Assembly: GCA_948144175.1 (NCBI GenBank)
Contig: CANXME010002091.1
Location: 310,001 to 374,000, forward strand
DNA: 64,000 nt
Reading direction: 5' to 3'
Source: Closterium sp. NIES-65
Taxonomy: Eukaryota > Streptophyta > Zygnematophyceae > Desmidiales > Closteriaceae
In this document: piece after piece, positions 1 through 64,000 of the stretch
Layout: each line of letters starts with the position of its first letter
Position numbering within the stretch: the stretch's first letter is position 1
Notes under the pieces: model-generated
The model's database searches: none
Seen by the model: only the letters and a program-made list of their open reading frames with translations
Told to the model about the DNA's origin: nothing
Made by a program: the position numbers and the translations under genes

Positions 1-1380
1 CTAGCGTTAAGCTCGTAACGATATGCGAGAACAAGGAACTTGAACTGGCTGACTTATCGAACAGATACTAAGCCGAGTTCAGAGGTGGTTGAGGTGTGAG
101 ACACGTGAAGCTTGCTTGCCCTAACTGGACTTCAGCAGGTTGAAGCGAAGGGAAATGAGGAATGAGGAGAGGGGTGGTAAAAAGGAGAGCAGCTTTCTTG
201 TTCTGCTTCAAACACACTTCACCCCTCAGCCTTCGGAGCTTCACTTCCAGAGGATAAGGAGCGTTTCTTTCGTTTTCTGTGCGGTGCAGTCGTGTTGGTT
301 TCTTCTGTGCACGATAATTGGTAGGGATTCCTGAGAAAGAATGGACACGAACACGACAGCTTGTGGTGGATGGGTTCCCCTCGGTTTGGTAAAGGCAAGG
401 GAAAAGGGAAAATGCTGGGACAGAAGAAGTTGTATTGTCGGGCAGAAGAGTAGATGTAGATTCTGTGAGGACACGATTGGCGGTGTGGGTTCAGGAGGTG
501 GCCTATTTCAATTGATCTGCTAATTTTTCTAGGGCTTTCTATAAGCTACCCGAAGCAGCTTTCGGTGGAAAATATGTTGGGTTGCACCATCCACTTTCTG
601 TGGTGTCGGCGACGCCTGCCCCCACTTCTGGGATTGCCGCACTGGCTTGCACAGGCAAAAAGGTGCCACGTTGGAACAGCGTGCAGACGTGGAGATTGCA
701 GGATGAACCTTCGTTATTGACGGTTGTGTTGTAGAAACTATAAAAATGTGGATCAGCGTTGTAACAGACGTCGTATCAGCTTAAAATATTAAACCTCTGG
801 GAAAACACATGTACAGTTTTCATAACTCTGAATGGTTACGGAAAATTATGGCAATAAATTATCTTATTCAAAACATGTTTTAAAATAATTTGACCATCAG
901 CTTTGGTGCTGACAGAGCTGTTGGGGTGCCGCAAAAATGCCTTACGCGTCAATCAAATCCTGGAATCAGTCATTCTTGCACCAGCTTACCGTACCCTAAA
1001 CACTTTGCCGTAAAATCAGTAAGTGTTAAAGGGTGCGCAATACCGATGCTCCCAATGGAAAGAGGACACTTGCAGCAACGGGCAACTTTTGGCAGTGTTG
1101 GGTTCATAAGTTTTTTTTTTTAACCAGGCTTGCCAGCGCGAAAGTGCTGGCTGGCGAAAACCAGGATTTCGTGCGGACACTTTCCATCCGCAGTAACAGC
1201 TCGCCAGGGTTCTGGGTTTTGGGTGGCAGATATGCAACGTCGCTTTAACACCAGGGAAGTATATCCCTGGAAAATAGCTCTCAGGGTGAATTCTCAGGAG
1301 ATTTGCTAGCTCAGGGTGTACTCTCAACAGAAGACTAGCTGTACTTTCATCAGCCCAAGTAGGAGCAAAGTTTTCATCAG
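1..1380. other. unassigned flank left of gypsy-1
   Basis: I recognise no gene here. The short open frames have no motif and none has convincing splice sites. About 780-880 is AT-rich and contains AATAAA near 853, which could be a poly(A) signal. A short inverted repeat, CCAGGGA...TCCCTGG, lies at 1251-1270. Before gypsy-1 inserted, position 1380 was joined to 11373, so this stretch was originally downstream of SAHH. Its last five bases, ATCAG, are the left target-site duplication. Confidence 0.5.
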
Positions 1381-1722
1381 TGTAAGGAAATTCCCTTTTC
1401 CTTACTTCGCATCCCTGCTCAACGCGTACATCACTGTAGCACCTCAGTCAGCACCGTTACCACTCGCGATCATCGCACCGATAATCATCCCGCCATTTTC
1501 GCACATCGCATCCCGACCTCACGGCTCGGCTGGTAACCCGCGCTCCGGGCCTACGCTTCGACACTTTCCCAAACCTCAGTCCCAGGCTCGTCGCGCGACT
1601 ACCACAGACCATTACCGTTACCACTGTAGTTTCGCTATATATTCTTCGCTCATGCCTTCGCTCATTAAACTCTTGCTTCGATAGTGCAATTCTCGTTCGT
1701 TCCCTCAATTGCACTCGTAACA
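1381..1722 (+). repeat. gypsy-1 5' LTR
   Basis: 342 bp, starting TGTAAGGAAATT and ending CACTCGTAACA. It matches 11026-11367 except for six substitutions. A TATATATTC stretch at 1635-1645 could be the TATA element of the element's own promoter. Confidence 0.95.
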
Positions 1723-1724
1723 CT

Positions 1725-1740
1725 TGGTATTCAGAGCCTA
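1725..1740 (+). promoter_or_regulatory. gypsy-1 primer binding site (initiator-Met tRNA type)
   Basis: Two bases inside the 5' LTR the sequence reads TGGTATTCAGAGCC. This is the usual plant LTR-element primer site TGGTATCAGAGC, complementary to the 3' end of initiator tRNA-Met, with one extra T. Confidence 0.7.
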
Positions 1741-1905
1741 CGATCCCATCTCGGACCGCATCCACACCTTCGCTTCCCCACTATCTCAATTTTTCGGGGG
1801 GGGTAGACGTCTCTCAGCGATACAGCGCCGCCGCTCGTAGTGCTCTTACGCAAGCACGCACGGCCACGACCGAGGCTCTCGCTGAGCTTGCACGACACCC
1901 CCGCC

Positions 1906-2378
1906 ATGGCCGATTTCACGCTCGCCACATTGACGCAAGAGCAACTCGATCGTCTCGTGCGTCAACTGGAGGACTCGGCGCTCGAAATCGCGACTCTCAC
2001 GGCGAAACGTGACTCCGCCCGTCAACAGTCTACGATGAACGCACCAACAAATGCAGCTGCACATTCGGATGAGACGATCGTAATCTCGTCCGGCACACCA
2101 ACACAACATGACAGCACGGGACAACGCTCAGGCGCAGCCAGTGAGGGCGCCGCCCAGCCGATGCCGGGCATGGGAGGAAACAGGATCGCACCAAGCCCAC
2201 GGGAGCCTCGAGAAGCCCGTCGGCACGTGGAATTTGCGGCGACAAGTGGCGAACACTCCAACATGGCACCAATGCCGCTCAAGCCGCAACGCCCGCCCTG
2301 CTTCGACCCAAGTCAACGCGGCGGTCCGACAGTTCAATCGTGGGTCTTCACGATGAACGTTTTCTTCGACGCCAATTA
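1906..2378 (+). CDS. gypsy-1 gag, 5' part (interrupted by pogo)
   Basis: Structural Gag polyprotein, N-terminal part. I start it at ATG 1906 (MADFTLATL) because it has a good context and follows the leader; an upstream in-frame codon at 1840 is not an ATG. The segment contains a short predicted coiled coil (LTQEQLDRLVRQLEDS) and then low-complexity sequence. The frame runs to the TA at 2377-2378 where the pogo transposon entered. Skipping that transposon, the same frame resumes at 5455 and encodes a classical retrotransposon Gag capsid region. Confidence 0.85.
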
Positions 2379-5300
2379 CCGTCACCCCCCGGATATACCC
2401 CCATGGGGGGCTATAATATAACATGTTTTTTTGAGGGGGTGGGCTTATAATATAGTAAATTTATAAGCGCCGGCGTTTATAATTTGTCAAAATTGAATTT
2501 TGTTTTTAAATATACCAAATCGAAGCATTCTCAAAGGCGGATTCACCTGGGTCGAGAACGTTCGAAACTGTGCATGCATTGCGCGTGAAACGGCCAACAA
2601 GGCGTGGCTTCACGCCTTCCACGCCTTGTTGGCCAGGCCAGGTTCATCAAACGTGAACCTGGCCCATGCCAGTGCACACGTACCTCGCATCAAAGCGGCC
2701 CAATCAGGGTTGCATGCGATCGTGGGCACGTCGTGGTTCAGCCACGGTGTGCCCATCAACAGCAAAATTCCCCGCCACCGAGGCAAGGAGCTGCCCAGCT
2801 CAGCTCCTCTGCGGGGAATCTTGACTGGGGCCACCCTTTTCCCGCAGAGGAGGCCGGGCCGCGAAAATGAAGGGGTCTCGGGCGAGGGCTTCATACAACC
2901 CTCATTCTCGACTTTTGCCTTCGGTTTCTTTGTTCGTTTGGCCTGCCGTGGCCATGGCGGGCCTTCCACGCACGCATTTCTTGTTCCGCCGCCATCCTGC
3001 TGCCAGAGAAAACACCCGCCGAGACACCTGTGACTACTCTCAATGGCAGTTGCGCCCTGCGCCCGTCCCTCCGTGTCAACCAGTAGCTTCTCCCGTTCCT
3101 CCCACTCCTCCAACTCCTCCTGCACCTCCCGCTCCCCCGGCGCCTCCGGTTCCTCCAGCTCCTCCGTCCCCTCCTGACCCGCCTGTGTTTGGTGCTCCAC
3201 GTCAGGGGGTCCTGCAGCTTCTCCTCCCTCCTGGCTACTCGGCGTTTGACGCGTACCTGTCCGAGCCCGACCGCGCCGGTGGCGCATCGTCTTCCTCCGC
3301 ACCGTCGCCACGCTGGGGAGCCCCGGCTGATTGCCCGTTGGACGAATCCGCGGCTGGTGCGGAGGATGACGTGGAGTTTTGGGCTGCCGACGGTCTTCCA
3401 GAGCACCTGCCTATTCCCACCTTCCCCCCCCCCAATAAGAAACGGCCCCACCCTTCTCGCGAGAATCGCGATGCCTGTCCTCCCTCCCCCAGGCACAAGC
3501 CTTCAAGTCACAAGCGGCACTCTTACACATCGCAGGAGAAACTGCAGTGGATTCTCAAGCTTGAGTCCGGGCACATGAGCGTGCGGCAGATGTCTCGCCA
3601 AACCGGCATCTCCCGAAGGTCACTCGCAGAATGGAAGACCCGGAAGGCTGACCTGGAGGGCGCGCATGCTGCTCGCAAGCGTCTTCATGGGCGCGGAAGG
3701 AGCTCGTGGTATCGCGACATGGAAGCTGAAGTCTACAGGAGGTTTCTTGCCCACCGTAAAAAATGTCTCGCGGTCTCGATCGCTCGCCTACAGAAGTGGT
3801 CGCATGAGGTGATGAAAGAATTGCACCCACAGGTAAAGTGGTCCGGCTCGCAGCGGTGGACTGAGCGGTTTCGCCGCCGTTGGAATCTGACAACCCGAGC
3901 GAAGACCAGGGTCGGCCAGAAGCTTGCTGCCAGTGAGTTTGTGGGAAATGGTTGCAGTTTAATGTGTACTGCTTTGTGTTGTTTGTCTCTTTATGTTTCA
4001 CGGTTGAATTTTAACGCGTCATTAATACTGTCTTCTCTCTTTCCCTCCCACCCGTACTCCCAAACTGCGAGACTGGCGTCAGGAATTTCTGGAAGTTCGT
4101 GCGTCACACCCGCCGCCAATACAAGATTGACCCGCAGTGGATAATAAACGCGGACCAGACACCACTGTGGCTCGAGATGCCTGCCGAACGCACAGTCGAG
4201 GAGGTGGGTCTGCGCTCTGTGCCTATCCGCAGCGGCGGCTATCAGAAGGAGCGAGTTACGGTGATGCTCGCCTGCACTGCCAGCGGTGAGAAGCTGAAGC
4301 CGTGGGTCTTCTTCAAACGGAAGACCCTGCCTAAAGGGGATTTCCCTTTAGGTGAGCATTAACACCCACTGCTGCATGTTTTTTTTTTTCAATGTCTACT
4401 GATGTTGTATGTGCGTTTGTGGCTGTGCAGATGTTACGGTGTCCGTCCATCCCAACGGTTGGATGGACGCGGACGGAGTCATTGAGTGGCTCGACGGGGC
4501 AGTGAAGCCGTTCGTCCACACCAAGTTTGGAGTGAGGCCCCGCAAAGCGATGCTCGTCTTGGATTCGTACCGCGGGCACCTGACTGCGGAGGTGAAGAAG
4601 AAGTTCGGGGAGCTGAACATCGTCCCTGCCGTTATCCCAGCTGGCTGCACCTCGGAGATTCAACCTCTGGACGTCGCGGTGAATCGCTCCTTCAAGGCAT
4701 CCGTTCGACAGCTCTACCAGGAGTGGTTCGAGAGCGAGGGGGTCGACACCTTGACAAAGAAAGGTGAGAGAGGCAGGCCATGCCTGTGCTGCTTTATCAG
4801 TTTGTAGCGGTGGCTGACTTTTGATTGTTTAAATTTTATGGCAGGCAACATCAAGAAGCCACCACCCGAGCTAACGCTCAAGTGGATATCAGCGGCTTGG
4901 AAGGCCGTGCCCAGGGACTTGATTCAACAGGCTTTCCTCACCTGTGGCATTAGTAACGCCCTGGATGGGTCCCAGGACAAGATCTGCCTGCAACACAGGC
5001 GCGACGAGCTTGAGGGCGACGAAATAGACATCGACGACGACATTGCAGCAGATGGCTTTTTCTGCAACAACGTAGAAGAACCAGAGTCGGACTCTGAGGC
5101 CGACCCGGATGATCCTACCGCAGCTGATGACTAGATTACGTAGATCTAGAAATTGCTGTAGCCTGTGAGACTCGTAGGTAGATTTAGAACTGTAATTAGA
5201 AAAAACTGTAGATAAACTGACTTTGTATTTAATTAGATGAAAATATAAGTTGTTAATGTGGTTAGTGAAGTTTGTAGAAAAAAAATATTTTAAAAAGTGG

Positions 5301-5452
5301 CGGTTATAATGTGTAAGGTACAGGTATGCGGTTATAATCCGTACGACTCTAGGGTATGCGCTTATAATCGAGGAGGGGATATAAGCGCCATATGCCAATT
5401 AGAAGCGCCAGGCGCTTATCCTAGGGTGGCGCTTATATCCGGGGGGTGACGG
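2379..5452 (+). mobile_element. pogo/Tigger-type DNA transposon, 3074 bp
   Basis: Flanked by TA at 2377-2378 and 5453-5454, the Tc1/mariner/pogo target duplication. Terminal inverted repeats are 19 bp and perfect: CCGTCACCCCCCGGATATA at 2379-2397 and its complement at 5434-5452. Both subterminal regions carry scattered copies of a short motif of the form GCTTATAAT / GGTTATAAT / CTTATAAT, plausible transposase binding sites. Excising the element with one TA restores the gypsy-1 gag frame exactly. It encodes a CENP-B-like/DDE_1 transposase in four exons. Confidence 0.93.
2867..5134 (+). pseudogene. pogo-like transposase (CENP-B HTH + DDE_1), probably frameshifted
   Basis: Cut-and-paste transposase of the pogo/Tigger family. 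Exon 1 (2867-3932) has a Pro-rich N-terminus, then helix-turn-helix DNA-binding segments (YTSQEKLQWILKLE...RQMSRQTGISRRSLAEWK) and a CENPB-like second domain. Exon 2 (about 4072/4083-4352) carries the first catalytic Asp (IINADQTPLW). Exon 3 (4432-4762) carries the second Asp (VLDSYRGH) and, about 35 residues on, the third (IQPLDVAVN), the DDxD signature. Exon 4 (4844-5134) is an acidic tail. The donors and acceptors at 4352/4432 and 4762/4844 are phase-consistent. At the exon 1/2 junction neither available AG gives the frame of the catalytic region; one extra base near 4093-4096 would explain this. I therefore call it a probably broken copy, although an unrecognised acceptor is possible. Confidence 0.75.
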
Positions 5453-5454
5453 TA

Positions 5455-6142
5455 CGTCGAGTCGGACGGCGCAAAAATCCGGTATGCGGTTTCACTGCTA
5501 AGGGGCCCCGCCATGGACTGGTGGCGAGTCATCGTGACGTCGCCACGCGCCTACGAGCCACCGTCGCACGAGGAAGGGCCTTCGGGCCCAGCTGTCACCT
5601 GGAGTTCGTTCTGCGAGACCGCCCAATACAGCACGTGGGATGCGTGGTGCGCAGGGCTTCGGGCGCGTTTTGAGCCGATCGCGGCTTCAATTTCGGCGCG
5701 TCAGAAACTGCGCACTTGGCGCCAGCTCGGGTCAGTTCAAGACTACACCAGCGGTTTTCTCGCACTTTGCGAGCAGATCGGCTACATGCACGAAGCGGAG
5801 CGGGTGGACCGTTACGTTGGAGGGCTGAAGGCGGATATCTCGAACGAAATAATGCTACGCGAACTCTCTAATTTCAACGAGATTCTTGCACTCGCCGAGA
5901 AGATCGACATTCTACGCCGACCGAGACCGGGGTCCTACTACGGACATCGCCCTCGGGGACCGACCAAGCACGCCACTGTACATGCCGTTGCAACAAATGC
6001 AGCTGCCGCACCATTTAAGGGGCGCTGCTTTGCTTGCAATAGGCCGGGCCATCGCAAGAGCGAATGCCCAGAGGAGCTGAGGCGCCGAGGAGCAAAGCAG
6101 GGGAGGGAGTCTCAGAGGCAGGGAAACGCCAGCAGTCAGTAG
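5455..6142 (+). CDS. gypsy-1 gag, 3' part with CCHC zinc knuckle
   Basis: Continuation of Gag after the pogo insertion. It holds the typical retrotransposon capsid segment (TWDAWCAGLRARFEPI, then RTWRQLGSVQDYTSGFLAL, YVGGLKADI) and one CCHC zinc knuckle, CFACNRPGHRKSEC, for RNA packaging. It ends at TAG 6140-6142. The protease frame overlaps it from about 6064 in the -1 frame, so pol was presumably made by -1 frameshifting. Confidence 0.88.
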
Positions 6143-6782
6143 AAGTTGGGCCAACTACTGACGAGACTGCCTGCTCGCCCAACCACACCGACCCTCACCG
6201 AGTCACAGTACCGATTCACGCCATCGATCGGGCTCGGATGAATAAGGAGGGTACAGCGACGGATTGCCCGGTACTGATCTACGGGAAAATACAGGGAGCA
6301 GCAGTGAAGATTTTTATTGACGGAGGAGCAAGTCACAGCTTAGTTAATACTGCAACCGCACGGAAATTACAGTTAACACTTAACCGATGCTTACCGGAGA
6401 TAGACGCACGCTTAGTCGACGCAACACCACTGGCCATACGAGAAAAGGTGGAGCGCGTAAAAGTCCGCTGCGGAGGGAACTTCGGGTTTACACAGGAAAT
6501 GCTCGCAACGACACTGGATGGGCACGACATTTTATTGGGACGTGATTGGCTGCGACGGTATAACCCACGAATTGACTGGACGACGGGTAGCTGCACAGTG
6601 CGAAGTAGTGGTAACTGGGTCGTCCTACCTCGCTGGCAGCCACCCGAGTCTTCGACGGTCCAGGTCAACGCCATCACGATGAAACGGGCTGTCGCTGCTG
6701 GAGCTGACGTGTACGCAGTAGATATAGCATTAGTAGAAAAAGAGGAGCAGCCGAGCGATTTTCAGAAATTGTTGGCAGCTGT
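6064..6782 (+). pseudogene. gypsy-1 pol, protease part (interrupted)
   Basis: Aspartic protease of the retropepsin type that matures the polyprotein. The active-site motif reads FIDGGASHSLV, with Gly where Asp-Ser/Thr-Gly is usual, followed by the conserved HDILLGRDWL flap-distal motif. It is in the -1 frame relative to gag and overlaps it. The frame is cut at 6782 by the small LTR element and resumes without shift at 8161, giving the linker into RT. The DGGA variant is either a family feature or decay. Confidence 0.8.
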
Positions 6783-7311
6783 TGTCAGAATATTATCTTA
6801 TGTTCTAGCCTGTAGTGGGGTGCTCTATAGCGAGTACAACCCTTCTAGGGTTTTGCTATTTGTATCATCATTCCTGCTAGTTCAATCCTCTCTTTCTTTC
6901 TTCTAACTTTTGTCATGCTATCAGAGCAGGTCGATCCCCTTGGATCGATCCTGTGGGTGGGTTTCCACCTCGCTTCCGCTGCTACCTTTCCTTCCCGCCG
7001 TGCGCCCCGAGGCGCGCGGCGGTTTTCGTTCCCGCCGTGCGCCCCGAGGCGCGCGGCGGTTTTCTGCCCGCTGTACGCCCCGAGGCGCGCGGCGGGCGTC
7101 TGCCCTACCGTCGCGGCCCCGCCCTGCGTCGCGGCCCCGCCCCTCGAAGCGGCCCTGCCCTACGTCGCGGCCCCGCCCCGACCGTCGCGGCCCCGCCCTA
7201 CAGTCGCGGCCCCGCCCTACGTCGCGGCCCTGCCCCTCGTCGCGGCCCCGCCCCTTTTCGCGGCCCCGCCCTCCAACCAGGCCCGTGGTGGGTCCCTTTC
7301 ACCACCCCGCC

Positions 7312-7348
<37 letters not shown>

Positions 7349-8160
7349 CCCTGCCATTTCCCGTCGTCCGTCGAGGCGACCTGAGGGGGCCGCTTGCGAG
7401 CTGTGGGGTGGCGGGTATTGGGGTGGCCGGTCTTCCTTCCTCCCTTTGCTCCTCCTCCTCCTTCGTCTCCCACTGCTGCAGCTGTCGCTGAGGGGGGTGG
7501 ATGTGTGGGAGACTGGGTTTAGGGTTTAAGGGGGGTGTGTGGGAGTAGAGCTAGCGGTGTAGCAGTGGGTGTGTATCAGGGGGGTGGGACTGTGTGCGGG
7601 AGGATGAGCGGAGGTTGCCAGTTTGTCGTCAGCAGCACCTGTAGTCCGGGGCGCTTTCCCGGTAGCCCAGTGAGCTAGACTTCTACGCTAGCCGCCTGTG
7701 GGTCCGTTGCCCGTCCGCCGCTATTTGAGCCGCGGGGCCTGTTACTCCTGTAGTCCGGGCGCTGTCCGGTAGCCGCTGTGCCAGTCTGCCTCCTGCTGCC
7801 CGTGTGTCTGCAGCTTCAGACGTCGCCTCCTATCTCCTCTCCCCTCACTCTCTCTCCTCCTCCTCACTTGCCCGTTGTGACTACCACTAGCTTTGCTTAT
7901 AATTGTTAACTCTAAACTATTTCTTCTTGAACTTGTGCTCAGAATGTGTGGTGACATTGTGATCCACCCTGAGCTTGTATTGCTTTGCTTGCTCTGCTGA
8001 TTACACCCCACTTTGGCTATGGGGGTGTGTCAGAATATTATCTTATGTTCTAGCCTGTAGTGGGGTGCTCTATAGCGAGTACAACCCTTCTAGGGTTTTG
8101 CTATTTGTATCCTCATTCCTGCTAGTTCAATCCTCTCTTTCTTTCTTCTAACTTTTGTCA
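6783..8160 (+). mobile_element. small non-autonomous LTR element related to the copia family
   Basis: 1378 bp with 133-bp LTRs at 6783-6915 and 8028-8160 that differ at one base. Target duplication GCTGT is at 6778-6782 and 8161-8165. The 5' LTR is followed by a Met-tRNA-like primer site (TGCTATCAGAGCAGG) and the 3' LTR is preceded by GGCTATGGGGGTGTG. There is no gag or pol. The interior is a GC-rich array of short repeats (about 7085-7280), a C homopolymer near 7308-7345 and a 3' segment. That 3' segment, including the polypurine tract, closely resembles the end of the 7.1-kb copia element at 59274-59393. It therefore looks like a gutted member mobilised in trans. Confidence 0.88.
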
Positions 8161-9345
8161 GCTGTACCACCCGAACTGCAGGCACTACTGAAACGGTTCC
8201 CGGGTATTTTTCCGGATGATTTACCGCAAGGGCTGCCACCTCAGCGGGCGCATGACCATAGGATCGAGTTAGAACCGGGGGCACAACCAACTGTACAGCG
8301 CCAGTTCCGACTGACACAGCCAGAGCTCGACGAGCTAAGGAAGCAGATAGATTACCTGTTAGAGAAGCAGTTTATTCGACCGAGCTCGTCACCGTTCGCC
8401 GCACCGATACTGTTCACACCAAAAAAAGACGGAGGATTTCGCATGTGCATCGACTACCGAGCGCTTAACAGGGTAACAGTCAAATCGCGGTACCCCATCC
8501 CCCGCGCCGACGAACTGATCGACCAGCTGCGAACAGCACGGGTATTTTCGAAAATCGGGCGGGGGTTACCACCTGATTCGGGTCGAACCATCGGACTGCG
8601 CCAAGACAGCATTTCGGACTAGGTACGGGTCATTCGAGTACACAGTGATGCCTTTCGGGCTGACCAACGCGCCTGCAACATTTCAGATGACCATGAACGA
8701 GGCGTTTAGGCCACTTTTAGATAACTGCGTCATAGTTTACCTCGGCGACATCCTCGTTTACAGTCGGGACCAGCAGCAGCACTTAGTCGATCTCGAAGCA
8801 GTTTTTAAAATTTTAGAGACACATCGGTTATTAACCAAGGGCTCCAAGTGCGAGTTTTTTCGGGACAGACTAGAGTTTTTAGGTCACGTCATTTCAGAGG
8901 CTGGGGTTGAGATTGACCCTACGAAGCTAGATACGGTAAAAGCGTGGCGTCTCCCGACGAACATCACGGAACTGCAGAGTTTTTTAGGGTTTGTTAATTA
9001 CGTTCGTCGGTTCGTCCCCGACATGGCACGCTTAACAGCCCCGCTCACTGATTTACTACGTAAGGGGGTCCCTTTTACGTGGGGGGAGAAAGAGCATGCT
9101 GCCTTCTCTACCCTAAAAAATGTTCTCTGTTCACCACCCGTCCTACGCATCGCTGACCCACACCGCCCCTTCGAAGTTGTTACCGACGCAAGCGACATCG
9201 CCATCGGAGCTGTACCGGCAACGGCCTCCAACCCATCGCTTACGAATCACGCAAGCTCCATCCACCTGAGCGAAATTACCCGATACACGATCGCGAAATG
9301 CTTGCGATCGTGCATGCATTCAAAGTGTGGCGCTGCTACTTGACC
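8161..9345 (+). pseudogene. gypsy-1 reverse transcriptase and start of RNase H, frameshifted
   Basis: Ty3-type RT. Frame 1 carries the connection and fingers ([31 protein letters not shown]) up to about 8556, where a few bases are missing. Frame 2 continues with MPFGLTNAPATFQ, the palm, thumb and RNase H start (VVTDASDIAIGA) until about 9208, where a second short deletion returns it to frame 1. The catalytic box reads YLGD at 8738-8749 instead of YLDD; loss of this Asp (codon 8744-8746) abolishes polymerisation in known RTs. These lesions show that the copy is inactive. Confidence 0.88.
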
Positions 9346-10995
9346 GGCGTAGACGTGACAGTACGGACAGACCATCGATCCCTACAGTACCTTCGCGCAC
9401 ACCCCCACCTCAACCCACAACAGATTCGGTGGCTCGACTTCCTCGAGTCGAATTTCCACTATACGGTCACATATAAAAAAGGAGCCTCGAATATCGCTGA
9501 CGCACTGACCCGCCCCACTGCCCAAATCCACGCGATACTACTCACCCAGACCAGCCCATTACTGACAGGACTATTTACCCACGGATATCAAACAGACCCG
9601 TTCTTCACAGGAGGAAATTCACAGCAATTCGCAGCAGCCAAGGGAGTCTATTACGTAAAAGCTGGAACCGACCGCATCTGGGTACCAGGATACACGCTAC
9701 TACGGGAACTACTGTTACAGGAAGCACACGACGGAGTTACCTCGGGACATTTCGGAGTAGAAAAAACACGGCAGCAGCTGCAGCGGTACTACTACAGGCC
9801 GGAAATGTTGACCGACGTGCAACGACACGTGGCATCGTGTCCCACTTGCCAGCTCATGAAGTCAAGCAGGAAGCGGCCGGCGGGACAATTGCAACCAATC
9901 CCACCCCCAGAGCGTGCTTGGCAGCAGGTGACGATGGACTTCGTCACGGGTTTACCGGCTGGGGCGAGTGGGAATGACGTGATCCTGGTCGTCGTCGATC
10001 GACTAACGAAAATGGCGCATTTCGCAGCATGCAGGAAATCAATCACAGCCGAGGAAACAGCCCGACTCTTCATCACCACCGTCGTTCGATTGCACGGGAT
10101 ACCAGCGTCGATCATCAGCGACAGGGACACGAAGTTTACCAGTAATTTCTGGCGGAACCTGTGGCAGCAGTTCGGCACGCGACTTCAATTCAGTTCATCC
10201 AACCACCCCGAAATCGACGGACAGACAGAACGGACAAACCAAACCATGGAGCAACTGATTCGAGCCACGTGCGACGATCCAAACACGTGGGAACAGCAAC
10301 TGCCTCTCATCGAGGTTGCGTACAACAACGCGCCATCCGCCACGACCCAACAGTCACCATTTTACTTGAACTACGGACAGGACCCAACAGTACCCATGAC
10401 ACCGAATCCCGACAATCCCGTTCCACGCGCAAAACAGTTCGCCGAGATTCTGCAAGCAGCACGAACCAGGGCAGCAGAAGCAATTAAAAAATCAAATATC
10501 ATCGCTAAACGCAACGCCGATCGCCACCGCAGACCCATCACTTATCAGCCCGACGACCTCGTGTTACTCGACACTCAAAATCTCCGCCTGCCCATCACTC
10601 CTAAACTCCGCCCTCGATACTGTGGGCCGTTTCGAATTAGCCACATGATCACACCCGTCACTGCGCACCTCCTCCTCCCTGCTGACTGGTACGTCAGCCC
10701 CTCGTTCCACGTCAGTCTACTTCGCCCTTACGTCCCATCCACCAGCCAACTCCCACGACATCGGCCATCCAGCATGACACGACCACCAACCGAACCAGTC
10801 ATCACCCCCGAAAAAATCTTGAGCCACAGAGTTCGCGACCCTCGAGGAGCCCGAAAAGTTGAGTTTCTGATCCGCTGGAAAGATCGTACACTCACCGAGG
10901 ACAACTGGGTTCCCCTGGACAAAGTTGAAAACCACCCTGTCGTCACCGACTACCTGCGCAGCCGAAACTTCAAAGACGTCCTCGCGCTTTCGTAA
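9209..10995 (+). CDS. gypsy-1 RNase H end, integrase and chromodomain
   Basis: This uninterrupted C-terminal part of pol runs to TAA 10993-10995. It begins with the RNase H tail (TDHRSLQYL, NIADALTRP). Integrase follows, with an HHCC zinc module (CPTCQLMK) and the catalytic core residues in MDFVTGLP, SDRDTKF and DGQTERTNQ (DD35E), then a GPY/F-like module (KLRPRYCGPFRI). The last about 60 residues (EKILSHRVRDPRGARK..FLIRWKDRTLTEDNWVPL) form a chromodomain. Chromodomains define chromoviruses and are thought to steer integration to marked chromatin. Confidence 0.92.
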
Positions 10996-11009
10996 GGAGG
11001 ACCTCCTTA

Positions 11010-11025
11010 GGAGGGGGAGGGGTAG
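11010..11025 (+). promoter_or_regulatory. gypsy-1 polypurine tract
   Basis: A purine run (GGAGGGGGAGGGGTAG) abuts the 3' LTR and would prime plus-strand synthesis. Confidence 0.8.
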
Positions 11026-11367
11026 TGTAAGGAAATTCCCTTTTCCTTACTTCGCATCCCTGCTCAACGCGTACATCACTGTAGCACCTCAGTCAGCACC
11101 GTTACCACTCGCGATCATCGCACCGATAATCATCCCGCCATTTTCGCACATCGCATCCCGACCTCACGGCTCGGCTGGTAACCCGCGCTCTGGGCCTACG
11201 CTTCGACACTTTCCCAAATCTCAGACCCAGGCTCGTCGCGCGACTACCGCAGACCATTACCGTTACCACTGTAGTTTCGCTATATATTCTTCGCTCATGC
11301 CTTCGCTCATTAAACTTTTGCTTCGATAGTGCACTTCTCGTTCGTTCCCTCAATTGCACTCGTAACA
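11026..11367 (+). repeat. gypsy-1 3' LTR
   Basis: 342 bp, the partner of 1381-1722, followed by the target duplication ATCAG at 11368-11372. Confidence 0.95.
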
Positions 11368-11563
11368 ATCAGTACAAATAAAGGCAAGCATTCAGCAACA
11401 TCAGCATACGGAAAAAGCTGAGTGCAGATCCACCAAATGCAGAGATAAGTTGCTTCTTCCAGCCATGTGAAGTGTTGGGTGTGTCTCAGTGACTGAGAAG
11501 CGAGAGCAATATGCTTTTTCATTATCACATATAGCATGTATAAGCAATTCATCTAGCTGCCCT

Positions 11564-13487
<1,924 letters not shown>

Positions 13488-14121
13488 AGTGGCAAAGCTT
13501 CTGATCTAGAAGCACGAGAAAAAAAGCTTCAGCGAGGGCTGAAGAGATCGGAGAGGAGTAAAATGGGAATAGCCTCGACTTCAGAAAATTGAAGCCTGAA
13601 TCTGAACGGAACACAGAAGCTCAGGATGTTTATTGCTGAATTTTGTTGAGAAGGAATTCAGGGATTCAGAGGATGCACGGAGTGACTCAGGATTCACGGG
13701 AAGCCAAGGTTCAGATGGGAGTGATCGAAGCGTGAGGTTTGTGGTTCGGAAGGAGGGAACAGGTTTGGTTTGGGAGGGAAACTGTGATGTGGGTCAGTCG
13801 ATCTCAATGAAACTGTAACAGCCGTTGGATGTGTGTTGTGCGACTGCATCGCACTGTCAAGGAAATGCTGGTGGCTCACGCAAACCTCGAGGGAATCCGC
13901 CACGCGTTTCGTGCTGGCTCGACAACCCCTAGGGTTCCCCTTGTGACAGCACCGCAGGTTGGGTTTTGTCGTCTGGCCTCCCACGCTGACGGGCTACCAA
14001 TCTTGAAGTCCACGTGTCGTCCAAGCTCGTGGGATGACGGTCGCCACGCGGGCGTGGTCTCATTACAAGCACTCAACATCTGTCGACCACAATACTCTAT
14101 ATGAGAGCACAAATGACCTCA
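13488..14121 (-). other. intergenic: SAHH upstream / RecX downstream
   Basis: 634 bp between the SAHH start codon and the RecX stop codon, so it must contain the SAHH promoter and 5' UTR. The first approximately 130 bases upstream of the ATG are A- and GA-rich on the plus strand. I see no convincing TATA box or conserved element. Confidence 0.5.
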
Positions 14122-16243
14122 TTATTTCTTTTGCATACAGTTTACAACCTTCCGGGTCTGCTGCCAGCTATAGCCCCGCCGTTGCAACCAACCCACTAAG
14201 CGTTGCTTCCGCTTCTCCAATGGGACATTTTCACCTCTGTCCCACACTTTTGAGGCTTTAGCAGTCAATGTAAGCCACGCCTCTTTGCTGAGTCCAGCTT
14301 GACTTGCATCTTCATAATCATCACCAACATCACCACGGCTATCAATACTGTCCTTACTTGAACTGCTTAGAGTGTAGACGGAATCCACAGCTGCATTAAC
14401 ATCACCGGCGCTGACCCCTCTCTTTTTAAGCTCCTGTAATGTCAATATGAGAGCAAGCCAACAGTCAAACAAGAGGGTGCCTGTAATGAGCAGCCAGACA
14501 AAAGCAGTTGACAATCATTGTCCATTACAAGCACATGTAAGGACCGTGCAGCGTGCACCACTACACACAATGCCAGACCAGCCAGCAACGATACACAGAG
14601 GGAAGCTCACCATTCTGAGGCGAGCTGGACCCCATGCCAGCTGCTTGAATCTCCCTCGGGCGAAAGCCTCCGCGTACTCCTTGTCATTCACGAAGCCGCT
14701 GAGGGTGATGACAGGCACGGGCAGAGCAAAATGGGGAGTCTAGCGCAGTTGGACAGACATTAAAGGAATGGAGAGAACACGACACACACCATCACGCACA
14801 CCATCCACAGCACAAATAGTCTGGCACAGAAACTTTCAATGACAAGAATTCATGTAGTTTGTGGCATAGCATTGTTGAGACTCACAGCTTCTTCATGTAG
14901 TTTATGGCAGAACTAACCGCAGCATCAGCCTCCTCCAGTGCCATGCTGCCACGTGGCTGCCTTGTTCCTGCTCTCCTGGCCAATCCCCGGGCCCGCTCTG
15001 GCTGGGTCAAGTTGGCTGTCAGTTTCTGCCGTAGCTGCACCTCCGACCACTGCCTGCCCCAGCAGGACAGAGCCGCACAGAGCCGCACACATAGAGGCGC
15101 CCAGACAAAGGCACAAGCATAAGTCAACAGAAGCAGAGTCAAACCAGCTTGGGGAGTATGGGATGGGATGGACAAATGTTGCATATGGTTTTGCGCTAAA
15201 AGATACACGCCAGGCCACGTTGGTGTATGAAGGAAGGTCGAAATGGCGTGGAAAAGGTAGTGCATGCAGGGGCAATGGGATGTCTCTCACTTGAAGCTGA
15301 GCAGTCGCACCGCCTCCACCCGTGCCATCTTGAACACCTCCTTCTCCTCCTCCTCGTCGCTCTCCTGCTCTGCACCTTCCTGAAAAGTGATGCTTGAGTC
15401 GCCTGCTTCGTCCTCGGATGGCTTCCGAGGCCTTAGAATCGCGCGCTGTGCTGCTGCACCCTCCTGCTGCCACAGCCCTCCTCCTCTCTCTGCCCCTTCC
15501 CCCCCTCTCTGTCCAATCATCCCCAATCCCCCTCCGCCCTTCTCTCTTCTGCTCCCCTCCCCTTTTTCGTTCCGCCCCTGTGCGCTGGCGGAATGTACAG
15601 CGGAACGAGGAGGCGAACTTCTCCGTTCTTTCTGTTTCCATCCACCTTCTCTTCCCGCGCCAGTGTCGTCGTCTGAAAGCCCTTCCCTTCTGTCACCTTC
15701 GCTGTTATCACCTCCGGATGCCTCCCCACCATTCATCTCCAGTCCGCCTGATGCGGGATCGAACCGCACTGCTCGCCGTCGACCCGACTGCGCTCCACGC
15801 CCGCGCGACGGGAGCCCGCGAGGAATAACGGTCGCGATTCCAAGCTCCAAGTTCTCCTCATCTTCCGCCGTCGATTCGACTCCCGCCTGCATCTGCCACC
15901 GGCGCTGCTGCTGCTGCCATTCCCAGGACTCGCGCTCTTGCCGTGTACTCCCGTGGCTCTTGTCGCGATCGCTGAATCGTACGACTCTCTTTCTGTCATC
16001 AGATGTCGGATTGCATAATCCTCTCCTGCGGACCGCGCGCGCACTGTGGTTAACATCTGCCGAGATCCAGCGGATTACGCGTGTTAGGGCGAGGCCTACT
16101 TGCCTACCAACGAGAGGGAAACATTCGGGCGTGTTGAGTAAGTCACGTGTTTGTCTACTAACGAGCGGGAGACAAGGTGGCGTACTAACGAGGGTTCGCC
16201 AGTTGCACGGGCTTCCTCTAATGCAACTATGCCACCGTGACAT
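14122..16243 (-). CDS. RECX: RecX-family regulator, probably organelle-targeted
   Basis: RecX binds and modulates RecA filaments in bacteria; plant homologues act with organellar RecA. Exons are 16243-15291, 15053-14886, 14698-14611 and 14433-14122 (TAA). Splice phases agree (2, 2, 0), giving about 506 residues. The RecX domain is C-terminal: ARVEAVRLLSFK-QWSEVQLRQKL (three-helix repeat 1), then AAVSSAINYMKKLGFVNDKEYAEAF and GRFKQLAWGPARLRM (repeat 2), then ELKKRGVSAGDVNAAVD, and finally RLVGWLQRRGYSWQQTRKVV (repeat 3). The approximately 300-residue N-terminus is low-complexity, acidic and Arg/Gly-rich, with a possible transit peptide. The start at 16243 is the first ATG of the open frame and is the least certain part. 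Confidence 0.85.
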
Positions 16244-17068
16244 GTCTGCTGCTTCGAGATGCGCTTCGCCGGACTCAAAGTATGTCGTACATTGTACTTT
16301 CAGCGGTGACAGAAATTACATTGTACTCAAGTGCAGGCGGCCACAACGCACGTAGACGGAATCTGCAGCACGTCGTATCTTCAACAGTGTGTACAAGAAT
16401 AGAATAGCAGCATTCAGCAACGCTGTAGGACATCGCACCGTGCGCTCACAGACCTGACAAGGCTAGATCTTGGGGGAGGAGCAGGAGCTCCAGAGAGAGA
16501 ATAATGGAAATCGAGCTCCCAACAGAACAGATGTGACGAGGCTGCGGTATCTGCGGTATCCGTGACGCTCCTCATTTACATGGAAAATGTTTATGCAGGC
16601 TCCCTCGCTATACGTACAGTATGCACACATTCATAACTATAATGGACTGTATATGTTTCTATTCAGGCTTATTTGCTGTATTTTGCTGTCCAGGAGACAT
16701 CTTGCTGTTCACTGCCACTGGTTTGGACATAGCAGGGCGGATGTAGGGTTGGGTCTGCGCGCTCACCTGTCATTGTGGTTGGGAGGGCTTTGTCTCTCTG
16801 GCTGGTTGAAGAAGTTTCCTAAATTGGACATGCATACGAACCTTGATAAAGATTCCTGCTTCTGTTGGGACACAGTCACACAGCCCTATTCTGGCTGTGC
16901 CTGGTAGGTCTCTCTCTCACGTTGGTTGTGTGCCGCGTATGTCTCTTTGTTGGATGATCCTTTTGCCTCGTGTGGTTGGGTACCTTACCATACCTCACCA
17001 TACCTTTATCATACCTTGCATTACCTTACATTACCTTACCATACCGCAGCATCCCTTTCCATGTGTTA
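16244..17068. other. RecX upstream region with simple repeats
   Basis: No gene recognised. From about 16981 to 17046 there is a short imperfect repeat of ACCTTACCATACC / ACCTTACATT type. RecX transcription must start in this stretch or just inside it. Confidence 0.4.
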
Positions 17069-17467
17069 CCGTATTCTCCCGGATAAAACACCCCCCCCCC
17101 CCCCCCGTAATTGTACACCCCCGGGTAGCTTATACGGGGTGGGTGTTATATCCGACCCCGTTAGTACTATACCCCCCTTTTTGGGGTGATTCTCTAGAAC
17201 ACCCCCCTTTTCTTATAAATTCCTATTATAGCTGTTATCGAGTCCGATTCCTTACGGGAGGATATCGCGAAAATCACTCCCTAGAAGAAAATCAACAATC
17301 TTGGAGAAGTCAGACCCCTGATTTTGTTTCACATCTTTTATGTTTTATAAAAAATACCATATCATAAGACCCGGGTATTATATAGGATTTTCCTTTGAGG
17401 AGACCCCCCCCATTTTTTTCCAGTGGTTTTCATAATACCCTAGGGTGTTTTATCCGGGAGAATACGG
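17069..17467. mobile_element. MITE related to the pogo transposon, 399 bp
   Basis: Flanked by TA at 17067-17068 and 17468-17469. Terminal inverted repeats are perfect over 25 bp, beginning CCGTATTCTCCCGGATAAAA. The outer CCGT and the inner CCCGGATA match the pogo element's ends (CCGTCACCCCCCGGATATA). There is no coding capacity. It is probably mobilised in trans by a pogo-type transposase. Confidence 0.85.
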
Positions 17468-17880
17468 TACACGGCCTTGCACTAGCTATGTATCCCTCGC
17501 TACTACTGCTACTGCTGTTATTGCTGATGCTGTTGCCTCGAGATGACCTACGAAGGGAAGATGGGGCAGTAGTGAGGAGGACGGATATCACAGGGGCGGA
17601 TTACACAGGGGAAGGGATTCCTTAGCCGGGGAGATAGCGAGGGGCACAAGATGTAAGCAAGAAACGAAGCTGAACGTCAGAAGAAGCAGAAACATTAATC
17701 AAAGGAGCAGTGAAGAGCACAGAAGAGCAGAGAGGAGCAGGAAGGGGCAGAGAGCTGCAGAGATGGGCACTGCACTTGGGGGTAGGAGGGAGTAATCTGG
17801 AAACAAGGGGCAACAAGAAGAAAAAGACATGGCAAAACATGGCAGCGAGGGAAAAGAGCACTTTCCCTGTCGTCTCCAAG

Positions 17881-18659
17881 CTATCCTTTCACCCTCTTTT
17901 CTAACCTTTCTCGCTTCCCCCAACCTTTTCCTGCGACTCTGCTTTCCTCCTTCCCTTCTTCCTTCATTCCCTCCGTGCATCCTCCTGTCCTCCCCTCCTG
18001 TCCACCAGTGGCACTGCATACGTGTTGATGCTGTTGCAACAACCACTCCTGTTGCGCGATGGAGGGGAGAAGGGGAGAAGGGGAGAAACGAGGAGCTAAG
18101 GTACGTACGTCGAGAGGGCACATACTCACAAGAAAATATGGTACGGCAAAAAACGCGAAGGATGGCAATAAAAATGATAATGGAAGTGGAAAGAGGTGGG
18201 GGTGTCAAAGGAAAACGAAGGGGAAGGGATGGAACTCAAACTCACCTGCTGCAGCTGAAACTCCAGATGCTCTCCCTTGCACTGCCCGTTGTTGCTTCTG
18301 CTGCCACCGCTGCTTCAGTCCTGCTGCAGGAAAGCAGGGTGCAAGTAAGCAGGGTGCAGGCAAGCAGGGTGCAGGCAAGCAGGGTGCCGCGAAGAAAGCT
18401 GAGCAAGGAAACGGACAAAGGGGGGATTGGGCAGGAAGGGGTAGGGGGGGTCACGACTGCAGCAGAGAGAGTCAAGCCAGAAGAGAACCAGAGAAGCGAT
18501 GGAGGGGAATGGTGTTTACCACTTGGACTTGAAACCTTGAGATTATCTTGCGGGGGCGGATGGGGCTCACTACTTGGGGGGCACGAACCCCCAGCAGATG
18601 CTCTTCCTGTGCCAGGTGACGGCTGTACTGCATCGCTCCCCACACGCCAGTGCGGCACT
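17881..18659 (-). other. possible exons of an unidentified minus-strand gene
   Basis: Three stretches on the minus strand are bounded by AG and GT and read as non-repetitive protein. 18659-18536 includes MQYSRHLAQEEHLLGVRAPQ; 18323-18246 includes LKQRWQQKQQRAVQGRAS; about 18050-17881 includes EWLLQQHQHVCSATGG. I recognise no family and the splice phases do not settle one model. The tandem arrays directly upstream (19-25 kb) have donor-like sites on the same strand, so these may be 3' exons of a gene whose upstream exons have been amplified. Confidence 0.25.
18335..18395. repeat. 15-bp minisatellite
   Basis: About four copies of a unit reading GCAGGGTGCAGGCAA, in tandem. Confidence 0.75.
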
Positions 18660-19029
18660 CTGATGGATGGGGGAGATGGACGAGGGAAGCCGGGGCAAAA
18701 GAGACAGGAAGAAAAGGAGGGGGTGCAACGCAGGTCATTAGTGCAAGCAGAGTAAACTCACGAAGAAATAAACATGCAGAGACCAAAGGAACAAAGAGAG
18801 GGAACAAATGAATTGGTAGAATTCAAGGCCAAGTCTTACCTGAGAAATTACCTGAGGTCGCACCTGATAGGGTACCTGGTCTGTTACCTGAGGGACACCT
18901 GAGGGGGTATGCATGTGTGTGAGTGTGTGCATGAATGCATCCATGTGTGCAGGCACGAACGCATGTGCGCGGGTGTGGTCATGGGAATCCACATGCCCGA
19001 GTGCATGCAGCAAGGATTAGGATACGCTC

Positions 19030-22000
19030 ACCCATGCGAGTGTCTATACTCCCCTCTGAGTGTCGCTAAGCACCCATGCCAGCGCTGTCCCCCTCCGCCC
19101 CTTCCCCCAACCTCCCTCCGCCCTCCGCCCTCCGCCCACCCTCCGCCTCCTTCCCCAGCTCCTACGAGCCAGCAGGCGATCAGGTTGGACTCAAGACAGC
19201 GCACCAAAGACAAGAGCAAGCACACGACAAGAGCAAGCACACGACAAGAGCAAGCACACGACAAGAGCAAGCACACGGGAGAGTGCGTCAGAAGCAGCAG
19301 CAAAAACGGACTGGGAAGAAATCAACTTCACATCTAAGACTTGCCGCGCGGCGACCTAGACTCTTCTGGCCCCCCGAACAGACCAGTTTAACGACTTACC
19401 CTACTTCCATGGTGAGGCACGATTAAAGCCATATGGTCCACGTCACCTCTATCAGAAGCACCACCCCTTGGGCCTCAGAGCAGGTGGCACACACCGGCAC
19501 CACAGCAGCAAACAGCACAGACACGAGCACAGGCAGAGGAGAGTGCGTCAGGAGCACCAGTGGAAAAGGACTCGAAAGAAGCAAAAATCGATTCCAAGAC
19601 TTGCCGCGCGGCGACCTAGACTCTTCTGTCCCCCCAATAGACCCGCCCAACAACTTACTGTGCTCCAGAGGTGAGCCATGCTCCCAGCCATGTGTTGAGG
19701 ATACTCACTCGCACTGCACCTCTTTGTGAGAAGCACCACCCCTTGGCATGACTGTTGCTATATTCTTGGGCCTCAGTGCAAGAGGCACACCCCCCATCAG
19801 GTTCCCCCACCAGGTTCCCCCATCATGTTCCCCATCAGGTTCCCCATAGTCACCAAATATAATGGTAAGAGCATCATATTGGAGACATATGCTAATTGGG
19901 TGTAGAAGTGGTGTAGCGAGTGTTATTCAATCTGCATGTGGGGTAGTTGGGTAAAAGAGAGTAGCGAGAATTTGGTAGCATTGGGGGTTACAGGGCGCTT
20001 CGGGGACAATTTCCGGAACCTCGGGAGACAGGCAATCTGGCGAGGGCCACTCCAAGGCCTAGGCGGCTCGAGCTCAACCCAGCACGCTGAGTTACTCGCG
20101 ACTGGGCAGCCAAGCACAAATAGCCTAGCCTAGCATAGCAAACCTGTTCTCTCGTCTTGTGAGAAGTTTACTCTCCCACACGATGGCTGCCCACAGTGGC
20201 GTAGTCACCTAGCTAGCGTAGCCTTGTTGCGGTAATGTTATCCCTATTCTCTCAATAGCGCAGCCCAGCCACGTACCATACTGCCATGGCGAGCCATGTG
20301 GTGCGGATCCTCCCTTGCACAGCACCACTTCGAGAAGCACCACCCCTTGGCATGCCTGTTGCTGTGTCCTTGGGCCTCGGTGCAGGAGGCTCACACCGGC
20401 ACCACAGCAGCCAACGCAGCTGCGTCCTTGGGCCTCGCAGAGCACTCGTGAGAAGCACCACCCCTTGGCATGACTGCTGCTGTGTCCTTGGGCGTCAGTG
20501 CATAAGGCAACAGATCAACAGCAGCAAACACGAGCAGAGAGGAGAGGAGCGAGCATCAGAAGCAGCAGTGGAAGCAGACTTAAAAGCAACGAGAATCAAC
20601 TCTAAGACTTGCCGCGCGGCAACCTAGACACTTCTGATCCCCCCCAATAGACCCGCCCGACGACTTACCGTACTGCTTATGGCGAGCCATGTCGTGAGCC
20701 ATGTGGTGCGGATGCTAACTCGCACAGCAGCACCACCCTGTGGCAAGAATGCTGCTGTGTCCTTGGGCCTCAGTGCAGGAGGCACCGGCACCACAGCAGC
20801 GAACACAGCATAGACGCAAGCAAAGAGGAGACTGCATCAGAAGCTGCAACGGAAAAAAATGCTCGAAAGAAACAGAAATCACGTCTAAGACTTGCCGCGT
20901 GGCGACCTAGACACTACTGCCCCCCCGATAGACCATCCCAGTGACTTAGGGCGTGTAACCATTTTGATTTTTTGTGATTTTCCGGACCGTCCGTATTTTT
21001 TCAAACGGACTGTCCTAATATCGAGAACCGGACTCTCCGATATGACGTTTCGGAACCTTGCCACCGTCCGGAGAGAAACATGACACTTTTTGCTAGCACT
21101 CCGACTTCGCGACTACTGTAGTCTCGCGCAGTTCCTGCGACACTCGTAACCAAATACACAAGAAGTCGCAAGTTGAATTCGTTTGCCAATCCCTGCGCAG
21201 TTTGGCAGAGTGAAATTCGCACGCCAATCCCTGCGCAGAACTGGCGGACCGTCCGAAGGGGTTTCGGACCGTCCGAAATGCACGTTTCGGACCTTTGGAA
21301 ACGTGAAAAAGTGTCATGACGGTTCGGAATGTTGGCGACGTCGCAAGGAGTTCCACGAACACACATGCAAAACACTGCGACGCTGGTAACGCTTCGCTAA
21401 ACCGGACGGTCCACATTTCGGACCGTCCGGAACAGAAATAGGCAAAATGGTTACACGCCCTTACCGTACTGCCATGGTGAGCCATGTGGTGAGCATCCTC
21501 CCTCGCACAGCACCTTTCCAGGAAACACCATCTTGTGGCACGACTGTTGCTGTGTCCTTAGGCCTCAGTGCAGGAGGCACTGGCACCACAGCAGCGCACA
21601 CAGCACAGACACGTGCAGAGAGGAAAGAAACGAGCATGAGAGGCAGCGCTGAAAACGGACTCGAAAAAAAAGGGAAATTGGTTCTAAGACTTGCCGCGCA
21701 GCGACTGGCGCTGCTCTAACCCCCAATATTCTGGCCAACAACTTACTGTGCTATACTGGTCGTTTTGCTCCTTTCCCTCCGTGCTGCTGCTGCTGCTTGG
21801 AGGTCAGTCGCCTGACCCCTCTGGTCTCCTCTCCTGCCCCATTCCACACGCAGAGCAGCCAACACAGCATATAAAACAAGCATAGACGAGAATACGTCAG
21901 ATGCAACAGAGGAAACAGAAGCTGATTCCAAGACACTTGCCGCGTGGCAACCTAGACACTACTGTCCCCCCAATAGACCAGCCCAGTCACTCACTGCACT

Positions 22001-22030
22001 GCCATGGTGAGCCAGACCAGAACCTGAGAC
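19030..22030. repeat. degenerate tandem array A (units of about 250-450 bp)
   Basis: Each unit ends in a core of the form AAGACTTGCCGCGCGGCGAC followed by CTAGAC, a C-rich AATAGACC block, then ACTTACCGTACTGCCATGG. Cores lie near 19335, 19595, 20603, 20885, 21684 and 21929. Read on the minus strand, the last block gives a donor-like CAGTACG|GTAAGT. The DNA before it reads as a recurring peptide (VVPVPPALRPKDTAT...RTTWLTMAV) in several units, with frames broken in others. A 17-bp subrepeat containing ACAAGAGCAAGCACACG sits at about 19209-19277. A MITE splits one unit at 20949-21460. Confidence 0.75.
20949..21460. mobile_element. PIF/Harbinger-like MITE, 512 bp
   Basis: Perfect 18-bp terminal inverted repeats (GGGCGTGTAACCATTTTG and its complement) are flanked by TTA at 20946-20948 and 21461-21463, the 3-bp duplication typical of PIF/Harbinger. 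The interior has about six copies of a palindromic motif GGACCGTCC / GGACGGTCC. There is no transposase. The insertion falls inside the ACTTACCGTACTG block of array A. Confidence 0.85.
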
Positions 22031-22044
22031 GGCTCAGAAGGCGA

Positions 22045-22435
22045 TGTCACCGAATATGCACTTCGTGCATATGCGATAACAGTTGGTGCGCGGGTGTAGA
22101 TGCAAGTGTAGGTTCAGGTGTAGTCTTTGTATGATTACAATTTGTGGGTGAGTTGCTGGGGAGTATGGGGGGTTGAGGCGAAGTTGTTGGGAAGGGTTAG
22201 AGGAAACATCGAGGGGTGGGAATCTAACGAGCCAATCTGAAGCAACTGGGCCTGGCTCGAGGCGCACATCGAGAAGTGTGCGACTGAGCCAGGTTCAGGT
22301 AAATTCAGTACCAAACACCCTCTCGTTGCTTTTCTCCTGTTATTCTCTCATATCAGTGGCAAGCTGTTACCTCAGATCTAGCATCCGGTGGCACTCCACT
22401 ATGGGAGGACCTACGGTGGTGGCTGAGGCTGATCA
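22045..22435. mobile_element. solo LTR related to gypsy-2 (diverged)
   Basis: Starts TGTCACCGAATATGCAC, as do the gypsy-2 LTRs at 33656 and 41544. It shares the hairpin region (GAGGCGCACATCGAGAAG), GAGCCAGGTTCAGGTAA and GGGAGGACCT in the same order. The right edge (about GATCA at 22435) and target duplication are uncertain. No internal sequence is attached. Confidence 0.7.
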
Positions 22436-22836
22436 ACCACGTAAGGAGAAGGAAGGCAAGGGAGTGACAAGAGGAAGAGCAGGTTGCAAGGATGAGGTGG
22501 TTCTCCGACAGCGGGTCCCTACCCTACTCGCACAGCGCCTCCTGAAGACGCACCGCCCATGGGTAAGCCTGCGAGCATGCCAATGCCTCTCAACCACGAA
22601 GGTGCAGCAGAGAACACAGCACAGAAACGAGCATAGAGAGTGTGCGTGAGAGGCAGCAGTGGAGACAGACTCGGAAAAAAAAAAAGCGAATTTAGGTCTG
22701 AGACATGCCGCACGGCGACCTAGACTGCTATGCTCCCTCCTGATAGAGTCGGCAAATTTACTCACCCTGCTGCCACGGTGAGGCAGATTCCGAGACGTGT
22801 CAGGAGTCGGATGGTTACTGGCAGAGCCCCTCTCCG

Positions 22837-22920
22837 CCACGCCTTGGCAGGGATGCCACGCCTTGGCAGGGATGCCACGCCTTGGCAGGGATGCCACGCC
22901 TTGGCAGGGATGCCACGCCT
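22837..22920. repeat. 19-bp minisatellite inside array B
   Basis: Four exact head-to-tail copies of CCACGCCTTGGCAGGGATG, then a partial fifth. The second array B copy has only one related unit near 24240, so the expansion is recent. Confidence 0.9.
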
Positions 22921-23440
22921 TTGGCCGGAAGCGTCCGTGGGCATCTCAGTCACGGAGCCCCTCCAACCACAGCAGCGAACACAGCACAGGAACAAGCACA
23001 CAAAAAAGTGTCAAAAGAATGAAAAGTAAACGACTCGAAGAAAACCAAATTTGATTTGACGACTTGCCGCGCGGTGACTAAGACTGTTTTTTGGCGTCCC
23101 CCCGCTTGTCCTCCATACGTACGCACCTTTGCATGCCGTTATGATGTCGGTCCCTTGCGCTGCTGATTCGCCCGCTCCTGCTGCTTATGCTCCGATAAGG
23201 TGCTGCGACTGCACCTCCTGTGCTCCATCCCTCCTCCCTCCCTCCACACACACAGAGCGCACACGAGCAGAGACGGCAGGAGAGTGCAAAGATGCGTCAG
23301 AGCAGCACGGAAACAAGGACGACGGGAAGCAGGAGCGTCTGACGACGACTCAAGACACCTACGCGGCGGACTCCTACGTCCTACGCGCCCACCGCTCTTG
23401 CCCTGCGCGCACACGCACCTTCGCTTGCCACTCTGGCGTC

Positions 23441-23610
23441 GTCAGCGTGCTTCGAATCCGCTTTGCTGACGTCAGCGTGCTTCGAATCTGCTCTGCTGAC
23501 GTCAGCGTGCTTCGGATCCGCTCTGCTGACGTCAGCGTGCTTCGGATCCGCTCTGCTGACGTCAGCGTGCTTCGGATCAGCTCTGCTGACGTCAGCGTGC
23601 TTCGAATCCG
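23441..23610. repeat. six 30-bp repeats, each junction containing a TGACGTCA palindrome
   Basis: Units start at 23441, 23471, 23501, 23531, 23561 and 23591 and read GTCAGCGTGCTTCG(A/G)ATC followed by a CTCTGCTGAC-like end. Adjacent units create GCTGACGTCAGC, whose core is the CRE/C-box bound by plant bZIP factors. A single diverged version is at 24840 in the sister copy. Confidence 0.88.
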
Positions 23611-25370
23611 CCTGCAGTCAAACACAACTGCACTGCTGCTGCCGATACCACCCAGCGGGCCGAAACCACGTCGCCGCTCTCTCATACGCTGCTGCACTCA
23701 GGTCGACCGCTCACCCCTCTGCTCTAGCCACCGTCGATTCCTTGCACGTGGCGCTCTGCGTTTCGCCGTGCTGTATCCTTGGCAGTCATTTCTCGCACCT
23801 CGCGAACGGCAGCGAAACCAGTGAAACGTAATGAACGGTAAAGAAACTCGTCGGCGAACGGCCCGAGCTGTGCGGAAGTCAGCGATAATCCACCAACGGC
23901 AGCAGTTGTGCGAAAAGTAGTGACACTCGGAAGGCGGATCCCTACTCCGCAGAGCACCTCCCTGGGACGCACCGCACATAGGCAAGCCTGTGGGCATGTC
24001 AATGCCTCTCAATCACGAAGGCGCAGCAGAGAACACAGCAGAGAACACAGAGGAGAGTGTGCGTGAGAAGCAGAAGTGGAGACGGACTCGGAAAAAATAA
24101 AAATTAGAAGACATGCCGCTCGGCGACCTAGACTGCTATGTTCCCCCCTAATAGACTCGGCCAATTTACTCACCGTGCTGCCATAAATAAGCAGATTTCG
24201 AGACGCGTCAGCAGTCGCATGGTTACTGGCAGAGCCCCTCGCCTTGGCAGGACCGATGACTCGTCCGTGGGCCTCTCAGTCAAGGAGGCCTCCAACCACA
24301 GCAGCCAACACAGCACAGGAACACGCACACAAGAGAGTGTATCAAAATCCGAAAAGGAAACGGACTCGAAGAAAAACTAGAATTGATTCTAAGACTTGCC
24401 GCGCGGCGACCTAGACTGTTTTTGCGCCCCCCCACTTGCTCCCCGTACGTACGCACCCTTACGCTCCGCAATGATGTCTGTCTCCCGCGCCGCTGATTTG
24501 CCTGCTCATGCTCCTGCTGGCGCTGCGACTGCCTGCCGTGCTCCATCCCCCCTCCCTACCTCCACACAAACACACAGAGCACACGAGCAGAGACACCAGG
24601 AGAGCGCAAAGTTGCGTCAGAACAGCACGGAGACAAGGACGACGGGAAGCAGGATAAGCTGACGACTCAAGACACCTAAGCGGCGGACACCTACGTCCTA
24701 CGCGCCCACCCCTCTTGCCCTGCGCGCACACGCACCTTCGCATGACGCATCGCTGCCGTTCGAAATCGCCCAATTGCCGTCAATGTAGATCGAATCTGCT
24801 CTGCTGTCGTCGGCTGGCTTCGAATCCGCTCTGCTGTCGTCAGCGCGCTTCGATTCCGCGCGCAGTCAAACACCACCGCTCCAACCAATACCACTCAGCA
24901 TCAACCCGCAGCTGACACCCGCTGCTACGAACGGCAGCGACACTCGCGAACGGCAGCGATACGTGGTGAACGGAAGCAGCTGTGCGAAAGGCAGCAATAC
25001 TCGGCGAACGGCAGCAGCGTTGTGAAAGGCAGATACTTCCCGAACGGCAACAGGTGTGCAAAAGACAAGGATTCTTGGTGAACGGCACCGAAAGTCGGCA
25101 AGTACCAGCAGAATTCAGCAAATGGGAGAGAAACTTGGCGAACGCCATGTGATAACTTGGCGAACGGCAGCGAAACTTGGCGAACGGCAGCGAAACTTGG
25201 CGAAGGGCAGAGAAACAAGGTGAGCGGCGGCAACGAACTCTGGCAAACTCCAGCGACATCTAGCGAAGGACAGACAAGCTCTGCAAACGCCAGAGAACGC
25301 CGACGAGAGGCAACATCGGCGAAACGAAACCGCTGGATGAAAGATCGCGTGCACAGCCGGTAGTGAGCAG

Positions 25371-27806
25371 CGTGTTAGCACGACGCCGAAGGAAAGGTCC
25401 AGCAAGTGACCAGACTTCTTAAAATCGCAATTTCGTCAGGAGGTTAAAGGCACCACTATAAACGTTGCAACCTAAAACTGCTTATCAAGGTCGCTAGTCT
25501 ATCTTACTTCTTCTGCATAATCAGGTCGATGGTCCATCTTCCATCTTAGAACCGCACACTATGTCGCTAATACATTCCGCTTATCCTACGATGATTGCTA
25601 ACTTATCTTCCGTTCAACCGCATTCTGTATCCGTATCAAGGCATCACGCTCGAACCAGAATAGACGAGTCGCGACGAGACCTAGAATGTAAGGTGGATCG
25701 TAATAGAAGAGTCGAATGGCCTAGATAAGGCGGAAGGAAGCATTCCTACAGGAAAATCCGCGTGCTATCGTCACTCCAGGCGGATTAATCTCTATCAGTT
25801 GAAGAGGAGCTGAAGAGTCTGGCTGGACAACTGGAAACTAGGGCGACAATGGGAAGCTCTGAGAGTCTGGAAAGAGGACGACCTGTGACGGCTGGGAAGG
25901 AAGTTGTGCTTGTTGAGCAGCCGAGAGAATTGTCTACTGGGCTTGGTGCCAGGAACGGCACCTCTGACACCCTGGGACGAAAATTGGCGGCAAAATCGAG
26001 GCGCAATGTAGTGGAGCCTGAAACGAGAATGAAAAAGCAGTGAACGAAGGAGTACAAAACATTGTCATCCTAAAAACACTGGATATGTGCACACGTGATA
26101 TTGAGGTGTTTATGCCCAGATGCTTCAGAATGTACGCATGCAAATATTCGTATTTTCCAAAATCGTTAATATTAAATCAGGAGAAAACTTTTATATTTAT
26201 GCGCAGATACAGATCCCATCACACAATATAATGCATTAGTTCAAAATACTCTAATTATGGCTGATTTAAATGCATATCAAAATACTCGAGTTTATTCATT
26301 TTCATTGTATAGCGGGACGCATTTTTTAATTTGCAATCAATGGTGGGGTGCAAATTTAGTTATAGTTTAGGTTCAAAGTAGTTCTTTACATGGATGAACC
26401 ACCTTTGTGACTTCCATCCTCTCAACAGCCCTTCTGCATTGCGTTGTAGCCGATCGGCTCTTATGAGGTCAAGGCGAATTCAGAGGAATCTTGCCGCTGG
26501 TGCATCGAATATGGTGGCATCACAGCATCAACTTAGTCTAGTTCATAAGAATCAAGCAGCGTTTTTTCCAATCACAGCGCGCCTCGTGGCAGATCCTACG
26601 TACCGCATTCCCCTGTCAGGCTGTCACCCTGGCTTTATCGGGGATCCACGCCTTCGTCTCTCGTCCACCTGTCCTTTCCAGCCTGGACGGCATTGTTGTT
26701 TGACCTTCTCAGGGTCCTCCCACCAGCAGGCAACTTGATTTCAGATGATTCCTTTCCGTCCATCCTCGCCGTTCATCCATTCTGACGCACTTGAGGTAAA
26801 GTGTGATATCATCGGTGAGATCACCTTTGAGTCTTTGACCCAAGGCTTGGACGCATCGAGCCTCGAGAGGAGGGGCAGAAAACCTGGCGAGGTTCGAATG
26901 TTGCAATTAGGTCAGGATTGATCAAGCCGCGGTAACGCATGGTTGAGGGTGCAAAAAGGCATCAAGCCGCCATTTGCTGTGTGGACAGCGTCACAGAGAA
27001 TTCAGCGAAATGGTCCAGTCTGGCGAGAGGAAGTCTACATTGAAGCGGCTGATCGCCGTTGATGCTCCGGCAAAGCATCCGATCCTTCTGCTTCCCGTTC
27101 CCCGCGTCCACGGGATGGTAAGAATCTTTCGCAACAGTGCACTGCACACAGTACCAGAGCTACAAAGGATTGTTTTGGAGGCATCTTGGAATTGTTTTGT
27201 GCAATCCAGAAGCAATGGATGGAGACGCAGAAGCGTCTTGTCGTGCCCTAGCTCCTGCCACAGAGCTTCACATCTGCTGATCATTCTCGCCCATCTTACT
27301 CACCTGTTGCTGTCTCAAATCGCTGCTTCCGACATTCCCCGACCTTTGAGGGTTTCCTCGAGTTTTTTTATCGGAATTGGGAGTCTCAATTCTTGTACAG
27401 GATGCATGAATATCAGCCACGCTGAGTCCGCTTCCCTCAAATTGTGAATTCGTGAGGTTTTTCCGTTCAAGAATTGACGTCACATCACAAGAACTTTCAA
27501 GTTTCAGCCTAGTCACCCACACACTCACAGGCTTTTCGGTCAGCCGGAGCGCCCTCCACCCGTCCTGCTGTTCCCTTCTGTTCCTCATAGCAGGAGTTCT
27601 TTTGTGTCTTCTGTTCCTCATAGCATTGTTCCAGCACGAATTCAACTTGAATTCAGGTCCTTACTCTCTTGGAATACCAGCTCCCTCACCAGCACCGTGC
27701 TGAGCGCGAGGGGCCAGAGCTGACGGTATTCAGGACTGAGAAGACTAAGGAGAATAAAGACAGAGGAGGGAGGAGGCTATTGGGAGGAACGGGCACAGCA
27801 GCAGCT
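25371..27806. other. no recognisable gene
   Basis: About 2.4 kb. Small open frames exist on both strands without motifs. 26050-26390 is AT-rich. The end may be promoter, leader or intron of the ORF at 27807; a short repeat TTCTGTTCCTCATAGCA occurs at about 27577 and 27609. Confidence 0.4.
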
Positions 27807-30485
27807 ATGGCTGTTCGACCGGACGTTCTTCTGAATCAGATGGCCGGCGTTGATATTCATGACACAGACGTGCCTCCGCTAGTATGCGAATTGCGTCTCT
27901 CACATGGCCTTCAGGCTGGACAGACTCCGAGTGGCGTTCAGGTTGAACTGATTCCTTACCCCGCTTCAGCAGCTTCCACGTCTCCCTCGCTTCTCTGGGG
28001 TGTGCACTCTGTATCAGCAGAGTCCGAATGTGCAGCAGCAGCGGATTCAGCAGCAGCGATGGCAGTTACAACGAGTGCAGCAGCAATAGGAGCAGCAGCA
28101 CTGCATGCGTTTGCAGACGACAATGACAACATAGAGGCGGAGATCAGCGCGCTACAGGATAAGATCTGCGAGCTGCAGGCCTGCCTTCTCGGCCCGGGCC
28201 TTCTAAACCCAAGCCCACACGCGGCTGACACGCCCGCACAAACGCTTGCTGCGTCCACATGCACAGAGGCCTTGCTTCAAAGTGCCTTTGCGAGTGATAC
28301 TACTGCTGCTACTAGCGATGCGTGCGTGCTGGAAGCCTTGAGTCGGAGCCCTTCCAAGGGTTCCACCCTGGACGACTCTCTCCTGTTGGATTCCGTGCTT
28401 GCGGACGCTCTGCTGCCACAACTGCTGCCTGCACAACAACCAGTGGCCGAAGGTGCCTTGGCGCGCAGAGGTAGCAGCAGTGATGCGGCGAGCACGCTGA
28501 GGCTGCCAGAGGAAGCAGCAGCGTTGAGGCGGAGTGCACCATCCAGAGGCTCCAACCTTCCCCACTCCTCGCTCCTGCTGGATGCCGCCCTGCTGCCCCA
28601 ACGGCTTGCAACGACGGAGCCAGCGCCGGCAGAGTCAGTGCCGGCAGAACCAATGGTTGCAGAGTATTCGCCGCCAGCACCTGATGATCCTGCTGTGAGC
28701 CCCATGCAGTTTGCGAGGACCAATGGTAAGCGGCCGCGATCGCCGCTATTGGTGCCGCCCGATGGCCTGTATCAGCATCGGGAGAGCCTCTATCGTCAGC
28801 AGCAGGATGAGCATGCGCACGCGCATGGCCTGTATATGCATCACCTCTCTCTAGGGCATCATGAAGGCGGGCGGGGCATCTCGTCTCCTACCGTACCCAC
28901 CTCCTGCCCCTCTCCGTGCTGCTCCCCCCGGCCCAGTCGCATCAGCCCTCCCAGCCTTGCGTCCCTTGACCTGCGCTGCGTTGCCCACACTCCCGAGGCA
29001 AGCCCCCAGACTGCGCTGGATTCGTCCCTGCAGTATCACCTGCAGCACCACTCGATGGCCTGGCAGATCGACGGTACCCACACGCCTGACGCGGGCCCTG
29101 ACAGTGCCGAGGAGTTTCCCATCCAGCAGCACTTGCACCAGCAGTATCTGCACCAGCAATACATGGCCCAGCAGCACCTGCCCCAGCAGCACCTGCCCCA
29201 GCAGCACCTGCCCCTGCAGCAGCTGCCCCAGCAAAACCCATCCCAGCTAAACCCACCACCGAACCACCTATCTCAGCAGTCCCTGACCCAGCAGTCCCTG
29301 ACCCAGCAGTCCCTACCCCAGCAGCACTTGGCTCGCCTGTGCCTGGACCAGATGCGTCAGCAGAAGAAGGAGCAAAAGGAACCGCACTCGCCAGTCGCTG
29401 AAGCCTGCGCGCCCCGCTTCCTGCCTCCTCGCAGGCCGTCTCTTTCTCGTCAGTCCCTGTCCCCCGGGTCTCCTCTCTCCCGCTGCTCTTCCTGGGGAGC
29501 GGGCAGCGGAGGCAAGGGGTCCACGTGCTTTGCTCCAGCAGAACGCCAGGAGGATGTGCAGCAGCAGCAGCAGCACAGGACGAATCCTCAGGCTCAGCAG
29601 CAGCAGCAGCTGGCGCTGCTTGAAGCTGGCATGCCGAGGCAAAAACAGCAGTGGGGGAGGGCCCGTGTCTTCAAACAGCCTTCGCCCTCAGCAGCATTCC
29701 TCTCTCCAGCAGTATCGCCAGCAGCACTAGCAGCACGAGCAGTGGTTGGTGGAGATGAGAGAGCAGCAGCAACAGCAGCAGCAGCAGCAGGAACGGCCGA
29801 CATGACTCCTCGGCGAGCCTCTCAGCCCAAGCAGCGGCGGCTGCTGGCAAAGCCCATGCTTCCTAGCACAAGCACAGGTGACTTGCCTCTCGCACGCTCC
29901 CACAGTGCAGCAAGCGATCTGGTGGTGTTGGGGCCGGTGTCAGCAGCTGTGAAGGCCCACTCGCTGGACAGCCACCCGCTCATCCCCTCCTTGACTCTCC
30001 CTGGCGCCTCTGTGAGCCCGAGCGCGCTGCCGCCGCACCTTGCAGCATCGGAGATTGCTGCTCGGATTCGTAAGACACGGCGCCTGGCACAGCAATTCGT
30101 GAGTGCTCATGCAAGTGGCATGGTCGCCTGCAGTTACAACAGCGCACCTGCTTCTCCATCCCTGGATAGCCATGCTGTGGTACCAGGGAGTACCTGCGCC
30201 AAAGGCGTTCATGCCTTGGCACCGCACTCCACCATTTACAACCACCAGCTTCCACACTATCAAGGCGTGAATGCATTTCCTTTGGGGGGGGAGTGGCCTG
30301 TTGTCCAGTGTCTGCCCGATGTGAATTTTAACCCGCCTGTCAACGGGAGAAAGCGGGCTGGTCGAAAGCCTTCTGCGGGCAAGTTTGTGAAGCTTGCTCC
30401 TGCGCAGCTCACTCCGGCTAGAGTCCCCTGCACTAGGCTTCGCCTGTCCAAGCTCATTTCGATTGCTCCGGCACCAGTCACCTGA
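27807..30485 (+). CDS. orphan Gln/His/Ala-rich protein, function unknown
   Basis: An uninterrupted frame of 892 codons from ATG 27807 (MAVRPDVLLNQ; good context) to TGA 30483-30485. It is also open upstream to an ATG at 27669, so the start is uncertain. AATAAA at 30534-30539 fits a poly(A) signal. Visible features are a short heptad-like segment near residue 110 (NIEAEISALQDKICELQ), a Gln-rich middle with HLPQQHLPQQ repeats, further poly-Gln runs, and a basic segment (IRKTRRLAQQF) near residue 745. The C-terminus is basic (GRKRAGRKPSAGKF). There are no membrane segments or known domains. The length argues for a gene; Q-rich disordered proteins of this kind are often nuclear, but that is only a guess. 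Confidence 0.6.
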   Translation: MAVRPDVLLNQMAGVDIHDTDVPPLVCELRLSHGLQAGQTPSGVQVELIPYPASAASTSPSLLWGVHSVSAESECAAAADSAAAMAVTTSAAAIGAAALHAFADDNDNIEAEISALQDKICELQACLLGPGLLNPSPHAADTPAQTLAASTCTEALLQSAFASDTTAATSDACVLEALSRSPSKGSTLDDSLLLDSVLADALLPQLLPAQQPVAEGALARRGSSSDAASTLRLPEEAAALRRSAPSRGSNLPHSSLLLDAALLPQRLATTEPAPAESVPAEPMVAEYSPPAPDDPAVSPMQFARTNGKRPRSPLLVPPDGLYQHRESLYRQQQDEHAHAHGLYMHHLSLGHHEGGRGISSPTVPTSCPSPCCSPRPSRISPPSLASLDLRCVAHTPEASPQTALDSSLQYHLQHHSMAWQIDGTHTPDAGPDSAEEFPIQQHLHQQYLHQQYMAQQHLPQQHLPQQHLPLQQLPQQNPSQLNPPPNHLSQQSLTQQSLTQQSLPQQHLARLCLDQMRQQKKEQKEPHSPVAEACAPRFLPPRRPSLSRQSLSPGSPLSRCSSWGAGSGGKGSTCFAPAERQEDVQQQQQHRTNPQAQQQQQLALLEAGMPRQKQQWGRARVFKQPSPSAAFLSPAVSPAALAARAVVGGDERAAATAAAAAGTADMTPRRASQPKQRRLLAKPMLPSTSTGDLPLARSHSAASDLVVLGPVSAAVKAHSLDSHPLIPSLTLPGASVSPSALPPHLAASEIAARIRKTRRLAQQFVSAHASGMVACSYNSAPASPSLDSHAVVPGSTCAKGVHALAPHSTIYNHQLPHYQGVNAFPLGGEWPVVQCLPDVNFNPPVNGRKRAGRKPSAGKFVKLAPAQLTPARVPCTRLRLSKLISIAPAPVT

Positions 30486-30904
30486 TTGGCACCTCTATTA
30501 CGGTGCTGTTTTATATTATTATTTTGTGCCGCCAATAAATGAATATGGACTCCAAGGTGCAAGTGCATGTATCTGTATTGATTCTGTATTGTGTAATACT
30601 AATAATGATATGTAAACGATTAATGATAATCGTTGCTCTTGTGCAGTATGTAGCACCACCGCCCATGCTAACATCGAGACTTTCTAAATCCGGACCTCGC
30701 AGATTCTCCCTCTGATCACTTTGCGTCACGAGGGCATAACAACCATCTGCTGTTGTCTAGTCCTGCTGCTAGTGTCTTATGAGAGTCATGGTCGACGGGT
30801 TGACTCCATCAGCTTTCGTTGAATCGAACGCGTCTTTGACGGGTATGAAGTCACCCTAGTCTTTCGTTGAATAAAACTCGTGGCGGGGAACGCGTATCGT
30901 CGCA
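30486..30904. other. intergenic, presumed DGS1 promoter
   Basis: About 420 bp between the orphan ORF and DGS1, both on the plus strand. It contains the AATAAA at 30534 and a duplicated CTTTCGTTGAAT at about 30815 and 30859. No clear TATA box. Confidence 0.4.
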
Positions 30905-33900
30905 ATGCCTTCCTCTGCGCCTGGATCGAGCGAATTCAGTGCCAATAGTTCGACGCCTATATCGAGTAGCTATTTTCACAGTGACTATATCGGGGATATC
31001 TTCTCGGATCCACGTGTCTGGTCGCTAGCCGCCGGTGCTGCCGCGTTTGCGCCTGTCGCGCTGGGGCTCCGCGTGCTATTGAATCCGTCCGGCGGAGCGC
31101 GAAAAGTCACTATCCCGGTTATATCGCCGGCTGCTCACCAGCAGCTGCTGACGTGGCAGCAGCAGCAGAGACTGCGGACGTGGCAGGCGCGGCGAAATGC
31201 GTACGCAATTGCGCTCCAGAAGCAAGAAGAGGAGGAGGAGCAGCAGCAGCAGCATGAAAGGGAGGAGCTATCACACAATGGCGGAGAGGGAGGAGCGGGA
31301 GGGGGAGTGGGAGCAGAGGTAGCGGCAGGAGCGACAGGAAGGACAGAGAGGGCAGCGGGAACAGAGGGAACAGAGGGAGCAGGGGGAGCAGAGGGGGACA
31401 ACACAGGCGAAGGGTGCGAGGCTCTTCAAGAGGGGAGCGATTTGTCTCAAGAGGGGAGCGAGGCAGCAGTGGATGCGGCAGTGGCGGCGGTGAACCAGGC
31501 GGGTCAACGGCTAGTTCTCATGATGCGCTCCGTCGACAAGCACCTCTCCTTCTGGCGCCGCCTCGCCCTCGCGTCGCCCTCGCAGCAGCTCTGGATCGTG
31601 CTCTTCCGACGCGGCCCGCTCGCCTTCCTCCACACGTCCCTCTCGCTCTCTCTCTCACTCGCTCTCTCCGCCGCCAACCGCTACCTCCTCCCTCTCCTCC
31701 CGTCTCCCACCCTTCCCCCTTCCTCCTCCTCCCGTCCTCCTCCCGCCTCTCCTTCCTCTAACCTCGTCCAGCCCAGCTCTCCCCAACCCTCCCACTCACT
31801 TTCTGCAAATCGCGTTCTGACACGTGTCAAGCAGCCAATCTCCCCTCTTATAACCCACCTCGTCTCTCTCTTAGCGCCTCTCTATCGCTTCCTCTCTTCC
31901 CTCTGGCTCTCCTTACAAACCGTCCCCCTCCTCCCCCTCTCCGCCCTTCCTCACCCCCCTAAACCCCTGCAAAATCTCATCTCAGATCTAAGCACATTCG
32001 GTTCCAAAACCTTAAACCTCGACTTGAAAACCCTCAACCTTAAACCCTTCTTCTTTGTCCATCTACACCGCCTGAGGTCGTTTTTGCCAAGCGTTGCGTC
32101 AGCAGAGGGGCTGCTGCTAGGCCTGGCAGCGCCGAGCCTGCAGGGCTTGGTTCGGGAGATGGTGGCAGAGAAAGTGGTGGTGCTGGGGGAGGTGCAACTG
32201 GCTCTGAGCGCCGCTGCTGGGCAGGTAAGGGAGAAGCGGGGTTGGGGAGTGGGGGAAGGGGGTGAGCAGGGGAGAAAAGAGGAAGGAGGCGTGGGGTGGG
32301 GATATGGTTCGCGTGGTTACAGTGTGGTGCAAAAATGGCTGGGAAGGGGTGATTCAATGAGGGGATAGAATGTGCTGTGGTTTGTGGGGAGCAGGTTGTT
32401 GTGGGCATGGGTAGCGCATGCCTCATCTCCCCACTCCGTCTCCTTCTCTCCTCACCTCCCCCCTGCCACAGGTCTACCTATCGTCAGCTGTAATCCCTGC
32501 CCCATCCTCCCTCGCCCTCTCTGCCCTCACCACCACCACCGCCACCAGCAGCAGCAGCATCATGAGCACATCTCCTCCCGACCCGCTCGCTCTGCTCTCC
32601 TCAATCCTACAAGCCTGCCACGTGGCAGTCACACAGGCCTCAGGGATCTACGGGGAGAAGCCCACCTCAGGAGCAGGGGGGCCAGAGGGGACGGTGGAGA
32701 GTGGTGGTGCTTGTAGTGAAGCAGTCAGTAACGAGGCAGGTGGGGAGTTGGGCGGTGCTGGGGTAGCAGAAGATGGCAGCGGGCTAGGTGTTTCAACACA
32801 AGGAGCAGTGCCCGCTGCTGCAGTGGTTTCCCCAGCCGTTGTGTGTGGGCAGGCAAAGCAGCTCAACGAGGATGTGAAGGGTCTGCAGAAACTGGTCTCT
32901 GCTGCGGTAGGTGCCGGCTGGGGTGGGTGGCTGCTGGGGTGGGTGACAGCTGGGGTGGGCGACAGCTGGGGTGGGTGACAGCTGGGGTAGGTGGCGGTTG
33001 GGTCAAGTGGCTGCTGGCATGGGTGGGCAGGCGAAGCAGCTTAATGAGGGTGTGAAGGTTGGGTGGGGTAGTTGGGCAGGAGAAACTGGTCTCTGGCGTG
33101 GTAGGTGACGGCTGGGGTGGGAATTGATGGGGGGAAACTGTTGGGGGGAAACTGATGGGATGAAACTGATGGGGTGAAACTGATGGGGTGAAACTGATGG
33201 GGTGAAACTGATGGGGTGGAAACTGATGGGGCGAAACTGATGGGGCGAATCTGATGGGGTGAAACTGATAGGGTAAAACTGATGGGGTGAAACTGATGGG
33301 GTGAAACTGATGGGGTGAAACTGATGCGGTGAAACTGATGGGGCGAAACTGATGGGGCGAATCTGATGGGGTGAAACTCATAGGGTAAAACTGATGGGGT
33401 GAAACTGATGGGGTAAAACTGATGGGATGAAACTGATGGGCTGAAACTGATGGGGTGAAACTGATGGGTGAAACTGATGGGGGAAACTGATGGGGTGAAA
33501 CTGATGGGTGGGGTGAAACTGATGGGGTGTGAAACTGATGGGGTGAAACTGATGGGGTGTGAAACTGATGGGGTGAAACTGATGGGGCGAAACTGATGGG
33601 GTGGGAACTGATGGGGTGAAACTGATGGGGTGTGAAACTGATGGGGTGAAACTGATGTCACCGAATATGCACGGTTGTGCATATAAGGTGCCAGAATCAT
33701 GGTGGTGTAGTGGAGGTGTAGCTATGTTGTGTTTGCAAATTCGAGGATAGGTAGGTGGGAGCTGGGAAATTGACGCGAAGTTGGTAGGAGAGCACCTTGG
33801 GTGAAAACCTTGCAACCAATGAGAACGAACCAACCCAGGCTCGAGCCGCACATTGAGAAATGCACGGTTCGAGCCAGGGTCAGGTAAGTTCACTCTCACA

Positions 33901-36900
33901 CACACCTCTGATGCTTTCTGGTTGTTATCCTTTCGTATAGTGGACTATTGTCACCTTACCAGAGCAGGCAGGTGGCACACCACTCAGGGAGGACCTTAGA
34001 GGTGAGAGTTCTGTCACTTTCATAACAACCAGAAAGGTGCGCGTACAAGCATGGATGTGTACGAGATGCGTTACGGCAGGAATTATGGTCGCCGTGAGGC
34101 GGATCGCTCGCGGCGCGAACGCTCACGTGAGCGCGGGCGCTCGCTGGAGAGGTCGCCGCGGCGGCCTGAGCGATCGCCGCGGAGGCCGACCTTTCGCGCG
34201 GATCAGGTCCCTCTCGCGCCAGATCGCCAGGAGGGAGGTTCCGCCCGAGAAGGAAGAGGCGGATCTGGATCCGTCACGACGGGGAGTGACCCGTGGCGGA
34301 CGGACGGGCGTCACGGAGCGGATGGCGGTCGTGGGTACCGCCAGGACACGGGAGCATACCGCTCGCCGGAGGAAGGCTATCGCCGTCGCGAAGAGAGAAG
34401 TCGCGGGCGAGGTCTGGAGGGGCTCTTCTCGGGTCGCCAAGGCGATCTTGATGTGGATGGAGAAGACGAGGCCGACTCGGCGAATCGAGTGCGGGAGACG
34501 AATCGTGAAGGCGAGACCAAGGGCGATGACGAACCCCAGGAGGAAGGCGCAGGCGAGCAGCGCGAGATGCCCGCTGGAGTTGATGACGACGATCCCGCGC
34601 AGGCGGGCGTGGCGGCGGAGCCGAGCACGGCGGAGGCGGAAGAAAAGGGCGGTATACCCGAGACCTGCCGCGCGACGGAGAGAAAGGTGACGGCGGGGGG
34701 CGTGGCAGTGGCGCGCGCTCTCCAGATCCCCGTCAGCAGCGTGACGAGGGACGTGGCGACGGCGCACGTTCGCCTGATCCGCGCCTGAATCGCGATGGAG
34801 GACGCGGCGGCGGTGCGCGCTCGCCAGAGCCTCGGCTGAATCGTGATGGGGGACGCGACGGAGGCACGCGCTCGCCAGATCCACGGATGTATCGGGAAGG
34901 GGGGCGTGGCGGCGGCGCGCGCTCTCCAGATCCGCGTCAGCAGCGTGACGAGGGACGTGGCGACGGCGCGCGTTCGCCTGATCCGCGCCTGAATCGGGAC
35001 GGAGGACGCGGCGGCGGTGCGCGCTCGCCAGAGCCTCGGCTGAATCGTGATGGGGGACGCGACGGAGGCACGCGCTCGCCGGATCCACGGATGTATCGGG
35101 AAGGGGGGCGTGGCGGCGGTACGCGCTCGCCAGATCGGCGGCAGAATCGTGACGGGGAACGCGGGTGGCGGCACGCGCTCGCCAGACCCGCGTCTCCCGC
35201 ACGAGGATGGGAGGCACGGAAGCGGCTACCGCTCGCCAGGACGGCAGCAGCTGCAGGAAGAAATGCGCAGAGGCGGCTACCGCTCGCCAGAGCTACTGCG
35301 ACACCAGGACAGTGGACGCGGGGGAAGCGTGCGCTCACCAGATCCGCGGAGGTATCACAACTGGAGAAGCGGGGGGGAGCTGCGCTCTCCAGGTCCTCGT
35401 TACCCTCGTGATGAGAGACGCGGAGGCGACTACCGCTCGCCTGATCTGCAACGGTATCATGGAGAGAGGTGGGGAAGCGAGACGCGCTCGCCCGACTGGC
35501 ACAGGCAACATGAAGAAAGCCGGGGAGGCGGATACGGCTCGCAGCTTCGGCAACAGAGCAGGGATGAGGGGCGCGGCGGAGGGTATCACTCACCCGATCG
35601 GTACTGGCAGCATGACGGAAGACGTACCAGTGAGGGAGGACGGGATCAACGCAACAGCAGAGAGGAAGGCAGCGGGCTGATGCACAGCCTAGAACGGGCT
35701 AGAGAGGCGAGGGAAGGGATACTTCGGGCGAGAGAGAGAGGAGCGTCAGGGAGATCAGCAGGAGGGCCGAGCGAGGCGTGGGGAGAAGGCAAGGGAAGCA
35801 CGGTGATGGCCACGAGAGTGGAAGTGCCAGCACGCTTCTCAGGAGATCAGCGCACGGGCCCCACGCTGAAGAACTTCCTGATGCAGGTGGGCAACGTGCG
35901 GTACAGATGCGAAAGGAGCGGCATGGACTCGGTGGACTTTTTCCTGAGTCTGCCAAACACATTGGAAGGGGAGGCGGAGACATTGTACAGGATGAAGATG
36001 GATGAGCTACTGGAAAGGGCAGGAAGGTACGGGGAAGACCCTACTGAAGCATTCCTGAGGCGGCTGAAACGGCAGTTTCCAGGTCACACCGCAGAGAAGG
36101 TCAGGGAATTCCAAGATTTCAGGAAGGGGCGGGGCAAGTCACTACTCACCTACTTTAACCGGCTGGTCAACCTGGCAGAGAATGTGACTTGCGCAGACAT
36201 GGCCCTGCTCGTGAGTAAATTCCTGGATGGGCTGGAGGGCACTTTGGGAAGCGGACTGCGAATGAAGGTGTATGAGATGGGGGCCGACACAACGCTTGAA
36301 GAGGTGTTTGAACTGGCAGAGAAGATGGAGCTGGCGCAGAGGAAATATGAAGCATACAGGCCCAGACAGGCGGAGCGCGGCAGGGGGCCTACATGGGCTG
36401 CGGCCATGATACCGGAGGAGAAGGACAGGGCAGCGGGAAGAAGGGAGATTAGGCCTGACACACGAACATGTCACAGATGCGGGTAGCCAGGACACTTGCG
36501 CCGAGACTGCAAGAACTGTGACTCCTGTGGCAAGCCAGGGCATCGGCGGCGGGAATGTCCAACGGCACCGAAGTGTGAAGTCTGTGGGAAAGGAGGGCAT
36601 GCAGCAAAGGAGTGTTATCAGCGAGAGGGGGCAGCGAAGAAGTCACCAGAAGAGCTGGAGAAGCAAATCAGCAGGCTGCAGGCCCAGCTGCAGGCAATGG
36701 GACCACGACGGGAAGCTGAGGCGGGGATGTACGCCAAGGAAGAGGAGGAAGAAGATGTGGAGCAGGATGAGGAAGCCGCGTTCATGGTCTGGGCGGGAAG
36801 AGGAGAGAATGAGATGGAGCATGAGGAGCAACCAGCATACATGGCATGGCGAGGAAGAGAGGAAATGGGGTTGCGCAGCGGAGGAAAGGATGCACGGAAG

Positions 36901-39900
36901 GAGCAGCGGAGAAAGGAGCGGGAGAGAGGACAGAAGCCGGAGGAGAAGGAGGAGAGATGCACAACAGCACGGCACCCCCAGGAGAGATTGGCTTGTTAGA
37001 CTTCCGTGCTGCTGATCCAAGGTGGTGCGCTGTCAGTGGAAGGGGAGAAGGCTAAGACGGCTATTATAGACACTGGAGCGCAGAGCGTGATACTCGGAAA
37101 GGGGATGGCCGAGAAGCTGGGACTGTGGGCACCTGACAGGCATGTGGTGAAGGGGATGCTAGTGATGACAGCAGAGGGGGGAGAGTCGAAGTGGATGCCT
37201 TGTACGAGGACTCCAATAGAACTGACGGTGCTGAAGGGGGAGAAGCATGAGACGCCGGTTAGAATCAGGTGCGGGATCTCAGAGTCAGAAGATTTTGACG
37301 TCCTGGTGGGCACAGAGATGATCTTTGCATTGGGCATGACCATCTGCTTCTGGAAGGAGACAGTGGAGTTCAGAACCAGGTGGTGGAGGAAGGGTGAGCC
37401 ACTGGGGCAGCTGCCGGTGCAGTTTGTCAGGGTCGAGCCAAAAAGGGCCTACAGGGCAGATCTGAAGGAGGTGACAGCGAAGCAGGGGGCACAGAAGGCC
37501 GCAACAGGCAAGGGACAAGGTGGGGACCCCAGGATGCGTTTCATGGACGAACCTAGCCAGCAGACCAATTGGGAGCAACCCATTCGGCTGGTGGAGCTGT
37601 TCGGAGGAATCGGGGCATGACTGGCAGCAGTGGTGCGAAATGGAATTGCAGTGAAGCAGTGGATTTACGTGGAGAAAGCACCAGAAGTGAGGAAAATAGC
37701 AGAGCATCAGGCGTGGGAGTTGCACAGAGAGTTCTCGGAGCTGCTGCAGGGAGAGGTGATCAAGGCAGCAATGAGCAGAGGAATGAACGATGTAAGGGCC
37801 ATTACGGAAGCTGAGGTAGCAAGCTGGGGGCACGTGGACCTGTTGGTGGCAGGGTGGGAATGCCAAGGGGTATCATGGGCAGGGAAGGGCAAGGGTGAGC
37901 AAGACCTACGAACACAGCTGATGGAGGATCTGTTCAGAGTCATGGAGTGGATGCAGGCGAGGCAAGGCAGAGTGGCTTACCTGCTGGAGCACTTGGATAT
38001 GGAGAGAGACGTGAGAGAACCGATAAGACTAGTGAGGGAGAGAGTGACCAGACAGGTGGGGAAAGGAGTGAGCAGTGATGCGGTGCGGATGGGAGCATAT
38101 GCGCACAGGCTCAGGATGTACTGGCAGAATGTGGTACCAGTAGAAGACCTGCAGAAGGAAATAGAAGGGGTGCAGAGAGCTGGGGGACGGAAGCTGAGCG
38201 ACATATTGGAGCTAGGAAGAACGCCAGCACCAGTGACCAAGAAGGGCTACAGCAGGCATTATCCCTGCAACCAGGTGGGACAGGAAAGGCAGGCACTGCC
38301 TACCCTGGTGTCATATGAGGGGGCAGCAGGCTATCAGATGGATGGGAAGCAACCCGGCCCAGGATTGGTGCATGACCACAGGAAGGGACAGTGGGAAGAG
38401 CCCACGGCCTTGGAGAGGGAGCTGGCCATGGGGTACAAGGAGAACGCGACAGCAGCCTCAGGCGTGAGCGAGAAGGAACGGAGACGGGCATTGGGGAATG
38501 CCATGGATGGGTACATGATGAGGTGGTTGGTGCAGCGGATGTGGAAGGAGACAGTGCTGCACTGGGGACTGAAGGAGGGAGAAAACACAGTGGCAACGGT
38601 GAGGCACGGGGTGTGGGCCTGCCTGCAAAAACAGGAGCCAGAGTGGAAGATAGGTGAGAGCATGAGCGAAGAAGGGAAGGCAGCGATGCGGGCACTGCTG
38701 GCAAGGCATCGGAAGGGCTTCGCCTTCACACTGCTGGAGTTGGGGAAGTGCAAGATCAAATAGATGGCGCTGAAATTGAGTAGTGACGAGCCGGTGTTCC
38801 ACCGCAGGAGGAAGATGCCATCAGGGGATGAAGTGATCTGCAGGGAGAAGATAAAGGAGTTACTAGAAGCCGGACTGATTAGGAGGTCAGAGTCAGAATA
38901 CGCTACCCCAATCGTGGTGGCAGCCAGGAAGGACTTGACAGGCGAGGTGTTGAGTAGGAGGATGTGCGGGGACTACAGGGATCTCAACAAAATTACAGTG
39001 CCAGATAGATACCCAATGCCGATAGCGGAAGAGCTCTTTGACAAGCTGGCTGACGGGGTGTTCTTCACGACGCTGGACCTGCGACAGGGGTTCAATCAAA
39101 TCAAGATCAGAGAGGAGGATGTGAAGAAAACGGCTTTCCACGGATCGGATGGGCTATACGAGTGGCTTTACATGCCCTTCGGTCTGAGGAACGCCTCGGC
39201 GGTGTTTCAGAGAGTCATGGACGCGGTGCTGCGGGGAATAGAACACGCGGCGTGCTATATTGATGATGTCGTGATCTTCAGCTTGACCGAACAGCAGCAC
39301 CTGGAGGACGTGGAGAGGACCTTGACCGCCATAGAAGGGGCAGGGCTCACCTGCCATCCCAACAAGTGCAGGTGGGGGGAGCGGACAGTGCAGTATCTTG
39401 GGTATGAGGTCACAGGGGGGCAGATTGGTATCCAGCAAGCGAAGGTGCAAGTGCCGGACAGGCTGAGGGAACCAAGAGACAAGTCAGGGCTGCGTGCGGT
39501 CTTGGGCTTCCTCAGCTACTACAGGCGCTTCGTGCCGAACTTCAGCAAACGAGCGACAGCACTAAATGGGATGTTGCGGGAGGACAAGGCATGGGAGTGG
39601 GGAGAGGAGCAGAGACAGGCACTGCAAGACCTCATGACAGCCGTGAAGACAGCGACAGTGCTGCGGCTGCCAGCAGCGGACCAGCCCTTCATCCTCTACA
39701 CAGACTGTAGCAGAGAAGGGATGGGGGCAATATTATGCCAGGAGGTGGAGGGAGTGGAGAAGGTGGTGGCCTACGCCAGCAGGAGCTGCAACCCGGCGGA
39801 AGCACAATATAGCTCATACATTGGGGAAGGGCTGGCGGCAGTGTGGGCGGTCGGGCATTTCCGGATATACCTGCAGGGCCGAGAATTCACCTTAGTCACT

Positions 39901-42900
39901 GACCATCAGCCACTCACCTGGCTGATGACTACACCAGGGCTGACAGGCAGGAACGCGTGGTGGGCGGTGAAGCTGCAGGAGTATGATTTCAAGATCAGGC
40001 ATAGGCCGGGGAAGACGCTGCAGCACGTTGACGGCCTCTCCCGCAATCCACCGCCGCTGGAAATGAAACAGGCCACCCTGGGGACGGAAGAGACAGAGCA
40101 AGAGCCGGCACGGACCTTGATCTTACTGGCAAGAGAGGTGGAGCACACGGGGGCGAAGGGGAGTAAGGGGCCAACCGACATCTGGTTGGATGCAAAGGCA
40201 ATGCAATGGGTGAAGGGAGAAACCGAGGAGGATGAAACGGTGCCTGAGAGAGTAAGGGCACGAGGGCACCACTACAGGTGGTATCAGCAGCAGCTGCAGA
40301 TTAAGACGGAGGATGGGTGGAAGCTGGTGCCAGCGCCCGAGGACCGTGAAGCAGTGATCAAGGAAGTGCACACCAAGCTGGGGCACTTCGGGCACGAGAG
40401 GACCGTGCACCTGCTGAAGACGGGCTGGTGGTGGGAAGGGATGCGCAGGCAAGTAAAAGAGTGGGTGGAGGGGTGCGAGGCGTGTCAGAGGAGCAAAGCA
40501 AATCTGACGCAGGCCAAAGCAGAGCTGCACTCACTGCCAATCTGCGGACTAGGGTTCCGTTGGTCCCTGGACCTCGCGGGAGAGCTGCCACTGAGTCGAA
40601 GCGGGAATCAGTACATCGTGTTCATGGTGGAGCATGTGAGCAAGTGGCTGGAGGTGCGAGCGATCCCTAGCAAGAGCGCGAGGCACATTGCAGCAGCCTT
40701 CAAAGCGCAAGTAGTGTGCCGATTTGGAGCATGCGGGGAGGTACTCACAGACCAGGGAACAGAGTTCCAGGGGGAGTTCAAGAAGCTGCTGGCGGAGACT
40801 GGCATCACGCACCGAAAGACCTCCCGCTATCACCCGCAGAGCGATGGGCTGACTGAGAGAGCCGTGCAAACCTTCAAGCGGGGGCTGCGGGCCTACGGGG
40901 AGCAGAGGAAGAGGGATTGGGATGAGGAGTTGGACTGGATCGCGGCTGGGTACAGGTTCGGGAAGCAGGCAGCGCTGAAGGATCACTCCCCGTATAGCCT
41001 GCTGTTCGGACGAGAGCCGATTCTGCCAGTGGGAGCACCACGAGTATTGACAGATACAGTGACAGCGGGCACGATCAGGAACTGGGTAGCCCTGTCCGAG
41101 GTGAGGGCGCGCTACATGCGCTACATGATGCCAGCCGCGTTGGAGAATCTGCACACCGCGCAGCTCAGGGACGCAAGAAGATACGAACAGAGGCAACACA
41201 AAGGGGAGGGAAGAATGGCAAAGGATGTCTGCGAAGGACAGGAAGTCTATCTGAAGAGGGCTAAGCAGGACACCCTTGACGTGGGGTTGGTCAAGGAGGT
41301 ACGCCCCTCAGGGGTGCTGGTCTTGGAAAACGACACCGGAGCGCAGCTGAGGGAACATCAGACGAACACTGCAGTGATCAGAGGGACCGGGCCTCAGCGT
41401 ACTGGTCCTGTGGCCCGCGCTCAAGCCGCTCGAGCACGGGCACAGGAGGGGGCAGAGAGTGGCTGAGGCAACCGAAGGAGCTAAGGGACGAAGAGCATGA
41501 GGACTAAGGCAGATGATGAGGGTAGAGCTGTATCTCCGACAGCTGTCACCGAATATGCACGGTTGTGCATATAAGGTGCCAGAATCATGGTGGTGTAGTG
41601 GAGGTGTAGCTATGTTGTGTTTGCAAATTCGAGGATAGGTAGGTGGGAGCTGGGAAATTGGCGCGAAGTTGGTAGGAGAGCACCTTGGGTGAAAACCTTG
41701 CAACCAATGAGAACGAACCAACCCAGGCTCGAGCCGCACATTGAGAAATGCACGGTTCGAGCCAGGGTCAGGTAAGTTCACTCTCACACACACCTCTGAT
41801 GCTTTCTGGTTGTTATCCTTTCGTATAGTGGACTATTGTCACCTTACCAGAGCAGGCAGGTGGCACACCACTCAGGGAGGACCTTAGAGGTGAGAGTTCT
41901 GTCACTTTCAAGAGAGTGGCTGAGGCAACCGAAGGAGCTAAGGGACGAAGAGCATGAGGACTAAGGCAGATGATGAGGGTAGAGCTGTATCTCCGACACT
42001 GATGGGGCGAAACTGATGGGGTGAAACTGATGGGGTGAAACTGATGGGTGAAACTGATGGGGTGAAACTGATGGGGTGAAACTGATGGGTGAAACTGATG
42101 GGGTGAAACTGATGGGGTGAAACTGATGGGGCGAAACTGATGGTGCGAAACTGATGGGGTGAAACTGATGGGTGAAACTGATGGGATGAAACTGATGGGG
42201 TGAAACTGATGGGTGAAACTGATGGGGTGAAACTGATGGGGTGAAACTGATGGGGTGGAAACTGATGGGGTGGAACTGATGGGGTGGAAACTGCTGGGGT
42301 GGAAACTGATGGGGTGGAAACTGATGGGGTGGAAACTGATGGGGTGGGAACTGATGGGGTGGAACTGATGGGGTGGTTGCTCGGGTGGGTGCTTCTGGAG
42401 TGGGTGACGCCCAAGATTTCTTGCATTGCCGCCTCTCCTCCATCAGACCCCCTCTCACTCACCCCTCTCTCCTGCCCCACTGTTCCCTGTCCAGGTGGCG
42501 CGCTGTCATAGGCCGAGGCACGCGGCGCGGCACTGGCTGGAGTACCTGGCAGGCGGGCTGTGTGGCGTGGCGGTGGGCACGTGGGTGGTGCGACACAGCC
42601 GACTCAATGGCAGTGACGACTTGGATAGGTGGGGAGACGGGATGTAGATGGGGCATGCTAGACGGTAATGGTTGAGGCGAGGCGCGGCACTGGCTGGAGT
42701 TCCTGGCAGGGGGGCTGTGTGGCGTGGCGGTGGGCAGCTGGGTGGTGTGGCACAGCCGACTGAACGGCAGTGATGACCTCGACAGGTGCGCTGCTGCTGA
42801 TGATGATAATGGGGACATGGATGGAGGGAGAAAGCATCTAGATGGGCGGATGGGTAATGGTTGATGGGTGAGGCAGTACGATCCGCAGTTAAAGGCAGCT

Positions 42901-45900
42901 GAAAGATGCATGGCAGGGTGCAGATTTGTACTCACCCGCACTGCTGCTGCTTTGGCTGCCTGGGCTCTCACTTGCAAGTGTAACCCACCCATCTTGCCTT
43001 GCACATTCGTGTGTCCCCTTTTGAGTTGACTCAAAAGCACTCACCCGCACTGCTGCTGCTTTGGCTGGCTGGGCTCTCGCTTGCAATGGTTTAGGAAGTG
43101 AGGTAGGAGTGAGTTGCAACTCACCCATCTTGCCTTGCACATTCGTGTGTCCCTTGAGCAGGTGGGCTGCAGATGGGTGGAGAGCGGTGACAGGGTTTGT
43201 CACTGACCACATATGGCAACCGGTAAGCATCGTCAGCTTTTCTCGTCTACCAGTTGTAGCGATTATCTCCCCTCACTACACGCCTCACGATTTTTGAGAA
43301 CGCTAAACAAAAACGCTCACAGTGTTCCCACCTCTTCCTCCTCACCACACGCCTCACTCCTTCCCTGCTGGCGCCTGCTCCTATTCTCAACCCCAACAGC
43401 TGTCAGCGATCAGTGCAGAGCTCTTCCACATGTTCGGTGACCAGCAGAGGGGCATGTTGTGGCACCTCGTCTCCCTCCCTCACTCCACCTTTGCTGCCGT
43501 CCTCACTCTGCCCCTTCACCCCTTATCCCATCACTCACCCGTCCAGCTGTCAGCAATCAGTGCAGAGCTCTTTCACACGTTCAGCGACCAGCAGAGGGGC
43601 AACGTGTCCATGCATGACGTGCAAGCCTCCACTGACTCGCTGCGGAGGTGAGAGTCATGCCAGTCAGCTGTGAGGGTCGGTCAAGTCAAACACGGTCAAC
43701 AGAGGCAAGCAGAGGGGCAACGTGTCCATGCATGACGTGCAGGCTTCCACTAATTCCCTAAGGAGGTGAGAGTCAAGCCAGTCAACGAGAGTCAAGCAAG
43801 TGAAACACGGTCAACAGTGACAAGCACCAGGGCGGCGTGACCTTGCATGATGAGCGAATTTAATATATTCCCAGTCAGTGAAACGCAGTCAGCAAGGGGA
43901 AGCGCAGCACGAGGTGAAACAGAGTGAAACCTTTTGCTGCACTGCTTGCCACAGTGTTGTGTTGCCCATCCCTGTCGCCCTTTGATTCAACTCAAAACAT
44001 TTCCCACCCCTGGCGCACCCTGACTCATGTTTCAAAGGGCTGCAGTAGTAGAGAGGACGCTTAAGCAAAGGAACAAACAGTAAAAACTGGTGAAAAACAC
44101 GCAGATCTGAAAAACCCTTAGCTTCCGAAAAGCCTCCTTGCGTAAACTAGTTTGGGTGGATGGGCGAACCCAATCACGCCTTCATCAGTACAGCACAATT
44201 CGGAACTCAGAACCAGAGAGTCTGGTAGCAGCTAAAGTAGCTAGACTACCCTCGAGATCTACGTACAAGAAACCCAACTACCCAGAATCCAACTAGGAAA
44301 GGGGTTCGCCAACTAGGCAATGAAACAAATTCAGGGTGCCAAGTCAGCCTCCAGGAACTTCTTCGACAGCATTGGCGAGTGACTTTGGTAACCGCGCCCT
44401 TACGAGTAACCGCTGAAGGTTACGTGCACACTTCCATGCAATTATAATTCTCCCCACATAAAAACCGCGAGACATGAGACGACTTTTGAGGTGCCTCAAA
44501 AGCACCCCCAGCCTGAGACGTCCGGTCAAAGGTGTGAACAGTGTCTTCAAGACTAGGGGGCCGCGTTCGGGGGGAGTTTCAAGTTTGTGTGCGTGGCGGG
44601 CAGCTGTCTGCTCCAGAAGGAGAGGTCGTGGTCGAAAGAAAATGCTCCTGAAGATGGGTAGAAGGAAATCAGAGGGGTAAGCCCGACTTGGTAGCCGCTG
44701 GTAGAAAGCGCGCTTGGAGGCGAGAAAGGTATCTGCAGCAGTCGAGCGGAGAAGATAACGCTTCAGTTCAGCTGCAATGAAACCAGTCTTGCAGTGTCGG
44801 GGATGAAAAGACGAAAAAGGGAGATAAAGGTATTGGTTAAGCGGTTTCTGGAATGTCTTCAGATCCAAGATACCCTGCCCAGCAAATCTCGGTCCCTTGA
44901 ATAAGACCAAATCAAGAAAATCAGCTGAGCTGTCCGAAATCTGCCACGTCAGTTTGATATTCGGGTCAAGCTCGTTGAAGGTCTGCAGATACTTCTCCAA
45001 CTCACTCCTCGATCCAGGCCAAAGAATCAGGCCATCGTCGATGTATCTGACATGGCGTAGAGGTTGCGTTCCGGACCATCTCTCCCTCAAAAGTTCATCC
45101 AGGCGGCTCATGAAAAGTACCGCAAAGCAGACCGCTGCAGGAGTTCCCATAGCGGTCCCTTGCGTCTGGTGGTACAGGTGGCCGTCGAACTCCACGTAAG
45201 AATTCATCATGACTGGTTGAAGACTGTGGTGACTCCCTCGTTGCAAAATGCTGCTCACCGCATCGAGTCCGCGCCTAAGAGGAATACTGGGGTAGAGCGA
45301 CGAGGCGTCGTACGTGGCTAGAAGAATCTCCTTAGGAAATGAAGTTTCCTCCAGCGACAAGAGTAGCGAAAGAGAGTCTCGGAGGTAAGTATGCTGTCGT
45401 AGCACCCACGGTCTAAGTTCCGCATCTAACCATCTACTGACATTCGAAGTAACCCATGAATGCGAAGCGGCGATCGGACGCCCAGCGAGCTGCTTCTTAT
45501 GTAGCTTAGGAAGGATGAAAAAGGCTGCGGGTTTCCAACCTCCAGGTGGTTCGTCTAGAAAATACTTCCAAAGGCTGTCGGGATAAGCAGGGCCCCATGC
45601 GTGACGCAGTTCGTGCAGTCCCTGAACGACTAAGGCAGTAAGATCGTGGAGAACCGGGGTGTAAGTCGATCTGTTGCCTAGATGGTCCATACAGAGACGA
45701 ACATAAGTTCCCGATCCATCACAGTGATCCCGATGTTCTTGTCGGCCGGTTTAATAACCACACTACGATCTGCGGCGATGGAACGCAAGGCCTGTCGAAC
45801 ACGTAACGAGATGTTTCGGTGTCGAGGAGGCCTAGATGCCTTCAGCAGAAAAGATAAGTCCGAGGACGAATCTCTGAAGACCTGCTCTGGAATCTCACTC

Positions 45901-48900
45901 CGATCAGGTGCCCAGCTCGGATTTCCACTCCAAAACGATAGTCCTTAGCCGGGTCTGCATCCTTGAAGAAGAAACGTAGCGAAATCTGTCGGCAAAGCTG
46001 ATCTAACTCGACCGTAGAAAGGGAAACAGCGGGCTTTGGGATAAACTTCAGACCAAGCCCCAGCGCTTTCTTCTCGTCCAAGGACAAGACTTTGGCGCTG
46101 AGGTTATGAACTCCGCGGTTGCAAACTTGTAACGCCGCCTGCCGAAACGTTAGCTTCGCGAACCAACGGAGCGCCAAATCGTGGCTGGTCACTTCTTGTG
46201 CGGCCCTTTTACGGGGCCGCCTCCGCTGTTTTTTGGTCCCTTGGCCTTCGATGTGGTAGGGCCTTTCGCCTGCTGCTCTTTGTCGGCGCTGGAATTCTGC
46301 TTCTTTGGAGTCTTACCACCCCGCTTCTTCTTCGGCTTAGGCTTCCCAGGTGCACCGTCCTGCCTCCCAGGTTGAGCCGTCTGCTTCTTGTCAGCGGATG
46401 TGGCCTGCGAAGAGTTCTGCTCTCCGATGTGAAGATTCTTCTGCAGCTTCTTAGATAGACTGGCCTCAAGCTTCTGCGTAATCTCCCGCCGAGCTTGTCT
46501 TCAATCTTCTTGGCATGCTTAGCCAGAATCTCCTCAATCGCAGGCTCCATTTCCATCTCCTGCACCTCCTCAGCTGCAGCAGCGTTCTTCAAATCCTCAG
46601 CCGCCAGCTTATGCTGTCGATCGATCTCTCGGATGGTCATCTCATCCTTGGCCGCCGCGATGTCAGATTGAGCCTTCTCGATGCACCGCCCCTTCAGTCG
46701 CCGATAGCGTTCTTTGGCGGCATCAGAAACCACCAGATCGGGGTCGGAGCTGAGGCTTTTGATGTACTCTTCCATCTTCGTCGCCAGAGTCGTGACATGC
46801 GTGCCGACAGCTGCCTGAATTTCTTCAACCTCCAGTTCTTTAGAAGCGATAAACTCCGCGTGCAGCCGTTTTTTATTCTCCAAGTGGATCTTCGCGACAG
46901 CTGCTGCAGATTTCTCTTTGACGGAGCCGTTCTTCGTCTGGAATTCGACCGCCTTAGTCCTGATGCTGTGCAGAATAGAACCTTGGCGATCCAACTTCTT
47001 CATCTTTTTGAGCTTGCTTTTCGCTTTAAGAAGGTCCTTGAAGCCGTCCTGGAAATCTTTCACCGCTGCAGCAGTCCAACGGGTGAGAATGTGAGGAATG
47101 GGAGGATTGTGAACGGGCTGATCCGGCATCTCCATGCTTGGACGACTCCCACAAGGTCCGGGGGGAGGAATCTCAGGTTGCTTGCTTCGTGAAACAGGTT
47201 TGTAGGTCAACTGCAAAGGCGGAATACGACTGCCGTCCCGCGAGTGCTTCGATGCACTCCTGGTAGCAGGACGCGACAATCCTCCGCGCCCACGAGCTTT
47301 CTTCGACGAGCCGCGTCCTTCAGTACCGGCCTCTTCGTTTTCTGGAAACCATTCGGTATCCCAAGGGTCACCCTGACTCATGTTTCGAAGGGCTGCAGTA
47401 GTAGAGAGGACGCTTAAGCAAAGGAACAAACAGTAAAAACTGGTGAAAAACACGCAGATCTGAAAAACCCTTAGCTTCCGAAAAGCCTCCTTGCGTAAAC
47501 TAGTTTGGGTGGATGGGCGAACCCAATCACGCCTTCATCAGTACAGCACAATTCGGAACTCAGAACCAGAGAGTCTGGTAGCAGCTAAAGTAGCTAGACT
47601 ACCCTCGAGATCTACGTACAAGAAACCCAACTACCCAGAATCCAACTAGGAAAGGGGTTCGCCAACTAGGCAATGAAACAAATTCAGGGTGCCAAGTCAG
47701 CCTCCGGGAACTTCTTCGACAGCATTGGCGAGTGACTTTGGTAACCGCGCCCTTACGAGTAACCGCTGAAGGTTACGTGCACACTTCCATGCAATTATAA
47801 TTCTCCCCACATAAAAACCGCGAGACATGAGACGACTTTTGAGGCGCCTCAAAAGTTTTGCTGCACTGCTTGCCACAGTGTTGCCCATCCCTGTCGCCCT
47901 TTGATTCAACTCATAACATTTCCCACCCCTGGCGCCCTCGTTTCCCACCCCTGTCCCCATGGCCCGTCAGAATGCTGCTGACCTTTGTTGAGAAAACCCA
48001 GCCACTGGCACTCGAAAACACCAGCACCACAAGCACCACCACCAGCACCAGCACCAGCAGCGGCAGCAACAGCGGCAGCGGCAGTACAGGAGCAGCTGAT
48101 GCACATGTGGGAGCAGGAGTGCCATCAGAGTCGGATCTGATGGCATTGGTGATGCGCGAGTATGAGAAGGATATGGCTAACCCCCTCACTCACCTCCTCA
48201 CGGGGAGGCTGGCTGAAGCACTGTTGATTCAGGTGGGTGCCTTGTGGTTTGCTTGCACGATCCCACTGGTGCAGCATACTCATCAGTGGGTGCAGGAGTG
48301 CCTTCGGGTGCAAAGGAGTGCCATCAGAGTCGGATCTGATGGCATTGGCGATGCGGGAGTATGAGAAGGATATGGCTAACCCCCTCACTCACCTCCTCAT
48401 GGGGAGGCTGGCTGAGGCGCTGCTCATCCAGGTGAATATTCACTGAACACTCGGATGAACTTTCAGGTGAATTGCTTGCTTGCACCCATCTTCATCTTCA
48501 CCTGCACGTGGCACCCCACATCCACGCATGCATGAGCTCATTTGCCACTCTCCAGCACTCATGCCTGCCCTGCGTGACGTGTCCAGGTTCACTGAATATG
48601 TCTGCTCTTCATCCTCCTCTCCTCTGTCCCCTCGCCTCTGCCCCCTCTCCCAGGTTCAACGAATGAAACTGCACATTGAAACGTAAGCCCCCATTCTCCT
48701 GCCATCACCACTCCATGCCATGCGACTGTAAATTGGCCTTTGCTCCTTTTTCCATTACCCTTTTTCCATTACCCTTTTTCCATTACCCTTTTTCCATTAC
48801 CCTTTTTCCATTACCCTTTTTTCCCCTGCTCCGTCCTAAGCTGCTTGTACCTTCTGTCTGTCTGTCCTCCCCTAGCCGGATCCGTACCCCTCACATGTGT

Positions 48901-50957
48901 TTCACTGCCTGCTACACCTGCCACCCTCCACTGCTCCCCCACCTCCCCCTCCCGCAACCCCCCTCTCCCCCGTGCAACAGAGCCATGTTGGAGCAGATAT
49001 CGAGGGCGAATCAGATCATCTTCGCTCTGCTCACCCTCTTTTCCCACTCCCTCTCACCTCCTTCCCGATCCTCCCGTCTTCCTCTTTCCCGGACCCTTGG
49101 CAACAGAGCCACGTTGGAGTTGGAGCAGATTCTGAGTGCGAATCAGATCAACTTTGCCCTCTCACCCTCTTTCCCCACTCCCTCTCAACTCCTCCCCATC
49201 CGCCCTCCCATCACCTCCCCCCGTGCCACAGGGCCATGGTGGAGTTGATTTGGACCAAATCAACTTCGCTCTGCTCACCCTCTTTCCCCTCTCCCTCTCC
49301 CTCCCCCCTCCTCCCCATACCCTCACTCAACCCCTCACCCCCGTGCAACAGCGCCATGTTGGAGTTGGAGCAGATTCTGAGGGCGAATCAGATCAACTAT
49401 GCGCTGCTCACCCTCTTCCCCTCCTCCCTCTCACCTCCTTACTCTCACCTCCCCCCTCCTTCCTCACCTCCCCCCTCGTTCCTCTCCTCCCCTCCCCGCT
49501 CCCCCCGTGCAACAGCGCCATGTTGGAGTTGGAGCAGATTCTGAGGGCGAATCAGATCAACTATGCGCTGCTCACCCTCTTCCCCTCCTCCCTCTCACCT
49601 CCTTACTCTCACCTCCCCCCTCCTTCCTCACCTCCCCCCTCGTTCCTCTCCTCCCCTCCCCGCTCCCCCCGTGCAACAGCGCCATGTTGGAGTTGGAGCA
49701 GATTCTGAGGGCGAATCAGATCAACTTCGCTCTGCTCACTGCCCTGCCCGCCCTGCTGCTGCTCTCCGGACTCTTCTCCCTCTCCCGTGACTTCTCCATC
49801 TCAAAGGCAAGTGGAGTTGAGTGGACCCAAGCTGACCAGAGTTGACATATGAGTAAACTTGAAGTCGCCCTGCTGCTGCTCTCCGGCCTCTTCTCCCTCC
49901 CAGGACTTCTCCGTCTCAAAGGTAAACGGACCTGAGCTAACCTGAGGTGACTTAGAGTTTATTTATTTAGTCGAATCAAAAGGCGTTCTGCTGCTGCTGT
50001 CCGGGCTCTTCACTAATAACTGCTTGGTTTCCAAGGCACATGAACTCGCATCGGGTTTATTGAAGTTGACTCGCGTCTACTCAAATTGACTCTGTTGCTG
50101 CTACATCAATATGTTGCTACAACTTGCTCTGTTTCCAGCTTCCAGCCTTTCCCTCCTGGAGCCCTCCTGTGTGCTTCGCCCTCTGCTCTCCCCATTTCAA
50201 CCAGCGATGAATGCCCATCTTCCATCCATGCCGGTGCCCATACCCATCAGGCACGGGGTGCGGAAGGAAAAGGCCGGATGGCACAGACAAGACGACGGAT
50301 GCTACTCGCTGACGTGGAGCGACACGTGTTGCTGCGTAACCACCTGCGGGTGTCACCATCGTCCAAGGCGTTACCACCAGCCCAATCGTTTATATCCACG
50401 TCAGCAGCGCCCTCCACGTCAGCATCAGCACCACTTCCCGGATCAACGTCGGTGTCGACTCTCAATCCCAGCTCAGCGCCGTGTGATGATGTGGCATCAT
50501 CAGCGAATGACGTGTCATCATTGGATGACGTGGCAGTGTGGCACGGCATGTTGGTGTATCTGCTGCATCGGCTGTATGTGGCGGTGCAACGACAAGCCAG
50601 CAAGGAGGGCGAGTGGTCACGGTGAGTCTAAGTTGGCATGTATGTACCCATGGTGTGCTGAATCATTGATGCCATGCTCCCTACCATGCACATGGCCCCC
50701 GTGCTGCCATGCCATGCTGCCATGCTCTGATGCTCCCATGCAGCTTTGATGGTGTCCAAGTCATTACATTGAACTTCCTCACCTGTCCTCTTTGCTGCTC
50801 CCCCCCACCCACCCACCCACCCCCTTTGTGCCATGCCACCAGCCTGCAGCAGGATATACTCGATATAGCAAGCCCCCACATGGACATGCAAGGCCGGCAG
50901 CTGCTAGCAACGCGCATGGCGACTGTATATGATTGCCTCGTGCCACTCGCCAAATGA
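30905..50957 (+). CDS. DGS1: DGS1 / NCA2-family mitochondrial outer-membrane protein
   Basis: The NCA2 family includes yeast Nca2 and Arabidopsis DGS1 (digalactosyldiacylglycerol1 suppressor, mitochondrial outer membrane). Exons: 30905-32224, 32472-32906, 42495-42628, 43162-43222, 43547-43647, 47971-48232, 48654-48682, 49680-49806, 50251-50621 and 50843-50957. All phases agree, giving 984 residues (plant proteins about 600). The excess is mostly the low-complexity N-terminus (poly-E/Q, then Ala/Gly/Glu-rich). Family signatures are HWLEYLAGGLCGVAVGTWVV, SRLNGSDDLDRW, VTDHIWQP-LSAISAELFHTF, MREYEKDMANPLTHLL, LAEALLIQVQRMKLHIE, AMLELEQILRANQINFALL, a hydrophobic segment (LPALLLLSGLF), RRRMLLADVERH and ATVYDCLVPLAK. 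Exon 8 ends in a GC donor. Intron 2 (9.6 kb) and intron 5 (4.3 kb) contain retroelements. Tandem partial exon copies make the true splice choice uncertain for exons 3, 5, 6 and 8. Confidence 0.9.
32918..33110 (+). repeat. DGS1 intron 2: short repeats and a duplicate of the exon 2 end
   Basis: 32918-33000 is a GGGTGGGTGACAGCTG-type repeat. 33024-33100 is a diverged copy of the exon 2 end (GCAAAGCAGCTCAACGAGG... to the GTAGGTG donor), including GAAACTGGTCTCTG and the donor GTAGGTGACGG. Confidence 0.75.
33120..33655. repeat. 14-bp minisatellite, left block
   Basis: Tandem CTGATGGGGTGAAA units, roughly 35-40 copies with base and length variants. The same array continues at 41998-42372, so gypsy-2 inserted into a single minisatellite within DGS1 intron 2. 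The long open frames it creates on the minus strand (PHQFHPISFTPSV) are artefacts. Confidence 0.93.
33656..34022 (+). repeat. gypsy-2 5' LTR
   Basis: Starts TGTCACCGAATATGCACGG and ends CTGTCACTTTCA. It contains a long imperfect hairpin (about 33833-33880), a perfect splice-donor-like CAGGTAAGT near 33890, and the self-primer complement CTTTCTGGTTGTTAT at 33914-33928. Confidence 0.95.
34022..34036 (+). promoter_or_regulatory. gypsy-2 primer binding site, self-complementary
   Basis: ATAACAACCAGAAAG at the LTR edge is the exact reverse complement of 33914-33928 inside the LTR. The tRNA-Met-type site found in the other LTR elements of this window is absent. This is the arrangement of the fission-yeast Tf1 element, in which the 5' end of the transcript folds back and primes minus-strand synthesis. 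Confidence 0.75.
34051..36486 (+). pseudogene. gypsy-2 Gag with RSPD/RGG repeats (frameshifts and stop)
   Basis: Starts at ATG 34051 (MDVYEMRYGRN), 28 nt past the LTR. The first half is Arg-rich with SR/RS dipeptides; about 34680-35600 encodes some dozen units of the pattern RSPDPR..RDGGRGGG. A 204-bp stretch is duplicated head to tail (units from about 34717 and 34921). The repeat block is read in the 0 frame between roughly 34660 and 35160 and in frame 1 on both sides, so two indels have occurred. About 35806-36360 is a capsid-like retrotransposon Gag domain (GPTLKNFLMQVGNVRY, FLRRLKRQFPGHT, LLTYFNRLVNLAENV). TAG 36484-36486 falls within the first zinc knuckle CHRCG*PGHLRRDC, where Gln is expected. 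Confidence 0.85.
36487..37620 (+). pseudogene. gypsy-2 zinc knuckles, protease and start of methyltransferase
   Basis: Same frame as Gag. The end of knuckle 1, then CDSCGKPGHRRREC and CEVCGKGGHAAKEC, give three CCHC knuckles in total. An acidic/basic linker follows to an in-frame TAG at 36997-36999. The aspartic protease (IIDTGAQSVILG; later FDVLVGTEMIFALGM) spans about 37030-37350. After a Gln/Lys linker the methyltransferase begins with SAM motif I, VELFGGIGA (37591-37617), cut by TGA 37618-37620. Confidence 0.88.
37573..38763 (+). pseudogene. cytosine-5 DNA methyltransferase domain within gypsy-2 pol
   Basis: C5-DNA methyltransferases transfer a methyl group from SAM to cytosine. Motifs in order are: I, VELFGGIGA then AAVVRNG; II, WIYVEKAPEVRK; IV, LLVAGWECQGVSWAGKG with the catalytic Cys at codon 37861; VI-like, AYLLEHLDMERD in place of ENV; VIII, YAHRLRMYWQNVVP (38098-38139); IX-like, ALERELAMGYKENAT; and X, RRALGNAMDGYMM (38482-38520). 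The order and the AHR.R.YW.N phrase resemble DNMT3-type enzymes more than DNMT1/Dcm (inference). Pro before the catalytic Cys is replaced by Glu. The domain lies between protease and RT in the same frame, so it is part of the polyprotein. TGA at 37618 and TAG at 38761 break this copy; otherwise the domain looks complete. Confidence 0.88.
38764..41466 (+). CDS. gypsy-2 reverse transcriptase, RNase H and integrase
   Basis: Intact 900-codon frame to TGA 41464-41466, continuous with the upstream frame apart from TAG 38761. RT: MCGDYRDLNKITVPDRYPMP, FTTLDLRQGFNQI, MPFGLRNASAVFQ and the catalytic YIDD at 39256-39267. RNase H: YTDCSREGMGA, TDHQPLTWL and HVDGLSRNP. Integrase: an HHCC module (HTKLGHFGHERT...CEACQRSK) and the DD35E residues in WSLDLAGELP, LTDQGTEFQG and DGLTERAVQ. 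The C-terminus is about 90 residues of basic sequence without a chromodomain. All catalytic residues I can check are present. Confidence 0.94.
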   Translation: MALKLSSDEPVFHRRRKMPSGDEVICREKIKELLEAGLIRRSESEYATPIVVAARKDLTGEVLSRRMCGDYRDLNKITVPDRYPMPIAEELFDKLADGVFFTTLDLRQGFNQIKIREEDVKKTAFHGSDGLYEWLYMPFGLRNASAVFQRVMDAVLRGIEHAACYIDDVVIFSLTEQQHLEDVERTLTAIEGAGLTCHPNKCRWGERTVQYLGYEVTGGQIGIQQAKVQVPDRLREPRDKSGLRAVLGFLSYYRRFVPNFSKRATALNGMLREDKAWEWGEEQRQALQDLMTAVKTATVLRLPAADQPFILYTDCSREGMGAILCQEVEGVEKVVAYASRSCNPAEAQYSSYIGEGLAAVWAVGHFRIYLQGREFTLVTDHQPLTWLMTTPGLTGRNAWWAVKLQEYDFKIRHRPGKTLQHVDGLSRNPPPLEMKQATLGTEETEQEPARTLILLAREVEHTGAKGSKGPTDIWLDAKAMQWVKGETEEDETVPERVRARGHHYRWYQQQLQIKTEDGWKLVPAPEDREAVIKEVHTKLGHFGHERTVHLLKTGWWWEGMRRQVKEWVEGCEACQRSKANLTQAKAELHSLPICGLGFRWSLDLAGELPLSRSGNQYIVFMVEHVSKWLEVRAIPSKSARHIAAAFKAQVVCRFGACGEVLTDQGTEFQGEFKKLLAETGITHRKTSRYHPQSDGLTERAVQTFKRGLRAYGEQRKRDWDEELDWIAAGYRFGKQAALKDHSPYSLLFGREPILPVGAPRVLTDTVTAGTIRNWVALSEVRARYMRYMMPAALENLHTAQLRDARRYEQRQHKGEGRMAKDVCEGQEVYLKRAKQDTLDVGLVKEVRPSGVLVLENDTGAQLREHQTNTAVIRGTGPQRTGPVARAQAARARAQEGAESG
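41544..41910 (+). repeat. gypsy-2 3' LTR
   Basis: 367 bp, one difference from the 5' LTR (G for A in the GAAATTG(A/G)CGCG segment). It is preceded by the 87-bp segment 41454-41540 plus AGC and followed by a copy of the same 87 bp. Confidence 0.95.
41911..41997 (+). repeat. 87-bp duplicate of gypsy-2 internal end, outside the 3' LTR
   Basis: Copies 41454-41540 (AGAGAGTGGCTGAGGCAACC ... ATCTCCGAC) by eye without differences. It is bounded by the LTR on the left and the minisatellite with the ACTGA repeat on the right, so it was part of the inserted DNA. Confidence 0.9.
41998..42372. repeat. 14-bp minisatellite, right block
   Basis: Continuation of the array at 33120-33655; units CTGATGGGGTGAAA with GGGTGGAAACTG variants towards the right end. 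Confidence 0.93.
42675..42785 (+). repeat. duplicate of DGS1 exon 3
   Basis: Encodes HWLEFLAGGLCGVAVGSWVV and SRLNGSDDLDR in an open frame and ends AG|GTGCGC, like exon 3 at 42495-42628 (AG|GTGGGG). The acceptor is less clear. It could be an alternative exon or a decaying copy. Confidence 0.85.
43400..43456 (+). repeat. partial duplicate of DGS1 exon 5 (upstream copy)
   Basis: Preceded by a proper acceptor (CCCAACAG) and reading LSAISAELFHMFGDQQRG, then diverging. The complete version is 43547-43647 and a third, 3'-only copy is at 43706-43765 (AGAGGGGCAACGTGTCC to AGGAG|GTGAG). Confidence 0.85.
43706..43765 (+). repeat. partial duplicate of DGS1 exon 5 (downstream copy)
   Basis: Matches the last 60 bases of exon 5 (CATGACGTGCAGGCTTCCAC...) and keeps the GTGAG donor. 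Confidence 0.85.
43932..44015 (+). repeat. left copy of long target duplication of the Penelope-like element
   Basis: 84 bp of intron, from TTTTGCTGCACTGCTTGCC to TTTCCCACCCCTGGCG. It recurs at 47856-47934 (79 bp), with a 5-bp length difference in a TGTTG repeat and one substitution. Confidence 0.9.
44344..46192 (-). pseudogene. Penelope-like reverse transcriptase (frameshifted)
   Basis: N-terminal part from 46192: NLSAKVLSLDEKKALGLGLKFIPKP is the motif that opens Penelope RTs. The frame shifts near 45870 and again near 45705, around VVIKPADKNIGITVMDRE. The main frame from 45690 has FFILPKLHK, GRPIAASHSWVTSNVSRWLD, LATYDASSLYPSIPL, QTQGTAMGTPAAV, the catalytic RYIDDGLILW, SADFLDLVLFKG, FSSFHPRHCKTGFI, and the terminal family motif IAWKCARNLQRLLVRARLP, after which the GIY-YIG domain would begin in endonuclease-bearing members. 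Here the protein stops (TGA/TAG region at 44344). Confidence 0.9.
46209..47381 (-). pseudogene. Penelope-like element ORF1 (coiled coil)
   Basis: Starts MSQGDPWDTEWFPENEE at 47381. It has a Gly/Arg/Lys-rich stretch (KKARGRGGLSRP) and then a long charged helical region (KDLLKAKSKLKKMKKLD ... KRLHAEFIASKELEVEEIQ) likely to form a coiled coil. Near 46490 the frame appears shifted: the alternative frame gives a Lys/Pro-rich tail ending at a stop directly before the RT ORF. Penelope ORF1 products of unknown role are known from some clades. Confidence 0.7.
47856..47934 (+). repeat. right copy of long target duplication
   Basis: 79-bp partner of 43932-44015; DGS1 exon 6 begins 37 bp downstream. Confidence 0.9.
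48303..48431 (+). repeat. partial duplicate of DGS1 exon 6
   Basis: Repeats the last two thirds of exon 6 (SESDLMALAMREYEKDMANP.. to LLIQ|GTGAAT) with few changes and a working donor. Using it instead of, or after, the first copy would alter the protein only slightly or duplicate about 40 residues. Confidence 0.88.
48745..48825. repeat. 14-bp minisatellite in DGS1 intron 7
   Basis: About six copies of TTTTTCCATTACCC. Confidence 0.9.
48973..49679 (+). repeat. five tandem partial copies of DGS1 exon 8 with acceptors
   Basis: Copies follow CAACAG/CCACAG at about 48979, 49107, 49232, 49352 and 49516, before the full exon at 49680. Each begins (C/A/G)GCCATGTTGGAG... and runs to AATCAGATCAAC..GCTCTGCTCACC, then a C/T-rich intron stretch. 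The last three start exactly 164 bp apart and two are nearly identical over the whole unit. Confidence 0.9.
49862..50035 (+). repeat. duplicates of the DGS1 exon 8 3' half
   Basis: 49862-49920 repeats CTGCTGCTGCTCTCCGG..CTCTTCTCCCTC to TCTCAAAG, but with a canonical GTAAAC donor where the full exon has GCAAGT. A second, weaker copy is near 49985-50030. Confidence 0.75.
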
Positions 50958-51365
50958 GCCAAGGGCCCATGTGTTACTTAAACTGTTGTGTTCATTTCAT
51001 CATAGTCATATCATATGGTTGCCTTTTAGATTCCTTCATAACTTGATTAGCAGGGCAAGTTTTTGTAATCTAACGAATGAGCTAAGTGCACATCTCCACA
51101 TACGATACCTGTAAGCAGCTTTTGGTGCAGAGCCAGCAGGCACGTGCATGACTGACTGGCTGGGGGTTGAGAGGGCAAACAGGGAATGGCAGTGCAAGTG
51201 TTGTGCTCTCCCACCCCCTTAGCAATACGGTAATAACTTCAGGAGAGGTAAACAGTGTCACATACCGTACAATAAGAGGCCAAACCTACGTACTCACATG
51301 GATGGATCTGCTTCGCACTCTACAGGTTATCAGGCCCCAGGACTTGCATGCTGCCTCTGGCCCTT
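50958..51365. other. DGS1 downstream region
   Basis: No gene recognised; moderately AT-rich. The DGS1 3' UTR presumably lies at the start. The last bases CCCTT are the TRIM target duplication. Confidence 0.4.
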
Positions 51366-51712
51366 TGTCAGAATCCCAACCACTAGACCATTGGGATAAA
51401 AGGGATTATTTCAGTAGCGGGTCAGTGCGCCCATAACCCCCCAGGCGAACGCGCCTGTAACCCTCTCCTAGGGTCAATCGGGGATCACCAGTGGACCTCT
51501 GACACCCCCCCGCACTGGGATGCCCGAAGTGCATACACTGGGATTCGAACCCGAGACCTTTGCTCTAATACCATGTCAGAATCCCAACCACTAGACCATT
51601 GGGATAAAAGGGCTTATTTCAGTAGCGGGTCAGTGCGCCCATAACCCCCCAGGCGAACGCGCCTGTAACCCTCTCCTAGGATCAATCGGGGATCACCAGT
51701 GGACCTCTGACA
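51366..51712 (-). mobile_element. complete TRIM, 347 bp
   Basis: Terminal-repeat retrotransposon in miniature: 139-bp LTRs at 51366-51504 and 51574-51712 (two differences) around a 69-bp interior. Target duplication CCCTT is at 51361-51365 and 51713-51717. Read on the minus strand, the interior starts with the primer site TGGTATTAGAGCA directly at the LTR and ends in a G-run polypurine tract, so it retains only priming signals. It has no coding capacity. Confidence 0.93.
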
Positions 51713-51720
51713 CCCTTGCA

Positions 51721-52286
51721 GGGCCTGTGCTAGGTTTTGGGGCATCCTGAGGCCTCAGGGCAACTTTCCAGAATCTGAAAAAATGCCCTGATTTGTCAGG
51801 GCAACTTTTCGGAGGCTTCCTGTAATTTCAGGGCTTCTACAAAAAAATATCCTGGCCTGTTAGGGCAAAAATATAAGCGTTCAGGGTTCATAATAGTTGG
51901 TCGGCAAGCCAGGTTGAAGCTGCAGATATGCCTGCACGGGGGAGGGTTCGATCCGAAGACCTCATCTTTTGGAAGTAACTTTCTACTGCCTAGGCCATTT
52001 CTGGATATCTAGACGGTTGATTCAGCGGTTACCGACAATTTTGCCACGGGACCCCCCCCCCCCTCCCCCCCACCAAAAAACGCGTCAGGGCAGGCCTCGG
52101 CATTCATCCTGACGCTACAGGGAAGAACACTACAGCCATTCTGAATGTTCAGGGTATTTCATATAAAAACATCCTGAGGCCTCAGGGTTAAAATTTACAC
52201 TATTCTGAAATGACAGGGTAAATTTAAAACTACATCCTGAATTCAGGGTAATCAGGATTTTTTGCCCTGATAACGTGGGGCCTGCA
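51721..52286. mobile_element. hAT-like non-autonomous element (tentative)
   Basis: An 8-bp direct repeat CCCTTGCA at 51713-51720 and 52287-52294 brackets 566 bp. The ends are short imperfect inverted repeats (GGGCCTGTGC versus the complement of GTGGGGCCTGCA). The interior is full of CAGGG/CCCTG motifs, including the palindrome CCTGAGGCCTCAGG twice. An 8-bp duplication and CAGGG motifs fit hAT. The TRIM inserted into the left duplication afterwards. Confidence 0.45.
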
Positions 52287-52382
52287 CCCTTGCATGCTAC
52301 TGCTCGAGGCACCTTAAAGCCCGCGGCCCAAATTGCGGACTGCGCGGGTCAAGTTTTTAAAACTTGACGAAGTGCCCTGTGC

Positions 52383-52492
52383 TGTCAAATGTTGTAGCCT
52401 GTAGTGAGGTTTGTCTTAGGGGGTACAGAAGTTAGGGTTTGTCATATGTACCCCAACCAACATCAATGCAACATCCATTCCTCATTCTGACA
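52383..52492 (+). repeat. copia 5' LTR
   Basis: 110 bp, TGTCAAATGTTGTAGCC to CATTCTGACA; differs from the 3' LTR by one base (GTAGCC versus GTAACC). Confidence 0.95.
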
Positions 52493-53147
52493 TGGTATCA
52501 GCTAGGTTAGGATCCTGTGGGATCCCGTTCCTCCGTTCTCCGTTCGTACCTCCCGAGCCTGATCCTACCTCTCGTTCGTACCAGTTTAGTTGTTACCGCG
52601 CCTAGTACCGAGCCTAGTATCATCTCCCCCGTCGCGTCGCGCCCGTTCCCCCCGTCGCGTCGCGCCCGTTCCCCCCGTCGCGTCGCGCCCGTTCCCCCCG
52701 TCGCGTCGCGCCCGTTCCCCCCGTCGCGTCGCGCCCGCCTGTTCCCCCCTGTCCCGTCGCGTCGCCCTGCCCTGTCCCGTCGCCCTGTCCCGTCGCGTCG
52801 CCCTGTCCCGTACCGTCGCCCTGTCCCGTCGCGTCGCCCTGTCCCGTCACGTCGCGTCACCCCGCCCTGCCCCGTCGCGTCGCCCTGTCCCGTCGCGTCG
52901 CCCTGCCCCGTCGCGTCGCTCCCGCCCTTTCCCCCGTCGCGTCGCCCTCCCTAGGCCCTAGCCCGTCGCCCTCCCTAGGCCCTGGCCCGTCGCCCTCCCT
53001 AGGCTCTGGCCCGTCGCCCTACCCTAGGCCCTGGCCCGTTGCCCTACCCTACGTTTTGGCCCGTCGCCCTAGCCCGCTCTTCCGCTGCGACTGAGTCCTC
53101 TTCCCCCCCGGTTGTTACTCGCCTGTTCGTTCGCGTTGGTTCTCACT

Positions 53148-56100
53148 ATGGCGACTCCGCGAGTTCTTCGTTTCGACGCTGACGGTAGACCCCTTGACTT
53201 TTCCGTCTGGCTTCTTCGCGCTCGTCGTCTGTTAGAGAGTCAGGTCCAGGGGGGCGAGACCCTCTGGTCACACGCTACTGGTGACCTCCCCGAGCCCCCC
53301 GAGCCTACCGCTTTAGGCCCTGCTCCTGACGACGCTGCTACGGCTCGCTTTGCCCGTCAGCGCGCTGACCGGACGGCTTGGACGTCGCGTGACGCTGCGG
53401 CCTGCATCGCACTCAGCAGCCTCCTCCCTGAGTCCGAGGAGGTCCACTTTACTCAGGTTCGCACCGCTGCTGCGTACCTCACTGCGATTAAGGCCCGCTA
53501 CTCTACTCCCGCTACTGTCTCTCTTGGCCGTCTTTTCCTCCCGTTCCTGTTTCCTGATCTTGCCTCGTTTGAGCGCTCTGCTGACTTGATCGCTCACCTC
53601 CGCTCGCTCGACGCTAGTTACCGCGCTGCTTGCACTGAGGCACAGCTTGCACTGCTTCCTCCCCCCATGGCGATTACTGTCTATTTCATCGCCACTAGCC
53701 TCCCTGACCGCCTTGCCTCCGTTCGTGACGCGCTTCTGCTGAAGCACCCTAGTGAGCTGACTATCGAGGTCCTTGAGTCTGCACTCAAGGACGTCGAGAG
53801 CAACCTTCGTTCGGTAGCTGCCGCCTCTGGTACTGTGTCCCCCCCACTCTTCCACGGGTGCACAGTCCCGCAGTTACCCACCTTCACTGCCTCTCTTGCC
53901 ACTGCCGCTACTGACGCGACTGCGGGTGCTGTTACGACTGCGTCGCGGTCCCGCGGCAGGGGGGGCAAGAAAGGTGGTTCCGGTGGAGGTGGAGGCGGAG
54001 GTAGCGGAGGTAGTGGGGGTGCTGTTGCGACTGGCGGTGGTGGGAGTGCAGCGTCTGGAGAGACCCCTCGTGCAGCGGCTCGTGACTCCACTGCACCTGC
54101 TGGTGGCGGCGACCCTCGAGCTCGTCAGTCGCCTCCTGTACTGCCGGCCCCGCTAGGTGGAGCAGCGGCGTGGTACCAGGCTCAGCGTCAGCAGCACCTT
54201 CAGCAGCAGCAGCAGCCCCTTTCCTCCCAGCAGCCTCACCAGCAGCAGCGTCAGCAGCTGGCTCCGGGGTCGGGGCTGCGTCAGCCCCAGCGCGGTGCTG
54301 CTTACCCTCCCTGCCCCTACCAGGTTCAGACAGGTCCTTGTCGGGGCCACCCTTGTGGCCGCTTTCACCCCCCTGGTCAGTGCTTTGCTCAGCTCACTGA
54401 CACGGTCCGGTTGACCTACGGGGTTGGCGATCCTGCTCCTGACTGGCTTCCTCTGGTTCAGCGCCACGGCTTCGCTCTGTGGGGCATGTCTGCTGAGCAG
54501 TTAGTTGATCTGATTAGTGCTCCTCATGCTATGTATGCTGTTGTTGACTCTAGTGTTTCTGACTCTGTTTACTCTGGTGTTGTTAGCTTAGGTGCTAGTC
54601 TTGCTCAGTTGCCTGTTGCTAGTGTAGGTACTTGTGTAGACTCTAGACCAGCGACTACCTCAGAGGACGCTTCGCTGTCGTTCACACTGGACTCTGGAGC
54701 CTCCCACTGCTTCTTTCGGGACAGCACGACACTTACACCACTTCCTGCGCCTGTTTCTGTAGCGTTGGCTGATCCCACTACGGGACCAGTCACTGCACGT
54801 CACACTACCACTTTACCGTGTCCTGCTGCTCCCTCCGGGTCTCTCACTGGGTTTCACGTCCCCTCGTTCTCCCGGAACTTGGTGGGCGTGCGACCCCTCG
54901 TGAGTCAGCACGTGGGTGTGTGGTTTGAGCCTTATGGAGAGACTACGGTGTGTGTTGACGGAGACTCTTACCAGCCTCTTGCTACCTTTACTGCTGAGCC
55001 GGGCTCGGGTCTCTACACTCTTCACACTGGCCCGCGTGCGCCGCAGCAGCAGCCGCAGCAGCAGCCGCAGCAGCAGCAGCAGCCGCAGCAGCAGCAGCAG
55101 CAGCAGCAGCAGCACCAGCGGCCGCACCAGCAGCCCCCCCTACTGCCACTGCCCCCGGTTCCCCCCCCCGTTCGGGTCCCCGCGTCTCACCAGGTTGCTA
55201 CGTCCCCCCAGGTGTCTGTGTCGTGTCAGGTTCCTACGTCTGTTCCAGTCGCTGCGTCGTGCTCCTGCCGGTCGCTTGCCCACCCCACCGTTCTGTGGCA
55301 CCACCGGATGGGGCACCCGTCCCTTCCACGTCTGCGCGCTATGTCTAGTCAGCGTCTTGTCCTAGGCCTCCCACGTGTCTTGCCGTCGCTGCCGCCTTCG
55401 CCTGCGCCGCCGTGTCGTCCCTGCGTCGAGGGTAGGCTGCGCGCCACCCCTCACTCCTCCTCCCTTCGTCCAGCCACCGAGCCTTTTGAGACGCTTCACT
55501 TGGACGTCTGGGGCCCAGCCCCTTGTCTAGGCCCTGAGTGTGAGCGTTACTTTCTGGTGGTAGTTGACGACTTCTCCCGCTACACCACAGTGTTCCCTCT
55601 GGCGAAGAAGTCTGAGGTGACTTCTACGCTGATCAGGTGGTTGCTCACCACTGAGGACACTCGTGGTCGTCGTGTCAGCTGTCTCCACTCCGACCGTGGG
55701 GGTGAGTTTCGCTCCGGCATTCTCGCTGGATTCTGTCGCGAGCAGGGCATTCGTCAGTCCTGGACGCTTCCAGAGTCCCCACAGCAGAATGGGGTTGCTG
55801 AGCGCCGCATAGGCCTGGTCATGGAGATCGCCCGCACCTCCCTGACTCACGCCTGTGCCCCCCATTTTCTGTGGCCCTACGCGGTCAGGTACGCCGCGCA
55901 CCAGCTGAACCTCTGGCCACGTGTCTCTCGACCAGAGGTTTCACCGACCAGTCTTTGGACAGGGTCCCCTGGTGTTGCGTCGCGGTTTCGTGTCTGGGGG
56001 TGCTTGGCTCTTGTCCGCGACACCTCCGCGGACAAGCTCTCGCCTCGTGCCGTCCCCTGTGTCTTCCTTGGTTTCCCTGAGGACTCCTCTGACTTCACCT

Positions 56101-59100
56101 TTTACCACCCTCCCTCTCACCGGTTCTTTGACTCCCGTGACGTCCGTTTCGAGGAGTCCACTCCATACTACGTCAGGTACCCCAGTCGAGGTCTCTCGGT
56201 TCCTCCTCCCCCCCTCTTCCTGACTGCCGTTCCCCCTCCTGCTCCTCCGGTACAGCCTCCCCCCCCTGGTCCAGCCCCGTCAGGTGTGTCCCAGGCTACC
56301 CCTCCTTCGGTAGCCCCTCCGGTACAGCCTCCCTCCCCACAGTCCTCCTCGCAGCGTGCCGCTGGTGCTAGCTCTCGAGAGGTTGGTGCGGCGCCTGTTC
56401 CTGTACCGGTTTCTGGTTCTGGGGGTGCTGGAGTTGGAGCTGGAGTTGGAGCTGGAGTTGGCACTGGAGTTTCTGGCTCTGGGGGTGCTGGAGTTGGAGC
56501 TGGGGTTGGAGCTGGAGTTTCTGGTTCTGGAGTTGGAGCTGACCCGGTGGGTGCAGAGGACTCTTGTCGTCCGGGAGCTGGTGCTGGCCGCGCGGACACT
56601 GGGGGTGCTGCGTCTGGGGGTGAGGGTGCGCCTCCTTCGGGTTCAGGTGAGCCTGGTTCTGGAGCTGGTGTTAGTGCTGCCTCTGGGGGTGGTGCGCCTA
56701 GTTCTTCTGAGGTGGACTCTGGAGCTGCCGCTGCTTCGGACACTACTCCACCCCCCCACCCCTACCCGACTAGGCACCAGGCTCGTGTTCGCCGTGCCCG
56801 TGACGAGCAGCTGGCGTTGGAGAGAGAGGAGAGGGAGTTACAGCGGCTGGAGGAGCAGCAGCAGCAGCTGGAGCCGCAGGAGCAGCAGCACCAGCAGCAG
56901 CAGCTGGACCCGCAGGAGCAGCAGTCCCAGCAGCAGCCGCGTCTGCAGCAGCAGCAGTCGCAGCCGCAGCAGCAGCAGCCACTTCCTCCTCCTGTCTCGG
57001 GTCTTCGGATCCTTGGTCTCCCCTCCCCTTCTCCTCCCTCCTCCGCCTCTCCTCCTGTCTACGGTCCCACGTTTCCTCCTCCTGACTCCTCCCCCGCTGT
57101 TTTCCCCAGTTCTCCGCCTTTGTCCTCTCCTCCTCCGTCTCGTTCTTGGGCTACTCGTCGCTCCCCTCGTGCTCGTCCCTCGTCTCCTGTTCCCTTCACT
57201 GACCTTCGTACTGCCTTCCTTCTTTCTAGTCCACCTCGTCCGTCTCAGTCTGTGCTTCCGTCTCCTCCTGAGTCGGCCCTCACTGTGTCGCTCCCTACTC
57301 CTGTCACTGACTACTACCGCACGTACCGTCCTGTTCTCTCTCGTGTTCTCGCCTCTCTTGTTACTCACCCTCGTGCCTCTGTGTCCTCTGTGTCCGCTCT
57401 TACTGCCGCAGTTACTGACTTTGCCTCTACCCGCCGCCTTGACTACGCCACCACGCTTGTGGCTGCTCCTCCTACCAGTCCTCTGGCCGTCGGGGGTGTG
57501 TCTGCCCTTGGCTGTGACGCCCTAGAGGACAGGCAGTTTGAGCTAGAGTTCCTGGCGGCCGCTTCCCCTCATCTCTGTGCCATGCTCCTCGCCCCTGAGG
57601 GTGACCCCGACGCCCTTGACATTCCGACTCCTCGCACTTACGCTGAGGCAGTGTCAGGGCCTTGGGCCTCTCAGTGGAGAGCTGCCATGGACGCAGAGAT
57701 GGCCTCCTACAGATCCACAGGCACCTACGTCGATGAGGTTCCCCCCCCTGGGGCGAACGTAGTCGACGGCATGTGGATCTACAGGGTGAAGCGGCCACCG
57801 GGATCTCCCCCGGTCTTCAAGGCGCGCTACGTGGCTAGAGGTTTCAGTTAGCGCGAGGGAGTTGACTTCTTTCAGACCTTCGCACCTACCCCGAAGATGA
57901 CCACTCTTCGGGTGTTACTACACGTAGCAGCACAGAGAGACTACGAGTTACACTCTCTCGACTTCTCCACTGCTTTCCTTCAGGGCAGCCTACACGAGGA
58001 GGTCTGGTTGCGTCGTCCCTCGGCCTTCACTGGCACCTTCCCTCCTGGGACCCAGTGGAGGCTGAGGCGACCTGTTTACGGTCTTCGCCAGGCCCCTCGT
58101 GAGTGGCACGACACTCTGCGTTCTACCCTCTCTGACCTTGGGTTCCAGCCGTCTTCTGCCGACCCGTCGCTGTTCGTTCGTCGTGGCTCCACACCGTTCT
58201 TTGTTCTGGTCTACGTCGACGACCTCGTTTTCGCCACTTCGGACAGGGTTGCTTTGGCAGACGTGAAGTCCGAACTGCAGAAGAGACGCACGTGCACTGA
58301 TCTTGGTGAGCTGCGCCACTACCTTGGCCTGCAGATCACCAGGGACAGAGCCGCTCGCACCATTACACTCTCACAGTCACACATGGTGCAGCAGGTCCTT
58401 CAGCGGTTCGGGCTTCAGCACTCCACCGTACAGCGCACACCTCTAGCTGTTGACCACAGACTCACTGGTCCCTTTCCTGACGAGCCGTTTGAGCCTAGTG
58501 GTCCCTACGCAGAGCTTGTGGGTTGCCTCATGTACCTGATGACTTGTACTCGCCCGGACCTCGCCTTCCCTCTCAGCATCCTTGCGCGCTTTGTTGCGCC
58601 AGGGAGACACCGTCCTGTTCACTGGACGGCAGCTGTGAGGGTGGCGAAGTACCTAGCGACTACATCAGGCGTGGGGCTAGTTCTTGGAGGGCAGCAGTCT
58701 GTCGTACTCACTGGTCGCTGTGACTCCTCTTACGCTGACGACGCTGAGACTCACAGGTCTACTCAGGGGTACTGTTTCAGTCTGGGTTCTGGAGCTGTTT
58801 CCTGGCGTTCCACGCGCTCCTCTTCTGTCTCGACCTCTATAGCTGAGGCTGAGATTTACGCTGGTGCCATGGCGGCACAGGAGTTACGGTGGTTGACCTT
58901 CTTGCTCGCCGACCTTGGTGAGCGGCCGAGCTCTGCACCGACCTTGTTTACTGACAGCAAGGCGTCGATCCTCCTCTGTCGTGAGCCGCGACTGGAGAGC
59001 AGAGTGAAGCACATTCACGTCAGGTACTTTCTTCTGCGAGAGTTGCAGAGGCGTGGACAGGCTCGCTTCGAGTTTGTAGAGTCCGAGGCCAACACTGCAG

Positions 59101-59189
59101 ACATCTTCACCAAGGCGCTTCCGCCTTGTGACCACCAGAGGTGTTGTGTGCAGTTAGGCCTTGTTGACACAGGTTCTAGTCATGCGTAG
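53148..59189 (+). pseudogene. copia gag-pol polyprotein, one in-frame TAG
   Basis: Start ATG 53148 (MATPRVLRFDADGRPLDF). Gag (to about residue 430) has a poly-Gly segment and an unusual Cys/His cluster, CPYQVQTGPCRGHPCGRFH, instead of CCHC. Protease: FTLDSGASHCFF. Pre-integrase: LWHHRMGHPS. Integrase core: LHLDVWGPAP, LHSDRGGEF and NGVAERRIGL (DD35E). A long disordered linker follows, of Gly-Ala-Val and poly-Gln repeats (about 56400-57000). The RT start is interrupted by TAG 57849-57851 in GFS*REGVDFFQTF, where Gln is conserved. RT then continues (FLQGSLHEEVWL, catalytic YVDDLVFAT), and RNase H (GRCDSSYADD, ADIFTKALP) ends at TAG 59187. Domain order INT-RT is diagnostic of copia. Confidence 0.93.
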
Positions 59190-59393
59190 ACTTGAGTTTA
59201 TTGCCTGCTTCGTCTGTACACTTACTATATATACTTGTGATCTCTTGGACTGGCCTTGTGGCCACTGTTGGTTGTGCTCAGAGTGTGTGGTGACGTTGTG
59301 ATCCACCCTGAGCTTTGTTTTCTTTTGGACTGGTCTTGTGACCGTACTCTTTTTTGTTTTTGCTAGACACCCCTCACTTAGGCTATGGGGGTG

Positions 59394-59503
59394 TGTCAAA
59401 TGTTGTAACCTGTAGTGAGGTTTGTCTTAGGGGGTACAGAAGTTAGGGTTTGTCATATGTACCCCAACCAACATCAATGCAACATCCATTCCTCATTCTG
59501 ACA
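59394..59503 (+). repeat. copia 3' LTR
   Basis: 110-bp partner of 52383-52492. Confidence 0.95.
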
Positions 59504-59805
59504 TGTGCATGCTTTGAAAAGCTGCGCAGGTACAATTTGGGACTTTCGAAGTCAATCACACCCACCAGGGAAAAAACGAGGGGCTCGGTGGGTTTGGCGA
59601 AGAAAACGACTTTGACGAAATCAGAAACAGTCGCCAAAACCCAAACCTGTAAACCCCCCTCATCTTCTTTTTAAAACTTGTGCAATTTGAGCCAACGGCT
59701 TTAAACCACATGTGCTGAGCAGCTTGTAAGCATGGTACTGTACATCGACGAGAAGGTATCCATACAACCATGTCAGCCCCCATCCGCATGGCCCCATGGC
59801 AGCAG
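59504..59805. other. JJJ1 downstream region
   Basis: About 300 bp between the copia insertion and the JJJ1 stop codon; probably the JJJ1 3' UTR. No distinct element seen. Confidence 0.5.
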
Positions 59806-63139
<3,334 letters not shown>

Positions 63140-64000
63140 CGTGACGGCCACGTGGCAAAGCTCGAATCGGAATGCTTTAGATGCTTTACTTGAGACTAGC
63201 CACTGCGCGTCGTGACAAGCGCGACAGGCAGCTACACCCGCCTCTACAGCTTCTCGCAGTCCAGGATTCCTAAGGCAAAAAAGTCGATCTGAAAGAAACG
63301 CCTCCCGACCCGAGCAGCGTGGCAAAACAGAATGCTCTAAGGTGCGGTATAGATAGCTCCAAACATCTAAAATAGGGCAAAATAGCGCGACGCAGCCGAT
63401 CGCGCGCCTAACTCAATCCTGTCGACCAAGTTCTCACCGCACGTAGGGCGACCGAACCCATGGAAAATGAATTGACCTGTATGCGCTTTCGCGATTGTAA
63501 TTGCCAATTGTGATGCGCTGGAATCGATGTTTTGTCTCGACATCATTGTGTCGCGTGCAGGCCCCTAGATTCGTTCTGGACCAGGCTGATCCATCAGCCT
63601 TAGTACGGAAAAAAACGTTGAGAGTCAGCGTTACCTAAGAAAAAAACGCTGACACTTCAGCGTTTATAAAAAAAACGCTGATCTTAAAAAGCTTTGATTT
63701 TAAGCAGAATTAAAAATTACATATAAAAGGAATTATACTATTTCCCACCCCCCTACCAAGTTCTAACCTTTTGGATATTTGTAATTCGAAAAATATAGGC
63801 ATTCCCAATCGTGCATGGTACCTGCACTACAGACGCGCATACCGACCAAACTGACCAGCGCATTACTTATGTTTGTAGAGATGCACTTGGTACCATTTCC
63901 TTGCCAGTCCACTAGATTAGGCCATCTACTTTAACAACACTAGGTTCTAACATTTTAGATCCATATATTTTGAGAGATTTCAAAGCTCCAGCTCCGCCTT
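63140..64000 (-). promoter_or_regulatory. JJJ1 upstream region with AACGCTGA inverted repeats
   Basis: Contains the JJJ1 5' UTR and promoter. At 63624-63683 the motif AACGCTGA/TCAGCGTT occurs four times in alternating orientation; 63644-63665 forms a perfect hairpin (AAACGCTGA, loop CACT, TCAGCGTTT). The remainder is AT-rich with no recognised gene. Confidence 0.45.

Follow-up and report, generated by a model that had tools for sequence, protein, structure and literature searches.

Why should a retrotransposon carry a cytosine DNA methyltransferase inside its polyprotein, and by what route did an element with such unusual repeats enter the genome? Both questions are raised by a Ty3/Gypsy insertion in a 64,000-nucleotide stretch of the Closterium sp. 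NIES-65 assembly, hereafter the window. Its internal region with gag-pol (34023-41453; all features reported here lie on the + strand, except for the target duplications and the palindrome, which have no strand) contains a gag-like open frame (35044-36483) that has no Pfam match and is ended by a TAG at 36484, gag CCHC zinc knuckles (36487-36996; PF00098, E 1.7e-8) with a TAG at 36997, and an aspartyl protease (37000-37617; PF13975, E 1.5e-5, under that profile's cut-off). These are followed by a Dnmt3-type C5-methyltransferase domain (37570-38562), interrupted by a TGA at 37618, and, after a TAG at 38761, by an open reading frame (ORF) for reverse transcriptase (RT), RNase H, H2C2 and rve integrase (38764-41463; PF00078 1e-28, PF17917 3.9e-31, PF17921 2.7e-18, PF00665 5.3e-11). 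The order of protease, RT, RNase H and rve integrase is that of Ty3/Gypsy elements, and the best PDB match was the Ty3 RT (E 8.2e-61). By eye, the window copy also has frame shifts 5' of the gag-like frame.

An initial annotation had placed a captured C5-methyltransferase in the protease-RT interval of this pol, and the motifs, profile matches and ORF order agree with it. The four motifs that it named were all located in frame +1 and in the order claimed: FGGIG (motif I, 37600-37614), ECQGVS (catalytic motif IV, 37858-37875, with the Cys at 37861-37863), HRLRMYWQN (38104-38130) and GNAM, here GNAMD (38494-38508); LLEHLD (37981-37998) is in the same frame. Motif I forms the C end of the protease ORF, and the motifs share their frame with that ORF and with the RT-RNase H-integrase ORF. 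The PF00145 match of the window ORF is significant but marginal (22.3 bits where the cut-off is 22; E 9.9e-5); in other loci this profile scored 45.9 bits (L005) and 19.5 bits, below the cut-off (L028). The domain also has 28 homologs at E <= 1e-3 (best 5.2e-192) and a significant profile match to DNMT3A (8.7e-15), and together these matches exclude a chance origin of the motif set. By sequence profile and fold, the closest class is DNMT3. Motifs I, IV, VI, VIII and X, with the catalytic Cys, run linearly in the window and its homologs (P0043 lacks the Cys), and this order, which is not circularly rearranged, rules out DRM, the rearranged plant Dnmt3. Judged by its sequence, the window's Gypsy pol carries a Dnmt3-type C5-methyltransferase, of which methyl transfer is the predicted activity.

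Two residue changes had been put forward as possible marks of a distinct subfamily, and neither is supported as one. Instead of the Pro typical of C5-methyltransferases, the element has Glu before the catalytic Cys. This position could be read in 26 of 47 Closterium proteins (Glu in 25, one of them without the Cys; Asp in 1) and in 116 of 130 proteins of the other group, in which Glu is again the commonest residue (65, with Pro in 43, Ser in 5 and Ala in 3); the genomic copy L030 has Lys. On these counts, replacement of the Pro is common within-family variation and, given the fold, does not exclude the domain from the family. The change from ENV to EHL fares no better, because EN and EH vary at motif VI within Closterium.

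The repeats of the insertion follow the order A-internal-B-GC-A-B, which is DIRS-like, yet the insertion is flanked by 4-bp target duplications and encodes a DDE integrase. In the window, CTGA (33652-33655), inside a 14-bp satellite, recurs at 41999-42002. A1 (33656-34022; 367 bp, starting TGTCACC) differs from A2 (41544-41910) at 1 of 367 positions, and B1 (41454-41541; 88 bp, ending CCGACA) matches B2 (41911-41998), the end of the insertion, at 88 of 88. The polypurine-rich tract GGGCACAGGAGGGGGC (41438-41453), the same in all 14 rows listed, adjoins the start of B1. The palindrome GACA-GC-TGTC at B-GC-A (41538-41547) is the proposed integrase site, and the circle is proposed to have closed at the A2/B2 joint (41910/41911). 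The element therefore has the split direct repeats of DIRS/PAT-like elements and lacks the two complete LTRs of Ty3/Gypsy, because its left end is A alone and its right end A-B; a complete B-GC-A occurs once per insertion, internally, and twice in a tandem locus (L024/L025), which reads (A-int-B-GC)x2-A-B.

This layout recurs across the genome. Among loci with the full A-int-B-GC-A-B order, 11 of 12 are flanked by exact 4-bp duplications, as are all three A..B-only loci and the tandem one, in counts drawn from 20 loci of which four (L030-L033) have unresolved ends. Seven of ten further loci match too, and one of these very probably shows the window insertion a second time; no duplication was shown at L016, C1954, C2038 or C430. 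The palindrome, sought as GACANNTGTC so that changed versions would be missed, is present in 14 of the 20 copies, in 8 of the 10 further copies and in the distant relatives L001, L004 and L005, and could not be placed in L030, L031 or L033. B-GC-A is constant where found, whereas the A/B joint differs among the near-identical copies L026, L028 and L029, with deletions and short insertions (T, TT, TG, TC, TAT, TAAAT) like those of end joining. As far as we have searched the literature, this integration layout is new, and methyltransferase-bearing Gypsy elements have been known since 2018.

At the primer site, alignments show two segments that covary. Arm 1 (33914-33928; 15 nt, in A1), probably located near the RNA 5' end, is the perfect complement of arm 2 (34022-34036), the primer-binding position at the A/internal boundary. 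Across copies, 99.2% of 240 cells are paired and 6 of the 15 pairs have changed on both sides; in a shuffle test, four of five measures were never as high (0/500), and the fifth, further pair types, was in 232/500. The arms may be complementary because one was copied from the other, which would imply self-priming there too. In Tf1 of fission yeast, the RNA 5' end pairs with a sequence directly downstream of the LTR and so primes its own reverse transcription; Tf1 has an ordinary LTR layout and no methyltransferase. In the window's element, complementarity and covariation show the pairing, which would be of the Tf1 type if the RNA starts near arm 1.

We propose a joint explanation, to which we assign a probability of roughly 0.7: the Gypsy polyprotein includes a Dnmt3-type methyltransferase, self-primed cDNA forms circles that are opened inside the LTR, and the methyltransferase methylates the cDNA. 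The RNA would start inside A and serve as its own primer once paired with the A/internal boundary site, and the plus strand would begin at the purine tract before B; by the logic of reverse transcription, this priming site and this start would make B-GC-A the LTR. The ends of the linear cDNA (A end, B start) would be joined to close a two-LTR circle, leaving a small A/B joint peculiar to each copy. The DDE integrase would ignore the linear ends, open the circle at GACA-GC-TGTC within the LTR, drop the GC and insert the TG...CA ends with a 4-bp duplication. A two-LTR circle opened at the palindrome would give the permuted A-int-B-GC-A-B, and a one-LTR circle A-int-B; the circles themselves would have a variable A/B joint and an intact GACAGCTGTC. 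Proviruses would then be circular permutations with 4-bp duplications, and such permuted integration would explain DIRS-like split repeats without a tyrosine recombinase. A broader form, in which a green-algal Gypsy lineage has a DDE integrase that cuts the LTR palindrome of one- and two-LTR circles and also an old Dnmt3-type methyltransferase whose substrate may be the circle, seems to us slightly favoured.

We have less confidence in the part played by the enzyme. Made in the same polyprotein, it would methylate the element's double-stranded cDNA before insertion, and the methylated cDNA would resemble host DNA or be shielded from nucleases or repair; that it softens host silencing or marks targets is a guess. 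It is somewhat unlikely, in our judgement, that the methyltransferase instead methylates inserted copies or the host genome, silencing the element in step with its host (self-restraint) or overloading host methylation, as the accessible text of de Mendoza et al. 2018 (PMC5890265) proposes for DNMT retrotransposons. Between near-identical copies, the transition rate at CG is 2.2 times, and at CHG 1.4 times, that at CHH, as from methylated DNA, but host methylation alone would raise both. Moreover, the element shows no deficit of CpG relative to the remainder of the window (observed/expected 0.78 and 0.779, respectively), and nothing points to free protein reaching the nucleus. For related enzymes, the accessible text (PMC5890265) reports that two copies of SymbioDIRS-Dnmt3 methylated CG de novo in yeast, and that KnitGypsy-Dnmt3 was inactive there where human DNMT3A worked, a result that its authors held inconclusive because DNMT3B failed too.

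The circles are deduced from genomic insertions, and much the same insertions would be expected from linear concatemers opened at that palindrome. That the insertions derive from such concatemers, or from template switching in reverse transcription, and not from closed circles, with the integrase still cutting B-GC-A, we consider unlikely. The tandem locus can be read either way. The end-joining-like indels of the A/B joint, which differ between near-identical copies, count only against template switching, because linear end-to-end joining would produce the same.

The association extends to other algae. Homologous methyltransferases, three of them 37-40% identical to the window's, occur with RT in further Gypsy polyproteins, among them those of Haematococcus lacustris (P0134, P0135, P0150, P0176) and the Chromochloris-labelled P0174. 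Unlike the window's, they lie between RNase H and integrase, and a PHD finger follows the integrase (P0057 has a chromodomain too). The domain precedes RT in 28/28 Closterium proteins with both, the window included, and follows it in 117/117 others, and in the methyltransferase tree, which has DNMT3A as its single, very long outgroup, the chlorophyte (97) and Closterium (74 SH-aLRT) groups are separate. Both observations would fit a capture in Closterium independent of that by chlorophyte elements, which we find doubtful: in the RT tree, with two outgroups only, the two groups are united in a single clade to the exclusion of Ty3 and the window's other Gypsy (99 SH-aLRT), L005 combines a domain before RT with a chlorophyte PHD finger, and L005 and P0028 group with Closterium in the methyltransferase tree (98). 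For a C-terminal DPF...SPP segment of the chlorophyte-type elements, even the best PDB profile match (E 0.024) was not convincing, which leaves a second methyltransferase there unsupported, and a scan of viral contigs with P0003, P0056 and A3 gave no lead. REM1 of Chlamydomonas is a green-algal Ty3/Gypsy element with a PHD finger and a chromodomain; to our knowledge, no methyltransferase has been reported for it. Its integrase is described as truncated and in the reverse frame in the accessible part of PMC2774666, and an opinion paper, as far as its text is accessible, lists Dam- or Dcm-type methylases for green-algal Ty3/Gypsy and DIRS elements lumped together (PMC6338049).

The motif set is complete and in the pol frame, as claimed, but the window copy is not open across the domain: the four in-frame stops break it, with TGA 37618 parting motif I from the remaining domain and TAG 38761 parting the domain from RT. 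Programmed read-through was ruled out by their poor recurrence in the 28 loci L006-L033, of which L007 is the window copy: L006 alone shares two of the stops, L011 and L012 are the only others with a third, and the fourth is peculiar to the window copy. With 20 differences from the window in 4,140 bases, and with the same satellite flanks and A/B joint at its locus on C1935, L006 is very probably the window insertion duplicated. An argument for spread in trans, from the number of stops relative to the A1/A2 difference (0.32 expected, P 0.0003; with higher bounds 1.04, P 0.02, and 1.8, P 0.10), was dropped on this account.

Other copies are far better preserved. Of 108 genome matches scored, 92 have no internal stop, and 20 of these lie in an open frame > 2,400 residues (a manual count, with some insertions very probably entered twice, from two contigs); L028 has a single open frame across CCHC, protease, methyltransferase, RT, RNase H and integrase. 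The initial annotation had suggested looking for family copies with the segment intact and measuring dN/dS on its frame. Open frames carrying the domain are numerous, which rules out a one-off chimera, and omega is 0.058-0.111 for the methyltransferase, indicating purifying selection, and 0.044-0.078 for RT-integrase (58/105 pairs). Motif I is present in 21/21 copies and motif IV in 21/21, one with a different residue before the Cys. These comparisons show the methyltransferase to be a regular domain of one Gag-protease-methyltransferase-RT-RNase H-integrase polyprotein under purifying selection. A functionless captured passenger is very improbable: the window copy is broken, the domain diverges faster than RT within Closterium (identity between the window and P0031 is 69% in the domain and 88% in RT) and the relatives L001-L004, which have integrase and PHD (three also RT), show no methyltransferase match, but omega over the 58 pairs is near the RT-integrase value, both motifs are kept throughout, and the domain is retained in two lineages about 60% different in RT.

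The Klebsormidium precedent named by the initial annotation corresponds to KnitGypsy-Dnmt3, described from K. nitens by de Mendoza et al. 2018 (PMC5890265). According to the accessible text, it resembles the window's element in its Gypsy-type pol, in a Dnmt3-related domain in the Pol frame, intron-less and under purifying selection (Ka/Ks < 0.2), and in repeats of the same order, A-coding-B-A-B (PMC5890265). Its host belongs to a charophyte class other than Closterium's, and the likeness rests on the published description: that text is silent on its domain order, on target duplications, on primer pairing and on the junctions (PMC5890265), and the element is absent from the homolog matches listed (one listing being the best 120 of 176). 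The same paper cites two older accounts in which DNMTs are linked to RT (PMC5890265). In our literature search, which most subscription journals lay outside, the 2018 paper was the only one found on KnitGypsy, and none was found on a DNA methyltransferase in a Closterium retrotransposon or a cytosine methyltransferase in a Haematococcus one. SymbioDIRS-Dnmt3 of dinoflagellates likewise has a Dnmt3 in a retrotransposon Pol and A-coding-B-A-B repeats, with a tyrosine recombinase where the window's element has a DDE integrase (accessible text of PMC5890265); PAT, Ngaro and VIPER elements share the split direct repeats, A1-B1-A2-B2 (accessible text of PMC6681497), and also differ from the rve-bearing window element in having a tyrosine recombinase. 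That a tyrosine recombinase acting on circles made the DIRS/PAT-like layout here is barely credible, even though A-coding-B-A-B is the split-repeat order of PAT-like and Ngaro elements (PMC6681497) and the KnitGypsy repeats are termed DIRS-like (PMC5890265), because the polyprotein has an rve integrase, no tyrosine recombinase is among the Pfam matches (window outside the leader 34023-35043; L028), and the insertions have 4-bp duplications, where those of DIRS1, in the accessible part of PMC3266345, make none.

Taken together, these data turn what was a curiosity of one charophyte into an apparently old and widespread pairing of a retrotransposon lineage with a de novo methyltransferase maintained by strong selection. 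Recent open-frame copies are numerous, which makes both this partnership and the circle route directly testable. If circles are indeed opened inside the LTR, this would be a DDE-integrase route unlike the retroviral one through linear ends, and the repeats of KnitGypsy-Dnmt3, puzzling until now, would be accounted for.

Frame +1 of the window element encodes, in order, a gag-like frame, CCHC knuckles, a protease, the methyltransferase, reverse transcriptase (RT), RNase H and integrase, and the methyltransferase motifs reported in the initial annotation were found at the positions it gave. The copy is interrupted by four stops (TAG at 36484, TAG at 36997, TGA at 37618 and TAG at 38761), with frame shifts upstream of 35044, as judged by eye from the ORF list. 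Its gag leader (34644–35204) contains 51-bp tandem repeats encoding a low-complexity RSPDPR-type stretch. Elsewhere in the window, a second Gypsy pol (8284–10515) has shifted frames, an RT closest to Ty3 and no methyltransferase match; direct repeats with 98% identity (44007–44306 and 47360–47659; span 44007–47659) enclose a minus-strand RT frame (44344–45750; PF00078, E = 6.6e-7) that is Penelope-like by eye.

A search of the window's genome (874 Mb) returned 1,644 first-look candidates and 108 scored matches; these do not equal independent insertions, since in some cases one insertion very probably gives rise to rows on two contigs, contig C1935 and the window being an example. By hand count of the table, 92 of the 108 are stop-free, and 20 of these 92 lie within open frames of more than 2,400 residues. 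A one-off chimera is ruled out, as the methyltransferase segment recurs in many genomic matches, open frames among them. In locus L028, a single 2,463-codon frame holds CCHC, protease, methyltransferase, RT, RNase H and integrase in succession. We estimated dN/dS (omega) with a Nei–Gojobori script for 15 of 21 copies, leaving out L014, L015 and L030 (RT frame-shifted or shortened), L017 and L027 (A...B only) and L025 (a tandem partner). Across the 58 of 105 pairs with dS of 0.2–1.5 in both parts, omega was 0.058–0.111 (median 0.079) for the methyltransferase and 0.044–0.078 (median 0.052) for RT–integrase. At higher dS (window versus L030 to L033) it was 0.08 to 0.13; very close pairs gave larger values, for example 0.42 for the window versus L014 and 0.26 versus L018, as expected of decaying copies.

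The repeats of the window element, A and B, are arranged as A1 (367 bp), internal region, B1 (88 bp), GC, A2 and B2, with 1 mismatch in 367 between A1 and A2 and 0 in 88 between B1 and B2. The insertion has TG...CA ends and CTGA duplications and lies within a satellite, whose 14-bp unit GTGAAACTGATGGG, the insertion target, is present on both sides (33059–33651 and 41998–42400). Exact 4-bp duplications flank 11 of the 12 loci with the A-internal-B-GC-A-B layout, window included, and all eleven sequences differ; the exception, L016, has a broken right end. The same holds for 3 of 3 A...B-only loci (L015, with an internal deletion, L017 and L027), and the tandem L024/L025 (G000 C1923, 2154967–2172877), arranged as (A-int-B-GC)x2-A-B with a 7,911-bp unit, has a single, exact 4-bp outer duplication, GGAG. 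L030–L033, whose ends could not be placed, do not enter the duplication counts. Among ten further loci, seven match the A/B layout with a duplication; one of them, C1935, is very probably the window's insertion, duplicated, because its flanks are identical. C1954 had no matching duplication, and the element ends of C2038 and C430 were not seen within the stretches fetched.

The A2|B2 joint varied across 13 loci, being exact, missing bases or carrying inserted T, TT, TG, TC, TAT or TAAAT. L026, L028 and L029 have zero synonymous differences in the methyltransferase, yet three different joints. The B–GC–A junction was GC in every case found with the search string GACANNTGTC, which altered versions would escape; in the A/B alignment, the B1 end and A2 start were 2 bases apart at every locus with both aligned. 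The purine-rich tract preceding B1 was identical in 14 of 14 rows. Because the A|B joint varies and B–GC–A, where found, is constant, we infer that the former is newly made at each insertion, like a joining of the two ends of linear cDNA, and that the LTR in the reverse-transcription sense would be B–GC–A. The palindrome GACAGCTGTC at this junction, a proposed integrase site, is present in 14 of 20 copies and 8 of 10 further loci. It also lies downstream of the pol frame in the distant relatives L001, L004 and L005, at a distance of about 420 to 800 bases (75 in the window). The chance expectation was 0.17 occurrences for the window as a whole and zero for L005; the sequences of L002 and L003 stop too soon for comparison.

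Fifteen nucleotides inside A are complementary to 15 at the A/internal boundary, where the chance expectation for pairs of at least 12 in the stretch was 0.01. Across 18 sequences (16 distinct; L032 and L033 excluded), pairing was kept in 99.2% of 240 cells, with both-sided changes in 6 of 15 pairs. None of 500 shuffles reached the observed value on four of five measures; the fifth, further pair types, was not above shuffles (232 of 500). Slid versions of the arms paired at 42–58%. L032 has another 12-bp pair at the same place, and L033 has no pairing there (10 mismatches in 12 positions). L005 has a 13-nt pair whose second arm lies about 361 bases past the A start (0.28 pairs of at least 12 expected in the stretch); no convincing pair was found in L001 or L004. 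Tf1 is a self-priming retrotransposon, and the covarying pairing is consistent with Tf1-like self-priming.

Among homologs of the window methyltransferase, 25 of 28 are Closterium-named, and a second search gave 21 of 30, which makes a Closterium the probable host. A second group (query P0049) comprises 176 proteins at E ≤ 0.01; the named members among the 120 listed are Haematococcus lacustris (4) and one Chromochloris-labelled protein, and P0177 bears a bacterial MAG name. Of 177 proteins compared, every Closterium protein with both domains (28 of 28, counting the window) has the methyltransferase ahead of RT; in the non-Closterium proteins the order is the opposite (117 of 117). PHD fingers lie C-terminal to the integrase in 4 of 4 second-group proteins scanned, with a chromodomain there too in one, P0057. 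Past the PHD finger, the chlorophyte-type P0049, P0064, P0068, P0079 and P0085 share a conserved segment with DPF-G and (S/T/A)PP motifs, amino-methyltransferase-like by eye; a PDB profile search with it gave no convincing match.

L005, on a contig of a cyanobacterial MAG, combines the two styles, with the methyltransferase before RT and a terminal PHD; in the methyltransferase tree, it groups with P0028 (SH-aLRT 98), and both group with Closterium (98). Its Gag–protease–methyltransferase frame closes with TAG CAA TCA (3489–3497), ahead of the RT–integrase–PHD frame. This stop resembles the leaky tobamovirus context UAG CAR YYA, and RT may be made by read-through. The two ends of L005 have 127 identical bases in common, as in an assembly circle. 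The contigs that hold the algal-type Gypsy elements L001–L005 were assigned to prokaryotic MAGs (Halorubrum, Halanaerobiaceae, Mollicutes and Synechococcales), probably by mis-binning. The domain scan found RT, integrase and PHD in L002–L004 and integrase and PHD in L001, with no methyltransferase match in L001–L004. Since L002 and L004, the two tested, nest within the chlorophyte-type RT group, their position suggests loss of the methyltransferase. The RTs of elements that carry a methyltransferase fall into a single clade (support 99) that excludes both Ty3 and the second Gypsy of the window. With two outgroups in the RT tree and one, very long, in the methyltransferase tree, a single old association of methyltransferase and Gypsy lineage is likely, not proven.

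A Dnmt3-bearing retrotransposon with A-coding-B-A-B repeats was already known, as a 2018 report describes (PMC5890265), and methylase-bearing Gypsy or DIRS elements of green algae are mentioned in an opinion paper (PMC6338049). Within the literature searched, the following are new: the Closterium and named chlorophyte members, the two positions of the methyltransferase domain, the co-occurrence of target duplications and a DDE integrase, the copy-to-copy variation of the joint, and covariation at the primer site.

Between five pairs of near-identical copies, transitions per 1,000 sites were 16.5 at CG, 10.9 at CHG and 7.5 at CHH, over half of those counted coming from one pair, L032/L033. No CpG depletion of the element was found relative to the rest of the window. 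The transition pattern agrees with methylation of inserted copies, without indicating the responsible enzyme. In the yeast test of the 2018 report, two SymbioDIRS copies (dinoflagellates) methylated CG and KnitGypsy (Klebsormidium) did not; DNMT3A worked and DNMT3B did not (PMC5890265). Polyprotein position and selection tie the element's enzyme to the replication cycle, and on the simplest reading the putative methyltransferase would act on cDNA before insertion, as proposed there for the 2018 elements (PMC5890265).
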